A stretch of DNA of 43,914 bases, taken from a virus. Numbering within the stretch: the first letter of the stretch is position 1; every line of letters begins with the position of its first letter. Under the pieces are notes generated by a model. It made no database searches and was not told where the DNA came from. It worked only from the letters and a program-made list of their open reading frames with translations. Of this stretch, positions 1 through 43,914 are shown piece after piece. The translations under genes were made by a program, and so were the position numbers. The DNA lies in the IMG/VR virus record IMGVR_UViG_3300005529_000061, positions 1-43,914 of that record. One strand, given 5' to 3'.

Positions 1-90
1 AAGATTTATGAAGGTAAGATTGATCTGATTCATATTGATGGAGATCATGTCTACGAAGCTGTTAAGTCTGATATTGAGCATTGGCTTCCA
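1..90. repeat. Left copy of 90-bp terminal direct repeat
   Basis: Bases 1-90 are identical to bases 43825-43914. The repeat lies inside one methyltransferase reading frame that is only complete when the two ends are joined, so it marks circular closure of an assembly or a terminal redundancy. The end point has no visible biological meaning. Confidence 0.95.
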
Positions 91-246
91 AAAGTAAAAT
101 CAGGAGGCTATGCCTGCTTTGACGACTTTGGGCATGACAGTTTGCCGGGAGTATACCAAGCATGTGAAGAATACTTTAACGAGCATAGGAACTGGATTTT
201 TTGCGGGAGGTTTGGTAATAAGCTAGGAGTGTATCAAAAGATATGA
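1..246 (+). CDS. SAM-dependent methyltransferase, Methyltransf_24-like (C-terminal part; continues from 43507)
   Basis: This is the C-terminal 81 residues of a methyltransferase that begins at 43507. The frame is exactly continuous because 43825 equals base 1, and the joined product is 187 aa. It carries the LIHIDGDHVYEAVKSDIE segment typical of class I SAM methyltransferases of the Methyltransf_24 / cephalosporin-hydroxylase-like group; the acidic IDGDH lies in the active-site half. The TGA stop (244-246) overlaps the ATG of the next methyltransferase at 243, so translation is probably coupled. A paralogue with a similar FIDGNHDYEAVKKDIE segment is at 37847. Its neighbours are glycan-modifying genes, so sugar O-methylation is inferred; the acceptor is unknown. 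Confidence 0.8.
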   Translation, partial: KIYEGKIDLIHIDGDHVYEAVKSDIEHWLPKVKSGGYACFDDFGHDSLPGVYQACEEYFNEHRNWIFCGRFGNKLGVYQKI

Positions 247-839
247 CAGACGCACATACATTAATAAAGTTTGACAACTCAAAGGATCTTGGAGATTGGT
301 ATAACCAGAAGTATACCGAAATGGGCGGTGGCTGGAAAATACCAAAGGATGAGGCATTAAGGCTCATGGAGTGGGCAGGTATACCCAAGGATAGGACAAA
401 GCGGCTTTTAGATATAGGCTCCGGGGATGGGGACTTTATTGGGCATGTGGCAGACTACGCCAAATGTATGGGTATAGACCTGTCTTCTGTAGGGGTAGAA
501 TTAGCCTCTAGGATGCCCGTAGACGCATATTTTGAGGTAGCAGACATAGAAGACACTGGGTACGCTTCTGGGGTCTTTGATTGGCTCACATCTATAGGCT
601 CAATTGAGCATGTGATTAATCTCCCTGTAGCCTTGGACGAGTGCTACAGACTCCTCAAGGATGATGGTAAATTCCTTTGCCTTGTGCCAAATGAGCTTTG
701 GGGTTACTTGGATCAGCCACAAGAGCAAACACATACTGATGAAGAGTGGGCAAAGCTTTTTGAAGCAGCCGGATTTATTATTGAGAAAGTAAATAGACGA
801 AATGATCTAACCGATTTCCTTTTAAAAAAACATGAATAA
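243..839 (+). CDS. Class I SAM-dependent methyltransferase
   Basis: A 198-aa methyltransferase of the Methyltransf_11/23 type. Motif I is visible as LLDIGSGDGDF near residues 56-66, followed by GIDLSSVGVELA, a core segment VFDWLTSIGSIEHV, and a late KDDGKFLCLVPNE strand. The fold is clear but the substrate is not. The ATG overlaps the stop of the preceding methyltransferase by 4 bp (ATGA), and the gene sits in the glycan cluster between other methyltransferases and glycosyltransferases. Modification of a sugar or of a nucleotide-sugar intermediate is the contextual inference. Confidence 0.85.
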   Translation: MTDAHTLIKFDNSKDLGDWYNQKYTEMGGGWKIPKDEALRLMEWAGIPKDRTKRLLDIGSGDGDFIGHVADYAKCMGIDLSSVGVELASRMPVDAYFEVADIEDTGYASGVFDWLTSIGSIEHVINLPVALDECYRLLKDDGKFLCLVPNELWGYLDQPQEQTHTDEEWAKLFEAAGFIIEKVNRRNDLTDFLLKKHE

Positions 840-1017
840 TCATTTGAAAAGCGAACTCTGGGAAATACAGGCACTTCTTTATTGGCTGCTTGCAACACAG
901 TTACATAACCTTTGGCTGCAAGTACCTCTTGTTGTTTGGGGCATTATTACACTTGCCGGATCAATCATTATAAAAGCAAAACAAATGGAAAGGGATAAAT
1001 ATGAAAAAAGGTCTTAA
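832..1017 (+). CDS. Small membrane protein, function unknown
   Basis: A 61-aa reading frame overlapping the end of the previous methyltransferase by 8 bp. It has a long hydrophobic stretch (about residues 14-48, with WGIITLAGSIIIKA at its end) and then a short basic tail. This looks like one or two membrane segments. There is no clear ribosome-binding site, and its end overlaps the start of the methyltransferase at 1001. It could be a small membrane anchor for the glycan enzymes or a spurious frame between genes. No family is recognised. Confidence 0.45.
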   Translation: MNNHLKSELWEIQALLYWLLATQLHNLWLQVPLVVWGIITLAGSIIIKAKQMERDKYEKRS

Positions 1018-1564
1018 TATTGGTTGCGGCCCAGTTATCCTACCAACAGATTCTTTTGTTGAATGGGAGAATAGCGATTTTGCAGATACTGAAAGCTCCA
1101 AATCTTGGGGTAATTTTGTGAGGCGTGATTTTACAAAGCGCATGGATGATATAGAAGATAATTCCATTGACTATATTGTCGCTTGGCACATTATAGAACA
1201 CGTTGGCCTCCACGAGAATGGTAGTCTAGTGTCAGAATGGAGGCGAGTACTTAAACCGGGAGGAAAAGTGTTTGTTGCCTGTCCGGATCTAACAAAAATC
1301 GCAAGACATATTATAGACCGGGATGGAGCGTGGCACGACTGGTTTATCTGCATGGTCAATGTATTTGGCCCCTACAATGGCTTTGTAGGCGATTACCACA
1401 AATGGGGTTATGACATGGAGAGTCTGGCAAAGCTCTTCATGGAGAATGGGTATCAGCGTGCAATTGCTCTTGATCCAAGAATGCTTGCACAAGAGATAGG
1501 AATGAACAACTCTACAAAGATTGGGTTTGCAGATTATAACTGCCAGTTGGAGGTAACAAAATGA
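1001..1564 (+). CDS. Class I SAM-dependent methyltransferase
   Basis: A 187-aa methyltransferase. It starts almost directly with motif I (LNIGCGPVIL), then has DIEDNSIDYIVAWHIIEHV in the position of the Methyltransf_11 acidic loop, and EWRRVLKPGGKVFVACPD, the classic post-motif strand. The start is supported by GAAAGG about 8 bp upstream. The stop overlaps the next gene's ATG (ATGA at 1561). Short SAM methyltransferases of this kind in polysaccharide clusters often modify sugars, but the substrate cannot be read from the sequence. Confidence 0.85.
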   Translation: MKKGLNIGCGPVILPTDSFVEWENSDFADTESSKSWGNFVRRDFTKRMDDIEDNSIDYIVAWHIIEHVGLHENGSLVSEWRRVLKPGGKVFVACPDLTKIARHIIDRDGAWHDWFICMVNVFGPYNGFVGDYHKWGYDMESLAKLFMENGYQRAIALDPRMLAQEIGMNNSTKIGFADYNCQLEVTK

Positions 1565-2412
1565 AACTTTACGTAGTCATGCCGGTTATAAATTGTTTAG
1601 AGCTAACACAGGCAGCCATTGATTCTATTGGGTCTGCTTGTAATGTTATTCTCATTGATAACGCTTCAACAGATGGAACAGCACGCTGGGGTGAAGGACT
1701 TAACAAAGAGCAATTGACTGGTGGCAAAAAACTTATCTATGTCCGAAACAATGAACGCAAAGGCGTTGCTGCTTCTTGGAATCAGGGAATTAAACTTGCC
1801 TTTGAAGATCCAGACTGCGAGTACGTAGCAGTACTTAATAATGACATTATTCTTAATCCAAAAACACTTGATCATTTGATGAAGTTCATGGATAAGACTG
1901 GCTACTTAATGGTAACAGGCGACAATGTGCGGGATAGAATGGGCGTTGAGCTATTGCAGCAACTTGAATTACCAGAGCCTTATACAGACTTTGATACATG
2001 GAAGATTGAGGGTTGGCGAGCAGAAGGGCCAGACTTTTCCTGCTATATGATTTCACGGGAAACAATCAGGGTAATTGGCTGGTTTGATGAAAACTTCATG
2101 GGGGCTTACTGTGAGGATCAGGATTACCATGCACGGCTTGATAGAGCCAGAAGGCATATAGCACAGCACAATGACCACAATATCCCTGTAGAGCGTCTAC
2201 ACTTCAAGAGGCTATCTACAGCGCCATACTATCACTATGCCTCTCAAACACTGGTAAGGAACGTGGAGCTGCGTCATGATGTGGCAATAAACCATGGGCA
2301 TAACCAGTCTCTGTATATAAGAAAATGGGGTGGTGAGCATCCTTTTGTTATGGATGGCGGCGGTAATATGCAGCCATATGGAGATGCAACAAAGAGCTGG
2401 AGGGATTGGTGA
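1561..2412 (+). CDS. Glycosyltransferase family 2
   Basis: A 283-aa GT-A fold glycosyltransferase. The N-terminus has the GT2 pattern VVMPVINCLE followed by ILIDNASTDGT, then a VLNNDIIL segment that supplies the metal-binding DxD-like NND. An ED pair sits in GAYCEDQDYHARL, where the catalytic base of GT2 enzymes is expected. It is predicted to transfer a sugar from an NDP donor; donor and acceptor are unknown. No membrane segment is seen, so it is cytosolic. It overlaps the upstream methyltransferase by 4 bp and belongs to the same operon. Confidence 0.88.
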   Translation: MKLYVVMPVINCLELTQAAIDSIGSACNVILIDNASTDGTARWGEGLNKEQLTGGKKLIYVRNNERKGVAASWNQGIKLAFEDPDCEYVAVLNNDIILNPKTLDHLMKFMDKTGYLMVTGDNVRDRMGVELLQQLELPEPYTDFDTWKIEGWRAEGPDFSCYMISRETIRVIGWFDENFMGAYCEDQDYHARLDRARRHIAQHNDHNIPVERLHFKRLSTAPYYHYASQTLVRNVELRHDVAINHGHNQSLYIRKWGGEHPFVMDGGGNMQPYGDATKSWRDW

Positions 2413-2621
2413 TGCAACAAGTTATACAGTTTATAAGAAATTTCTGGCATTTAAAATCTGATTTGTGGAATGCATCAAAGATGCCCGGTCTTCATTGGCA
2501 TTTCTTTGGGTTTGATCAATATTGGGCTTACCAGATAGCTTGGGAAGAATTACATAAAGCCCATTTGAAATATATAGAAAGAATAGCAAAAAGAGTTAAA
2601 TCAATGGAAGAGAAAAATTAA
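2412..2621 (+). CDS. Hypothetical small protein rich in aromatic residues
   Basis: A 69-aa protein. The ATG at 2412 overlaps the stop of the preceding GT2 (TGATG) and is preferred to the slightly earlier TTG. It has many Trp, His and Phe residues in its first half (GLHWHFFGFDQYW) and a Lys/Glu-rich helix at the end. No family is recognised. It may be a small partner of the glycosyltransferases, as inferred only from position. Confidence 0.55.
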   Translation: MQQVIQFIRNFWHLKSDLWNASKMPGLHWHFFGFDQYWAYQIAWEELHKAHLKYIERIAKRVKSMEEKN

Positions 2622-2622
2622 T

Positions 2623-2994
2623 ATGAAAACAGCCTGTCAAACGTGTGTCATACATTTTGTAGATGAATTTGAAAAAACCTTAATACCGCCATGCAATTAT
2701 TGGGGCCAGACTGGCATGAGTACATTGCCAACAGAAGCAAAGAAGAAAGTATGGGATTGGCTTTTTTCAGCCCCGGCAGATGAGCTTAGCGGTTTTCATG
2801 TTGGTATGAGCATTACTTACTATGGCGTACCAATAGCAGATGAAGAGCGTTTTGAAAATGTCATACCGGGATATAGTTCCATGTCTGAAGAAGATAAAAA
2901 GCATTTTCAAAAGGAATTTTTCAGGAAAAGACAACAAGATCCAAATGCGCCTATTATTATTCCAGAGAAAAAAAAAGAAAGGATCATCAACTAA
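2623..2994 (+). CDS. Hypothetical protein
   Basis: A 123-aa protein starting one base after the stop of the upstream gene and ending directly before the ATG of the glycosyltransferase at 2995. It has an N-terminal CQTC pair (C5, C8) and a possible lone C23, too few for a convincing zinc site. The C-terminal third is highly charged (KKHFQKEFFRKRQQ). No family is recognised. Its position inside the glycan operon is the only functional hint. Confidence 0.6.
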   Translation: MKTACQTCVIHFVDEFEKTLIPPCNYWGQTGMSTLPTEAKKKVWDWLFSAPADELSGFHVGMSITYYGVPIADEERFENVIPGYSSMSEEDKKHFQKEFFRKRQQDPNAPIIIPEKKKERIIN

Positions 2995-4743
2995 ATGGAA
3001 GAAAATGTTGCTATCACTACTGATGAAACTAAAAAGGATAAGAAGATACGAATACTAGCCTTGTGCGATTCTCCAACGGCTGCAACCGGCTTTGCTCAAG
3101 TTTCACGCAATATTTTAACCGGGTTAGTAAAGACCGGCAAATATGACGTTGACGTTATTGGTATTAATTACTATGGAGACTACTACGATAGAGCCACGCA
3201 TCCCTACAATATCTATCCTGCAATGCCGCAGGGGTATGCTGATATGTATGGGAGAGGCAGATTGCTTAATGCTATTAACGGAAGTGAAGCAAAGTTTGGC
3301 TTGAAACAAGGCTGGGATATTGTCTTTACTATTCAAGACCCGTTTGTTATTGAAGGCTTGGGAGTTGACTATCCATTTGCCGAGCAGTTAAAAGTAGCCA
3401 AGGAATTGTGGAAGCGCTCTGTACCTCCGGAATATTGGTTTACATGGATTGGCTACTTTCCTGTAGATGCTCAAGTAAAAGAAAATTGGGTAACACGCTC
3501 AATAGCTCTGGCTGATTTTCCTGTAGCTTATTGTGAGTGGGGAAGAAACCAGATACTTAAATTTGATAAAGATCCATTCCAGACTACTTTTAATCTGGCA
3601 CTGCAAGAGGCAGGTCAGAAAAAGCGGGCAATCCTCAATACACCTTCTTTGACAACACGCATGAGTGTTATTCATCATGGCGTAGATGTAAATGTCTTTA
3701 AGCCTATTTCAGAAGAGGAAAAGAAGGAGTTTAGAAAAACCTTCTTTAATGGGGAAGTTTCCGAGCATACATACTTAGTGGTGAATGTCTCAAGGAATCA
3801 GCCTAGGAAGGATATATCCCGCACAATGGCTGCTTTTGCTGCTTTTAAGAAGAAAGTGCCTGATAGCCATTTGTACCTGCATTGTAAGGTACAAGACGCT
3901 GGAGGCAGTATCCATGAGATGGCACGCAACTTTGATCTGGTTCCGGGCAAAGACTATACAGTGCCTATGGACTTTAATGCCGGCATTGGTTATCCAGTTG
4001 ACTATGTGAATAAGATCTACAACATTGCGGATCTTTGTGTAACAACAACGCTTGGCGAAGGTTGGGGCTTTATTACTACAGAAGCCATGGCAACCAAGAC
4101 TCCTATTGCAGCGCCAAACATTACAAGCATTCTTGATATTTTTAATTCCTATGTTCCTCTTGATAAAGATTCAGGAGCCAATGGAACAGCGCCGGGAGAG
4201 CTGGATCTTAACGATTGGTTATTTAACAAAGGGGGCATTAATGAAGTACGTGGTATTCCGGTCAAAGCCGGGAGCAATAACAGTGAATGGATTTGCATGG
4301 GCATTGAAGACAATGAGCGAATCAGACCTTTGACAAATGTTGATGACATGGTAGAGAAAATGTTTTGGGCGTATACACATCCGGCTGAAGTAAAGAAGAT
4401 TGTTGATAGAGCATATGACTGGGTTGTTGGTTTGTCATGGGATAATATTGTTGAAGAATGGGATAGCCTTTTTACAAAAGCCTATGCTAAACTACAGGAA
4501 GAAAGAAAACTTGGAGAAGCAATTGATAAGACAGGAAGAAATGATCCATGCCCTTGTGGCAGTGGAGAGAAGTATAAAAAGTGTCATGGAAGTGCCGATA
4601 AAATGGCAAAATTCCAAGACTGGATAGTATCGGAGGGAGGTGAAATATTAGATGCCAAACAAAACGATTTACCCCAAGGAGGAGACAAAGATAGTGAAAA
4701 TCCCGAAGCAGGGATACAACGCAATATCCCAGATCAAGGATAA
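2995..4743 (+). CDS. GT4-type glycosyltransferase with C-terminal SEC-C zinc motif
   Basis: A 582-aa protein with a GT-B fold glycosyltransferase of the GT4/glycogen-synthase-like group. The N-terminal half has [17 protein letters not shown]. The donor domain has [11 protein letters not shown] and the diagnostic E-x7-E region [13 protein letters not shown] at about residues 352-364. Near residues 514-532 it carries [19 protein letters not shown], a textbook SEC-C zinc motif best known from SecA and added to many unrelated proteins. A GT4 enzyme with a SEC-C tail in a phage is unusual. The last 90 or so bases overlap the start of another frame at 4652 that has a better ribosome site, so the extreme C-terminus may be under dual constraint. 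Confidence 0.88.
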
Positions 4744-4825
4744 TGGGGAAGAGTGGGAATTTCAACTCTATAACCCAAATGTAGAAGAAAAAGCAGTAGA
4801 AGAGACTCCAGCAGTAAATGCATAG
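4652..4825 (+). CDS. Small hypothetical protein overlapping the GT4 gene
   Basis: A 57-aa frame starting at ATG 4652 with a strong GGAGGGAGGTG site about 9 bp upstream; it overlaps the end of the GT4 gene in another frame by 92 bp. The product starts [12 protein letters not shown], has a middle segment [14 protein letters not shown], and ends in an acidic/Ala tail. No family is recognised. The good Shine-Dalgarno sequence makes it likely to be translated. It is the last gene before the G-rich repeat island and the terminator. Confidence 0.55.
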
Positions 4826-4838
4826 TTTGAGGCTGTAG

Positions 4839-4973
4839 AAGCGGTGGGGGAGTGGTTGCAAATTAATGTACTCAATTGAGGCTAGCACTCCCCCACTCCC
4901 CCGGTAGGGGAGTGGTCTTTTTGAGGCTAAAAGAAGAAATTAGGGGACACATAGGAAAGTAGGGGAGTGGGGC
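4839..4973. repeat. G-rich non-coding repeat island A
   Basis: Non-coding stretch between the glycan operon and terS containing GGGGAGTGG-type units: AAGCGGTGGGGGAGTG at 4839-4854, continuing as GGTTGC to 4859; an inverted pair at 4887-4902; GGTAGGGGAGTGG at 4903-4915; and GTAGGGGAGTGGGGC at 4959-4973. TTGAGGCTA occurs at 4876-4884 and 4921-4929. Matching 16-, 15- and 13-bp words recur in the same order at 42462-42533. Because it lies directly upstream of terS it could include the packaging (pac or cos) recognition region; this is an inference. Confidence 0.75.
4893..4922 (+). terminator. Rho-independent terminator within the G-rich island
   Basis: CCACTCCCC (4893-4901) and GGGGAGTGG (4907-4915) form a perfect 9-bp stem with a 5-base loop, followed by TCTTTTT. 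This would end transcription of the glycan operon before terS. Confidence 0.7.
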
Positions 4974-5023
4974 TTATATACAGCATAAACTCCTCTTTTT
5001 TGGCCCCTAAAAAATATGTTGAT

Positions 5024-5041
5024 TTTAATTGATTTAATTGA
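5024..5041 (+). promoter_or_regulatory. Tandem 9-bp repeat just upstream of terS
   Basis: TTTAATTGA occurs twice back to back (5024-5032 and 5033-5041), ending 9 bp before the terS ATG, in a very AT-rich stretch with no obvious Shine-Dalgarno sequence. It could be a regulator or terminase binding site or part of a promoter; nothing in the sequence decides between these. Confidence 0.35.
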
Positions 5042-5050
5042 ATTTTTAGC

Positions 5051-5518
5051 ATGAATGTTTATCATAAAAAGGCAATAGAGTTAAGGTATAAGGGCTATAC
5101 CACAAAAGAGATTGAAAAGGCTCTTGGAGGGAAGCTTACTAAGGGTACGTTGGATAACTATTTTGCTTATGATGGAAAGCTTTATTTGCCCTTTTTGGAC
5201 TTTCAGGCTAGGCAGGATAAGTTTATAGAAGAGGATGTACGCAGTGAATTTAAATCGCAGGCAAAGTATGCGCCAAAGATAATGAATACCATTTTACAGC
5301 AGGCGCTGAAAGCACATGATTACATAGCAGCATTGCATATTGTTAAAGAGCAACTTGATAGAGCAGGACTTGTTACTATCAAAAAGTCAGAAGTAAATGT
5401 AAAGGATGATCAGCAAAAGGAGATGACATATGAGCTTTACCTTAAAGAGTGCGCCCGGTTGGGTATTGACCCAAGAAGCGGTCTTAGAATTTCAAAGACA
5501 CAGACTGACCCGAATTAA
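5051..5518 (+). CDS. terS: Small terminase subunit (TerS-like DNA recognition)
   Basis: A 155-aa protein immediately upstream of and overlapping the large terminase, the usual place for TerS. The N-terminal 40 residues (KKAIELRYKGYTTKEIEKAL) read as a helix-turn-helix, and the middle is helical and charged, as expected for the oligomerising domain. TerS binds the packaging site and hands DNA to TerL. No longer signature is recognised, so the call rests on size, HTH and position. The G-rich island directly upstream is a plausible target. Confidence 0.7.
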   Translation: MNVYHKKAIELRYKGYTTKEIEKALGGKLTKGTLDNYFAYDGKLYLPFLDFQARQDKFIEEDVRSEFKSQAKYAPKIMNTILQQALKAHDYIAALHIVKEQLDRAGLVTIKKSEVNVKDDQQKEMTYELYLKECARLGIDPRSGLRISKTQTDPN

Positions 5519-7043
5519 AGAATGTGAACATAATTTCAGGGAGTTTTGCCGCAATTACTTTCCCCAATACTTTTACGTTGATCCTTCCTCTATGCATGAG
5601 GAAATGTATATAACAATTCAGGAAGCAATAGAAAATGGTACTCCGGATAATATAGCCAATGCAGCCCCACGTGGAAATGCCAAGTCAACAATCATTTCTT
5701 TTGCCCTTCCCATTTGGTGTGCGGTATACAAGAAGAAGCATTATATAATTATTGTGTCTGACACAGCAGATCAGGCAAACGATTTCCTTTCAGCTATAAA
5801 AGGTGAATTTGAGGATAACGAGTTACTACAGGATGACTTTGGCAATGTAGAGGGTAATATCTGGACAAATTCAGACTTAATACTTAAAGGTGAAGAGGTG
5901 CGCATTCAAGCCCTTGGAGCAGGCAAGAAGATCCGTGGTAGACGTTACAAACAATGGAGGCCTGACCTTATCATCTGTGATGACCTAGAAAACGATGAGA
6001 ACGTGCGTAGTGCTGACCAACGTACCTATATGGCTGCTTGGCATGCAAAGGCCCTCTCAAAGGCAGGTGATGAGCGTACTGACAAGGTAGTAATAGGCAC
6101 AATCATGCACTACGATTCCCTGCTGGCAAAGCTCCTGAAGAATCCTGTATATCACTCCAAGAAGTATCAATCAGTTATTCAATGGTCAGCCTCTCCCCTT
6201 TGGGACGAATGGGAAAGGCTCATTGTTGATCTGGAGAATCCCAATAGGCTTGAGGATGGCAGGAAGTTCTTTGAGGAGCATAAAGCTGAAATGCTTGATG
6301 GTACAAAGGTTTTATGGGAAGCAAAGGAACCTTACTACAATTTGATGCTGCAACGTATTGCTGATGGCCCTGCTGCTTTTAGTTCTGAAAAACAGAATGA
6401 GCCGTTGTCAGATGATGAACGTAGATTTTTGCCGGAGTGGATACAGTACTATGATGACACGGATATTGTAGGGAAAGAGTTATACGTTGTTGGGTTTGTT
6501 GATCCTTCCATGGGAAAGCAAGGCGGAGATTATTCTGCTATAGTAACATTAGCCTCTGATTATAACTACCAGATCTATATCCTTGACGCAGATATTGCAA
6601 AGAGGCATCCGGATATTATAGCATTAGATGTAATAGCCAAACATAGGATTTATCACTACAAAGATTTTGGCGTTGAAATTAACCAGTTTCAGGAGTTCTT
6701 TAAAGACACCTTGCAAAAAAAACTAGAAGATGAGAAACTGGAGATACCTATCAAAGGAGTGAAAACTCATACAGACAAGATCTTAAGGATTCAGTCCTTG
6801 CAACCCGATATTAAGAATGGTAGAGTTAAATTTAGAAGGGATCAGCAAAAGCTGATAGAACAGCTAGTCAATTTTCCTTCTGCAGATCATGATGATGGGC
6901 CTGATGCATTGGAAGGAGCGATGACGCTATTGGGCAGGAGATCTGCTGTTGCTGATTATTATAAGGAGCAAACAAATGAAATTGGCAAAAACAATCCAAA
7001 CTCGTTTTTACAAAACCCCAATCTTCAGGGGTATATTAAATAA
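5430..7043 (+). CDS. terL: Large terminase subunit (TerL)
   Basis: A 537-aa packaging motor. The ATPase domain has a Walker A-like loop APRGNAKST near residues 79-87 and a Walker B DLIICDDLEND near 179-189. The nuclease domain has VGFVDPSMG (Asp near 358) and a late HDDGPDALEGA that supplies further metal-binding acids. It cuts concatemers and pumps DNA into the prohead through the portal. The ATG at 5430 overlaps terS by 89 bp; the next in-frame ATG would remove conserved N-terminal sequence. The length is typical for the family. Confidence 0.95.
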   Translation: MSFTLKSAPGWVLTQEAVLEFQRHRLTRIKECEHNFREFCRNYFPQYFYVDPSSMHEEMYITIQEAIENGTPDNIANAAPRGNAKSTIISFALPIWCAVYKKKHYIIIVSDTADQANDFLSAIKGEFEDNELLQDDFGNVEGNIWTNSDLILKGEEVRIQALGAGKKIRGRRYKQWRPDLIICDDLENDENVRSADQRTYMAAWHAKALSKAGDERTDKVVIGTIMHYDSLLAKLLKNPVYHSKKYQSVIQWSASPLWDEWERLIVDLENPNRLEDGRKFFEEHKAEMLDGTKVLWEAKEPYYNLMLQRIADGPAAFSSEKQNEPLSDDERRFLPEWIQYYDDTDIVGKELYVVGFVDPSMGKQGGDYSAIVTLASDYNYQIYILDADIAKRHPDIIALDVIAKHRIYHYKDFGVEINQFQEFFKDTLQKKLEDEKLEIPIKGVKTHTDKILRIQSLQPDIKNGRVKFRRDQQKLIEQLVNFPSADHDDGPDALEGAMTLLGRRSAVADYYKEQTNEIGKNNPNSFLQNPNLQGYIK

Positions 7044-8799
7044 CTACGTGAAGTCCACAAACACAAAGCTTGTGCCGGCAAAGAATCTTCAGGAATTAAT
7101 CAAGATAAATGATGAGAAATTACAACTTGAGAAATCTATCCCAGCCCTTGTGCAAGAAGAAATCCAAAAGGTAGAAACATTAAATCGCAATGAAGCAATG
7201 CGTTATCGCTTGCCTTACCGGATCAATGATACAAAAGATCCTGACCGAAAGCCCGGAGCTGATGTACCCTTTTCCTACTTAAGACGCATTGCAGTTCTTT
7301 ATCCAATTGCCAGAGCATGTATCAATAGACGTGTAAGGCAGATTACACAATTAGAGTGGGATATTACTACCATTGATGAAGTTAAAGATGAAAAGGGATA
7401 TGCGGGCCAAATTAAAGCAGTAAAGGATTTCCTTAAGCAACCAATGGGACATAAGACAAGAATGCGGGAGATGTTGACGCTCATGGTAGATGATGTGTTG
7501 ACAATTGATGCGGTTTGTTTTGAGATGCAAAGAACAAGAGGCGGAGACTTTTTAAATCTTGTTCCGGTTGATCCAACGACTATTGCTTTACGAGTAACAG
7601 ATACAGGAGCAACACCTGAACCCCCAGACCCAGCATACGTGCAGATCATCCAAGGGCAGCCAGTCGCACAGTTTAGCACTGATGAAATGCTTTATGAGGT
7701 AATGAATCCACGATCTTACTCCCCTTATGGCCTTTCTCCTTTGGAGTCCTTGATATTACAAGCAGAGTCAGCATTGCGGGGTACTTTATATAATTTGTCC
7801 TATTTTAGAGAGAACAATATTCCTGAAGGCTTCTTAACGCTTCCTGAAGACGTAGCACAAACAAAGACGCTTGTTGAGGAATGGCAGATGTGGTTTGATG
7901 CATTGGTCGCTGGAGATCCTAGGATGACCCATAGGCTTAAGATCTTGCCTGGTGGCTCTGAATATACTCCAACCAAAAAGCCAGAGGATATGGCCTTTGA
8001 GAAGTTTGAGCTTTGGATGCTGCAGCAAACATGCGCTATGTTTGAAGTGCAACCACAGGATATTGGCATTACCATGAATGTGAATAAAGCAACAGCAGGT
8101 AGTCAACAAGATATTGGAAAAGAGCGTGGGCTACTCCCCTTGGGTAATTTCATTAAAGAGATATTTGATGATCTTATTCAAATGGAATTAGGCTTAACAA
8201 ATCTGCAGTTTATCTGGAGGAATATTAATCCTACAGATCATAAAGAAGAAATGGAGATTGCAGAAAAAGAAATTAGCCTTGGTGCTTTGGGCGTAGATGA
8301 ATGGCGAGCAGAAAATGGAAGAGAACCATTAGGCCTTAAGCCCTACATCCAAACTTCTTCTGGGCCAATATTGGTAGAAGATTTTGTTGCCGGCAAGGTT
8401 GGCCCTGCTGCCACACAAGCAACAGCCGCAGCTATGGCAGAGAATAAGACCTCCCCAACAAATGGCAATAATGAGGAGAACAAGAATAATCCCCCCAAAG
8501 GTGGGGAGATGACACCTGAACAAAAGCAAAAGCTCATGGATCAGGATATACGGCGCTGGAAGAAATGTGTGTATAGCGATTTGGAGCGAGGGGTGAAAAT
8601 CAGAACCAAATTTGATTCAGACTATATAGATGGGCAAACAAATGAGGAGATTGCAGACGCACTCCAGAAAGTTCAATCAAGGCTTCAAGCAAAGCTTTTG
8701 TTTGATCAATACTTAGATCCTGAAATAAAAGCCTCTATGACTTTGCTCAAATTTGCTTCCGAGCTAAGGAGAATAGAGCATGATGTTGCATCTGCATAG
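6976..8799 (+). CDS. Portal protein
   Basis: A 607-aa portal of the HK97/SPP1-like superfamily. The ATG at 6976 is chosen because AAGGAG sits 8 bp upstream. Visible features are SYLRRIAVLYPIARACI near the start, LVPVDPTTIALRV, YEVMNPRSYSPYGLSPLE and the following helix with ALRGTLYNLSYF, all typical of the portal wing and clip. The C-terminal third is Asn/Lys-rich and then helical. The dodecameric portal forms the unique vertex for TerL docking and tail attachment. It overlaps TerL by 68 bp. Confidence 0.9.
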   Translation: MKLAKTIQTRFYKTPIFRGILNNYVKSTNTKLVPAKNLQELIKINDEKLQLEKSIPALVQEEIQKVETLNRNEAMRYRLPYRINDTKDPDRKPGADVPFSYLRRIAVLYPIARACINRRVRQITQLEWDITTIDEVKDEKGYAGQIKAVKDFLKQPMGHKTRMREMLTLMVDDVLTIDAVCFEMQRTRGGDFLNLVPVDPTTIALRVTDTGATPEPPDPAYVQIIQGQPVAQFSTDEMLYEVMNPRSYSPYGLSPLESLILQAESALRGTLYNLSYFRENNIPEGFLTLPEDVAQTKTLVEEWQMWFDALVAGDPRMTHRLKILPGGSEYTPTKKPEDMAFEKFELWMLQQTCAMFEVQPQDIGITMNVNKATAGSQQDIGKERGLLPLGNFIKEIFDDLIQMELGLTNLQFIWRNINPTDHKEEMEIAEKEISLGALGVDEWRAENGREPLGLKPYIQTSSGPILVEDFVAGKVGPAATQATAAAMAENKTSPTNGNNEENKNNPPKGGEMTPEQKQKLMDQDIRRWKKCVYSDLERGVKIRTKFDSDYIDGQTNEEIADALQKVQSRLQAKLLFDQYLDPEIKASMTLLKFASELRRIEHDVASA

Positions 8800-9595
8800 A
8801 ACTAGACTTACTATTGAGAAATTTGTTTATGAAAAGGGTACAAACGTAGCCCTTTATGTGGCTGAACATTCAAAACCCTATGTCAATATTCAAAAGGATA
8901 TTGAGAAAGCACTCAATGGACAAATAGCTTATGTCGCACAATACAAAAGCCATTTACCTTTGCTCATTAATTTAGCCAAGGCGGCTAATTCCCCATTAAT
9001 GAATCAAATCAGTGTGTTGTTGGCTACAAAGCGGTTGAGTAATGATGTGGAGTTCTCTGCTTATTTGGTTTGGGCCGGTGAACAAGGCGGCCAAGCAGCA
9101 CTGGATAAGCTGGGTATTCAAGGGATCTTTGGCTTAAAAAATGAAGCATTAATTACGTATTTCAATAATTACTCCAATTTAATCATTGATAAAATTGATG
9201 ACTATACAAAGGAATGGATTGCTAAAAAGATTCAGGATGGAAAGGTTGCCGGCAAAACTCCTTTTGAGATTCAGCAAATGCTCATAGAAGATGGCAAAGG
9301 CATTTCAGCTATACGGGCAGAGCGCATTGTACTTACCGAGACAGCCCAAGCAATGAAGGTTGTTGAGAACCAAGCAGCACAGCGCTATGGCATTCAGGAG
9401 ATGATCTGGCGTACCAGTAGGGATGAACGTGTCTGCCCTATCTGTGTGCCACTAGAAGGCAAGGAAAAGAAGATTGGTGGTACATACCCTGATGGCTACG
9501 ATGGGCCTCCAGCACACGTTTCCTGTCGTTGCTATGAGGAAGAAGTGATACCAGATCAATGGTTGCCTCCGGATAAAGTGTGGTTAGGAAATTAA
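8780..9595 (+). CDS. Head morphogenesis protein, Mu gpF / SPP1 gp7-like
   Basis: A 271-aa minor head protein. The C-terminal domain has the family signature: RTSRDERVCPICVPLEGK, then PPAHVSCRCYEEE, with four cysteines that may bind metal. Upstream is IRAERIVLTETAQAMK, also typical. Proteins of this family associate with the portal and head interior. The start lies 20 bp inside the portal gene, which fits coupled translation. The product is standard in length and order for a siphovirus head cluster. Confidence 0.9.
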   Translation: MMLHLHRTRLTIEKFVYEKGTNVALYVAEHSKPYVNIQKDIEKALNGQIAYVAQYKSHLPLLINLAKAANSPLMNQISVLLATKRLSNDVEFSAYLVWAGEQGGQAALDKLGIQGIFGLKNEALITYFNNYSNLIIDKIDDYTKEWIAKKIQDGKVAGKTPFEIQQMLIEDGKGISAIRAERIVLTETAQAMKVVENQAAQRYGIQEMIWRTSRDERVCPICVPLEGKEKKIGGTYPDGYDGPPAHVSCRCYEEEVIPDQWLPPDKVWLGN

Positions 9596-9596
9596 T

Positions 9597-9698
9597 ATGG
9601 ATACAAAAACTGATATAGAAATGATCAAAAAAGAAGAAGCGGAAAAGAATGAGCAATTAAGAAAGAGTCAGGAAGCAGAAAAAAAGAAAGACTCTTGA
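9597..9698 (+). CDS. Very small charged protein (33 aa)
   Basis: An ATG one base after the gpF-like stop opens a 33-codon frame rich in Lys and Glu (IKKEEAEKNEQLRKSQEAEK), predicted to be one charged helix. It ends exactly where a TTGACA promoter hexamer begins. It may be translated by coupling from the upstream gene. No family is known, and it could be a leftover of a scaffold-type helix. Confidence 0.4.
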   Translation: MDTKTDIEMIKKEEAEKNEQLRKSQEAEKKKDS

Positions 9699-9724
9699 CA
9701 ATTGCTTTTTGTTTTGGTTAGATT
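9695..9724 (+). promoter_or_regulatory. Sigma70-like promoter
   Basis: TTGACA (9695-9700), 18 bp, then TAGATT (9719-9724, 4 of 6 matches). Predicted initiation is near 9731, only about 20 bp before the terminator hairpin at 9750, so transcripts would either be about 60 nt long or read through into the capsid genes. Confidence 0.5.
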
Positions 9725-9749
9725 AAAGCATAGAGTGTTCTATTTATAG

Positions 9750-9789
9750 ACCACTAGGCCCAATGAGCAAGCGGGCGTAGTGGTTTTTT
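9750..9789 (+). terminator. Rho-independent terminator before the protease/capsid genes
   Basis: ACCACTA (9750-9756) pairs with TAGTGGT (9778-9784), and GCCC (9758-9761) pairs with GGGC (9773-9776) inside it. The 3' arm runs straight into a T6 tract (9784-9789). The hairpin separates the portal unit from the capsid unit. Confidence 0.75.
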
Positions 9790-9844
9790 GTGTTTTAAAA
9801 TATGAAACCAAGAAAACCAAAACCTAGTTATTAAGGGGGTGAAT

Positions 9845-11197
9845 ATGAAACTTACATTCCAAAAATACGTCCCTATTACAAAAGTTGATGATGAAGAAAG
9901 AATGGTATTTGGCTGGGCATCCACGCCAGACATTGACTCTGATGGAGAAATTATAAAATCAGAAGCTCTTGAGAAAGCGCTTCCAGAGTACATGAAGTTT
10001 CCTACTATTCGTGAAATGCATCAACCAAAGGTGGCAGGAACAACTAAACAGGCAGACGTTTCAAAGAAAGGCCTTTATATTGGAGCCAAGATCTTAGCTC
10101 AAGAAGCATGGGATCTTATCAAAGGCGGCGGTTATGCAGGATTTTCTATTGGAGGGAATGTCTTAAAGCGTGTAGGTAATGTTATTCATGAACTTGAACT
10201 TGTTGAGATTTCTTTGGTTGATGTGCCGGCAAACAAGGCAGCAACCATTGAGCTTTGGAAAAAAGAGAAAATCAGCAAGGATGCTGAAACTGTTTACTCC
10301 ATGGCAAATCTCATGATTCAGGTCAAGGATAAGATTTCTTACTACCGATATTTGGGCAAGGATGTTAAGAAGCTTGAGAAGATACTGGAAATGCTCAAGC
10401 AAATAATTGCCGTAGAGGCAACCGAAGCAGAGCCAGAGCCAAGTGAAGATGGCCCAATGGAAGGATACTTTGGTGGTGCTACCCCCGAACAATACAAACA
10501 GAAAATTCAATTACTTGAGGCTATGGATTTTACAAACAATCCCATGGCAGATTCCTTGCGAAAGGGGGTGATTATAGGTATGAAAGCAAAAGCTAACGAA
10601 CTTAAAAAAGAAGATGATCCAAAAAAGCCTGCGGAAGGTGCGGAGGAAACTCCAAACGGAGATGCAGAAGCGAAGGATGAAGGTAAAGCAGAAGAAGGAA
10701 AAACAGAAGTAACTGCAGATGCTGATGAGGCAAAAGCAGAAGATACGGCTGAAGAGGAAAAAGAAGCAGGTGAAACTGCAACTACCCTCACCAAACTTGC
10801 TGCAATTGAAGCTAAGCTTGAGAAGATGACACCAAAAGCGGAAGCCAAGGCAGATCCTTCAATAGCAAAAGCAGTCAGTTCTATAGCTGGCAGTCTGGCG
10901 AAAGTAGTAGATACCCTAATGGGTATGGAAGGCCGCATTGCCAAACTTGAGAGTACTCCTGCTGCAACAAAAGCTAAGTCAGCAGTCGTACTAAAGTCAA
11001 TTGAAGGTGGGTCGGAAGATTCTCCTAAGAAAGACGCAGAAAAACCAACAGCAGAGCTTGCTGTTAAGAAAGCACGATGGGTAGAACTTGATGCTCTTTT
11101 TGAAAAATTAGGAGCAAATGAGTTTGCCAAACAGGGCTTTTCAAAGGAAGCAATGGCATTACAAAATGAAATTGCAGCCTTAGAACGAGCTAAATAA
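9845..11197 (+). CDS. Prohead protease fused to a scaffold-like charged domain
   Basis: A 450-aa protein. The first 140 residues match the HK97-type prohead protease (U35-like): MVFGWASTPDIDSDGE, FPTIREMHQPKVAG with the expected His, and the hallmark ELVEISLVDVPANKAA. From about residue 200 onward it is very rich in Glu, Lys and Ala with helical, coiled-coil character, which fits a scaffold domain that directs capsid assembly and is digested on maturation. The ATG at 9845 is preferred to the GTG at 9839 because GGGGGTG lies close upstream. There is no separate scaffold gene, which supports the fusion reading. Confidence 0.85.
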   Translation: MKLTFQKYVPITKVDDEERMVFGWASTPDIDSDGEIIKSEALEKALPEYMKFPTIREMHQPKVAGTTKQADVSKKGLYIGAKILAQEAWDLIKGGGYAGFSIGGNVLKRVGNVIHELELVEISLVDVPANKAATIELWKKEKISKDAETVYSMANLMIQVKDKISYYRYLGKDVKKLEKILEMLKQIIAVEATEAEPEPSEDGPMEGYFGGATPEQYKQKIQLLEAMDFTNNPMADSLRKGVIIGMKAKANELKKEDDPKKPAEGAEETPNGDAEAKDEGKAEEGKTEVTADADEAKAEDTAEEEKEAGETATTLTKLAAIEAKLEKMTPKAEAKADPSIAKAVSSIAGSLAKVVDTLMGMEGRIAKLESTPAATKAKSAVVLKSIEGGSEDSPKKDAEKPTAELAVKKARWVELDALFEKLGANEFAKQGFSKEAMALQNEIAALERAK

Positions 11198-11230
11198 CAG
11201 ATCCTATACAAAGAAGGAGGTGAATAAATT

Positions 11231-12262
11231 ATGAATCCAAATGATGTTTTATCACAGATAGATGCTCAAATGAGGGATCAAATCATGAAGGCGGCAGAAA
11301 TCCTGACGACTTCTACATTTGCCCCTCCAACACGGTCAGTATTTTCACCAGAAAATATTACACCTGACATTAAGCTTTTAGTACCAGTTCAAACTCCAAT
11401 TCGGAATAGAACTCCTAGAGTACAAGGTTTTGGACAAGCAGCCGTATTTAAAAAGCTGACTTCAAAACTTCACTCTAATACTGGAGCTGCAGGTGTTGGT
11501 ACAAATACTGCAGTCGCATTTGCGGACGCTGCGGCGCCTAATGCTACCTCTCAAACGTATGCTACAGTGGCTTATCCATTTAAGCTACTGGGTAGATCAG
11601 TTGAGGTTGGTGGATTAGCCATTGCAGCAACACGTGGAGGTACAGGGCCAGGTGGTGGGCCAGTTTCTGGAACCACAATGCTTGATGCCCGTGAAAAGGT
11701 AAAAGCTGTTGAAGTCATGCTTGGTGAGGAAGAACTCCTTATAGGAGGGGATGCCACAGCAAGAGTACTTGAATTTGATGGCTTGGGAGTACAAATTACC
11801 ACTAATTCTGGTAATGCTGCACTCTTGACCGCCTCCGGAATCGGCAACTTCTGCAACACTGCATACCTTGCAGGAGGAGATCCATCTGTTTTGTATGCAA
11901 ATGCAAGACAGAATAGAGCAGTCGCAGATAACTTGGAATGGTCTGGATCTATTCAACGTGCATTCATCAATAACACGGGTAATGTTACTGCTGGCTACCG
12001 AGTCGGCAATGTCATTAATCCAGTTACTGGTAATGTCATTGATCTGGAAGTTTCAAGATATACTGGCGGAGATGCTTATCTTCTACAGGAAAAAGATGTA
12101 TCCGGTGAAAACTGGGTGCAAATTGAGGAATTAATCCCTATGAGTAGGGTGGACGTTCCTTCATCTACCTTTAGCTCTATACGTTTCATTCTTGAAGCGT
12201 TGGTGCTTGAAGTTATAGGTGAACCTTTCCAAATGAAGATAGGAGGCTTAGCCATTGGCTAA
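11231..12262 (+). CDS. Major capsid protein
   Basis: A 343-aa protein directly after the protease-scaffold gene with a strong AAGGAGGTG site, as expected for the most abundant head protein. It has a helical N-terminal segment, then a long mixed beta region rich in Ala, Gly, Thr and Val. It ends in EALVLEVIGEPFQMKIGGLA, plausible for the P-domain end of an HK97-fold subunit. No sharp motif exists for this family; the call rests on position, size and composition. A strong paired RNA structure follows immediately. Confidence 0.8.
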   Translation: MNPNDVLSQIDAQMRDQIMKAAEILTTSTFAPPTRSVFSPENITPDIKLLVPVQTPIRNRTPRVQGFGQAAVFKKLTSKLHSNTGAAGVGTNTAVAFADAAAPNATSQTYATVAYPFKLLGRSVEVGGLAIAATRGGTGPGGGPVSGTTMLDAREKVKAVEVMLGEEELLIGGDATARVLEFDGLGVQITTNSGNAALLTASGIGNFCNTAYLAGGDPSVLYANARQNRAVADNLEWSGSIQRAFINNTGNVTAGYRVGNVINPVTGNVIDLEVSRYTGGDAYLLQEKDVSGENWVQIEELIPMSRVDVPSSTFSSIRFILEALVLEVIGEPFQMKIGGLAIG

Positions 12263-12267
12263 TGCTC

Positions 12268-12330
12268 TATCTTGAATCGTAGGCTGTGTATCTCACTCAT
12301 ACCACAGCCTACAAGAGTGAGTTCAAGATA
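12268..12330 (+). promoter_or_regulatory. Intergenic RNA structure after the major capsid gene
   Basis: A nested fold has an outer stem (TATCTTGAA 12268-12276 with 12322-12330) and an inner perfect 10-bp stem (GTAGGCTGTG 12279-12288 with 12303-12312). The loop word CTCACTC (12292-12298) is also complementary to GAGTGAG (12315-12321), giving a competing fold. There is no T-tract, so it is more likely an mRNA stabiliser, a processing site or a modulator of read-through than a simple terminator. Confidence 0.65.
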
Positions 12331-12345
12331 TTTGGAAAGGCAATT

Positions 12346-12999
12346 ATGACTGATAGCAATATTATTACTGTTACCGAATTTGGGCAGTTTGCCCCGGAGG
12401 TTGATACCTCTAAATATGATGCGCCTACATTGTCGGGCATGATTAGTGCAGCCTCTAAAATAGCTACTGATTATTTGGAATATACCCCTTTTGCAGAAGA
12501 CATAGCCAATGAAGTAGTGCAGGGATTAATTACCACAGAAGGTGATTTACTTATCTTTCCTAAAAAGCTTCCCATTCAAACAGTGTCTGCAATCTCAATT
12601 ACCCGTGGTGCTACAACTGTTGCATTGACTATTACCAATGGAGCAGGGGTCAATAAATTCAATATTGATTATACGCAGCGAAATATCAGATACCCTTACC
12701 AAGAAATAACCTTGCAGGGCGTACCTGTCTTTACTGATTTCTATTCATTGCGGGGCAGGCAGTTCTATACCAAAGTTTCCTATAGAGGTGGCTGGGAACC
12801 TTCTGCATTGCCGGGGTCAATTAAGCAGGCAGTGGTTTTACTTATGAAAGATCTTGTGTCAGGTCAATACAATCAGATGGGCGCTAATAGGCTTAGGCAA
12901 GGTGCTGTTGAGTTTGAATTTGGGTCAACCGGTATGGGTGAAAGTAAACTCGTGAAAGATGCTAAGCGATTACTAGGCCCATACAGGAGAGTTGGATGA
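12346..12999 (+). CDS. Head-tail connector (HK97 gp6-like)
   Basis: A 217-aa protein. The ATG at 12346 is used because GGAAAGG lies just upstream; earlier in-frame starts fall inside the intergenic RNA structure. The N-terminal helical region (TLSGMISAASKIATDYLEYTP) and later FYTKVSYRGGWEPSALPGSIKQAVVLLMKDL are typical of the connector family that attaches beneath the portal. Gene order (capsid, connector, closure, gp10-like) is canonical. Confidence 0.75.
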   Translation: MTDSNIITVTEFGQFAPEVDTSKYDAPTLSGMISAASKIATDYLEYTPFAEDIANEVVQGLITTEGDLLIFPKKLPIQTVSAISITRGATTVALTITNGAGVNKFNIDYTQRNIRYPYQEITLQGVPVFTDFYSLRGRQFYTKVSYRGGWEPSALPGSIKQAVVLLMKDLVSGQYNQMGANRLRQGAVEFEFGSTGMGESKLVKDAKRLLGPYRRVG

Positions 13000-13000
13000 T

Positions 13001-13318
13001 ATGTTTTTGGACAAAATTGCATCTGTTGATAGATTAACCCCAGAATCAATGGACTCTGACAAAGAGTCCTATCAAGCCGTTGGTAATTACGGAGCTATTA
13101 AAATTAATGTTCAGCCAGCAACAGCAGAGCTTACAGCCGTAGCAGATGGCGTATTTGGACAAACATACCAAGCATTTGTAACAGTTTCAGGCATGAGAAT
13201 TGGTGATAGGGTTACTATTTCCGGCAGCAATGAGAAGTTTATAGTCAAAGGGATTCAAGATCACAATTGGGGGCCAATTCCACATTTGGAGTTGGTTCTT
13301 TTTAAAGGAGATAACTAA
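13001..13318 (+). CDS. Head closure / stopper-like protein
   Basis: A 105-aa protein if started at ATG 13001; a TTG at 12992, closer to AGGAG, would add three residues. It is beta-rich, with MRIGDRVTISGSNEKFIVKG and a final GPIPHLELVLFK, as seen in small head-closure proteins (SPP1 gp16-like). The assignment rests mainly on position between the connector and the gp10-like protein. The stop is directly followed by the next ATG. Confidence 0.6.
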   Translation: MFLDKIASVDRLTPESMDSDKESYQAVGNYGAIKINVQPATAELTAVADGVFGQTYQAFVTVSGMRIGDRVTISGSNEKFIVKGIQDHNWGPIPHLELVLFKGDN

Positions 13319-13816
13319 ATGGCAGATAACATGAATTTTACATTACAAATTAAAGGGCTTGAGGAATTTGTTAATGATTCCAAGCGGGCAGGGCTGAATG
13401 TTAAGCCTATGATGACACAGGCCATGCAGAGGGCAACCTTGAAGGTCAAGAATGCCATTCAGGAAAACATTACCGCTAAGGGTATTACCTTTCAGGGATC
13501 ATTGAGGAGATCAGTACAGGTCAACCAAGCCACATGGGATAAGGGTGTGGTTGGCGTTGGGGAAAAATATGGCTCTGTTGTTGAAGCCGGAAGAAGACCC
13601 GGTGGCAAAATGCCTCCAGTCAAAGCTATAGAGCGTTGGGCAGAAATTAAATTGAATGCAAAAGGTGCTGGCTTTGTTATAGCAAAAAAGATTCAAAGGC
13701 AGGGAACCAAGGCACAACCATTTGTAGAGCCGGCATTTAGATCTGAAGCACAATATGTTGTTGATCAATTTGGTATTGCCGCCAATATGATCATGAGTCA
13801 AATGGCAGGAAAATAA
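13319..13816 (+). CDS. HK97 gp10-like head-tail joining / tail completion protein
   Basis: A 165-aa protein with the family pattern: an N-terminal LQIKGLEEFVNDSKRAG, a helix MTQAMQRATLKVKNAIQENI, then GSLRRSVQV, VVGVGEKYGSVVEAGRRPGG and the C-terminal GTKAQPFVEPAFRSE. These match HK97_gp10/tail completion proteins. It acts at the neck of the virion. It starts directly at the end of the preceding gene. Confidence 0.88.
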   Translation: MADNMNFTLQIKGLEEFVNDSKRAGLNVKPMMTQAMQRATLKVKNAIQENITAKGITFQGSLRRSVQVNQATWDKGVVGVGEKYGSVVEAGRRPGGKMPPVKAIERWAEIKLNAKGAGFVIAKKIQRQGTKAQPFVEPAFRSEAQYVVDQFGIAANMIMSQMAGK

Positions 13817-13894
13817 TGTTATTCTATATGTATGAGCTTACTTTTACTATTCAATTGGATCTTGGTAGAGACTACAAGTCCAGAGGAGGTATCC

Positions 13895-14329
13895 ATGGCT
13901 AGTCAAATTGTTGATGTGTCGGGAGCAATTGCTACCAAAATGCGTGGTGTTTCAGGCATTCAGGATGTCTATGAGTACGAGATTGATAAGCCAACGGGGG
14001 GAAGATACCCTTTTGCTACAGTAACGCCCCAAGCCTTTTCTGGTGAGTTTGGCGATACTATACGTAACTTAAGGACATACCAGATAGCAATTAGAGTTTA
14101 TCAGGAGCGCACAGCAACCGGTGCTGGCAATCAGAAGGCAGAGCGTTTAATTAGAGAAATGACTGATGAGATTTTAACTGCATTTGATATGGACACTACC
14201 CTTTCAGGCATGATGAAGTATGTACGCCCAGTGCATGGAGATCTAAGCTACATTGATAGAGAAATTGGAGATACACGAGTTGCAGAGTTTATTCTTGATT
14301 GCGTAAATGTGGTTCCATCTGTAACATAA
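13895..14329 (+). CDS. Tail terminator protein
   Basis: A 144-aa protein starting at ATG 13895, which has AGAGGAGG 6 bp upstream. The in-frame ATG at 13832 would add a leader beginning MSLLLLF that lacks a ribosome site; the gene at 24116 opens with the same words. The core has TVTPQAFSGEFGDTIRN, RTYQIAIRVYQERT and a final RVAEFILDCV, consistent with a tail terminator that caps the tail tube and joins the neck. Position before the major tail protein supports this. Confidence 0.72.
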   Translation: MASQIVDVSGAIATKMRGVSGIQDVYEYEIDKPTGGRYPFATVTPQAFSGEFGDTIRNLRTYQIAIRVYQERTATGAGNQKAERLIREMTDEILTAFDMDTTLSGMMKYVRPVHGDLSYIDREIGDTRVAEFILDCVNVVPSVT

Positions 14330-14343
14330 AGGAGGTGAGCATT

Positions 14344-14577
14344 ATGGTTAAATCCAAATCACAAGAAAAAAGAGAAGCAATAGTTAATGAAGCAGAAGAA
14401 AAAGAAGAACCAAAGGAGGAAAAGAAATCTTTGGTAACATACATTGGCCCCGGAGGGCTGAATGGAACATACCTTTTTAAAGAGATTGCCGGGTCAATTA
14501 CTGCTTCTTCAGAAGAAGAAGCCAAGGCAAAAGCAGAGGAGATTGCTATAAAGCATCCCTCATTGCTTATTAAATAA
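14344..14577 (+). CDS. Small charged protein before the tail tube gene
   Basis: A 77-aa protein starting at ATG 14344 behind a strong AAAGGAGGTGAG site. The first 30 residues are a Lys/Glu helix. The rest (LVTYIGPGGLNGTYLFKEI, then ITASSEEEAKAKAEEIA) looks like a small alpha/beta domain. No family is recognised. It may be a minor structural or chaperone component. Confidence 0.6.
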   Translation: MVKSKSQEKREAIVNEAEEKEEPKEEKKSLVTYIGPGGLNGTYLFKEIAGSITASSEEEAKAKAEEIAIKHPSLLIK

Positions 14578-14614
14578 TTTTATCTTATGATATTTGAAGG
14601 GAGGTGAATAAATT

Positions 14615-15598
14615 ATGGCTGAAGCAATAGGACGAAGGGGGTTTTTAGGGCTTGCTATTGAAGCGACTGCTGGAACTCCTGAAGCAACACCTGATATATT
14701 TGTACCATTTACTGAAAACTCAATGCGTGGGCATCACGAGCCTTTAATGGATATCGCTGCACGCACATCCAGAGTTAAGGATTTTGGTTCAGTTTCAGGC
14801 AAACGCTGGGGTGAAGGATCAGTTACTATGTATCTTGATTCCCTTAATTGTGGCTATCTTTTGAAACTCGCATTTGGTGCAGAATCAAGGACACAATTGA
14901 ATGCAACACCTCCAGTACATGACCACCAAATGACACCAGTTGTTTCCGGTAATGCGGTAACGGCTGCAACATTGTGGGATAACAAAGTTGTTGATACAGA
15001 GCAATATGCATATGCTGCTATTGATCAATGTGAAATTGAAGTAACAAACGATGGGATTGCGACCATAAAGGCGAACTTTATGTCAAAGGCTCCATCTTCT
15101 GTTACCGCTCCCGCATTAACAACTACTTCAGGAACGCTCTTTACTTGGAAGGATATGTCCGCCAAGTTTGGATCTACTGTAGCCCTTGCAAATGCTGCAA
15201 CGGCAACAAAACTGACAAACTTTAAGCTTGAAATTGCGAATAACCTTGAGCTTAATTACAAGTCAGGAAGCAATCAACCGGATACCATAACCTATGGGCC
15301 AGTTGAGGTAAAAGGCTCTTACACTCTCTTCTTTGAAAATACTACTGATAGAAATAATTACTATAACCTTGTTAAGAATAGTATGGTAGTTACACTCACA
15401 GGAGCTAGTTTAGGATCAGGATTTTCTGAACAGCTACAAATAGTCCTGAAGAAAATAACCATTCAAGATATTGACATGGCGACAGGATTAGATGATCTTT
15501 TTGCCCTAACTGCAAACTTTATTGCAGAATGGGATCAGGATCAGGCTGGTTTCGCAGAGATAACTTTGCGAAATGGTAAGGCAACAAACTATACATAA
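14615..15598 (+). CDS. Major tail (tube) protein
   Basis: A 327-aa protein with a strong GGGAGGTGAATAAATTATG start region closely resembling the one before the major capsid gene. It opens IGRRGFLGLAIEATAGTPE, the familiar N-terminus of phage tail tube proteins, and continues as a beta-rich domain with GEGSVTMYLDSLNCGYLL. Hundreds of copies stack around the tape measure to form the tube. It is followed by a long hairpin and then the tail chaperone pair, the standard order. Confidence 0.85.
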   Translation: MAEAIGRRGFLGLAIEATAGTPEATPDIFVPFTENSMRGHHEPLMDIAARTSRVKDFGSVSGKRWGEGSVTMYLDSLNCGYLLKLAFGAESRTQLNATPPVHDHQMTPVVSGNAVTAATLWDNKVVDTEQYAYAAIDQCEIEVTNDGIATIKANFMSKAPSSVTAPALTTTSGTLFTWKDMSAKFGSTVALANAATATKLTNFKLEIANNLELNYKSGSNQPDTITYGPVEVKGSYTLFFENTTDRNNYYNLVKNSMVVTLTGASLGSGFSEQLQIVLKKITIQDIDMATGLDDLFALTANFIAEWDQDQAGFAEITLRNGKATNYT

Positions 15599-15615
15599 AA
15601 TGCTGTATAGTAAAT

Positions 15616-15674
15616 TTGGTAGGGGTTGGGTTCTTTAGTCGCTTATCTTACCTAACCCCTACCAATAAAAGATA
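15616..15674 (+). promoter_or_regulatory. Long hairpin after the major tail gene
   Basis: TTGGTAGGGGTT (15616-15627) pairs perfectly with 15654-15665 and extends three more pairs (15628-15630 with 15651-15653, one G-U), giving a 15-bp stem with a 20-base loop. A loop word TATCTT (15644-15649) is complementary to AAGATA just downstream (15669-15674). No T-tract follows. The architecture parallels the structure after the capsid gene. Confidence 0.65.
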
Positions 15675-15692
15675 GGCGGAAGGAGGTGCAAT

Positions 15693-16055
15693 ATGGAAAG
15701 AGCAACAACTGAAATTACATTGCCAGAATCAAAAGCTAAAGTTGTTTTATATTCTTATCTAACAGGCGGAGAATTTAGAGATATTCAAAGAAGGCTTGCA
15801 GATAAGGTAGCAATTCAAGTGGAAGATGGCAAAGTGCGTGAATTACAGGGCATGCAGGCTTCAATGATGATTGATGAAGCTGATTTTACTGTAGATTTTC
15901 TTGTGAAAGAGATTTTTACTGCTGATGGAGCAAAGGTAGAAGATGTCAAAACATTTATTTATAATCTTAGTATTGATGACAATAAATTCATTTTTGACAA
16001 AGCAGGCGAGATTTCTGCAGCTTCAACCTTGAGTAAAGAAGCAAAAAAAAAATAG
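15693..16055 (+). CDS. Tail assembly chaperone, short form (G-like)
   Basis: A 120-aa protein starting at ATG 15693 behind AAGGAGGTG. The sequence begins ERATTEITLPESKAKVVLYS and has YLTGGEFRDIQRRL, as in many small tail assembly chaperones located between tube and tape measure. It ends at a run of ten A residues followed at once by TAG. It would coat the tape measure during tail assembly. It is made together with a frameshifted longer form. Confidence 0.8.
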   Translation: MERATTEITLPESKAKVVLYSYLTGGEFRDIQRRLADKVAIQVEDGKVRELQGMQASMMIDEADFTVDFLVKEIFTADGAKVEDVKTFIYNLSIDDNKFIFDKAGEISAASTLSKEAKKK

Positions 16056-16285
16056 TTAAGGATGCCATAACTATTCTTAGGATTGGGGGGAAAGCAAACT
16101 CTGAAGAGTATGTCAGGTATGTTCTTTGTAAAGAATTTGGCTGGACATTTGAGGAGTATGAAGCCCAGCCCCCATTCTTTATTCAAGAGTTATGGCTCTT
16201 TTTATTGCAGGAATCACAGAGAAATAGCCAATCGGCAGATGAAATAACTGCACAGGAAATAAAGGCAAAGCAATTTAAAAGATAA
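15693..16285 (+). CDS. Tail assembly chaperone, frameshifted long form (G-T fusion)
   Basis: A -1 shift on the A10 tract at 16043-16052 joins the G frame to an open frame with no start codon that runs to TAA at 16283-16285. The added part reads IVKDAITILRIGG, then YVRYVLCKEFGWTFEEYEAQ, FFIQELWLFLLQES and a Lys-rich end; this is a typical T-domain that contacts the tape measure. The stop lies 2 bp before the tape measure ATG. Programmed -1 frameshifting here is conserved in many siphoviruses, lambda being the classic case. Confidence 0.88.
16043..16075 (+). promoter_or_regulatory. Programmed -1 frameshift signal
   Basis: Ten A residues (16043-16052) form the slippery tract just before the zero-frame TAG. 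AATAGTTA (16051-16058) and TAACTATT (16068-16075) form a perfect 8-bp stem with a 9-base loop abutting the tract, a plausible stimulatory hairpin. Confidence 0.8.
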
Positions 16286-16287
16286 TT

Positions 16288-18516
16288 ATGGCTGACTTAA
16301 CACGAGAGTTACAAATCATCATCTCCGCAAGAGATGAAGCTTCTAAAGCCATTCAAGGAGTTGGTGGTGCTTTTGGTGATTTGGTTCAAAAATCACAGGC
16401 CGCTTCCATTGCTTTTGCCGGAGTCCTAGGATTAGTTGGTAAGAATATTTTGGATGCTGCTTCCGATATGGAACAGGCAAAGGTAGCATTTACTACGTTT
16501 GAAGGTTCCGCCTCTGCCGCCTCTAAAACACTCAAGGAGCTATCAGACTTTGCTAAGGTTACTCCCTTTACATTCCCCACTATTACAGAGGCTGCTAAGC
16601 GCCTTATGGCCTATGGTGTTGCCGCAGATGATTTGATTCCAACACTTAAGAATCTAGGAGATATATCAGCCGGCGTTGGTACTGACAAGTTGCCGCAATT
16701 GATCTTGGCATTTGGACAGGTGAAAGCAAAGACAACCTTGGCAGGTACTGAACTGCGCCAGTTTACCGAGACAGGTATTCCTATCATTGAAGCATTGGTG
16801 AATGTCATAAACAAAAGCGGTGCTGCTATGGGTACAACGGCAGTAAAGACCAAAGGAACTGCTGAAGAGATAGGCAATCTTAATGACAAATTGGCAATTG
16901 CAAAACAAAAACTTGCTGAAGTTACTTCTAATACGAAAGCAAAAACCAGTGCGGTTATGTCAGCTAAAGATGCAGTACAAAACTATGAGCAGAAACTGGC
17001 TGCAGCAACTGCAACAACCGGAGGCTTTGGGGCTGCAAGTAAGGTAACTGCTGCTGACATTGCAGACATGGCATCAAAGGGACAAATCTCATTTGACATG
17101 GTACAGCAAGCCTTGCAGTCAATGACTGGAGAGGGAGGAAAGTTCTTTAATTTGATGGATAAACAGTCTGTAACCTTTAGCGGAAGAATGTCCAATATCT
17201 CTGATCAATTAACCCGTGTCGCTTTAAACATTGCAGGTATTTCAACTGAAGCAGATACCTTTGGCAATGTCATAGAGGGAGGCGCATTTGATCTTTTCAG
17301 TAAAGGCGCACAGAAAGTCTTGGATATTTTAAATGAGCTTGAACCCAAGGTGAAAGGATTTATTAGTGCATTCCTTGCTAATAAGTCTCAAATTGCAGCA
17401 GTGCTTGGTATATTGGTTGGAGGATTACTTGGGGCAGCAGTAGCTATGGCATCATTTCTAGCCCCTTTAATTGCTTTAATGGCAATAGGCGCTGCAGTTG
17501 GTGTTGCAATTGAATTTCTTTCTCATCATATGGCAATACTTACTGGCGTTGTGGCGGGCCTAGGCGTTGTCGTTGTTGCTATGTTTACTTCATGGGCAGC
17601 AGCAGCAATTCCTGCAGCTATTGCAACAATTGCCGCAACATGGCCCCTTTTGGCTCTTGCTGTTGCCGTTGGTGTTGTGGCAGCAGGTATCTATATGCTT
17701 GTTACCCATTTTGATGAGATAAAAGCCGCAATCTTATCATTTACTACACAATCAATAGCCGCAGTGAGTCAATTTGTGAATAGTATTATTACGTGGTTTT
17801 CAGTCCTTCCGGATACAGTTAATGCCTTCTTTGTTGATTTGTTTGTGAATAAAATTCCTTATGCCGTAGGATTTGCTGCAGGGTGGCTCTATACTAATGT
17901 ACCGCTTATGGTTCAGGGGATTATTACGTGGTTTTCTCAATTGCCGGGAGCCATTCTTGCCATATTGATTCAAGTAAAAGATTTCATTATTCAGAAGTTT
18001 ACTGAAGCTATTGTGTGGTTGGCTACTGAACTGATGGCACTTCCCGGTAAGGTACAAAAATGGATAAGTAGCATTCCGGGCATTGTAGGAGGTATCTTTG
18101 AAGCGGCAAAGCAGGCAGTTTTAGATGCTATGAGCAGTATGTTTTCCGGTGTTTCCCAATGGTGGGATAAAGTAAAAGGCGTGCTTGAGGGCATAAAGAA
18201 TGCGGCAGAAGCGGCAGCCAATGCAGTGAAAAAGGGATTTGATGCAGGCAAGAATGTTAAAAGCTTCCAGCATGGAGGATTTGTGCCGGGGTCATTTAAT
18301 CAGGCAGTGCCGGCAATACTTCATGGAGGAGAGCGAATTGTCCCAAGAAATGGGACAGATGTGAATGCCGGGGGTGGCAGTGCTGGCGCAGTTACTATCA
18401 ATATTACTGGCTCTTTTAATCTTGATTCTTCAGAGCGTGTGAATGAGTTGGCAAACAAAGTTATTAGCTTGCTTGGTAGACAAAATGAGTTGGCAGCTAA
18501 GGGAGTAGCGTTTTAA
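16288..18516 (+). CDS. Tail tape measure protein
   Basis: A 742-aa protein. The N-terminal third is helical (LQIIISARDEASKAIQGVGG and the TP901-like run with ASDMEQAKVAFTTFEGSA). Strongly hydrophobic segments follow at about residues 369-412 and 416-475, and the C-terminal part is amphipathic. A late motif GGFVPGSFNQAVPAILHGGE is common near the end of tape measures. By the usual rule of about 1.5 angstrom per residue, the tail would be near 110 nm. The last 20 bp overlap the antisense HNH gene. Confidence 0.92.
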   Translation: MADLTRELQIIISARDEASKAIQGVGGAFGDLVQKSQAASIAFAGVLGLVGKNILDAASDMEQAKVAFTTFEGSASAASKTLKELSDFAKVTPFTFPTITEAAKRLMAYGVAADDLIPTLKNLGDISAGVGTDKLPQLILAFGQVKAKTTLAGTELRQFTETGIPIIEALVNVINKSGAAMGTTAVKTKGTAEEIGNLNDKLAIAKQKLAEVTSNTKAKTSAVMSAKDAVQNYEQKLAAATATTGGFGAASKVTAADIADMASKGQISFDMVQQALQSMTGEGGKFFNLMDKQSVTFSGRMSNISDQLTRVALNIAGISTEADTFGNVIEGGAFDLFSKGAQKVLDILNELEPKVKGFISAFLANKSQIAAVLGILVGGLLGAAVAMASFLAPLIALMAIGAAVGVAIEFLSHHMAILTGVVAGLGVVVVAMFTSWAAAAIPAAIATIAATWPLLALAVAVGVVAAGIYMLVTHFDEIKAAILSFTTQSIAAVSQFVNSIITWFSVLPDTVNAFFVDLFVNKIPYAVGFAAGWLYTNVPLMVQGIITWFSQLPGAILAILIQVKDFIIQKFTEAIVWLATELMALPGKVQKWISSIPGIVGGIFEAAKQAVLDAMSSMFSGVSQWWDKVKGVLEGIKNAAEAAANAVKKGFDAGKNVKSFQHGGFVPGSFNQAVPAILHGGERIVPRNGTDVNAGGGSAGAVTINITGSFNLDSSERVNELANKVISLLGRQNELAAKGVAF

Positions 18517-18892
18517 GCTTATGACCATACAATTTTTTCCAATGATTAGGAAACAACCTATTTTTACGCAAAAATTTATGGCGTTCTTGCCAAGTCTTTT
18601 TGGCATGGCACGAACTACAAAGCAAATTGAAATTACTAAAATCGTTATTGGGCTTTTCTACATTTCTACCTTGATTATCAATATGATCAATATCAAATCT
18701 TTCAGGAGTATCTTTGTAAACAACAAAACATTTTTGGCAGGTATAATTGAAATATTCAATAATCTCTATACGTGGTCTGCCAAAACGATTAAGCTCTTGA
18801 TACAATTTAGTCCTAGCTCTTTTTTTAGCAAGCAATTCAGGCTTATTCTTCAGAGATCTATAATATTTACTAACAGCTTTTTGATTATACAT
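18497..18892 (-). CDS. HNH endonuclease (free-standing, antisense)
   Basis: A 131-aa protein and the only convincing minus-strand gene. It has a zinc-bound HNH fold: cysteines at 52 and 55 (TCQKC), the catalytic DIDHID around residues 67-72, then NFNLLCSSCH with Asn89, Cys92, Cys95 and His96. The basic N-terminus probably binds DNA. Free-standing HNH genes often behave as homing elements or as packaging helpers, but packaging-linked HNH genes sit near terminase, and this one sits between tape measure and distal tail, so homing is more likely. Its end overlaps the tape measure gene by 20 bp. Confidence 0.88.
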   Translation of the reverse strand: MYNQKAVSKYYRSLKNKPELLAKKRARTKLYQELNRFGRPRIEIIEYFNYTCQKCFVVYKDTPERFDIDHIDNQGRNVEKPNNDFSNFNLLCSSCHAKKTWQERHKFLRKNRLFPNHWKKLYGHKLKTLLP

Positions 18893-18935
18893 ATGGGATT
18901 ACAGACATATTATCATAGAAAGGGGGTAATGTAAA

Positions 18936-19721
18936 TTGGGGCTTCCCACCTTTAATGGATTCTCTCTTAATGATGAGAACTTTATTGCTGAACGCATTAC
19001 CTTTAAAGGATATGCTGCACGTGAGGTTATACGTGCCAAAGTTAATAGACGTGAAGGGATAAAAATACTTGCATCTGAATTTGGAGAAAAACCAATTAGC
19101 ATTGAGGGAAACATTGTTGCTCCCTCTGCTGCTGCGTTGCAAACACTTCTTGATAATATGAAGGCAGCTTTAACTGAAGAAGAGGGAGCATTAATTATTG
19201 AGGCAGATAGAACTTTTACCGCTACAGTAACCGAGCTTGGCATTCCAGATGAGCATTACAATCAATCTAAAGCGCCCTTCATGGTAACTTTTGTGTGTAC
19301 CAACCCATTTGCAGAAGGTACACAGCTTTCAGTGGTACAGAATGTTACGTCAGGATCATTTACTTTTTCAGGCTTGGTCAATATCTCTGGAACCCTCTTT
19401 GCAAGGCCTACGATTACCTACACGCCTCCTTCTGCTGTCGGAAATACATTTATCAGGGAGCTTGATATTCATCATGTGCCTACAGGACAAACAATAACTA
19501 TTTCTGGTTTTGGCTCTGGCACATTGCAGGGATTAGGCTACCAGAATGCAGTAACAGTAAATCTTGATGACTTTACTTCCTTGGAGGGAACCAGTAGTAT
19601 AGGTAATAGTGGCGCTTTCCCAAGATTTGAACCGGGAAGCAATAGCTACACAATTACAGCGTCAGGTAGGGCTTTCCCCGGTGGCACTGTAACAGTAACG
19701 TATAAACCAAGGTATTTGTAG
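18936..19721 (+). CDS. Distal tail protein (Dit-like)
   Basis: A 261-aa protein starting at TTG 18936, forced by an upstream in-frame stop at 18927-18929 and supported by AAAGGGGGT. The N-terminal domain has FIAERITFKGYAARE and EKPISIEGNIVAPSAAALQTLLDNM, then EEEGALIIEADRTFTATVTELG, a pattern shared with Dit / siphovirus tail component proteins. The C-terminal half is a beta domain that may bind carbohydrate. It forms the hub ring between tail tube and baseplate. Confidence 0.8.
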   Translation: MGLPTFNGFSLNDENFIAERITFKGYAAREVIRAKVNRREGIKILASEFGEKPISIEGNIVAPSAAALQTLLDNMKAALTEEEGALIIEADRTFTATVTELGIPDEHYNQSKAPFMVTFVCTNPFAEGTQLSVVQNVTSGSFTFSGLVNISGTLFARPTITYTPPSAVGNTFIRELDIHHVPTGQTITISGFGSGTLQGLGYQNAVTVNLDDFTSLEGTSSIGNSGAFPRFEPGSNSYTITASGRAFPGGTVTVTYKPRYL

Positions 19722-19783
19722 TATTGCTTTTTAAAAACTAATGATGATATATTTAACTAAAGGGGAGGTGAACCACAACTTTT

Positions 19784-20026
19784 ATGGCTGAAGAAGCCCC
19801 AAAAACAGAAGAAAAGAAAGAAGATCCAATAGAGCAACCGGCTGATAAAGCAAAGAAAGAAGCCGAAGCTATAGCAAATTCAGTTGCAGATAAAAAACAG
19901 AGAGCTATAGATTGCCAAAGTGTTATCAATGAAGTGTTAGCAAAATACAAATGTAAAGCTAAAATCTTTATGACTATTGGTACAGATGGATCTATTAAAG
20001 GTGAATTTCAAATTGTAGCGATATAA
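19784..20026 (+). CDS. Small hypothetical protein with charged N-terminus
   Basis: An 80-aa protein. A GGGGAGGTG site lies about 13 bp upstream of the ATG, a long spacing. The first half is Glu/Lys/Ala-rich; the second (INEVLAKYKCKAKIFMTIG and IKGEFQIVAI) is a small alpha-beta unit. No family is recognised. The position among tail genes suggests a minor tail or assembly role. Confidence 0.6.
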   Translation: MAEEAPKTEEKKEDPIEQPADKAKKEAEAIANSVADKKQRAIDCQSVINEVLAKYKCKAKIFMTIGTDGSIKGEFQIVAI

Positions 20027-20055
20027 TCTAGCAAGAAAAGAGAAGCGACTAGATT

Positions 20056-21357
20056 ATGGCTGATAATGTAACAATTCCAGCACAGGGTACAGGCGATTCT
20101 ACTCCCATTGTAGCTACCGATAAAATCGGTGGTGTTGATTATCAAAGGGTTAAACTTACTTGGGGGGTTGATGGTACTGCTACTGATGCTTCCGCTTCCG
20201 CTCCGCTTCCTGTTGTTCTTACTGCAGGCGCTGCTTCTATAGGTATTCTTGGTGCTAATTCCGGTGTTGATATTGGCGATGTTACAATCAATAATGCTTC
20301 TGGTGCTTCAGCAGTTAATATTCAAGATGGCGGTAATTCAATTACCATTGATGGATCTATCACGACTGTTACTACTGTTACGACAGTAACCACAGTAACA
20401 AATCTTACTGGAGGAACCACTGCACATGATGGGGCGGCAGCAGCGATTAATCCTATTCTTGTTGGTGGTTATGCCTCTGCAGCAGCTCCTAGTGATGTAT
20501 CAGCAGATAATGATGCAGTACGAGCATGGCATTTAAGAAATGGTGCTGCAGCCACTGTTATTACGGCAGCAGGTGCTTTGGTTGGTGGGGATGCAACCAA
20601 TGGTCTTGATGTTGATGTAACTCGTATGTCAGCCCTTGTTGCCGGGTCTGCTGCATTTGGAAAATTATCAGCTAACGATGGGGTAGATATTGGGGACGTA
20701 ACTATAAACAATGCTTCCGGGGGATCTGCGGTCAACATTCAGGATGGGGGCAATAGTATTACTGTTGATAATGCAGGCACGTTTGCTACACAGGACTCTC
20801 AAGTTATTGCTGACAATGGGGCATTTACTGATGGAACCTCTAAAGTATGGGCGGCTGGATATACCTATGATGAAACGGCAGGAACTGCTTTAACCGAGAA
20901 TGACATAGCGGCAGCACGTATTGATTCAAAGCGGGCAGCAGTAGGAGTTATTGAGGATGCCACTACACGAGGCAGAAGGGCTGTTATAGACTACCAAGGA
21001 CGACTTCCGGTAATGCCTGCTGCTGATGGTGTTACAATCTCTGGAAACGTATTCCTTGAGCCACAGAGGCAACCTGTTAATGTATCTTCAAACGGGCAGA
21101 TTCTTGTATCTGGTGTGGCAAATAGAAAGATCCGGGTGCTTAATGGTGGTATTATGGCCTCTGCAGCAGTTACTGTGAACTTAAAATCAAACAACAACAC
21201 TGATGTAACTGGGCCTTTCCCACTTGGAGCAAATGGAGGATTCCAATTCCCTGAAGCTGAAATTGGAGATTTTGAGACACGAGTAGGAGAAAATCTTACT
21301 ATCTCAACTTCTGCAGCAGCGACAATAGGAGGATGGCTTACTTACGTCTTAGTATAA
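20056..21357 (+). CDS. Tail fibre-like structural protein with internal duplication
   Basis: A 433-aa protein rich in Ala, Gly, Thr, Val and Asp. Two near-identical units, GVDIGDVTINNAS followed by AVNIQDGGNSIT, lie at about residues 70-99 and 209-238. Between them is a TTVTTVTTVTTVT run. The C-terminus has a compact beta domain (NRKIRVLNGGIMASAAVTVNLKSNN, shown here only to mark position). Repeats of this type are common in trimeric phage fibres and decoration proteins. No enzymatic motif is seen. Confidence 0.6.
   Translation: MADNVTIPAQGTGDSTPIVATDKIGGVDYQRVKLTWGVDGTATDASASAPLPVVLTAGAASIGILGANSGVDIGDVTINNASGASAVNIQDGGNSITIDGSITTVTTVTTVTTVTNLTGGTTAHDGAAAAINPILVGGYASAAAPSDVSADNDAVRAWHLRNGAAATVITAAGALVGGDATNGLDVDVTRMSALVAGSAAFGKLSANDGVDIGDVTINNASGGSAVNIQDGGNSITVDNAGTFATQDSQVIADNGAFTDGTSKVWAAGYTYDETAGTALTENDIAAARIDSKRAAVGVIEDATTRGRRAVIDYQGRLPVMPAADGVTISGNVFLEPQRQPVNVSSNGQILVSGVANRKIRVLNGGIMASAAVTVNLKSNNNTDVTGPFPLGANGGFQFPEAEIGDFETRVGENLTISTSAAATIGGWLTYVLV
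20263..20769 (+). repeat. Coding repeats inside the fibre-like gene
   Basis: A segment of about 90 bp at 20263-20351 is repeated with substitutions at 20680-20769. A microsatellite-like (ACT/GTT)n stretch at 20365-20400 encodes alternating Thr-Thr-Val. Confidence 0.75.
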
Positions 21358-21370
21358 GCTTTATTTATGT

Positions 21371-23884
21371 ATGGCAGTATTAATAAGCGCAGCAGATGGC
21401 AATTTGACTTCAGTATCAACTGTATGGGATATAGTCTCTACGGGTACTGGTGCTATTCAGGCAGTTAAAACTTCTTCAACCAATACAACTACTTCTTATG
21501 TTTATTCCTCCGCTTTTACCGGAACAAACCTTGATATTGTTGATGGGTTACTTCTGTTTTGTAATCGTGTAAATACTACAGGAACTGTTACAGTAGCTCT
21601 TTCTGAAGATAATGGAACAACTGATACCAGAAACTTAGCCGTAAACGCTTCAGATCTTCCTGTTGATCCTTCATGGGTTTTCTTTAAATTTGGTTCATCT
21701 CTTACGCTTGATGGAGGAACTGACTATAAAGTAGGAATCAAAGGCTCTTCTGCCGGTAATGCCACATTTTATAGAGATGGAACAGCAGGTAATTGGGCGC
21801 ATTATTTGAGAAAAGTAAGTTTAGCAACTGCTGGAGCTGGAGATGTGATGTATATTGCAGGGGAAATTACTGGAGCTGGAGCAACTACAACCCGTACCAT
21901 TACCATGGATTCTACTGCTACCACTGATTATGGAACAGGAACTGATGGGGCTATTGATAATGGAATTGAAATAGGAAACGCAGGTATTTTGCAATATGGC
22001 ACTTCTGCTGCAACAAATTACTATTTGAAGCTTTCTGGTAGCTTGAATGTTTGGGGCAATGGAACCCTAAATATTGGGACTGTAGCTACTGCTATACCTC
22101 GCGATTCTACAGCAGTTTTGGAATTTGATCCAGTGGCTGATGGGGGCATGGGTCTTATTGCCAATCCCGGAGGTATATTAAATATTCAAGGTTTATCAAG
22201 AACATCTGGGAAAAACATTTTTGCCTGCAAATTGAATACAGACGAAGCAGTAAATTCTACTTCTTTGGGAATAGACACAGATACGGGATGGCTTGACAAT
22301 GATCAAATCGTTGTTGCGGCAACTACCAGAACATACTCTCAATCTGAACTTGGGGCATTGAATGGTAATGCTAACGCTGCTGACATAACAGTTGATGGAT
22401 TTGCTGGAGTAGGCGGAGGATTAGCATTTGCTCATTCAGGAACTTCTCCTACGCAAGGGGAAATAATAAATATTACAAGAAATGTAAAAATTAGGTCAGC
22501 CACATCAACAATCATGGCTTATGTTTTTTGTAATACTACCTCAATAGTAGACATTGATTGGGCTGAATTTTATTATCTTGGAGAAAATGCAACCAATAAA
22601 AGAGGTATTGAAATTGCAACCACAACTGGATCTTTTAGTATGCAATTTTCATCTGTACATGACACAGAAGATTTTGGAATTAAGTTAATTGGAGGATCAT
22701 GCAATAATATTGTTTTCAGTAGTAATGTTTGTTACAACCTTAATACTGTTGCTGCTTCTTCTACTACATCATTAGACGTTGTGGCAACCTCTGGAACTGC
22801 AATTACAATCAATGGAAATTATTTTATTCTTTTTGGCGCTCCAAACACTACAACTATAGGAGGAATTACAATCGCTGATGTTGGTATAACATTTACCAAT
22901 AATGTTTTAGCTTCTTCCTCAAGTAGTTCTGCTGGAGCATTGTTAATTAGCGAACAAGCAGTTATGCTTGCTGCTAACTTTACTGGAAATGTAATTCATT
23001 CTAGTAATGGAAGAGGAATGTATTTTTCAAGTATTTTACCTCCAGGCGGTGTGCTTGATGGAATGACCTCATGGGGAAATAATAGTAATGGAATTGATTT
23101 TGGAACCTCAACTGCAAGTTATTTTTATGTAACTAACTCCACTTTTTTTGGTAATAGTGGGACAAATATAGGTGAAAGCAATTCTACTCCCGGTTATCTT
23201 GAATTTAGAAATTGTAGTATTCAGGGCCATGCGACATTGACAGTTCAATTTGGTTTCCAAGGAGTAGAAGGAGTAACAGTATTCAAAGATTGTAATTTTG
23301 GTACTGTAACAACGCATACGACCTCAGATCTTTCAACGGGAAATCATACGAGAATTTACCTTTTTAATACAACACTTGCATCTACTGAACTTACTACTAC
23401 TACCATTGCTTTTGATAGTTTTGTGAAATCTCAAAAACATGATGCTTCTGCAACAACTTTTAAAGCTACCTACAAATTTGGTACCATTCTTGCAGTAGCA
23501 GATTCAAATAGAGATACAGCTTCAGGTTATGCATGGAAAATGACTCCAAATACTGCAAATTCAAAACTAATTTTGCCGGGGCCAACTCCTATGGATGAAA
23601 CATTTAGAGCAGCAGTAAATGCTTCTACTTTAGTAACTATTACTGCACGGGTTATGAAGGATGGATCATACAATGGTAATGCGCCACGTTTAGTTATGCC
23701 GGGGGGAATTATTGGAGGAATTGGATCTGATGTTATTGCTTCTTTGACTGTTGGAGCTTCTACCTATGAAACATTGCAAGTTACTGGTACTCCAAATGAG
23801 CTGGGAGTAGTTGAATTTTATATTGATTGTGATGGCACTGCAGGCAATATTTATGTAGATAATATTACAGTCAGTCAGGCATAA
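21371..23884 (+). CDS. Large tail protein with predicted right-handed beta-helix (receptor binding or depolymerase candidate)
   Basis: An 837-aa protein. The N-terminal 200 residues resemble a jelly-roll-like particle-binding region (VLISAADGNLTSVSTVWDI). Residues of about 400-660 read as parallel beta-helix coils with regular Asn/Ser/Gly ladders, such as NNIVFSSNVCYNL, INGNYFILFG and LEFRNCSIQGHATL. The C-terminal 150 residues look like a carbohydrate-binding sandwich (GNIYVDNITVSQA at the end). Beta-helix tail proteins often bind or degrade host polysaccharide; no catalytic residues can be assigned here. Confidence 0.7.
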   Translation: MAVLISAADGNLTSVSTVWDIVSTGTGAIQAVKTSSTNTTTSYVYSSAFTGTNLDIVDGLLLFCNRVNTTGTVTVALSEDNGTTDTRNLAVNASDLPVDPSWVFFKFGSSLTLDGGTDYKVGIKGSSAGNATFYRDGTAGNWAHYLRKVSLATAGAGDVMYIAGEITGAGATTTRTITMDSTATTDYGTGTDGAIDNGIEIGNAGILQYGTSAATNYYLKLSGSLNVWGNGTLNIGTVATAIPRDSTAVLEFDPVADGGMGLIANPGGILNIQGLSRTSGKNIFACKLNTDEAVNSTSLGIDTDTGWLDNDQIVVAATTRTYSQSELGALNGNANAADITVDGFAGVGGGLAFAHSGTSPTQGEIINITRNVKIRSATSTIMAYVFCNTTSIVDIDWAEFYYLGENATNKRGIEIATTTGSFSMQFSSVHDTEDFGIKLIGGSCNNIVFSSNVCYNLNTVAASSTTSLDVVATSGTAITINGNYFILFGAPNTTTIGGITIADVGITFTNNVLASSSSSSAGALLISEQAVMLAANFTGNVIHSSNGRGMYFSSILPPGGVLDGMTSWGNNSNGIDFGTSTASYFYVTNSTFFGNSGTNIGESNSTPGYLEFRNCSIQGHATLTVQFGFQGVEGVTVFKDCNFGTVTTHTTSDLSTGNHTRIYLFNTTLASTELTTTTIAFDSFVKSQKHDASATTFKATYKFGTILAVADSNRDTASGYAWKMTPNTANSKLILPGPTPMDETFRAAVNASTLVTITARVMKDGSYNGNAPRLVMPGGIIGGIGSDVIASLTVGASTYETLQVTGTPNELGVVEFYIDCDGTAGNIYVDNITVSQA

Positions 23885-23887
23885 ATT

Positions 23888-24091
23888 ATGGCATTACCAA
23901 CTCAAGCACAAGTAGTTACATTAGATTATCCTTCAAGAGGAGGCCCATTTGCAGAAGTTGTTGCAAAATCTACTATTGATGCAACCACACTTGATTATCC
24001 ATCACGTGGAGTAGCATTTTTTGCTGAAGCTTTTGGTGCCGTAGCCGCAGCCGTGATAAGAACCCTGACTACAGTAATGGCTGGATTCTAA
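23888..24091 (+). CDS. Small tail-associated protein with TLDYPSRG repeats
   Basis: A 67-aa protein starting 3 bp after the beta-helix gene. It has two copies of TLDYPSRG (about residues 11-18 and 34-41), then an Ala/Val-rich end that could be a membrane or packing helix. Small DYPSRG proteins occur beside tail genes in other phages as far as I recall, but no function is known to me. Confidence 0.6.
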   Translation: MALPTQAQVVTLDYPSRGGPFAEVVAKSTIDATTLDYPSRGVAFFAEAFGAVAAAVIRTLTTVMAGF

Positions 24092-24115
24092 CCGCATATA
24101 TGCTAAACTGGAATT

Positions 24116-25651
24116 ATGAGCTTACTACTTTTATTTACAGGTTCAGGAATTTCAGCGCCTTCTGTAACCACAGATTCCATAGCTCAAATTCAAAGAACCT
24201 TGGCATATGCCACAGGGACAATAGTATCTAATGGCGGAAGTCCTGTAACTGAACGTGGTTTTGTAATCTCCATAAATCCAAGCCCCACAATAGCAGACAC
24301 AAAATTTACAGTCTCTGGAACCACTGGCTCTTTTTCCACAAATCTTGTTAGTCTTGATCCGGGTACTAACTACCATGTACGAGCTTATGCAACCAATGCA
24401 ATTGGCACTTCTTATGGCGCAGATTTAAGCTTTACAACAGCGTCAGTACCACTGTTAAAGCACTACATTTACCGAGTATATGATCAGGGCGTATATGTTG
24501 CCACATGGACAAAGGAAGTCATGTCAGAGCCACATTTTAGGGCCACAATCAATAGTGGTGTTGGGGAAATGGTTATCCAATTGGCACGGCGTTTTGATGA
24601 CTTTGGTGAGGATGTAGACGTGAAGCTTAACAACAAAGTGGAATGTTGGTGCGTTGATAAAGAGTCTCCCAATGGGCAATTGCTCTATGCAGGCTACATT
24701 TCAGGCTACAAGCCATCTGTAAAGGGAGTAGAGGAAAAAGTAGAGATAACGCTCTTGGGTTACGTTGCAGAGCTGCAGCGTATGATCCTGCGTGATGCAA
24801 GCGGCAATACAACTTTAACGTACAATTCCTATGATCCTTCTGATATTTTGAAAGATGTTATTGATAAATACCGGGCAGTGGGAGGTAACATTAATTATTC
24901 AGCAACATCCATTGCTCCAACGCATACAAGTGTTTCCTATACTTTTAACACCAATACCATAAAGGAAGTTATTGACAAGATCATTGAATTGGCTCCTGTT
25001 GGTTGGTATTGGAGGGTTGACGCAAACAACACCATTTATCTACAGCCAAATAACATTGCTGCAGATCATACATTTACCTTGGGACTTGATGTAGAAAACC
25101 TTGAGACATTCAGACGCATTGAGGATGTTACCAATAGAATTTTGTTTATTGGAGGTGGCAGCCCAGCTCTCTACAGACTATATGAAAATACCGGTTCTCA
25201 AGGAACCTATGGCATGTATGAAAAGAAAATTGTAGATCAACGGGTAACTGTTATTGCTACTGCCGCAACGCTCTCAAATAGGGAAATTGATAGCAAGAAA
25301 GATCCTGAAATCAGATCCATTTTTACTATCATTGATAGCAATGGGCCAGCTACCAGAGGCTATGACATTGAAACAATTAAGCCGGGGCAATCACTCAAGG
25401 TGAAGAATTTGAAGGCCGGCACACGTACTGTTACGCTGTGGGATGTAGGGCTTTGGGATACTGATGTCTGGGATCAAACACTCTCAACTTCTGCTGCTGA
25501 TGTGATTCAAATCTTGAGTATTGACTATAGTCCTGATAGTATTGTTATTGAGGCGAGTTCACGTTTGCCACAGATTGCAAAAAGAATTGAAGATGTGCAA
25601 AGAAATCTTGAGGTAACGCAAATGGTTAATAATCCATCTGCGCCAAGCTAA
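24116..25651 (+). CDS. Tal-like baseplate hub protein with N-terminal Fn3-like domain
   Basis: A 511-aa protein. Residues of about 15-105 look like a fibronectin-III/Ig-like domain (APSVTTDSIAQIQ, LDPGTNYHVRAYATNAIGTS). The rest resembles siphovirus baseplate hub (Tal / gp27-like) proteins: a beta-rich EMVIQLARRFDDFGE, YAGYISGYKPSVKGVEEKVE, and helices with IKEVIDKIIELAPVGWYW. It would close the tail tip under Dit. The start shares ATGAGCTTACT with the alternative start at 13832. An adhesion-type domain on the hub is unusual. Confidence 0.7.
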   Translation: MSLLLLFTGSGISAPSVTTDSIAQIQRTLAYATGTIVSNGGSPVTERGFVISINPSPTIADTKFTVSGTTGSFSTNLVSLDPGTNYHVRAYATNAIGTSYGADLSFTTASVPLLKHYIYRVYDQGVYVATWTKEVMSEPHFRATINSGVGEMVIQLARRFDDFGEDVDVKLNNKVECWCVDKESPNGQLLYAGYISGYKPSVKGVEEKVEITLLGYVAELQRMILRDASGNTTLTYNSYDPSDILKDVIDKYRAVGGNINYSATSIAPTHTSVSYTFNTNTIKEVIDKIIELAPVGWYWRVDANNTIYLQPNNIAADHTFTLGLDVENLETFRRIEDVTNRILFIGGGSPALYRLYENTGSQGTYGMYEKKIVDQRVTVIATAATLSNREIDSKKDPEIRSIFTIIDSNGPATRGYDIETIKPGQSLKVKNLKAGTRTVTLWDVGLWDTDVWDQTLSTSAADVIQILSIDYSPDSIVIEASSRLPQIAKRIEDVQRNLEVTQMVNNPSAPS

Positions 25652-25655
25652 ACAT

Positions 25656-26039
25656 ATGGCTAAATTAAATAAATCTCAATGTGGTTTGTGTGAATCATAT
25701 ATAGGGCCTCCATATGAAAATTACGTGGAATTTTCAATGATGTTGTCTGATGAAAGCCATGCTAGACACGCAGTCTGCAAACAGTGTATAACTATATTAG
25801 ATGATGCAAAGGTTGCCCTTTTGCTTGAACGCATAAAAGATTCATGGTTTGATTCAATGGTAGGTTGGGCAAATGACGCACAGTTTGAACAGATGAAAAA
25901 ACTCAAGGTAAAATCTTGGGATCTTGATGAAAAACGGGCAATCAGTAAATTCAAAGTAGTAAGAGAAAAAGATCATAAAGATGAGCTTGCCAGAGTATTA
26001 AAAGAAAAACAGAAGGAGAAAAAAGATGGCATTAAATAG
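25656..26039 (+). CDS. Zinc-ribbon-like protein of unknown function
   Basis: A 127-aa protein with four cysteines in two knuckles (QCGLC at 9/12 and VCKQC at 41/44) about 30 residues apart, then a strongly charged helical C-terminus. The spacing fits a zinc ribbon or treble clef. It overlaps the next gene by 14 bp. It is the first of several small zinc proteins in this genome; here it lies within tail genes, which is unusual. Confidence 0.65.
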   Translation: MAKLNKSQCGLCESYIGPPYENYVEFSMMLSDESHARHAVCKQCITILDDAKVALLLERIKDSWFDSMVGWANDAQFEQMKKLKVKSWDLDEKRAISKFKVVREKDHKDELARVLKEKQKEKKDGIK

Positions 26040-26484
26040 CTTTACACCAAATACAAAGATTGAATCTGCTAAGGTTACTGCAAACTTTACTAATCTCTCC
26101 AACCATGGCCGGAATGTTACGCTTAAATGGGCTTTTCCTGCAACGCTTTTTACCCAAACCCTCAAAGATTATCTCTCTCTTCCAGACAATGCCACTATTA
26201 CCGGTGTCTATTTAGCTTGTGACACTGCTCCAACCGGTGCTGCTATCATTGTGGATATTGAGCGTTCTACTGATGGGGGCGCTACATGGGTAACAATTTT
26301 TACGGGAGGAACCAATAGGCCGCAAGTTGCTATCTCTGCACGAACTGGCAATACCACAACCATTGATGTCCCCAGTGTTGTAGCAAACACATATTTATAT
26401 AGAGCGGTTCTTTCTCAAGTAGGATCAACAATAGCTGGTGCAGATCTTTCTGTAATGATGCGAGCCACTTATAATCTTGATTAA
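26026..26484 (+). CDS. Probable minor structural protein
   Basis: A 152-aa beta-rich protein with a GAAIIVDIERSTDGGATW segment typical of small phage fibre or decoration proteins and a final AGADLSVMMRATYNL. The start is behind GGAGAAAA. It lies between tail genes, and the next gene begins 2 bp later. No catalytic motif is seen. A role as receptor-contact or decoration protein is inferred from its fold-like composition. Confidence 0.6.
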   Translation: MALNSFTPNTKIESAKVTANFTNLSNHGRNVTLKWAFPATLFTQTLKDYLSLPDNATITGVYLACDTAPTGAAIIVDIERSTDGGATWVTIFTGGTNRPQVAISARTGNTTTIDVPSVVANTYLYRAVLSQVGSTIAGADLSVMMRATYNLD

Positions 26485-26486
26485 TT

Positions 26487-27644
26487 ATGGCACAACGGCA
26501 ATTTAGATCAGATGACACTTCCCCATGGCCTGATAGATATGGCAATGGCTCCGATGGCGCAATAGCCAGAACAGTTAGCTCTTCAGAATCCATGACATTA
26601 TGTGCGCCGGTTTCCAATGCTACTGTTGGAGGATATACCTGTAATTTAACTGCTTTCCCTGAAAATAATTTAAGTAACTATGCTGCTGGTCAAATTGTCG
26701 TGATATATCAAACAAGGAATGGTGGGGATCAAGTTGGCGATTGGGAATTAAATAAAATACAATCTGTTGCCGGGGGTGGTACTGATATTACTTTCTCTTA
26801 TCCTTTGCAGCATAACTACAGTACAACAGCTCAATTGCTTAGAGTGCGTCAATGTACTACCTATTCAATAAGTGCTGGAGTTTCATGGGATGGATTAAAC
26901 TGGAGAGGTAATACAGGATCATTTTACTGTGGAGGCCTTGATGTCGTTATGGCATCTGTTTCTGCAACAATTGATGGAACACTAAGGCAAATTCAGGGAT
27001 ATGGTGGCGCTCAAGTTCCAGCACAACCAGAAGGAAATCAAGGAGATGGTACAGGCGGAGATGGGACACATTCAACTGCTGCAAATGGAAATGGGGGCGG
27101 AGGATCTGGCCCTGCAAATCAAAGTACCGCAGGAGCTGGAGGAGGTAATAGAACAGCCGGTACAGGCGGTAGCGATGGAGCTAGCACTGGTGGATTAGCA
27201 ACAGCAACTGTTGCAGGACTTACTATAGCAAATTTTGGAGGCGGAGGTGGTTCTGCAAATAATGCCGGTGGCGCTCCGCAGGCCTTTGGAGGACGTGGCG
27301 GTGGTGGCCTTATTATTATTGCTCCTGTTATTACTGTAACTGGATTAATAGATGTACGTGGACAACAAGGGCCGCAACCAACCGCAGCAAATTCAGGAGG
27401 AGGCGGTGGTGGTGCTGGAGGATTTATTCTTTTGAAGGGGCAAAGCGTAAGTGTTGGTTCAAGTTTGTGTTTAGCAACCGGATCAGCAGGTACACCCGGA
27501 GCTGGATCTGGAGCAACAGGAGGAACTGGTGGCACTGGAGGTATTCATATTGATTCTTTATATACACCAAGCGGCACAACAAATCCTGCTGCCGATATGC
27601 GTATTGATGGCATCCTAGGACAGAGTGCAGCACAAATTTATTAA
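26487..27644 (+). CDS. Glycine-rich tail tip / adhesin-like protein
   Basis: A 385-aa protein. Residues 1-170 form a beta-rich domain. From about 170 to 360 it is dominated by Gly with Ala, Ser, Thr and Asn (for example GNGGGGSGPANQST, FGGGGGSANNAGG, GGGGGGAGGF). Such runs recall polyglycine-II sandwiches in gp38-type adhesins of T-even phages, where glycine motifs expose variable loops that bind receptors. The homology is unproven. It is the last structural gene before the lysis cassette. Confidence 0.65.
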   Translation: MAQRQFRSDDTSPWPDRYGNGSDGAIARTVSSSESMTLCAPVSNATVGGYTCNLTAFPENNLSNYAAGQIVVIYQTRNGGDQVGDWELNKIQSVAGGGTDITFSYPLQHNYSTTAQLLRVRQCTTYSISAGVSWDGLNWRGNTGSFYCGGLDVVMASVSATIDGTLRQIQGYGGAQVPAQPEGNQGDGTGGDGTHSTAANGNGGGGSGPANQSTAGAGGGNRTAGTGGSDGASTGGLATATVAGLTIANFGGGGGSANNAGGAPQAFGGRGGGGLIIIAPVITVTGLIDVRGQQGPQPTAANSGGGGGGAGGFILLKGQSVSVGSSLCLATGSAGTPGAGSGATGGTGGTGGIHIDSLYTPSGTTNPAADMRIDGILGQSAAQIY

Positions 27645-27645
27645 G

Positions 27646-27674
27646 TTGACAACAGTCTTTATAAATGATTAAGT
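27646..27674 (+). promoter_or_regulatory. Possible promoter for the lysis cassette
   Basis: TTGACA (27646-27651), 17 bp, TTAAGT (27669-27674, 3 of 6 matches). Initiation would fall only a few bases before the ATG at 27687. The -10 is weak. Confidence 0.4.
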
Positions 27675-27686
27675 TAATATAGGCTT

Positions 27687-28736
27687 ATGAGATTGCAAGT
27701 ACCACTATTTTCTCAAAGAGATCCGCAATGGGCAAACAAAAAGCTTGGCTTTTCCAGTGAAACCATTGGTGGTTTTGGCTGTTTATTATCAGTCATGTCC
27801 ATGCTCTCTAAATATTATGGCAAGGACACTGACCCCGGACGACTCAATGATCTTCTTAAGAATTTAAAACCAAGCCCCGGATATGCAGATCCTAATCTTT
27901 ACAAATGGTATGATGGTGTCCCTAAGATCTGGCCTGACATTTCTTGTACAGCAATAATTGATACTCCTTCTGCCGTTACTGCTGCACAATTTAAAAGCAT
28001 GGAAGATGAATTAAATGCAGGTCGCCCTGTTGTTTTGGAAGTTGATTTTATTCCTTCAACAAGTCAGGAAGATATGCATTTTGTTTTGCTCATTGGCAAA
28101 GAAGATGGCAATTGGATAGTAGCAGATCCTTGGTATGGAGATGTTTCAAACCTTACTCGTTATGGAGATCCAAAAGTTACAATACAAAGATACGTTTTTC
28201 ATAATGGCCCAATTCCTCAAAACCCTTCACCAACAGAACCAACAATTGCAGTACCTGTTTCTGAAAGAGATTGGCTTGTAAGTAGAGCGACAACAGCCAA
28301 AGATGTTGCTACATACCTTGAATTATCAGACCCAGATCATACCCCTACGCAATCATATATTAGTGCCATTGGAGGCTACAAATCACGCATAACTGACTTA
28401 ACAAAACAACTATCAGATGCCATTGCAGAAAAGCAGAATAGAGAAGAGCAGGTTGGCAGACTAAAGGAGCAAGTGCTACAAGAGCAGGAGCTAAGAAAAG
28501 GCTTGAATGATAGCCTAAATCAAGCTATCAAAAAACTCTCTGAAACACAGGGGGTCTATGAGGGCCAGTTGGCACAAAAGCAGGGGGTAATAGATGGGTT
28601 GGCAAAAGACAAGGGAACACTCAATACAACGATCTCAAATCTTACTGCAGAGAATCAAAGGTTGAAATCCTCAACTAATTTAACCGCTTCAGATCTTTTT
28701 TCACTCCTGATTAATAAAATTTTCAAGAAAGGATAA
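27687..28736 (+). CDS. C39-like cysteine peptidase with C-terminal coiled coil (endolysin candidate)
   Basis: A 349-aa protein. The N-terminal 180 residues match the Peptidase_C39_2-like fold: a Cys at 32 in GGFGCLLSVMSMLSKYYG, His at 131 in DMHFVLLIGKEDG, and Asp at 147 in VADPWYG. From about residue 215 to 330 there is a long coiled coil. The gene heads a cassette of small membrane proteins, so cell-wall lysis is the best inference. C39-like domains also occur in other roles, so bacteriolytic activity is not proven. No signal peptide is seen, which would imply holin-dependent release. Confidence 0.75.
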   Translation: MRLQVPLFSQRDPQWANKKLGFSSETIGGFGCLLSVMSMLSKYYGKDTDPGRLNDLLKNLKPSPGYADPNLYKWYDGVPKIWPDISCTAIIDTPSAVTAAQFKSMEDELNAGRPVVLEVDFIPSTSQEDMHFVLLIGKEDGNWIVADPWYGDVSNLTRYGDPKVTIQRYVFHNGPIPQNPSPTEPTIAVPVSERDWLVSRATTAKDVATYLELSDPDHTPTQSYISAIGGYKSRITDLTKQLSDAIAEKQNREEQVGRLKEQVLQEQELRKGLNDSLNQAIKKLSETQGVYEGQLAQKQGVIDGLAKDKGTLNTTISNLTAENQRLKSSTNLTASDLFSLLINKIFKKG

Positions 28737-28737
28737 T

Positions 28738-29253
28738 ATGGATACACTAAATTTATTTGGGGGATTTGCAGGAATTGGAGTTCTCATGGCAGGACTTGGT
28801 TTTGCCTATTCACAAGTTAAATTAGGTGCTGGAAAAGCAAAAGATGATTTAATTGCAACTCTTAAAGAAACTGCAATAGTAGAACGTGATAAAGCAACAA
28901 GACTGGCTGAAGAAAAAGTAACTTTAGTTTCTTCACACCAATCCCAAATTAATGAATTAAACAATAAGTTGGGAAAGTTACAAGGATTATATGAAGCAAG
29001 CGAAGTAAGTAAAAAAGAGTATCTTGCAATCTTACAGGGAAGAAGTCCGGAGCAGGAAAAATTTATGCAATACATGACGGTAGTTGCAGATAATGCATCC
29101 GGTTATATGAAAGATACTGGAGAGATTTTAGGAGAGATAAAAACATTTATGGCAATTATTAATGGAGAATTGGCAAAGGGAAATAAATTTAACAAAGAAA
29201 TTGAAGATGCAACAGCACATGATGAAGGCAAAGTTTTAAGAAAGAAAGTATAG
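28738..29253 (+). CDS. Membrane-anchored coiled-coil protein of the lysis cassette
   Basis: A 171-aa protein with an N-terminal hydrophobic segment (about residues 7-25, GFAGIGVLMAGLGFAYS) followed by a long heptad-rich helix to about residue 85 and a further helical region. It starts 1 bp after the peptidase gene. The topology resembles holin-associated or spanin-like proteins, but no family is recognised. Confidence 0.6.
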   Translation: MDTLNLFGGFAGIGVLMAGLGFAYSQVKLGAGKAKDDLIATLKETAIVERDKATRLAEEKVTLVSSHQSQINELNNKLGKLQGLYEASEVSKKEYLAILQGRSPEQEKFMQYMTVVADNASGYMKDTGEILGEIKTFMAIINGELAKGNKFNKEIEDATAHDEGKVLRKKV

Positions 29254-29262
29254 GAGGTACAT

Positions 29263-29334
29263 ATGTTAGGACTTGGAGCAATCGGGACACTTATTGTTTT
29301 ATTGATAATCTTAAAAATATTTGGAATAATTTGA
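29263..29334 (+). CDS. 23-aa single-span membrane micropeptide
   Basis: ATG 29263 has an AGGAGGT site 6 bp upstream. The 23 codons encode almost only hydrophobic residues (GTLIVLLIILKIFGII), one complete membrane span. Its place between two membrane proteins of the lysis cassette suggests a holin modulator. The strong Shine-Dalgarno sequence argues that it is real despite its size. Confidence 0.55.
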   Translation: MLGLGAIGTLIVLLIILKIFGII

Positions 29335-29350
29335 AAGGGGGTGAGATAAT

Positions 29351-29578
29351 ATGGATACAGTAAGCGCAGGTTTAGCAATCGTTGGGTTTGTTAATGGCCT
29401 TAGACTTTTACAGGAGAAATCATATTGGGGTTTTATTTTTTTTGCAGTAGCTGTAGCTTTAGGAACCCTTTTTGGATTTCTTCATTGGTTTGGACTTACC
29501 ATTGCAGATGGCTTTTTAGCTGGTCTTGCTAGCTCTGGATTATACAGAGTTGGAGAAAAGGTAGGAGGAACCAAGTGA
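29351..29578 (+). CDS. Holin-like membrane protein
   Basis: A 75-aa protein behind AAAGGGGGTGAG. It has about two or three hydrophobic segments (VSAGLAIVGFVNGL, YWGFIFFAVAVALGTLFGFL, then a weaker DGFLAGLASSGLY) and a short basic tail. The size, spans and position after the C39 peptidase fit a holin. The stop overlaps the GTG of the next gene. Confidence 0.65.
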   Translation: MDTVSAGLAIVGFVNGLRLLQEKSYWGFIFFAVAVALGTLFGFLHWFGLTIADGFLAGLASSGLYRVGEKVGGTK

Positions 29579-29748
29579 AAGAAAACCAAGTAAGACATAC
29601 CGACAATTTACGTATCTTTACTGGAAAGTATAAAGGTATGTATTATATTGATGGTAGAGCGTTGCCCAAGAAAGGACTACATGAAGGAAGTGCCATTGTT
29701 TTTCAGAGTCCAAAGAGGGGAGCCGGCCCGGCGATCAGAAATCGTTGA
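29575..29748 (+). CDS. Small basic protein (GTG start)
   Basis: GTG 29575 overlaps the holin stop and has AGGAGG 6 bp upstream. The product is 57 aa, basic, with RIFTGKYKGMYYIDGRALPK. It overlaps by 68 bp a second frame starting at ATG 29681, which also has a ribosome site. Either both are translated or the shorter one is a remnant of a frameshifted gene. No family is recognised. Confidence 0.5.
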   Translation: MKENQVRHTDNLRIFTGKYKGMYYIDGRALPKKGLHEGSAIVFQSPKRGAGPAIRNR

Positions 29749-29899
29749 GGAAGTCCCCTATTTGGCGAAGTCTTTAGATGCCATGACGCACAAAGAAGGT
29801 ATCTTAATTGGTCAGGGTACATTCTTAAATGCCCGTGGTGAAATCTTCAGTGATGTGGTACTGTGGAATCCAAGGAAGGTACAAAATGGCACGGCCTGA
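29681..29899 (+). CDS. Hypothetical protein overlapping the previous gene
   Basis: A 72-aa product from ATG 29681 with AAAGGA 4-5 bp upstream; upstream in-frame starts at 29648 and 29651 are possible. It has a beta-like C-terminal half (ILIGQGTFLNARGEIFSDV). It overlaps the GTG gene in another frame and the next gene's ATG at 29886. No family is recognised. Confidence 0.55.
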   Translation: MKEVPLFFRVQRGEPARRSEIVEEVPYLAKSLDAMTHKEGILIGQGTFLNARGEIFSDVVLWNPRKVQNGTA

Positions 29900-30092
29900 A
29901 ATATTTATACCTACACCACAGCAAGCAGATCATATAGAGCAATTGACAAAAGGCCCTGCTATGATCAGAGATGCAGGGATGATGGAACATTTGGACGCAA
30001 CAGAATTGAAAATAGCAAAAGGATATTTATATGGAGTTACACGGGAATTAAGAAGTGAAGGAATTATTTTTAGAAGGGAGGTGGGAAAATGA
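29886..30092 (+). CDS. Hypothetical small helical protein
   Basis: A 68-aa protein. ATG 29886 is preferred to 29829 because GGAAGGT lies just upstream and the overlap with the previous gene becomes short. The sequence has helical segments (DHIEQLTKGPAMIRDAGM, ATELKIAKGYLYGVTREL). It overlaps the next gene's ATG by 4 bp. Function unknown. Confidence 0.55.
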   Translation: MARPEIFIPTPQQADHIEQLTKGPAMIRDAGMMEHLDATELKIAKGYLYGVTRELRSEGIIFRREVGK

Positions 30093-30265
30093 TTAGTTTT
30101 TGGAAAATCATTGTTGCATTTGCTATAGCATGTATCTTTATCCTTCTTCTTAGTAGGAATGCTGTAGGAAGTCCAGTAACGCATGAAGCTACATCAAGTG
30201 CCAATACCGCTTCTTCTTCAGCCACAGCTCAACCTAGTGCCTCCAGCAGCTCTCCCCTCAAATAG
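30089..30265 (+). CDS. Small membrane-anchored protein with Ser/Ala/Thr-rich tail
   Basis: A 58-aa protein from ATG 30089 with GGGAGGTGGG upstream and a 4-bp overlap with the previous gene. Residues of about 4-21 form one strong hydrophobic helix (FWKIIVAFAIACIFILLL); the rest is almost only Ser, Ala, Thr, Pro and Asn. This is an anchor plus an extended extracytoplasmic tail. It is the last gene of the late unit and could belong to the lysis system. A Cys at residue 15 is inside the helix, not in a clear lipobox. Confidence 0.6.
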   Translation: MISFWKIIVAFAIACIFILLLSRNAVGSPVTHEATSSANTASSSATAQPSASSSSPLK

Positions 30266-30335
30266 TTGAAAATCAATAACACTTGATCCATAATAGAGGT
30301 AGATCTTGAGGCCTTTAAAAAGCGTTGAGGTTTCC

Positions 30336-30391
30336 AAAAGGGAGAGATGCGGAAGGTTTGGGCAGGGCTGGATTCATCTCTCCCTTTTATT
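30336..30391 (+). terminator. Strong rho-independent terminator of the late region
   Basis: AAAAGGGAGAGATG (30336-30349) pairs perfectly over 14 bp with 30375-30388, whose end is TTTT followed by ATTT. The 25-base loop is G-rich. Bases 30266-30335 hold no gene. It separates the late structural/lysis transcript from the following region. Confidence 0.85.
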
Positions 30392-30397
30392 TCCCTA

Positions 30398-30425
30398 TTG
30401 CAATTAATAAAAAAAGTAGTAAAAT
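30398..30425 (+). promoter_or_regulatory. Promoter of the accessory region
   Basis: TTGCAA (30398-30403, 4 of 6), 16 bp, TAAAAT (30420-30425, 5 of 6). Initiation is predicted near 30432, just before the structured leader. Confidence 0.55.
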
Positions 30426-30438
30426 ACAATTAAATTAG

Positions 30439-30513
30439 TCAGCTTCCAGAAATTTAAGCCCTTTTTCACATCGGCTTCTGCTGGAAGCTGAGCCGAGTTG
30501 AAAGAGGGTTTTT
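30439..30513 (+). promoter_or_regulatory. Switch-like leader with two exclusive folds before the nuclease gene
   Basis: Fold A pairs TCAGCTTCCAG (30439-30449) with CTGGAAGCTGA (30481-30491), 11 bp. Fold B pairs 30456-30468 with 30499-30511 (two G-U pairs) and, after a 2x2 internal loop, TCGGCT (30471-30476) with AGCCGA (30491-30496). The 3' arm of fold A is the loop of fold B, leaving no linker, so they cannot coexist. Fold B buries the GAGGG ribosome site of ATG 30514 and is followed by T5, so it could block translation or end transcription; fold A frees the site. Confidence 0.6.
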
Positions 30514-30861
30514 ATGATATTTATTCCTGATTTAAAAAGACTGCCTGAAGTAAATATTCAAGCTGAAATTTATCATCAATGCAAACTTCTTAATATCCAC
30601 TGCATCTTAGAATTGCGCCTCAAAACTTATAGACCCGATATAATTATATTCAAAAACGATCAAATCATAGGAATTATAGAGGTTAAAAATCATGTAAGGG
30701 ATTACTCTAACCGACCAGAATCTAAACAAGCTATAAAATATAAATCATTGGGATACCCCTTTTACCTCTGCAAAAATTTAAATGACATTCCACAAACAAT
30801 GAAAATTATCCAAGACTGGATTAATTTACCAGAACCCGACCACAGAGGCATCTCCGGATAG
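30514..30861 (+). CDS. PD-(D/E)XK nuclease
   Basis: A 115-aa protein with a compact nuclease core: RPDIIIFKNDQIIGIIEVKN places Asp at 42, then Glu56-x-Lys58, the PD-(D/E)XK pattern; an earlier Glu (18) may complete the site. The size fits VRR-NUC or Holliday-junction-resolvase-like nucleases. In a phage it could resolve branched DNA before packaging, degrade host DNA or act in homing. Its leader is highly structured, and a possibly structured RNA overlaps its last codons. Confidence 0.75.
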   Translation: MIFIPDLKRLPEVNIQAEIYHQCKLLNIHCILELRLKTYRPDIIIFKNDQIIGIIEVKNHVRDYSNRPESKQAIKYKSLGYPFYLCKNLNDIPQTMKIIQDWINLPEPDHRGISG

Positions 30862-31045
30862 GGAGTCCATGAAACACAGGACTATAAATAAAAGTGTTCC
30901 GGAAGCAAGAGGTGATAGCTGAAACTTCAAAGGGTAAGCTATACGGGCCTTCGTCAGAGCCAAGCTCGTCATTAGAGTGATACTCCGAAAAGAGAAACCT
31001 CTTTGATAAGAATCTGATGCCATATTTTTATATTCTTATTGACCC
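30853..31045 (+). ncRNA. Possible structured RNA downstream of the nuclease gene
   Basis: Between the nuclease stop and the gene at 31125 no convincing gene is seen, but helices are dense: TCCGGA (30853-30858 with 30898-30903) around AGTCC/GGACT (30864-30868, 30879-30883); ATAGCT/AGCTAT (30915-30920, 30937-30942); CGTCAGA (30952-30958) with TCTGATG (31013-31019) around GAGT/ACTC (30975-30978, 30982-30985) and AAAGAG/CTCTTT (30989-30994, 30999-31004); and TCTTATTG/CAATAAGA ending near 31052. GAGCCAAGC recalls a group I intron J6/7-P7 element, but no R element was found. The class is unknown. Confidence 0.35.
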
Positions 31046-31124
31046 AATAAGAGGCTCCTGCGTTGCTTTAAGGGTAAGATAGATTAGATTAATTTTTAGA
31101 AGAAAAATTAAAAATAAAAAGAAT

Positions 31125-31406
31125 ATGGGAAACTTAGATGATTTATTACAAAAAAGAAAATTAGAAATTGCTGCAAAAGCTCATGAGGGATTTAAGAGAG
31201 ATATAAATACCAAGTGGGAAGTAGCAGATGAATTTGGAAAATATGTAGGCCTGCCTACAACTTTTGTGCTGCGGCTGTTTAGAATATATGGGCAGAATAA
31301 AGTTTTATCTATTAGAAGTTGGTTAAAAGATTGTCCATATGATCCAGCAAAGGGTGGGAAAATAGCTTTGGCTGTATGGAAATTGAAGCAAGATAAATTG
31401 GCATAG
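31125..31406 (+). CDS. Hypothetical protein
   Basis: A 93-aa protein. The N-terminus is a charged helix (LLQKRKLEIAAKAHEGFKRD). The rest is well-ordered looking (WEVADEFGKYVGLPTTFVLRLFRIYG, shown only to mark the core region) and ends in a helix. No family is recognised. It sits before a regulator gene in the accessory region and could bind nucleic acid, but no motif proves it. The 80 bp upstream is very AT-rich, with a weak ribosome site. Confidence 0.55.
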   Translation: MGNLDDLLQKRKLEIAAKAHEGFKRDINTKWEVADEFGKYVGLPTTFVLRLFRIYGQNKVLSIRSWLKDCPYDPAKGGKIALAVWKLKQDKLA

Positions 31407-31426
31407 TGTGATATAGAAATGACCTA

Positions 31427-31470
31427 TTGACAACCATGAACCAGTATGAAATACTATGAACAGATATGAA
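31427..31470 (+). promoter_or_regulatory. Promoter overlapped by four 10-bp-spaced ATGAA repeats
   Basis: TTGACA (31427-31432) has a possible TACTAT -10 at 31452-31457 (19 bp). ATGAA occurs at 31436, 31446, 31456 and 31466, exactly one turn apart; the last copy is the start codon of the regulator gene. This looks like an operator that could let the protein repress its own promoter. Confidence 0.55.
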
Positions 31471-31654
31471 ACAAGACGAGTTAATGACAAGAGAGACACT
31501 AGCTCTCAAATTAAAAGTAGATCCAAGGACAATTTATAATCTACAAAAAAAAGGACTGCCCGTTGTTTGGGTAGGAGACTTACCAAGATATGATTATAAA
31601 GAAGTACGTAAATGGCTGAAAACCTATAAAATACAAGCAATTGATAAAGAATAA
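31466..31654 (+). CDS. AlpA/excisionase-type DNA-binding protein
   Basis: A 62-aa winged-helix protein of the helix_turn_helix_17 / AlpA / Xis-like group: LMTRETLALKLKVDPRTIYN forms the HTH, then GLPVVWVGDLPRYDYKEVRKWL gives the typical wing and final helix. Such proteins act as excisionases, transcription regulators or recombination directionality factors. No integrase is present, so a regulatory role is more likely. The start codon lies in the fourth ATGAA repeat, and there is no Shine-Dalgarno sequence, so the message may be leaderless. Confidence 0.8.
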   Translation: MKQDELMTRETLALKLKVDPRTIYNLQKKGLPVVWVGDLPRYDYKEVRKWLKTYKIQAIDKE

Positions 31655-31655
31655 T

Positions 31656-32567
31656 ATGTCAATACCATTTGATCCAAAATATCCTCCACGAAATAAAGTC
31701 AACGGCCTCTCAAGCTACATGCAAGGAGCAAAAAAGAAAGACCCCAATGTAACATGGTGCAAGAAGCATCCAACTACTTTTTACAACTTTAAGAAATACG
31801 ATAAATGTTTTAAATGTTATCAGGAACAGAAGGGGGTGAAAATTTACATGAATAAAAAAGCAAGCGACATGACCAAGGAAGACGAAGAAGCAATTGATAG
31901 TATAGTTAAAGGAGCAGAGGGTGCTGAAACAGTGCATGAACCTGCAGAAGCTGCATTAGCTGTGCAGGATGACAAAGACACGGCCATTGCAACAATCGGC
32001 CATGGTATAGCCATCCAAGGGTTGGAAGGTGTACCTGCAAGCATACTGCCTATTCCCTTTGTGAAATTAGTACAAGGCACTTCTAAAAAGATAGAGCTTG
32101 AGGATGGGAAGGATGCGCCGGTTGGCTCATTTTACTTTACTGACCTCCAGCAGGCCTTTGAAGAATTGTCTTTTGTATTATTGAGAGTAAAGCATCAAAT
32201 AAAAGACTTTGAACGGGAAGTCAATGGAGTTATGACCATGGTTCCTACAAAGCAATTACTTTTATTGGGTATTGCACTTGATAGACAAAAGTTGTTTATC
32301 TTGACACTTTCAGTAATGAGCTTTAGTAATTTTGGCAGATTAATTTCTAAGTTCAAGGATGTAAAAGTATCTGCTACATGGGAATATGAAATAAAAGCAA
32401 CTGCGGAAAAAATGGAAAACAAAAAGGGTAAATTCCAAATTGCTAATTTTCAGATAGGCAGAAAGTTGACCGAAGAAGAAATTGGGCAGATGGCCCAAAC
32501 ATACGCTGAATATGGAGGAGTCCTAGAACGTGAGGACATTCAGCAAGAAGTCAATGCTACAGAGTGA
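31656..32567 (+). CDS. Unknown 303-aa protein with N-terminal zinc-like motif
   Basis: ATG 31656 follows the regulator stop by one base. Residues 35-54 hold Cys35, His38, Cys51 and Cys54, a plausible zinc site. After an acidic linker, residues of about 120-300 form one well-structured domain (IPFVKLVQGTSKK, GSFYFTDLQQAFEELSFVLL, VSATWEYEIKATAEKMENKK). I do not recognise the family. In this otherwise replication-gene-free genome it is a candidate single-strand-binding or recombination protein, but this is only an inference from size and position. Confidence 0.65.
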   Translation: MSIPFDPKYPPRNKVNGLSSYMQGAKKKDPNVTWCKKHPTTFYNFKKYDKCFKCYQEQKGVKIYMNKKASDMTKEDEEAIDSIVKGAEGAETVHEPAEAALAVQDDKDTAIATIGHGIAIQGLEGVPASILPIPFVKLVQGTSKKIELEDGKDAPVGSFYFTDLQQAFEELSFVLLRVKHQIKDFEREVNGVMTMVPTKQLLLLGIALDRQKLFILTLSVMSFSNFGRLISKFKDVKVSATWEYEIKATAEKMENKKGKFQIANFQIGRKLTEEEIGQMAQTYAEYGGVLEREDIQQEVNATE

Positions 32568-32581
32568 GGGCATTGAGAACT

Positions 32582-32616
32582 CTCCCTTCTGCTTGCTACG
32601 CAAGGGCAGAAGGGAG
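32582..32616 (+). promoter_or_regulatory. Hairpin between 31656 and 32633 genes
   Basis: CTCCCTTCTGC (32582-32592) pairs perfectly with GCAGAAGGGAG (32606-32616), with TTGC/GCAA stacked inside. No T-tract follows. It ends a few bases before the AAGGAG site of the next gene, so it may affect that gene's translation or act as an mRNA boundary. Confidence 0.6.
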
Positions 32617-32632
32617 GGGAAGGAGCAAATAT

Positions 32633-32794
32633 ATGAAACGCAGAATTTATAAAGAAAGACATATCTATTATTTTAAATGTGTTGACTGTAGCCACGAAAA
32701 CAGGCAGTCATTTAAAAAGACAAAAGCAAAGCAGGCAATATGCCGAAGTTGCAAAAGAAGACAAGTTGATGAAAATCAAATGAATATGTTTTGA
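32633..32794 (+). CDS. Small zinc-ribbon protein
   Basis: A 53-aa protein from ATG 32633 with AAGGAG upstream; the longer in-frame version from 32564 would span the hairpin. Two CxxC knuckles (Cys16/Cys19, Cys37/Cys40) in a very basic sequence (KRRIYKERHIYYFKCVDC) suggest a nucleic-acid-binding zinc ribbon. Function unknown. Confidence 0.6.
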   Translation: MKRRIYKERHIYYFKCVDCSHENRQSFKKTKAKQAICRSCKRRQVDENQMNMF

Positions 32795-32811
32795 AGGGAG
32801 GTGAATAATTT

Positions 32812-33294
32812 ATGATAAAAAAACTTTTAACAAAAGCAGGTGTAATAGTAGGGCTCTTTGCCGTTACGGCAGGAATAACTTTTGCAGCATTTTCTCTTAC
32901 TAAAGCAGTAAGTACTGGAAATACTGTGTCAGCAGCCGCAGCAGCAAGTCCAAATTTGGTAGTAACGGCTAGTCCTATCAATATGACAGGACTTCAACCA
33001 GGAGGACAAACAGCAAACAGCGCTCTTACTATTCAAAATACTGGAGATGTTGCAGGAACTTTGACTCTAAATATTATAAATGCATCCGGCGGATTATGTG
33101 GCGATTTGACACTGAAAATATCAGGAGATAGAACAGGTCAAGCTACTACGCAGGGAGGTTATTTAATTAATTTAGGATCAATAGCTGTAGGACAAACATT
33201 AAATCTTCAGCAAGCAGTTGCATTAGCTGCAAATTCTACCCATTTGGGGCAGACTTGCACATGGGATGAATCAGTAACTATTTCAGGAAATTAG
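32812..33294 (+). CDS. TasA/camelysin-like exported protein
   Basis: A 160-aa protein behind AAGGGAGGTG. It has a basic start and a hydrophobic segment (about residues 8-31, VIVGLFAVTAGITFAAFSLT) resembling SipW-dependent signal peptides, then a Ser/Thr/Gly-rich beta domain with LVVTASPINMTGLQPGG, LTIQNTGDVAGTLTLNI and a Cys-containing end. This resembles TasA/camelysin-type surface proteins. A phage-encoded host-type surface protein could mask or alter the cell surface, or be a virion component; the sequence cannot decide. Confidence 0.6.
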   Translation: MIKKLLTKAGVIVGLFAVTAGITFAAFSLTKAVSTGNTVSAAAAASPNLVVTASPINMTGLQPGGQTANSALTIQNTGDVAGTLTLNIINASGGLCGDLTLKISGDRTGQATTQGGYLINLGSIAVGQTLNLQQAVALAANSTHLGQTCTWDESVTISGN

Positions 33295-33339
33295 TTATTG
33301 CCTTGTCCGGAGGGAGGAACGCCTCTTCCCTCTCAATAA
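33295..33339 (+). promoter_or_regulatory. Hairpin after the TasA-like gene
   Basis: TTATTG (33295-33300) pairs with CAATAA (33334-33339), and GAGGGA (33310-33315) with TCCCTC (33327-33332). It begins directly at the upstream stop codon and has no T-tract. It may stabilise the message. Confidence 0.5.
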
Positions 33340-33350
33340 GACAATAAAAT

Positions 33351-33476
33351 ATGAAAGACAAAATATATTGGGCTATAGTAGAATTTCAGGAGTATCATTT
33401 ATACGATGGGCATAAATGTTTATTTCCAAGGTGGTTACACTATATTCTTTGGACTTTAAGAGAAAAGTTAGCATGA
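33351..33476 (+). CDS. 41-aa protein coupled to the RlpA-like gene
   Basis: A small frame rich in Trp, Tyr and His (WAIVEFQEYHLYDGHK, then FPRWLHYILWTL), with a stop overlapping the ATG at 33473 by 4 bp (ATGA). The clean coupling suggests a real gene, but there is only a poor ribosome site. Function unknown. Confidence 0.45.
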   Translation: MKDKIYWAIVEFQEYHLYDGHKCLFPRWLHYILWTLREKLA

Positions 33477-33844
33477 AATTATTAATTATCTTTTTACTAT
33501 TTTTTATCTTTACCTCTCCAGCTTATGCAGGGGAGCTTACAGGAAAAGCCTCATGGTATTCCACGACTGGTTGTTTAGGATGTTCACCAAATCTCACAAT
33601 GGCAAATGGTCAAAAGCTTGATGATACAAAGCTTACTGTTGCACTCACGCCTCTTATGGTTAAACAGCATAAGCTCATGAATGAATATATTGGCATTGTT
33701 AATCCAAAGAATAAAAAGAGCGTTATTGTGCAAGTAACTGATACTGGCGGGTTTGCCAAATACAATAGAGTTGCCGATTTATCACAGGCAACCAAGGAAG
33801 CTTTAGGATGTTCTAGTATTTGTACTGTAATTTTAGTATGGTAA
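33473..33844 (+). CDS. RlpA-like secreted double-psi beta-barrel protein
   Basis: A 123-aa protein; ATG 33473 is chosen because it opens directly onto a signal peptide (about residues 1-19, ending SPAYA). The mature part has GKASWYSTTG, MANGQKLDD, IVNPKNKKSVIVQVTDTGG and YNRVADLS, the RlpA/expansin-like DPBB pattern with the conserved Asp. RlpA proteins are lytic transglycosylases or wall-binding factors. A secreted phage version might aid lysis or loosen the wall. Activity depends on residues that cannot be fully judged here. Confidence 0.75.
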   Translation: MKLLIIFLLFFIFTSPAYAGELTGKASWYSTTGCLGCSPNLTMANGQKLDDTKLTVALTPLMVKQHKLMNEYIGIVNPKNKKSVIVQVTDTGGFAKYNRVADLSQATKEALGCSSICTVILVW

Positions 33845-33862
33845 GAAAGGAGGGGATATTAT

Positions 33863-34039
33863 ATGCAAGTTAAATCTGAAAATGACATTGAGCTTCAATG
33901 TATTGATTGTGGGGATTCTTTCATTTTTACCGAGAATGATCAGAATTTTTTTAAAGAGCAAGGCTACTCACAACCAAAGCGCTGCAAAATATGCAGACGC
34001 AAGAAGAAAGAAGCAAGGCAAAAGGCAAACCTTGACTAA
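33863..34039 (+). CDS. Probable zinc-ribbon protein (zf-Tbcl-like)
   Basis: A 58-aa protein from ATG 33863 with AAAGGAGGGG upstream. LQCIDCGDSFIFTENDQNFF followed by PKRCKICRRKKK gives Cys13/Cys16 and Cys41/Cys44. This resembles a widespread small bacterial zinc-ribbon domain. The stop shares its last base with the next ATG. A role in nucleic acid binding is inferred. Confidence 0.7.
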   Translation: MQVKSENDIELQCIDCGDSFIFTENDQNFFKEQGYSQPKRCKICRRKKKEARQKANLD

Positions 34040-34305
34040 TGAAAACAAAAACCTACTTACCTAAAAAACTTATTGACGGCAGGGTTATAGGAAAAGAAGG
34101 ATGGTACATAGCGATCCCGAATAAAGGTTACAAGGATTGCCGGATTACTGTGTTTTTTGGAAGAAAAGCGATGGTCATAGATAACTGGAATAGTGCAGAA
34201 GCTTTTAGAAAGTTTCCTGACCAATGGGGGAGTGGGTTCTATATCTTAGGATACTTCAAATGGGCAAAGAAAGAAGGAGAACCGGAGCAAATAAAATTGA
34301 TATAG
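34039..34305 (+). CDS. Hypothetical 88-aa protein before groEL
   Basis: A protein translationally coupled to the upstream zinc-ribbon gene. It is beta-rich (GWYIAIPNKGYKDCRITVFFG, shown only to mark position), with Trp/Phe-rich ends. The length is close to GroES, but none of the GroES core pattern is seen, so it is not called a co-chaperonin. Function unknown. Confidence 0.55.
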   Translation: MKTKTYLPKKLIDGRVIGKEGWYIAIPNKGYKDCRITVFFGRKAMVIDNWNSAEAFRKFPDQWGSGFYILGYFKWAKKEGEPEQIKLI

Positions 34306-34324
34306 TATGCACTAGATGATCATA

Positions 34325-34354
34325 TTGACAGCTAATTTCAGGTAGTATTATACT
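34325..34354 (+). promoter_or_regulatory. Strong promoter of the groEL gene
   Basis: A perfect TTGACA (34325-34330), 18 bp, TATACT (34349-34354, 5 of 6). Initiation near 34361 gives a leader of about 11 bases and no clear Shine-Dalgarno sequence before ATG 34372. Confidence 0.75.
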
Positions 34355-34371
34355 GATAAAAAGATAAGCAC

Positions 34372-36006
34372 ATGAACTATAAACTTTTAACATTTAAGAA
34401 AGAAGCGAGAGAAAAGTTAGCGGCAGGCGCTGACAAACTGGCACAGGCAGTAGTTTCTACTCTTGGGCCAAGAAGCAGGAATGTAGCTTTAAATAGATCC
34501 TATCCAGCTCCTTTAATTCTTCATGATGGTGTATCCATAGCAAAAGAAATTCAATTGCGAGATCCATTTGAGGATATGGGAGCAGTTCTTTTACGGGAAG
34601 CAGCTTCTAAAACGAATGATCTTGCCGGTGATGGCACTACAACGGCAACTTTACTTGGTAACACCTTAATACAAGAGGGGTTTAAACTAACCGAGGGAGG
34701 AGTGGTTGAGGGTGTTATCACTGGCAAGATCAATCCAATGAAGCTTCGTGAGGATCTGATGGCCTATGCTGACATTATTATTAAGAAGCTTGAGGAAAAA
34801 ACAATCCCCGTTAAAAAGAAAGAGGAATATCAACAGGTAGCCACAATCTCTTCTGCATCCCCAGAAATAGGAAAACTTGTAGCAGATGCTCTTGAAAAGG
34901 TTGGTAAAGAGGGCGTTATCATGATTGAGGATAGTAATAGCTTTGAGTCAGCCCTTGAGTTTCAGGAAGGCATGGAGTTTGAAAATGGCTTCCTTTCCCC
35001 TTACTTTGCTACAGATCCCGATAAAATGATTGCTGAATATAAAGATGGCTATGTTCTTATGACTGATAAAAAGATTTCAGATCCTATGGAAATAGTCAAT
35101 ATTGCAGATCAGGTTATAAAAGATGCCAACAAACCTCTTCTTATTATTGCTGATGATGTAGTAGGAGCAGCGTTGCAATCATTGGTATTAACAAAGCTTA
35201 GGATCAATGCCGGACTTGTGGCAGTCATTGCCCCAGAGTTTGGAGAGCGTAGAAAAGAAATGCTTGAGGATATTGCTGTTTTGACAGGAGGCAATGTTAT
35301 TGCCAAGGATCTGGATAAGAAATTGCCGGATGTCAAATTGGGAGAGCTTGGTAGATTTAGAAGTATCAAGGTTTCTCAAACACATACAAGCATTACGCCA
35401 CTCAATCCCGATGCAGAGGAAATTACTGAAAGAGTCAATGCAATCAAAACACAAATTGATGCAGAGGAAAATGCATTTAAGAAAGAACGCCTTGAATATC
35501 GGTTGAGTAAACTTTCCCAAGGAGTGGCAATTATTACTGTTGGTGGTGGTTCTGCTTCTGAAATAAAAGAAAAGCGGGAAAGAGTTATAGATGCGGTCAA
35601 TGCTACCAAGGCAGCTATGGCAGATGGCATTGTAGCAGGTGGTGGGATTGCATTATTGGAAATTGCAGAGGAATTAAGTAGAGATGCCAAGAAAGATGAT
35701 TTAGCCTTTAAGCTTGTGTATCAGGCGATTACAGCGCCTTTCAGAACTATTATTGAAAATGCCGGGGAAAATCCTGATAGTGTTTTAAAGCATATGGCAG
35801 CGTTGGAAGGCACAAATGTAGAGAATCGTGGCTATGACATTGTTGGCAGAAAAGTAGGGGATATGATCAAAATGGGTATTACTGATCCGGTAAAAGTAAC
35901 CAAACTTGCAATACGACATTCATTTTCTGTTGCGTCAATGATGCTTACAACGGATACATTGGTAACAGATCCTTATGAAGACGATAACAAAAAACAAACT
36001 GCATAA
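34372..36006 (+). CDS. groEL: Chaperonin GroEL (phage-encoded)
   Basis: A full-length 544-aa group I chaperonin. The ATP site is intact: Asp52 in HDGVSIAKEI, GDGTTTA at 86-92, and Asp407 in VIDAVNATKAA, equivalent to the catalytic Asp398 of E. coli; VAGGG at 421-425 is also kept. Apical hydrophobic helices that bind substrate and GroES are retained (around 208-212, 240-250, 263-275). The Gly-Gly-Met tail is absent; the protein ends in a charged DPYEDDNKKQTA. No groES gene is found. A few phage GroELs are known to work without GroES. It probably folds phage proteins such as the capsid or glycan enzymes. Confidence 0.95.
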   Translation: MNYKLLTFKKEAREKLAAGADKLAQAVVSTLGPRSRNVALNRSYPAPLILHDGVSIAKEIQLRDPFEDMGAVLLREAASKTNDLAGDGTTTATLLGNTLIQEGFKLTEGGVVEGVITGKINPMKLREDLMAYADIIIKKLEEKTIPVKKKEEYQQVATISSASPEIGKLVADALEKVGKEGVIMIEDSNSFESALEFQEGMEFENGFLSPYFATDPDKMIAEYKDGYVLMTDKKISDPMEIVNIADQVIKDANKPLLIIADDVVGAALQSLVLTKLRINAGLVAVIAPEFGERRKEMLEDIAVLTGGNVIAKDLDKKLPDVKLGELGRFRSIKVSQTHTSITPLNPDAEEITERVNAIKTQIDAEENAFKKERLEYRLSKLSQGVAIITVGGGSASEIKEKRERVIDAVNATKAAMADGIVAGGGIALLEIAEELSRDAKKDDLAFKLVYQAITAPFRTIIENAGENPDSVLKHMAALEGTNVENRGYDIVGRKVGDMIKMGITDPVKVTKLAIRHSFSVASMMLTTDTLVTDPYEDDNKKQTA

Positions 36007-36031
36007 GGTTACGTATAAAAAAGAGGTTTGT

Positions 36032-36145
36032 ATGTGCCATGTGCATTTAAAAGTTGATCCAGAAAGTAAGTCATGCCTAGGGCATGGAAAAGGATGCCCA
36101 TGCTATGAGAGATCTAACAGTAAATCAGACGGGAAAACAGATTAA
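36032..36145 (+). CDS. 37-aa Cys/His-rich microprotein
   Basis: ATG 36032 has AAGAGG 5 bp upstream. The product has Cys2, His3, His5, Cys15, His18, Cys22 and Cys24 (including CLGHGKGCPCYE), far more metal ligands than chance would give in 37 residues. It overlaps the next frame. It may bind zinc or another metal. No family is known to me. Confidence 0.5.
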   Translation: MCHVHLKVDPESKSCLGHGKGCPCYERSNSKSDGKTD

Positions 36146-36437
36146 TGCAATTTGCTTATTCTGCCATAAAGATGAGGTAGCAATAGAAGATTGGAATAAG
36201 AGATGCCTAAAATGCAAAGCAAAAGTCCGAGAAAAAGAAGAGATTGAAAAAAAGCAACTTGACATGGGAATAGGCAAACGAATGCCTGCAGCAAGAATAG
36301 TAACAGAAGACGGCAGGGAAGTATGGGTAGACAAGTTTGGTAGAGAAGTTGACAATCCCGGTTACGACTTAAAAAATGATCCAAGGGGTTGGCAAAAGAC
36401 AGGGACACAACCAAAAGAGAGGACACTTATAAAATGA
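36084..36437 (+). CDS. Zinc-ribbon protein of unknown function
   Basis: A 117-aa protein if started at ATG 36084; ATG 36105 is an equally plausible start. CLFC (Cys24/27) and CLKC (Cys41/44) form a zinc ribbon, followed by a charged helix and a GREVWVDKFGREVDNPGYDL segment. It overlaps the microprotein in another frame and the next gene's ATG by 4 bp. Function unknown. Confidence 0.6.
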   Translation: MEKDAHAMRDLTVNQTGKQINAICLFCHKDEVAIEDWNKRCLKCKAKVREKEEIEKKQLDMGIGKRMPAARIVTEDGREVWVDKFGREVDNPGYDLKNDPRGWQKTGTQPKERTLIK

Positions 36438-36601
36438 AATACTATTTTTTTAAAGCGCCAAGGAAACCCGGAGATCAGCCAATTGAGGAAGTAACGTATG
36501 AGCCAAACGAATTTATTATTGGACAAAAAGCAATGAAGTATGGAGCAGTTATTGTTTTAGATGAAAAAGCTTGGAAAGAGGAGCAACAATTACATGGATA
36601 A
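36434..36601 (+). CDS. Hypothetical 55-aa protein
   Basis: ATG 36434 overlaps the upstream stop (ATGA) and gives a cleaner product than the upstream in-frame start. The sequence (MKYYFFKAPRKPGDQPIEE) looks like a small beta domain ending in a charged helix. It overlaps the next ATG at 36594. Function unknown. Confidence 0.55.
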   Translation: MKYYFFKAPRKPGDQPIEEVTYEPNEFIIGQKAMKYGAVIVLDEKAWKEEQQLHG

Positions 36602-37013
36602 ACAATTTTGCCCAGACGGCAAACCACATAAAATAAAAGCAGATACTGAAAATAAAACAGTCAGTTGTGAAAACTGTAACTTTGTTGACAAATTGACAAT
36701 TGTTGAAGTGAAAGAAGAAAAGAAAGAGCCGGAAGAAAAGAATCAGCTTTTAGATGAGCAAAAAGAATATTGGAGAAAACGATCAGTAGTAAGAGTGCAA
36801 TCAACAACTGCACAAGTACAAATGGATTTAAAAGATTTGACAAATATGTTGACGCATGCAGATCTTTTAAGTGATGAAGTAAAAAAAGAAATAAGTAATG
36901 TTACTGAAGGGTTCACAAATTTGCTAGTTACTTTGATGAGAATCCAAATTGGAAAGAAGGTAGAAGATGAAACAGTTGATCCAAACGATAAAATTGCTAG
37001 TGGAGTTCTTTAA
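36594..37013 (+). CDS. Zinc-binding coiled-coil protein
   Basis: A 139-aa protein from ATG 36594 with AGAGGAG upstream. Cys6, His12, Cys25 and Cys28 could bind zinc; the rest is a long charged helix (EEKKEPEEKNQLLDEQKEYW) and a second helical region. No family is recognised. It is the last gene before the glycan cluster. Confidence 0.6.
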   Translation: MDKQFCPDGKPHKIKADTENKTVSCENCNFVDKLTIVEVKEEKKEPEEKNQLLDEQKEYWRKRSVVRVQSTTAQVQMDLKDLTNMLTHADLLSDEVKKEISNVTEGFTNLLVTLMRIQIGKKVEDETVDPNDKIASGVL

Positions 37014-37019
37014 ATCAGT

Positions 37020-37850
37020 ATGAAAATAACTGTCGCAGTATTAGTATTAAATCAGCAACAGATAACCCAACAGTTTTTGGATCAGATCCGAAAAACTGAA
37101 GGGGAGGCAAAGCTACCTCTTTTAATTGTTGATAATGGCAGTACGCCCCCGGTGAGGGATTGGCTTATTGGACTACGTGATAATGACTTAGTGGTGCGAA
37201 ATGAAGAAAATGTAGGGGTAATGCCCGGACTCAATCAGGCATGGCGTGTCCTTAAAGATGTTTCTGACTATATTTTCTTTCCCCATAATGACCTCATGAT
37301 CTATGAACAAGGCTGGGATGACAAGCTTGTACGGGTACTCTCTGGCCTTCCAGAATGCGGTGTGGCGGGCTTTTATGGTGCTAAGGCACTAGGAGTGCCG
37401 AATATATACCAAACCCCGTACCAGATGCAGCAATTAGTTAGAATGGGCAATGTATCAGGCTGCCACAGAATGAATGCTGCTATCCATGGCTTTATGCCTC
37501 CAAGAGGAGAAACAGAAGAAGTAGCAGTTATGGATGGTTTTTCTCTTATTGTGCGTACTGAACTCCTCAACAAGCTTGATGGCTTTGATAGATCATATCC
37601 CCCACATCACAATTATGACAATGACATTTCCCTTGAGTCAATTGATAAAGGATACAAAAATTATGTTATTGCCATGGACGCTGATCACTTGGGCGGGCGT
37701 ACTGATGTAGGGGAAGACTGGAATAAAAACTTTGGCAAAACAAAAGCAGAAATTCATAGAGATGCACATCCGGTACTTTACAATAAATGGAGTCCAACAA
37801 ATGTGCAGAATGGCAAGCATAAAATTTCTTTGCCAGTGAGGGTAGCATGA
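37020..37850 (+). CDS. Glycosyltransferase family 2
   Basis: A 276-aa GT-A enzyme. VAVLVLNQQQITQQFLDQI and LLIVDNGSTPPVRDWL form the nucleotide-binding start; FFPHNDLMIY supplies the HND metal-binding triad in place of DxD; NYDNDISLESIDKGYK is the acceptor-side acidic motif. Donor and acceptor are unknown. It opens the glycan cluster, and its stop overlaps the methyltransferase ATG at 37847. Confidence 0.88.
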   Translation: MKITVAVLVLNQQQITQQFLDQIRKTEGEAKLPLLIVDNGSTPPVRDWLIGLRDNDLVVRNEENVGVMPGLNQAWRVLKDVSDYIFFPHNDLMIYEQGWDDKLVRVLSGLPECGVAGFYGAKALGVPNIYQTPYQMQQLVRMGNVSGCHRMNAAIHGFMPPRGETEEVAVMDGFSLIVRTELLNKLDGFDRSYPPHHNYDNDISLESIDKGYKNYVIAMDADHLGGRTDVGEDWNKNFGKTKAEIHRDAHPVLYNKWSPTNVQNGKHKISLPVRVA

Positions 37851-38431
37851 AAACAATTGAACAACTTTGGAAATTATTGGAAAATGTAGAACTTGTACAA
37901 GTGCGTCCTGTTGAAATGGAAGCCATGTATAAACATTGCTTTGAATTTAAAGGGCCTACAATCATTGAAATTGGATCTGCTCACGGGGCATCTTCCATTA
38001 TCTTTGGAGAGGCAGTAAAAGAACTGGGTGGCATATTGTATTGTATTGATCATTTCCCAGAAGATTATTACAACCAACCAAAATTTGGCAAATATGCAAA
38101 AGAAAGATTCCTTAAAAATATGCGTCCCTACAAAGAACATTATATGCATATTGATTTTCCTTCTGACAAAGCATTGCCGGCAATTCAGAATGCATGGGGA
38201 GATGTACAGGAAGTAAATTGTGATGTACTATTTATTGATGGCAACCATGATTACGAAGCAGTCAAAAAGGATATTGAATTGTATATGCCTACTTTAAGAA
38301 AAGGCGGGTACGTTGGATTCCATGATTATTACAATGTAGCGTTTGGAGTACAGAAAGCAGTTGATGAAAACAGAGCCGCATTAGAAGGGCCAATTAAATA
38401 TTGGGATTTAGCAGTATTTAAAAAACTATGA
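37847..38431 (+). CDS. SAM-dependent methyltransferase, Methyltransf_24-like
   Basis: A 194-aa protein with TIIEIGSAHGASSIIFGEAV as motif I, YCIDHFPEDYY, and VLFIDGNHDYEAVKKDIELY, the Methyltransf_24 signature; GGYVGFHDYY follows. It is a clear paralogue of the gene that spans the window ends (43507/1-246). Both neighbours are coupled by ATGA overlaps. Sugar O-methylation is inferred from context. Confidence 0.88.
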   Translation: MKTIEQLWKLLENVELVQVRPVEMEAMYKHCFEFKGPTIIEIGSAHGASSIIFGEAVKELGGILYCIDHFPEDYYNQPKFGKYAKERFLKNMRPYKEHYMHIDFPSDKALPAIQNAWGDVQEVNCDVLFIDGNHDYEAVKKDIELYMPTLRKGGYVGFHDYYNVAFGVQKAVDENRAALEGPIKYWDLAVFKKL

Positions 38432-39144
38432 AACTTTTAGCATTTACCGCCAGCTTTTATGACAAGGATTATGACTCAAAGCTTGAGAAGCTTACCTATA
38501 CGTGTGAGGCTTTGGATATTGATTTAGTAACCTATGGGCATCATGAATTTTTTTCTTTCTATGATAGTAAGATTGTTAAAATGGGCATGCTCTTAAATAA
38601 CTTCAAAGATAAATACACCCATTGCCTTTATACTGATACCGCAGACTCCCTCTTTCTTACAGGAATGGATGAAATTATTACCAAATATCTTAAGTTCAAT
38701 AGTAAATTGGTTGTATCCGGAGAGAGGAATTGCCATCCTTTTGGACATTTAGCAGATAAATTTCCACAGGCTCCTACTTCTTACCGCTTTATGAACCCCG
38801 GCAATTTCATTGGAGAGATAGAATATATGCTCTTTGTTATTAATCAGCTTAAGGCTTTCAGACATTTGCAAACTGATGATCAAGGCCATTGGGCAGAAGC
38901 ATATTTGGCTGGCAGGATTCCAGAGTTGACCATTGATCATCAATGTGAGTTGTTTCAAACAATGTCAGATAGAGAATTGGGAATTGATGTAGAGATTTTA
39001 CCAAACGGGAGAGTAAGAAATATTGAGACAAAAAGCTATCCTTGTATTATCCATTTTAATGGGCCAAAGGGAGAAGGTTCCCACAACCAGAAGATGATGA
39101 ATGAAGTCTTTGAGAATTTTAGGGGGGAATATGCAGTTATTTAA
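38428..39144 (+). CDS. PLOD/procollagen-type glycosyltransferase
   Basis: A 238-aa protein whose pattern matches the glycosyltransferase domain of lysyl hydroxylases (PLOD/LH3): LYTDTADSLFL with the DxxD-like metal site, VVSGERNCHPFG, YRFMNPGNFIGEI, TDDQGHWAEAYL, HQCELFQTM and a final CIIHFNGPKGEGS. In animals these transfer glucose to galactosyl-hydroxylysine; bacterial and viral members use unknown acceptors. It is coupled to both neighbours. A collagen-like acceptor was not seen; the Gly-rich protein at 26487 lacks G-X-Y repeats. Confidence 0.8.
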   Translation: MKLLAFTASFYDKDYDSKLEKLTYTCEALDIDLVTYGHHEFFSFYDSKIVKMGMLLNNFKDKYTHCLYTDTADSLFLTGMDEIITKYLKFNSKLVVSGERNCHPFGHLADKFPQAPTSYRFMNPGNFIGEIEYMLFVINQLKAFRHLQTDDQGHWAEAYLAGRIPELTIDHQCELFQTMSDRELGIDVEILPNGRVRNIETKSYPCIIHFNGPKGEGSHNQKMMNEVFENFRGEYAVI

Positions 39145-39499
39145 AGCAGAATATTATACTGATCATAGAGGCGATATTATCAATGCTATGCCTTTTAAAG
39201 CCAATATCCAGAATGTAATGTACATTACAGGAAAAGAAGGTGCAGTCAGAGGCAACCACGTTCACAAAAAGGACATGCATTATTGTTTGGTTATTGAGGG
39301 TACAATCCTTTATGAATGGGTAGAAAAGGGAGAAGAAAAAGTTAATTCAATTCCTTTGGAAGCCGGAGATATTGTACTATCAGAAACAGGAGAGAAGCAC
39401 AGATTTGTATTCAAAACAGATGGGGTGTTTTTGGCACTGGCAACAGAGCCAAGAACGCATGAAAGCTATGAATCAGATACTATACGACAAGATTTCTAA
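39131..39499 (+). CDS. Sugar cupin isomerase/epimerase (FdtA/WxcM-like)
   Basis: A 122-aa cupin from ATG 39131 with AGGGGGG upstream. GAVRGNHVHKKDMHYCLVIEG is the conserved His-rich first cupin motif of dTDP-sugar 3,4-ketoisomerases and related 3,5-epimerases; LEAGDIVLSETGEKHRFVF is the second. It likely acts on a nucleotide-keto-sugar and fits the C-methyltransferase and epimerase next to it. The exact reaction is not certain. Confidence 0.78.
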   Translation: MQLFKAEYYTDHRGDIINAMPFKANIQNVMYITGKEGAVRGNHVHKKDMHYCLVIEGTILYEWVEKGEEKVNSIPLEAGDIVLSETGEKHRFVFKTDGVFLALATEPRTHESYESDTIRQDF

Positions 39500-40694
39500 A
39501 AGAACCAATTGTGCAGCTTGCAAAGGGAAAAACTTTGGCAGATGGCTTGATCTTGGCATGCAGCCATTAGCAAACGCATTGGTAAAAGACATCAATAATA
39601 TTGAAGAGGATTTATTTCCACTTAAGGTTATTTACTGCAAGGATTGTGAGCTTGTGCAATTGGAATATATAGTTAAGCCTGAAGTCCTTTTTGGCAATTA
39701 CCTTTATTACTCTTCAACCTCCGAAGCATTCAGAAAGCATTTTGAGCTATTGGCACAGGAACAATTTAATCTTGATTTAATTAAAAAGGGAGAATTGGTA
39801 GTGGATATTGGAAGCAATGATGGTATTTTGCTTGCCCCTTTTAAAAGGCTTGGAGCAACGATACTAGGTATAGAGCCGGCAGCAGCCATTGCAAACAAGG
39901 CAGCTAAAGATGGCATTGAAACGTGGGCAGAATACTTTACTCCCGATACTGCAAAAAGAATTGTTAAGGGATTTGGTAAAGCAAAGCTGGTAACAATGAC
40001 CAATGTGTTTGCCCATGTGCCTGATCTGGATCAGATTGTAGAGGGTGTTAAAGAGCTTTTGGCTCCTGATGGACGCTTTATGGTTGAGGTAGCATATTTG
40101 CCAGAGATGCTTAAAAAGGGAACCTTTGACCTTATTTATCATGAGCATATGTATTACTGGCATTTATTTCCTATGTGGAAGTTCTTTTATAAGCATAATA
40201 TGAAAATTGAAAATGTTGAACAAACTTCAGTACATGGGGGATCAATACGAGTAACTGTTGTAAATGAGGAACCGGAGGGATGGGCAATGCTTAAAGATGC
40301 TGATTTAACAAAAGATAGATTGTTTAGGGAATTTCCTAAAAAGGTTATTGATAACAGAAATGAAATTGTAAGCTTGATTACAAAATTTAAGAAGCAAAAG
40401 AAAAGAATAATTGGCTATGGAGCGCCGGCCAAGATGTCTACCATGACCAATTACTTTGATTTGGGGCCAGAACAAATTGACTATATTATTGATGATGCTC
40501 CTGCAAAGCAAGGACTGTATTCGCCACGAAAGCATATAAAGATTGTCCCTCCCTATACAGATTTGAGTAAATGTACGCATGATTACATATTTCTTTTTGC
40601 ATGGAATTTCAAAGATAGTCTGATGTCTTTAATTAAAGCCAGAGGATATAAAGGCAAGTTTATTATTCCATTTCCAAAGGTAACAATATTATGA
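39468..40694 (+). CDS. NDP-sugar C-methyltransferase
   Basis: A 408-aa protein (an ATG at 39459 would add three residues). Three parts are visible: an N-terminal zinc module (CAACKGK, GMQPLANALV, CKDCELVQL); a SAM domain (ELVVDIGSNDGILL, LVTMTNVFAHVPDL); and the Methyltransf_14-like C-terminal domain with YHEHMYYWHLFPMW and IIGYGAPAKMSTMTNYF. This is the architecture of TylC3/NovU-type sugar C-methyltransferases, which add a methyl to C3 or C5 of NDP-keto-sugars. It suggests the phage helps make a branched-chain deoxysugar. Confidence 0.88.
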   Translation: MNQILYDKISKRTNCAACKGKNFGRWLDLGMQPLANALVKDINNIEEDLFPLKVIYCKDCELVQLEYIVKPEVLFGNYLYYSSTSEAFRKHFELLAQEQFNLDLIKKGELVVDIGSNDGILLAPFKRLGATILGIEPAAAIANKAAKDGIETWAEYFTPDTAKRIVKGFGKAKLVTMTNVFAHVPDLDQIVEGVKELLAPDGRFMVEVAYLPEMLKKGTFDLIYHEHMYYWHLFPMWKFFYKHNMKIENVEQTSVHGGSIRVTVVNEEPEGWAMLKDADLTKDRLFREFPKKVIDNRNEIVSLITKFKKQKKRIIGYGAPAKMSTMTNYFDLGPEQIDYIIDDAPAKQGLYSPRKHIKIVPPYTDLSKCTHDYIFLFAWNFKDSLMSLIKARGYKGKFIIPFPKVTIL

Positions 40695-41758
40695 AGCTAA
40701 TTGAAGAAGATTTGCAGTCAATAATTAAACAGGTAGGCACTCCCATATTTGATTTTGAGGGGAGAGAGATTCTTATCTCCGGAGCATGTGGTTTTCTAGG
40801 CTCTTGGTATATAGCTCTTTTTCAGGAATTAAATAAGTTTTTTAAGCATCCATGCAAAGTGTATGCAGTGGATAGTGGTATTGCTACTGATGAAAATAAC
40901 CATATTGTGAAAGTTACTGATCCAAATATTCTCTTTAAACAGGCTGATATATCTACCATGGAAATTGATGGCACTGTGGACTATATTATTCATGCAGCAG
41001 GTATAGCTTCCCCCATTTTCTATAGGAAATTCCCGGTTGAAACAATTGATGGTATGGTGCTTGGGCTTTCTAATCTGATGAAGTTTGCTGTTAAAAACCC
41101 GGTAAAGGGATTCTTTGTCTTTTCCTCTTCTGAAATGTACGGCAATCCACATCCAGAAGCAGTACCCACGCCAGAGACTTACTACGGCAATGTATCAGCC
41201 ATAGGCCCTAGGAGCTGCTACGATGAGAGTAAGCGCATGGAAGAGGCAATGTGTGTGGCTTACCACAGAATCCATAATGTGCCTGTCAAATGGGTCAGGC
41301 CCTTTAATGTCTATGGCCCCGGCATGCGGGTGGTAGATGACAGGGTAGTGCCTAAGTTTACCTTCCAAATGCTCAAGAATGAGGATATTACTGTCCATGT
41401 GCCGGGACTCCAGACCAGAACCTTCTGTTATGTTACAGATGCTATGGTGGGCTTCCTGAAGGCTATGCTTATAGGCAAAAATGGGGAAGTCTACAATATA
41501 GGCAGGCAGGATGACGAAATTAGTATTTACGAGCTGGCAACACGAATGCAAAAGCTCTTTCCCCAAAGCAAGAGTAACATTAATACTATTGAGATGCCTA
41601 CCGAATATCCGCAGGATCAGGCCCAAAGACGATGCCCCGATATTACAAAGGCACGGGAGCAATTGCTCTACAGCCCAAGAGTATCATTGGATGAAGGTTT
41701 GGGCAGGACATGGGAATGGGCAGAGGAGGCCCTAAAAGCATATGGAAAAAAGAGTTGA
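40691..41758 (+). CDS. NAD-dependent sugar epimerase/dehydratase (SDR)
   Basis: A 355-aa extended SDR. GACGFLG at 31-37 binds NAD, HAAGIASP follows, SSSEMYG near 145-151 gives the catalytic Ser, and Tyr177-x3-Lys181 (CYDESKRMEE) completes the site. RPFNVYGPGMR and the C-terminal RQDDEISIYELATRM fit UDP-glucuronate decarboxylase / NDP-sugar dehydratase relatives. It is coupled at both ends (ATGA at 40691; 17-bp overlap with the next gene). Confidence 0.9.
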   Translation: MKLIEEDLQSIIKQVGTPIFDFEGREILISGACGFLGSWYIALFQELNKFFKHPCKVYAVDSGIATDENNHIVKVTDPNILFKQADISTMEIDGTVDYIIHAAGIASPIFYRKFPVETIDGMVLGLSNLMKFAVKNPVKGFFVFSSSEMYGNPHPEAVPTPETYYGNVSAIGPRSCYDESKRMEEAMCVAYHRIHNVPVKWVRPFNVYGPGMRVVDDRVVPKFTFQMLKNEDITVHVPGLQTRTFCYVTDAMVGFLKAMLIGKNGEVYNIGRQDDEISIYELATRMQKLFPQSKSNINTIEMPTEYPQDQAQRRCPDITKAREQLLYSPRVSLDEGLGRTWEWAEEALKAYGKKS

Positions 41759-42455
41759 CATTATTATCCCGGTACATAACAGGTGGGAACATACCAAGCA
41801 AACGCTGGATTCTTTATTTGAAAATACTGATGAAGGAATGTTTGAGCTTTATGTTATTGACGATAGGTCAGATCCAGAAACTGAAAATGGTTTGAAGGCT
41901 TATAAGAAAATTAGCATTTTAAAAAGAAATGATATAGCAATTGGGCCGGCAGCATCTCGTAATGAAATGTGTGAGCATATTACTAAAAGCGGTGGCCGGA
42001 AAGAATTTCTCTATCATTCAGATAATGATGTCTTTTTTAAGCGAGGTTGGTTAGGCGCTTTGCTTGCTACTTTGGATATGTTTGAAGAAGATGGCTTAAA
42101 GCTTTTGGGTGGTGGTTGCCATCCATACTTACAGAATAATGGGATCTTTTCAAGACCAGAAATTCAGTATCCATATATTGTTGGTTTAAAGGATGCAGTT
42201 TCCGGATATAGTCAGTTAATGCGCTGGGAAACATGGGATAAATACGGGCCATTTTCAGATGCCAACCGCAATGAGGAAATCAAGATAATGGGGTCTGAAG
42301 ACTGGGCATTTTGTCAGAAAATCATCAAGGATGGATACAAGGTTGGTAGCATAGAGCCGGAGCTGGTTATTGCCACTGGCAAGACCAATACCTATGGTAA
42401 GTTGGCGACTGGTTCCGAGACATTTAAAGAGGTAGAAGGGGTGGTAGTCAAATGA
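41742..42455 (+). CDS. Glycosyltransferase family 2
   Basis: A 237-aa GT-A enzyme: DIIIPVHNRWEHTKQTLDSL, LYVIDDRSDPET, then FLYHSDNDVFFKRGW with DND as metal-binding triad, and EEIKIMGSEDWAFCQKIIKD with the ED pair. The acceptor is unknown. It is the last gene before the second G-rich repeat island. Confidence 0.88.
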   Translation: MEKRVDIIIPVHNRWEHTKQTLDSLFENTDEGMFELYVIDDRSDPETENGLKAYKKISILKRNDIAIGPAASRNEMCEHITKSGGRKEFLYHSDNDVFFKRGWLGALLATLDMFEEDGLKLLGGGCHPYLQNNGIFSRPEIQYPYIVGLKDAVSGYSQLMRWETWDKYGPFSDANRNEEIKIMGSEDWAFCQKIIKDGYKVGSIEPELVIATGKTNTYGKLATGSETFKEVEGVVVK

Positions 42456-42461
42456 GCCAAA

Positions 42462-42533
42462 AAGCGGTGGGGGAGTGCTATTTTAGCCTCATGGGGGAGT
42501 GGTTGCTAAGTGGGGGAGAGGGTAGGGGAGTGG
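42462..42533. repeat. G-rich non-coding repeat island B
   Basis: Holds AAGCGGTGGGGGAGTG (42462-42477), TAGCCTCA (42484-42491), TGGGGGAGTGGTTGC (42492-42506) and TGGGGGAGAGGGTAGGGGAGTGG split here as 42511-42533. The first, third and last words recur in the same order in island A (4839-4859, 4903-4915), with the GGCTCA-type word inverted. Several G-runs with short spacers could form a G-quadruplex. There is no hairpin-plus-T terminator. Confidence 0.8.
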
Positions 42534-42543
42534 AGGCATTTTT

Positions 42544-42906
42544 ATGAATATTTCAATAGATTGGAACGGGTGTTACCCGGAGCATAAAGAGTACTTTGAC
42601 GCTATGGCTTTGGCTATGCAAAAGGCCGGCCATAGGGTGGGAATTATCACAGGAGAACGGGAAAAAGACCCATACAATAAGACCGACAAAACCAAGGAAA
42701 TTTTGGGATATTTAGGGTTTAAACCGGACTTCTTGGTTCTTTGGGGAGAGTACGAAACAATAGCCAATGGCAATATGTGGAAGGCCCAAAAGCTCATTGA
42801 TAATCAGATAGCAATGCACTTTGATGATGATGCAACCGAAATGAAAAAGTATACTGATATTTGGATAGTAAAGGTTTTAAATAGAGCAGAGAAAGGAAAA
42901 TTTTAA
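42544..42906 (+). CDS. HAD-like protein
   Basis: A 120-aa protein with HAD-type elements: SIDWNG at the start (the second acid is Asn, so motif I is altered), VGIITGE in the motif II position, KAQKLIDNQIAMHFDDDATE with the acidic motif IV. It could be a degenerate or specialised phosphatase of the small HAD group. It starts one base after island B and ends sharing a base with the next ATG. Confidence 0.6.
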   Translation: MNISIDWNGCYPEHKEYFDAMALAMQKAGHRVGIITGEREKDPYNKTDKTKEILGYLGFKPDFLVLWGEYETIANGNMWKAQKLIDNQIAMHFDDDATEMKKYTDIWIVKVLNRAEKGKF

Positions 42907-43505
42907 TGCATGGCATAGTACATGATTTTGTTGTTTTAAATACTGTAAAAGATGGGCATACGTATCCTACCGGCAATGGCGGGGGAGCAAGAGCCAATGA
43001 GCTTTTGCCAGATTATCCAACTTTAAAAGAACAGCCAACTTTTAGTAGAATTTTAGATATAGGGTCATTGGATATTAATGGCAGCATGCAGGGATATAAC
43101 TTTGCAGGAGGAGGCCCAAACTGGAAAGACTTGGTTAAATGTATGCAGTATATTGGCATTGATCTTATTGAGGGCCGAAATGTTGATGTGGTTATGGATG
43201 CCCACGATTTGAACTATAGCGATGGCAGCTTTGACTTAGTGCTTTGCTTATCTATGTTAGAGCATGATTCAGAACCCATGGCTACGATTATAGAGGCTTT
43301 CCGTGTCTTAAAGAAAGGACAACCTTTTATTTTGACTACTGTAAGTGCAGAGCATGAAGAGCATAAGCATTTAGGCGGTGGCGATACTGAAACATATAAT
43401 CATTTGACTTTTGAGCAGGTATTGAAGATACTTAAAATGGTAGGCTTTAAGTCAATTGGATACCGAAATCCGGAGACAGAATTGCTGTTTTACTGCGTTA
43501 AATAA
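42906..43505 (+). CDS. Class I SAM-dependent methyltransferase
   Basis: A 199-aa methyltransferase. ILDIGSLDINGS is motif I, YIGIDLIEGRNVDVVMDAHD is motif II, and GSFDLVLCLSMLEHD with AFRVLKKGQPFILTTVSA follows, the Methyltransf_11 pattern. AAAGGA lies upstream of the ATG. The acceptor is unknown; its context is the glycan cluster. Confidence 0.85.
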   Translation: MHGIVHDFVVLNTVKDGHTYPTGNGGGARANELLPDYPTLKEQPTFSRILDIGSLDINGSMQGYNFAGGGPNWKDLVKCMQYIGIDLIEGRNVDVVMDAHDLNYSDGSFDLVLCLSMLEHDSEPMATIIEAFRVLKKGQPFILTTVSAEHEEHKHLGGGDTETYNHLTFEQVLKILKMVGFKSIGYRNPETELLFYCVK

Positions 43506-43506
43506 T

Positions 43507-43914
43507 ATGAAAAACATAGATGAAATTTATCAGATAGTTGAGGAAAGTAGCCATGAGACTGCTTTTAACAGGGGAGAATGTGAGGCTCTTTTTAATAAGC
43601 TCCTTGATTTACCCAAAGGAGCCAAGGTTGTTGAGATTGGCGTGGAATATGGCAGATCTACAAGTGTCATTGCAGAGGTAGGCAAAGAGCGTGATTTTAA
43701 CTTTACAGCCATTGATAATTGGTGTCAGGATAATGGGGCGGAAGCAAAAGCCCATGTTCTTTCTCAAATAGAGAAGCATCAATGGAAGATAAAGCTTATG
43801 ACTATGGATTCTAATTTAGCTTCAAAGATTTATGAAGGTAAGATTGATCTGATTCATATTGATGGAGATCATGTCTACGAAGCTGTTAAGTCTGATATTG
43901 AGCATTGGCTTCCA
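43507..43914 (+). CDS. SAM-dependent methyltransferase, Methyltransf_24-like (N-terminal part; continues at base 1)
   Basis: The first 106 unique codons of the protein that continues at base 1 (total 187 aa); bases 43825-43914 are the repeated copy of 1-90. Motif I is VVEIGVEYGRSTSVIAE at about residues 41-57, then FTAIDNWCQDNG. It begins 1 bp after the upstream methyltransferase. The gene's intactness across the join is strong evidence that the ends belong together. Confidence 0.88.
   Translation, partial: MKNIDEIYQIVEESSHETAFNRGECEALFNKLLDLPKGAKVVEIGVEYGRSTSVIAEVGKERDFNFTAIDNWCQDNGAEAKAHVLSQIEKHQWKIKLMTMDSNLASKIYEGKIDLIHIDGDHVYEAVKSDIEHWLP
43825..43914. repeat. Right copy of 90-bp terminal direct repeat
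   Basis: Identical to bases 1-90. Removing one copy leaves a 43,824-bp circle with an uninterrupted methyltransferase gene. Confidence 0.95.

Follow-up and report, generated by a model that had tools for sequence, protein, structure and literature searches.

The 43.9-kb virus record analysed here over its whole length (the window) carries a leader RNA element at positions 30439-30513. On its 5' side are lysis genes, then a hairpin resembling a terminator, and on its 3' side is a 115-aa nuclease gene. This terminator-like hairpin (30336-30388, plus strand) is formed by AAAAGGGAGAGATG and CATCTCTCCCTTTT, an exact inverted repeat of 30336-30349 with 30375-30388 that is followed by TA-TTT, and is likely the terminator of the upstream late/lysis operon, setting the leader apart from that operon. 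A possible promoter, TTGCAA-16-TAAAAT (30398-30425, plus strand), would start transcription about 7 nt ahead of the leader's first strand. The claim of an earlier note on this DNA that a promoter lies just before the folds was not confirmed, as the consensus match is weak (9/12) and matches of that quality are not above chance in 7 kb (23 observed versus 19.7 expected).

The leader consists of four plus-strand segments in the order S1a-S2a-S1b-S2b, followed by T5 and the start codon. S1a (30439-30449, TCAGCTTCCAG) is the 5' strand of an early 11-bp helix, S1, and its exact complement S1b (30481-30491, CTGGAAGCTGA) lies inside the apical loop (30478-30489) of a long hairpin, S2 (30456-30511). 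The 5' strand of this hairpin, S2a (30456-30477), includes the anti-Shine-Dalgarno segment CCCTTTTT, and the 3' strand, S2b (30490-30511), contains the Shine-Dalgarno (SD) sequence AAAGAGGG (30501-30508), which S2 buries. The U-tract (30509-30513) directly abuts both the S2 stem and the ATG at 30514. S1 comprises 11 exact pairs and S2 22 layers including a 2x2 internal loop. Both the 11-bp helix and the longer SD-hiding hairpin ending in T5 were thus found where the earlier note had put them, two alternative folds do head a transcription unit, and the 3' strand of one is indeed the loop of the other. The mutual exclusion it had proposed holds in nested folding but not as strand competition: S1 and S2 have only 1-2 bases in common, hence the exclusion is topological and steric.

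The gene that follows (30514-30861, plus strand) probably encodes a PD-(D/E)XK-type nuclease, as judged from Pfam, a modelled fold and Foldseek. Its Pfam matches (AHJR-like, HSDR_N and MmcB-like) are weak and all below the cut-off, the single-sequence structure model predicts the order H-E-E-E-H-E-H of helices (H) and strands (E) with a pLDDT of 64.5, and the best sensible Foldseek matches, none of them significant, are VRR_NUC domains and I-Bth0305I. Homologues of the nuclease were found neither in viral contigs, phages, plasmids and genome contigs nor in the records of the relatives, so covariation could not be traced via this gene and relatives were gathered instead via capsid, terminase and tail proteins. 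A search of host genomes with the capsid protein gave no match, and for ORF 31641 no relatives were found in viral contigs.

Further features of the window were recorded. The nuclease gene is followed by a gap of approximately 263-264 nt without an ORF (30862-31124), which is missing in the relative G011; it showed no Rfam match, no group I intron or other known RNA, and a fold z-score of -1.3 at best. A chaperonin GroEL is encoded at 34372-36006 (Cpn60_TCP1, E 1.5e-56). Repeats of the GTGGGGGAGTG type cluster in both orientations at 4844-4914, just 5' of the terminase genes, perhaps as a packaging or origin site. Gene order is circularly permuted between the window and both a 15.5-kb contig and the 43.8-kb G011.

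Recurrence of the layout in related phages

For the 101-nt stretch the folding energy is -33.4 kcal/mol versus -21.1 ± 3.2 for its shuffles (z -3.8), and 1 of 200 shuffles was as good. Exact 11-nt inverted repeats within 70 nt occur on average 0.8 times per shuffled window, and therefore one such repeat is expected somewhere in 44 kb; S1 by itself is only marginally unusual and constitutes weak evidence. The joint score of S1 and S2 reached 65.5, whereas the window shuffled 100 times by dinucleotides gave at best 52 over both strands. With S2 taken as given, 3 of 20,000 shuffles had 11 nt complementary to its loop in the 60 nt upstream.

We scanned 2.09 Mb of fetched phage DNA for the layout, and the window, G011 and two copies in a further relative, L150, were the top 4 of 433 matches. 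A second scan, in which terminator-like hairpins in 1.3 Mb of clade contigs were ranked by upstream complementarity to their loops, placed the same four first and added one element in L241. The leader sample thus comprises five elements in four records, on contigs that are fragmentary. All four strong elements belong to one phage clade. Each has S2 and a T-run, with an ATG immediately after in three of the four and also in L241. Two weak candidates with an S1 of only 6 nt (L182 at 11996 and L229 at 7292) were not counted, and a candidate of 8 nt on the L195 minus strand was dropped for its low complexity. No tRNA or tmRNA was found near the leader elements.

G011 (IMGVR_UViG_3300005683_000023) is 71% identical to the window in terminase, 84% in capsid and 57% in portal. 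At the homologous locus a DnaD-like gene stands in place of the nuclease and has the same leader layout directly 5' of it: AGCAGCCGG, 20 nt, a 22-layer hairpin with the loop CCGGCTG(CT), T7 and ATG. In L150 (47% identity in a tail protein, 51% in capsid), the two copies have the S1a sequences TGAGTTGAAGC and TGAGTTTCGAC; the long hairpin that goes with each, ending in GGGGATTTT or GGGGATTTTTTATG, has the exact 11-nt complement as part of its loop. The TGAGTTTCGAC copy is preceded by a good promoter match, TTGACA-17-TATTCT, from which the RNA would begin at S1a. A 16-codon ORF and a terminator follow one L150 copy and no real ORF follows the other. The L241 element is weaker (AATTGTTGC/GCAACAATT) and runs via TTTATG into an MT-A70 methyltransferase. 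The leader was said to control a nuclease gene, which is true of its position in the window, but other genes follow it in the relatives and the nuclease is not its constant partner. CCCTTTT and an A-G-rich SD at the S2 base are present in three of the five elements; the S2b strands of G011 and L241 lack a recognisable SD, thus SD hiding is not general.

Several other features of L150 adjoin these copies. The 16-codon ORF MLTDKQQSLETSNKDD (14494-14545), 3' of copy D, has its stop codon within the next intrinsic-terminator-like hairpin, as in leader-peptide attenuators. A free-standing HNH gene (13533-14012) adjoins both copies and matches the HNH portion of IscB below threshold (E 4e-10, 39 bits versus a cut-off of 175). 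The stretch 14196-14355 between the copies is tRNA-like, with a 7-bp acceptor-like GCAGAGG/CCTCTGC and a D-arm-like start, and was not called by ARAGORN.

The outcome that the earlier note named as refuting, a lack of compensatory changes in homologues, was looked for and not obtained. The order S1a-S2a-S1b-S2b is kept in the relatives with other letters, and when the two L150 copies, C and D, are compared, 4 of the 11 S1 pairs differ, each of them in both partners, with no one-sided change. Relative to the window, 7 pairs (copy C) and 4 pairs (copy D) differ, again all two-sided. With only five elements in four phages, the covariation rests on few independent events. The same changes bear on the idea that S1a and S1b are DNA half-sites of a looping or promoter repressor, the RNA folds being secondary. 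In the window and in the L150 elements S1a does lie where transcription likely starts or just past that point, and the sequences vary between phages as immunity operators do. However, the two L150 copies share one genome and would meet one repressor, yet 4 of their 11 positions are not the same and each copy has an exact complement of its own, which makes a sequence-specific DNA-binding protein a poor explanation; moreover, in every element S1b coincides with the loop of a strong hairpin ending in a T-run. We therefore consider such half-sites improbable.

It could also be argued that nothing more than a common intrinsic terminator is present in S2, or a static hairpin hiding the ribosome binding site (RBS) like those of T4 homing endonuclease genes, and that the upstream complement of its loop arose by chance. 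Static RBS-hiding hairpins are well documented for phage endonucleases (PMC2988022), and S2 is strong without S1. Nevertheless, given S2, the upstream loop complement was met in only 3, 12, 18, 5 and 283 of 20,000 shuffles in the five elements, and the strong four are confined to one clade, leaving this explanation with little credit.

Folding order and access to the Shine-Dalgarno sequence

To growing transcripts we applied nested folding of the RNA alone, that is, without pseudoknots, proteins or real transcription speed. In all five elements the full S1 was present from completion of S1b until shortly before the U-tract, whereupon S2 won. The final fold of the window leader reached -31.9 kcal/mol versus -24.9 with S1 enforced, and the corresponding values of the other four elements were -39.9/-29.8, -39.8/-26.0, -40.4/-26.7 and -21.8/-12.6, so that S2 is finally favoured by 7 to 14 kcal/mol. 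The mean unpaired probability of the SD in the window rose from 0.001 to 0.32 once S1 was enforced; across the window and L150 elements it rose from 0.001 to 0.29-0.54.

We propose that the segment 30439-30513 forms a bistable leader RNA that works in cis as a folding-time switch, with S1 as the early and S2 as the final state, a reading that we hold with slightly better than even confidence. During transcription S1 would form first, because both of its strands are synthesised ahead of S2b. Once S2b emerges, the more stable S2 would displace S1 and conceal the SD; with its GC base, U-tract and start codon S2 is terminator-like in make-up and might perhaps also stop transcription. The gene would then probably be expressible only briefly after synthesis, or only while S1 is held, and otherwise be shut. 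The two states would control expression by termination, by a translation block or through RNA decay, and the state may be set by folding time or by a factor on S1a. Since the relatives retain the arrangement with altered letters and ahead of different genes, the leader probably represents an intrinsic folding switch that has so far not been catalogued.

The strongest alternative is a composite pseudoknot lock: S1 would be present together with S2, or with only its lower half, as a constitutive or protein-operated brake, and nothing would be switched. The 5' end would be stapled to the hairpin loop, locking the SD and the start codon, and might be shielded from decay. In its favour, S1 and S2 are not strand competitors, the S1a-S2a linker in G011 is 20 nt long and S1b exactly fills a short loop there, which allows coexistence, and each lower half of S2 remains stable without its upper half (-12 to -16 kcal/mol). 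Against it speak the L150 and L241 elements, whose S1a-S2a linkers have 0-2 nt with a few further unpaired bases and on geometric judgement look too short for a full S2 (15-22 layers) together with a full S1 (9-11 bp), and the 11 bp of S1, which far exceed the length that a pseudoknot stem needs. Such a lock is thus rather unlikely, though it deserves more weight than the other alternatives. S1 and the lower half of S2 may possibly coexist as a pseudoknot within the folding-time switch as well; the SD would still be hidden and the on-state weakened.

The leader had been labelled riboswitch-like, and two alternative folds, one with the SD and terminator-like features, are what a ligand-binding riboswitch would present. 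The five elements, however, have no conserved core, beyond the two helices there is no room for an aptamer, and Rfam gave no match to the window, with none near gathering score around the leader and nothing meaningful in the L150 region at E ≤ 0.5. Since both a conserved core and an Rfam match are absent, a ligand-binding aptamer is unsupported, and we regard a riboswitch as very improbable indeed.

Interleaved elements elsewhere in the clade

A second interleaved element lies directly 3' of the capsid gene (window 12268-12330), where strands in the order P1a-P2a-P1b-P2b (P1, 12279-12288/12303-12312; P2, 12292-12298/12315-12321) are enclosed in a closing stem P0 (12268-12276/12322-12330). P1 is here both the earlier and the more stable helix, and no Rfam match was found for the element. 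Its layout is present in about half of the distinct relatives (18-22 of 39): exact helices of at least 7 were found in 18 of the 39, with none of 390 shuffles coming near, and a combined score of at least 57 in 21 of the 39, the maximum of 195 shuffles being 36. Six relatives with equal spacing, picked for showing the layout, had 162 of 162 cells paired, a percentage biased by that choice, and two-sided changes in 22 of 27 pairs, a variety that the choice leaves unbiased; the controls gave 11.4 ± 2.0 in shuffles and at most 10 when slid. This element possibly helps to stabilise the capsid mRNA or to regulate the gene that follows. Given its presence in the relatives, interleaving characterises the clade and is not confined to one leader.

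Similar arrangements were noted at other places. In the window, TTGGTAGGGGTT/AACCCCTACCAA interleaves with CGCTTATCTT/AAGATAGGCG at 15616-15678, before ORF 15693 and its SD AAGGAGG, and at the matching place in G011 GCTGTGGGG/CCCCACAGC interleaves with TCGCTTGTTTT/AAAACAAGCGA. L199 and L171 have similar interleaved layouts approximately 3 kb 3' of the capsid gene.

We tentatively suggest, as a conjecture less probable than its negation, that the clade uses an undescribed RNA type made of long interleaved helices A-B-A'-B' with near-zero linkers, constrained in layout only, which would act as a switch at gene starts and would also occur after the capsid gene inside a closing stem. If so, this would be a minimal, ligand-free timing device in which the order of RNA folding sets gene expression, and selection would preserve the layout but leave the letters free to drift. 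Sequence-based searches and nested-structure models would miss elements of this sort, hence many may have gone unnoticed. Standard RNA probing could test the idea directly on the capsid-gene element, which occurs in 18-22 of 39 relatives and has 22 of 27 pairs covarying in the aligned subset.

Comparison with known leader RNAs

RBS-hiding hairpins are known from the T-even phage homing endonuclease genes I-TevI, I-TevII, I-TevIII, segB and Aeh1 mobE, in which a late promoter inside the hairpin supplies the alternative state (PMC2988022). As in those genes, the SD of a phage nuclease is here buried in a stable hairpin directly 5' of the start codon, and an SD within the stem is common to the window and both L150 elements (unpaired probability 0.001). 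In contrast to them, an upstream strand of the leader pairs with the loop, and the relatives' layout precedes non-nuclease genes.

Helicobacter type I toxin mRNAs such as AapA3 form metastable co-transcriptional hairpins (PMC6733600). With AapA3 the leader would share a transient early hairpin that precedes the final fold and times SD access. Nevertheless, the transient hairpins of AapA3 hide the SD against premature translation (PMC6733600), whereas the early hairpin of the leader frees the SD more and the final hairpin conceals it.

The description of the leader as an attenuator or translation switch agrees with its alternative folds, hidden SD and U-tract. Like trp and r-protein leader attenuators it has an early antiterminator-like helix and then a hairpin with a U-tract, and in all five elements a run of T4-T7 comes directly after S2. 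It departs from the classical attenuator in that no strand is shared: the helices of classical attenuators share a strand (1:2, 2:3, 3:4), while those of the leader pair 1:3 and 2:4 with an overlap of 1-2 bases, and its start codon abuts the U-tract. The 1:3 and 2:4 topology is that of H-type pseudoknots in leaders, such as T4 gene 32, preQ1 and SAM-II, and the leader elements share this pairing. Unlike H-type pseudoknots, they have helices of 9-11 and approximately 15-22 layers joined by near-zero linkers, and in most of them the two helices look too long for full coexistence.

Follow-up and report, generated by a model that had tools for sequence, protein, structure and literature searches.

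A glycan-building locus beside the portal gene of a 44-kb phage, proposed to coat its virion with sugar

A quarter of the phage genome analysed here is taken up by one array of genes that would make and attach a methylated sugar. Our favoured reading, to which we give a probability of about 55%, is a sugar-coat locus whose products would decorate the proteins of the virion with a methylated sugar that is specific to the lineage and probably 3-C-methyl-branched. What can be read directly are the genes, their families and catalytic motifs, their conservation, the swapping of some of them between relatives and their fixed place by the portal gene.

The window, by which we mean the whole 43,914-nt stretch of the virus record, starts and ends with the same 90 bp (43825-43914 = 1-90). 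This exact end repeat shows that the record is circularly closed, at 43,824 bp, and consequently that the glycan cluster continues over the junction. It comprises 17 plus-strand genes running from 37020 through the junction to 4743, a span of 11,548 bp or 26.4% of the genome, in agreement with an earlier sequence-only reading that had put it at about 11.5 kb, a quarter of the genome. The features are listed below; G followed by a number denotes another viral contig, G001 being the nearest relative.

34372..36006, plus strand: GroEL-type chaperonin (Pfam 1.5e-56, phrog_5725 7e-135)
37020..37850, plus strand: GT2a, GT-A fold glycosyltransferase (GT), opening gene (Pfam Glyco_tranf_2_5 1.2e-10 and GT2)
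37847..38431, plus strand: SAM methyltransferase, MT24 / CmcI-rhamnosyl O-methyltransferase type (Pfam Methyltransf_24 1.1e-22, RMNT_CmcI 1.2e-6)
38428..39144, plus strand: PLOD-type glycosyltransferase (Pfam GT_PLOD 1.9e-26)
39131..39499, plus strand: cupin, QdtA/FdtA-like putative sugar ketoisomerase or epimerase (Pfam Cupin_2 1.1e-7)
39468..40694, plus strand: predicted NDP-sugar 3-C-methyltransferase, TylC3/TcaB9 family (Pfam Methyltransf_13/23/14 1.4e-33; start set against G001)
40691..41758, plus strand: extended SDR, UDP-glucuronate decarboxylase-like (motifs SSEMYG, GPRSCYDESKR, QTRTF)
41742..42455, plus strand: GT2 glycosyltransferase (Pfam GT2 9.4e-14; DND motif)
42544..42906, plus strand: 120-aa conserved protein (orthologues in G001 and G004, 47-53%)
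42906..43505, plus strand: SAM methyltransferase, MT11 (Pfam 6.4e-10)
43507..43824 then 1..246, plus strand: SAM methyltransferase, MT24/TylF-like, split by the junction (Pfam Methyltransf_24 1.9e-20; 53.5% identity in G001)
243..839, plus strand: SAM methyltransferase, MT11/23 (Pfam 4.3e-16)
832..1017, plus strand: small TM protein (hydropathy)
1001..1564, plus strand: SAM methyltransferase, MT11 (Pfam 3.2e-8; 58.8% identity in G001)
1561..2412, plus strand: GT2b, GT2 glycosyltransferase, last GT2 before GT4 (Pfam GT2 2.9e-20; NND motif)
2412..2621, plus strand: small protein (no Pfam match)
2623..2994, plus strand: Cys/His-rich conserved 123-aa protein between GT2b and GT4 (no Pfam match)
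2995..4743, plus strand: GT4, GT-B glycosyltransferase (Pfam Glycos_transf_1 + SEC-C; phrog_2170 7.2e-32)
4893..4915, plus strand: strong terminator-like hairpin between cluster and terminase genes (9-bp stem, 7 GC pairs, T tail)
5430..7043, plus strand: terminase large subunit (TerL), locus neighbour (phrog_38 1.1e-118)
6973..8799, plus strand: portal protein, locus neighbour (phrog_2662 4e-49; adjoins the locus in 10/10 contigs)

Intergenic gaps in the cluster run from -17 to +1 nt with a single exception of 88 nt, measured with approximate starts for the cupin and the C-methyltransferase. Since all gaps but one are at most 1 nt and the order is the same in G001, a chance origin of the cluster is untenable. 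The tight same-strand array with the strong hairpin at its end speaks for the sugar-coat reading; against it, the hairpin parts the locus from the terminase genes, so that the two may not be transcribed together with the head genes as one unit. All five GTs proposed earlier (two folds plus a PLOD type) were matched in Pfam, at 37020, 38428, 41742, 1561 and 2995, and so were the SDR, the cupin and the sugar C-methyltransferase. The count of six SAM methyltransferases stands when the C-methyltransferase is included (37847, 39468, 42906, 43507-246, 243 and 1001), not when it is added as a seventh. Three extra small proteins lie inside the array at 832, 2412 and 2623, the only TM segment of the cluster being in a protein of 61 aa.

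One pointer to the chemistry is the C-methyltransferase. Its Zn-binding N-domain, SAM domain and C-terminal Methyltransf_14 domain all score above the Pfam cut-off (13, 23 and 14), and its full-length PDB matches are D-mycarose 3-C-methyltransferase (4rv9, 7.7e-75) and TcaB9 (1.6e-64). The catalytic residues of TcaB9, which we take to be H181 and Y222/E224/H225, are kept as the aligned His in NVFAHV and as YHEH, likewise in G001. Among characterised SDRs, the nearest to the cluster's SDR is UXS1 (PDB, 3.4e-44), the next enzymes reaching 5e-31 or weaker, and the UXS motifs SxEVYG and GPRxCYDExKR are found when the G001 orthologue is aligned to UXS1. No NCBIfam equivalog cut-off was reached; UDP-glucuronate decarboxylase-like is the closest description, its substrate being predicted. 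The cupin has the ketoisomerase-type HxH motif (HVH) and 52% identity in G001, with FdtA matching below the cut-off (9.1e-4) and QdtA weakly (E 0.07). Together, these three enzymes give good support to the earlier proposal of a pathway for making and attaching a methylated sugar, possibly a branched one. Two scans of cellular genome contigs for donors of the SDR and C-methyltransferase were empty, their short, strict patterns leaving absence unimplied. A viral-contig scan by the C-methyltransferase alone confirmed none, although G001, G006 and Synechococcus phage DSL-LC02 later proved to carry members of the family.

The GTs appear to be soluble enzymes of mixed type. GT2a has HND in place of DxD and is 65-71% identical in G004/G001 and 33% in G002, and the 41742 GT2 is 61% identical in G004 and G001. 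GT4, directly upstream of the packaging genes, carries the EX7E pair E355/E363 and a C-terminal SEC-C zinc motif; the best PDB match of its profile is the GT B736L at 7e-7, a weak homology. The PLOD-type GT is a stand-alone GT domain without a hydroxylase domain, closest in the PDB to the mimivirus protein R699 (9dyt, 1.3e-15) and to LH3 (1.1e-14); an orthologue is present in G004 and absent from G001. As the window holds no PF13640 (2OG-Fe oxygenase) partner and its listed proteins no run of at least six G-X-Y, we rejected a role in modifying hydroxylysine. The HAD identity suggested earlier for the 42544 protein is not supported: it has no Pfam match, one orthologue has Glu in place of the putative nucleophile Asp, and its model has no PDB match at E<=1e-3. 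The 2623 protein has 34% orthologues in G001 and G004 (its low-confidence structure model was set aside), while for the 832 TM protein an orthologue was found in neither.

Comparison with other viruses separates a constant from a variable part of the locus. Among phage isolates, there was no close nucleotide relative of the window. Our comparison set consists of ten contigs, the window and nine other viral contigs with GT4 at least 34% identical; nine of the ten were picked up through GT4 alone. In all ten, GT4 precedes the portal gene by 0.7-2.4 kb; GT2a opens the locus in seven, and GT2b is the last GT2 before GT4 in eight, its homologues preceding GT4 in seven contigs other than the window. 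Nine further loci with GT4 matches of 22-29% had no portal near GT4 with the queries used and were kept apart as a different, distant set. As in the window, a GroEL-type chaperonin gene precedes the glycan locus in G001, G004 and G007. G001 keeps the order and the cupin, C-methyltransferase and SDR in the middle; elsewhere the middle genes are exchanged, for B12 radical-SAM in G004, a NeuB/cytidylyltransferase/aminotransferase set in G002 and nucleotidyltransferase/aminotransferase/SDR genes (NTP_transferase/DegT/SDR) in G007. G001 has in addition a UDP-glucose dehydrogenase-like gene, whose product would supply the UXS-like SDR. Gene inactivation in close relatives was part of the refuting condition set by the earlier reading; in G001, no frame is damaged and conservation equals that of the packaging genes (GTs 61-71%, TerL 68%, portal 58% identity), with changes mostly at third codon positions. 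The enzymes for attachment stay constant beside the capsid genes and those for sugar synthesis are swapped, as if the coat were changed.

How might such a coat be made? From the predicted activities, a host nucleotide sugar would be oxidised or decarboxylated by the UXS-like SDR to a 4-keto intermediate, which the cupin may isomerise or epimerise. A methyl branch, in all likelihood at C3, would come from the C-methyltransferase. While virions assemble in the cytoplasm, capsid or tail proteins would receive a short glycan built by the five soluble GTs, with its hydroxyls capped by the O-methyltransferases. GT2a, GT2b and GT4 would be the constant outer GTs, and swapping sugar-making genes between phage lineages would alter the coat. 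In this scheme, we infer the reaction order, sugar identity, protein acceptor and benefit.

The main rival, which we consider possible yet doubtful, is that the same NDP-sugar is placed on LPS, capsule or cell-wall precursors, remodelling the host envelope and blocking superinfection by other phages or the phage's own progeny. This is a common explanation for phage glycosyltransferases, for example in pelagimyophages (PMC7029224), and in Acinetobacter a capsular nonulosonic acid of the host is altered by phage-encoded enzymes (PMC12053666). Surface polysaccharides typically involve methyltransferase and C-methyl sugar genes, and at the cytoplasmic membrane soluble GTs can also use LPS or lipid-linked precursors. 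However, Pfam and TM prediction revealed no flippase, polymerase or membrane-anchored GT in the cluster; a search for an integrase found none, so that a lysogen with a long-term surface benefit is not indicated; and the locus has portal and head genes as neighbours in ten contigs that are divergent from one another. From position, solubility and comparison, we favour the virion over the host envelope as candidate acceptor.

Two other explanations fare worse. The enzyme set also resembles antibiotic or surface-sugar pathways, and relatives have HNH-type genes within or next to the locus (read by eye), as could fit a free small glycoside, a modified host metabolite or passenger DNA from a host surface-polysaccharide cluster. 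We regard this as improbable: passenger DNA should decay, yet the frames are intact, conserved like the packaging genes and in the same order in G001. Least probable of all, and very unlikely, are sugars on the bases of the phage DNA, hypermodified against restriction. Hypermodification of DNA by virus-encoded GTs, with a variety of glycans, is reported (Pyle 2024, cited in PMC12619734), and G007 has C5 DNA methylase genes, one within the locus. The window, however, lacks both a C5 methylase and a PF13640 2OG-Fe oxygenase, no thymidylate-synthase-type hydroxymethylase (PF00303) was found in it or in five relatives, and the GT2, GT4 and PLOD families are unlike classical DNA GTs. Tet/JBP (PF12851) gave no match either, but the positive control was equally silent.

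The sugar-coat reading has partial precedents. The mycobacteriophages Che8, Corndog and Myrna encode GTs that place glycans on capsid and tail-tube proteins (Freeman 2023, cited in PMC12363180 and PMC11256854), the kind of acceptor we propose here; those papers name one or two GTs, whereas the present locus has five, with six methyltransferases and its own sugar genes. None of the matches to GT2a, GT2b or GT4 came from a mycobacteriophage. The isolate Tetrasphaera phage TJE1 has a GT4 (35%), methyltransferase, nucleotidyltransferase and epimerase directly upstream of terminase and portal, but a single annotated GT in that segment and no C-methyltransferase. S-CBS4 has a GT4, a GT and a methyltransferase between portal and capsid genes. 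DSL-LC02 carries a C-methyltransferase of the same family by SDRs (GMD, Fcl), many GTs and an FkbM methyltransferase; it is, however, a 168-kb phage with GDP-sugar-type SDRs, and these genes lie away from packaging genes within the stretch read. It is fair to call a pathway of this size striking for a 44-kb phage, as the sequence-only reading did, yet comparable loci recur in other phages. Chloroviruses and mimiviruses synthesise their own glycans (PMC9614988, PMC5408694). They share with the window GTs and nucleotide-sugar enzymes of their own, its PLOD GT being nearest R699 and its GT4 profile nearest B736L in the PDB (the latter homology weak), but they are eukaryotic viruses of several hundred kb. 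Unlike the gtr O-antigen conversion cluster (GtrA flippase, GtrB, membrane GtrC), the locus encodes no multi-TM protein, and GtrB-like PHROG matches of its GT2 domains are partial and weak only. Aphanizomenon/Planktothrix 'phage' records with UXS were dropped as precedent, because UXS sits there among Wzc/Wzy genes.

Bacterial O-antigen and K loci likewise have constant genes around a swapped sugar-synthesis middle, although the present locus is viral, lies beside head genes and lacks Wzx, Wzy and ABC export. We tentatively suggest a phage counterpart of capsule (K) loci, in which a fixed GT frame (GT2a ... GT2b-GT4) by the portal gene and an exchangeable nucleotide-sugar cassette might yield lineage-specific virion coats (C-methyl pentose or hexose, nonulosonic acid, amino sugar), and phage serotypes by cassette exchange. 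If virions wear sugars that the phages make themselves and can swap, glycosylation would be a surface trait open to selection, much as serotypes are in bacteria, and it would bear on adsorption, decoy binding, predation and immune recognition. These are concrete loci for asking why small phages spend a quarter of their genome on glycan chemistry, and the conserved GTs, GT4 above all, can serve as search handles. One homologous GT4 has an intein-like insert, as does the portal of the same contig.

The window's ends carry an exact 90-bp repeat, by which the virus record closes into a circle of 43,824 bp. The glycan cluster spans this junction as 17 plus-strand genes from 37020 to 4743, comprising 11,548 bp (26.4%) of the genome. 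Its genes mostly abut or overlap by 1–17 nt, with a single gap of 88 nt; the cupin and C-methyltransferase starts were revised after the gap count, to 39131 and 39468. Pfam identifies five glycosyltransferases (GTs), six SAM methyltransferases, one SDR and one cupin. The enzyme list of the sequence-only reading holds, except that the C-methyltransferase it listed separately belongs within the six methyltransferases, and that its HAD label for the 42544 protein is supported neither by Pfam nor by orthologue comparison nor by model comparison with the PDB. All five GTs are predicted to be soluble and, judged by sequence, retain catalytic signatures:

37020, plus strand: GT2a, a GT2 enzyme (HND)
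38428, plus strand: PLOD GT domain; best PDB match R699, next LH3
41742, plus strand: GT2 enzyme (DND)
1561, plus strand: GT2b, a GT2 enzyme (NND)
2995, plus strand: GT4 (EX7E), with a C-terminal SEC-C zinc motif

A strong terminator-like hairpin (4893–4915) separates the array end from the terminase genes. Ahead of the GroEL gene, at 34325–34354, lies the region's best promoter-like match (11 of 12). Promoter-like sites as a whole occur there no more often than in shuffles, so this match is no more than a hint that GroEL and the glycan genes are a single unit.

Viral contigs were scanned with the terminase large subunit (TerL), GT4, GT2a and GT2b; the relatives are mostly fragments. GT4 gave 18 matches, nine of them at ≥34% identity, and in all nine of these contigs, as in the window, the portal gene lies 0.7–2.4 kb downstream of GT4. 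These contigs, G001 and G004 among them, were recovered by GT4 itself, so this linkage is no selection effect. GT2b precedes GT4 in 8/10 loci and GT2a is the opening gene in 7/10 (window included); at least two of the remaining loci, in G003 and L049, are cut by a contig end. What lies between the GTs varies:

G001 (33 kb): order nearly unchanged, including cupin, C-methyltransferase and SDR; lacks the PLOD GT, adds an FkbM methyltransferase and an HNH-like gene
G004 (15.5 kb): GTs kept, including the PLOD GT; a B12-binding radical SAM protein replaces cupin, C-methyltransferase and SDR
G002 (60.5 kb): GT2a, SDR, NeuB, TIM-barrel, cytidylyltransferase, methyltransferase, WbqC, PIG-L, DegT aminotransferase, acetyltransferase, GT2b, GT4, TerS, TerL, portal
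G007: GroEL, SPFH-like, NTP_transferase, GT2a, DegT aminotransferase, GT2, SDR, GT2b, GT4, terminase, portal
G006: GTs, methyltransferases and an RGP (UDP-arabinose mutase-like) protein; outside the locus, a C-methyltransferase, a UXS-like SDR and many further GTs

By sequence, the G002 genes between GT2a and GT2b resemble a nonulosonic-acid set; its portal is 38% identical to the window's, and its TerL had no match to the window TerL. By eye, an S-adenosylmethionine synthetase-like gene lies directly upstream of the G002 locus (L036 2605–3603) and could supply the methyl donor. Likewise by eye, G003 carries two neighbouring minus-strand sulfatase/alkaline-phosphatase-like proteins downstream of the head genes (L037 9003–11040), with a PAPS-reductase-like protein nearby. 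A phage GroEL lies upstream of the locus in the window (34372–36006; 46% identical to the G001 copy), G001, G004 and G007, and may help to fold virion or glycan enzymes.

Between window and G001, the GTs are as conserved as the packaging genes (amino-acid identity: GT2a 70.7%, GT4 63.5%, GT2b 62.2%, 41742 GT2 60.9%; for comparison, TerL 68.1%, portal 58.4%). Among the sugar-making enzymes identity drops to 45.8% (C-methyltransferase), 52.1% (cupin) and 57.3% (SDR). Second-position codon differences are 0.24–0.54 of third-position ones, and no broken frames were found in this comparison. Inteins usually occupy conserved, needed proteins; in one contig, in-frame intein-like inserts lie in both GT4 and portal (L049 703–3348 and 5519–8386), read as such from their Cys start and HN-Cys or CGN end. 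An ORF in G006 (L059, record 21760–20362) resembles an intein with a glycosyltransferase-like portion fused at its C-terminal side and an HN-S junction.

Along its full length the C-methyltransferase aligns with D-mycarose 3-C-methyltransferase (7.7e-75) and TcaB9 (1.6e-64), including the catalytic His and Tyr-x-Glu-His. The SDR is nearest to UDP-glucuronate decarboxylase (3.4e-44), sharing its motifs, and its G001 orthologue aligns along its length to UXS1; it fell short of every NCBIfam equivalog cut-off, so we call it only UXS-like. The cupin carries an HxH motif of the ketoisomerase type but resembles QdtA/FdtA only weakly. In G001, the nearest relative, a UDP-glucose dehydrogenase-like gene lies immediately upstream of GroEL, and its enzyme would provide the substrate for a UXS-like SDR. 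The product would be a 3-C-methyl sugar on UDP (or another NDP), O-methylated afterwards; we infer the C-methylated position, the carrier and the acceptor.

The assembly line would be cytoplasmic and glycosylate virion proteins during phage assembly. In PMC12363180 and PMC11256854, citing Freeman 2023, mycobacteriophage capsid and tail-tube proteins are reported to be glycosylated by phage-encoded GTs. The main rival, modification of host-surface glycans, has precedents in the literature (PMC7029224), including one in Acinetobacter (PMC12053666); the cluster, though, holds no anchored GT, flippase or polymerase. Because the GT line is soluble, sits beside the head genes, is conserved like them and lacks export machinery, virion-protein glycosylation is probably the better fit. 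Glycosylation of phage DNA is disfavoured: searches for base-hydroxylating enzymes found none, though in the Tet/JBP search the control was silent too.

The proteins scanned in the complete 44-kb genome include no recognisable polymerase, primase, helicase or integrase, only a 62-aa HTH/excisionase-like protein (31466–31654); replication may rest with the host, or with phage genes that went unrecognised.

Nucleotide-sugar and GT genes are already known in phages TJE1 (Tetrasphaera), DSL-LC02 (Synechococcus), S-CBS4 and phAPEC8. For phages of only 44 kb, the open-licence papers searched gave us no description of sugar cassettes being exchanged within a constant, portal-adjacent GT frame, though a prior one may exist. 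Three 42,586-bp 'phage' records (ON073792, PP438404 and PP438434) name differing hosts, give an identical best match and, in the stretches read, carry Wzc, Wzy and polysaccharide-export genes; they are possibly mis-assigned bacterial DNA.
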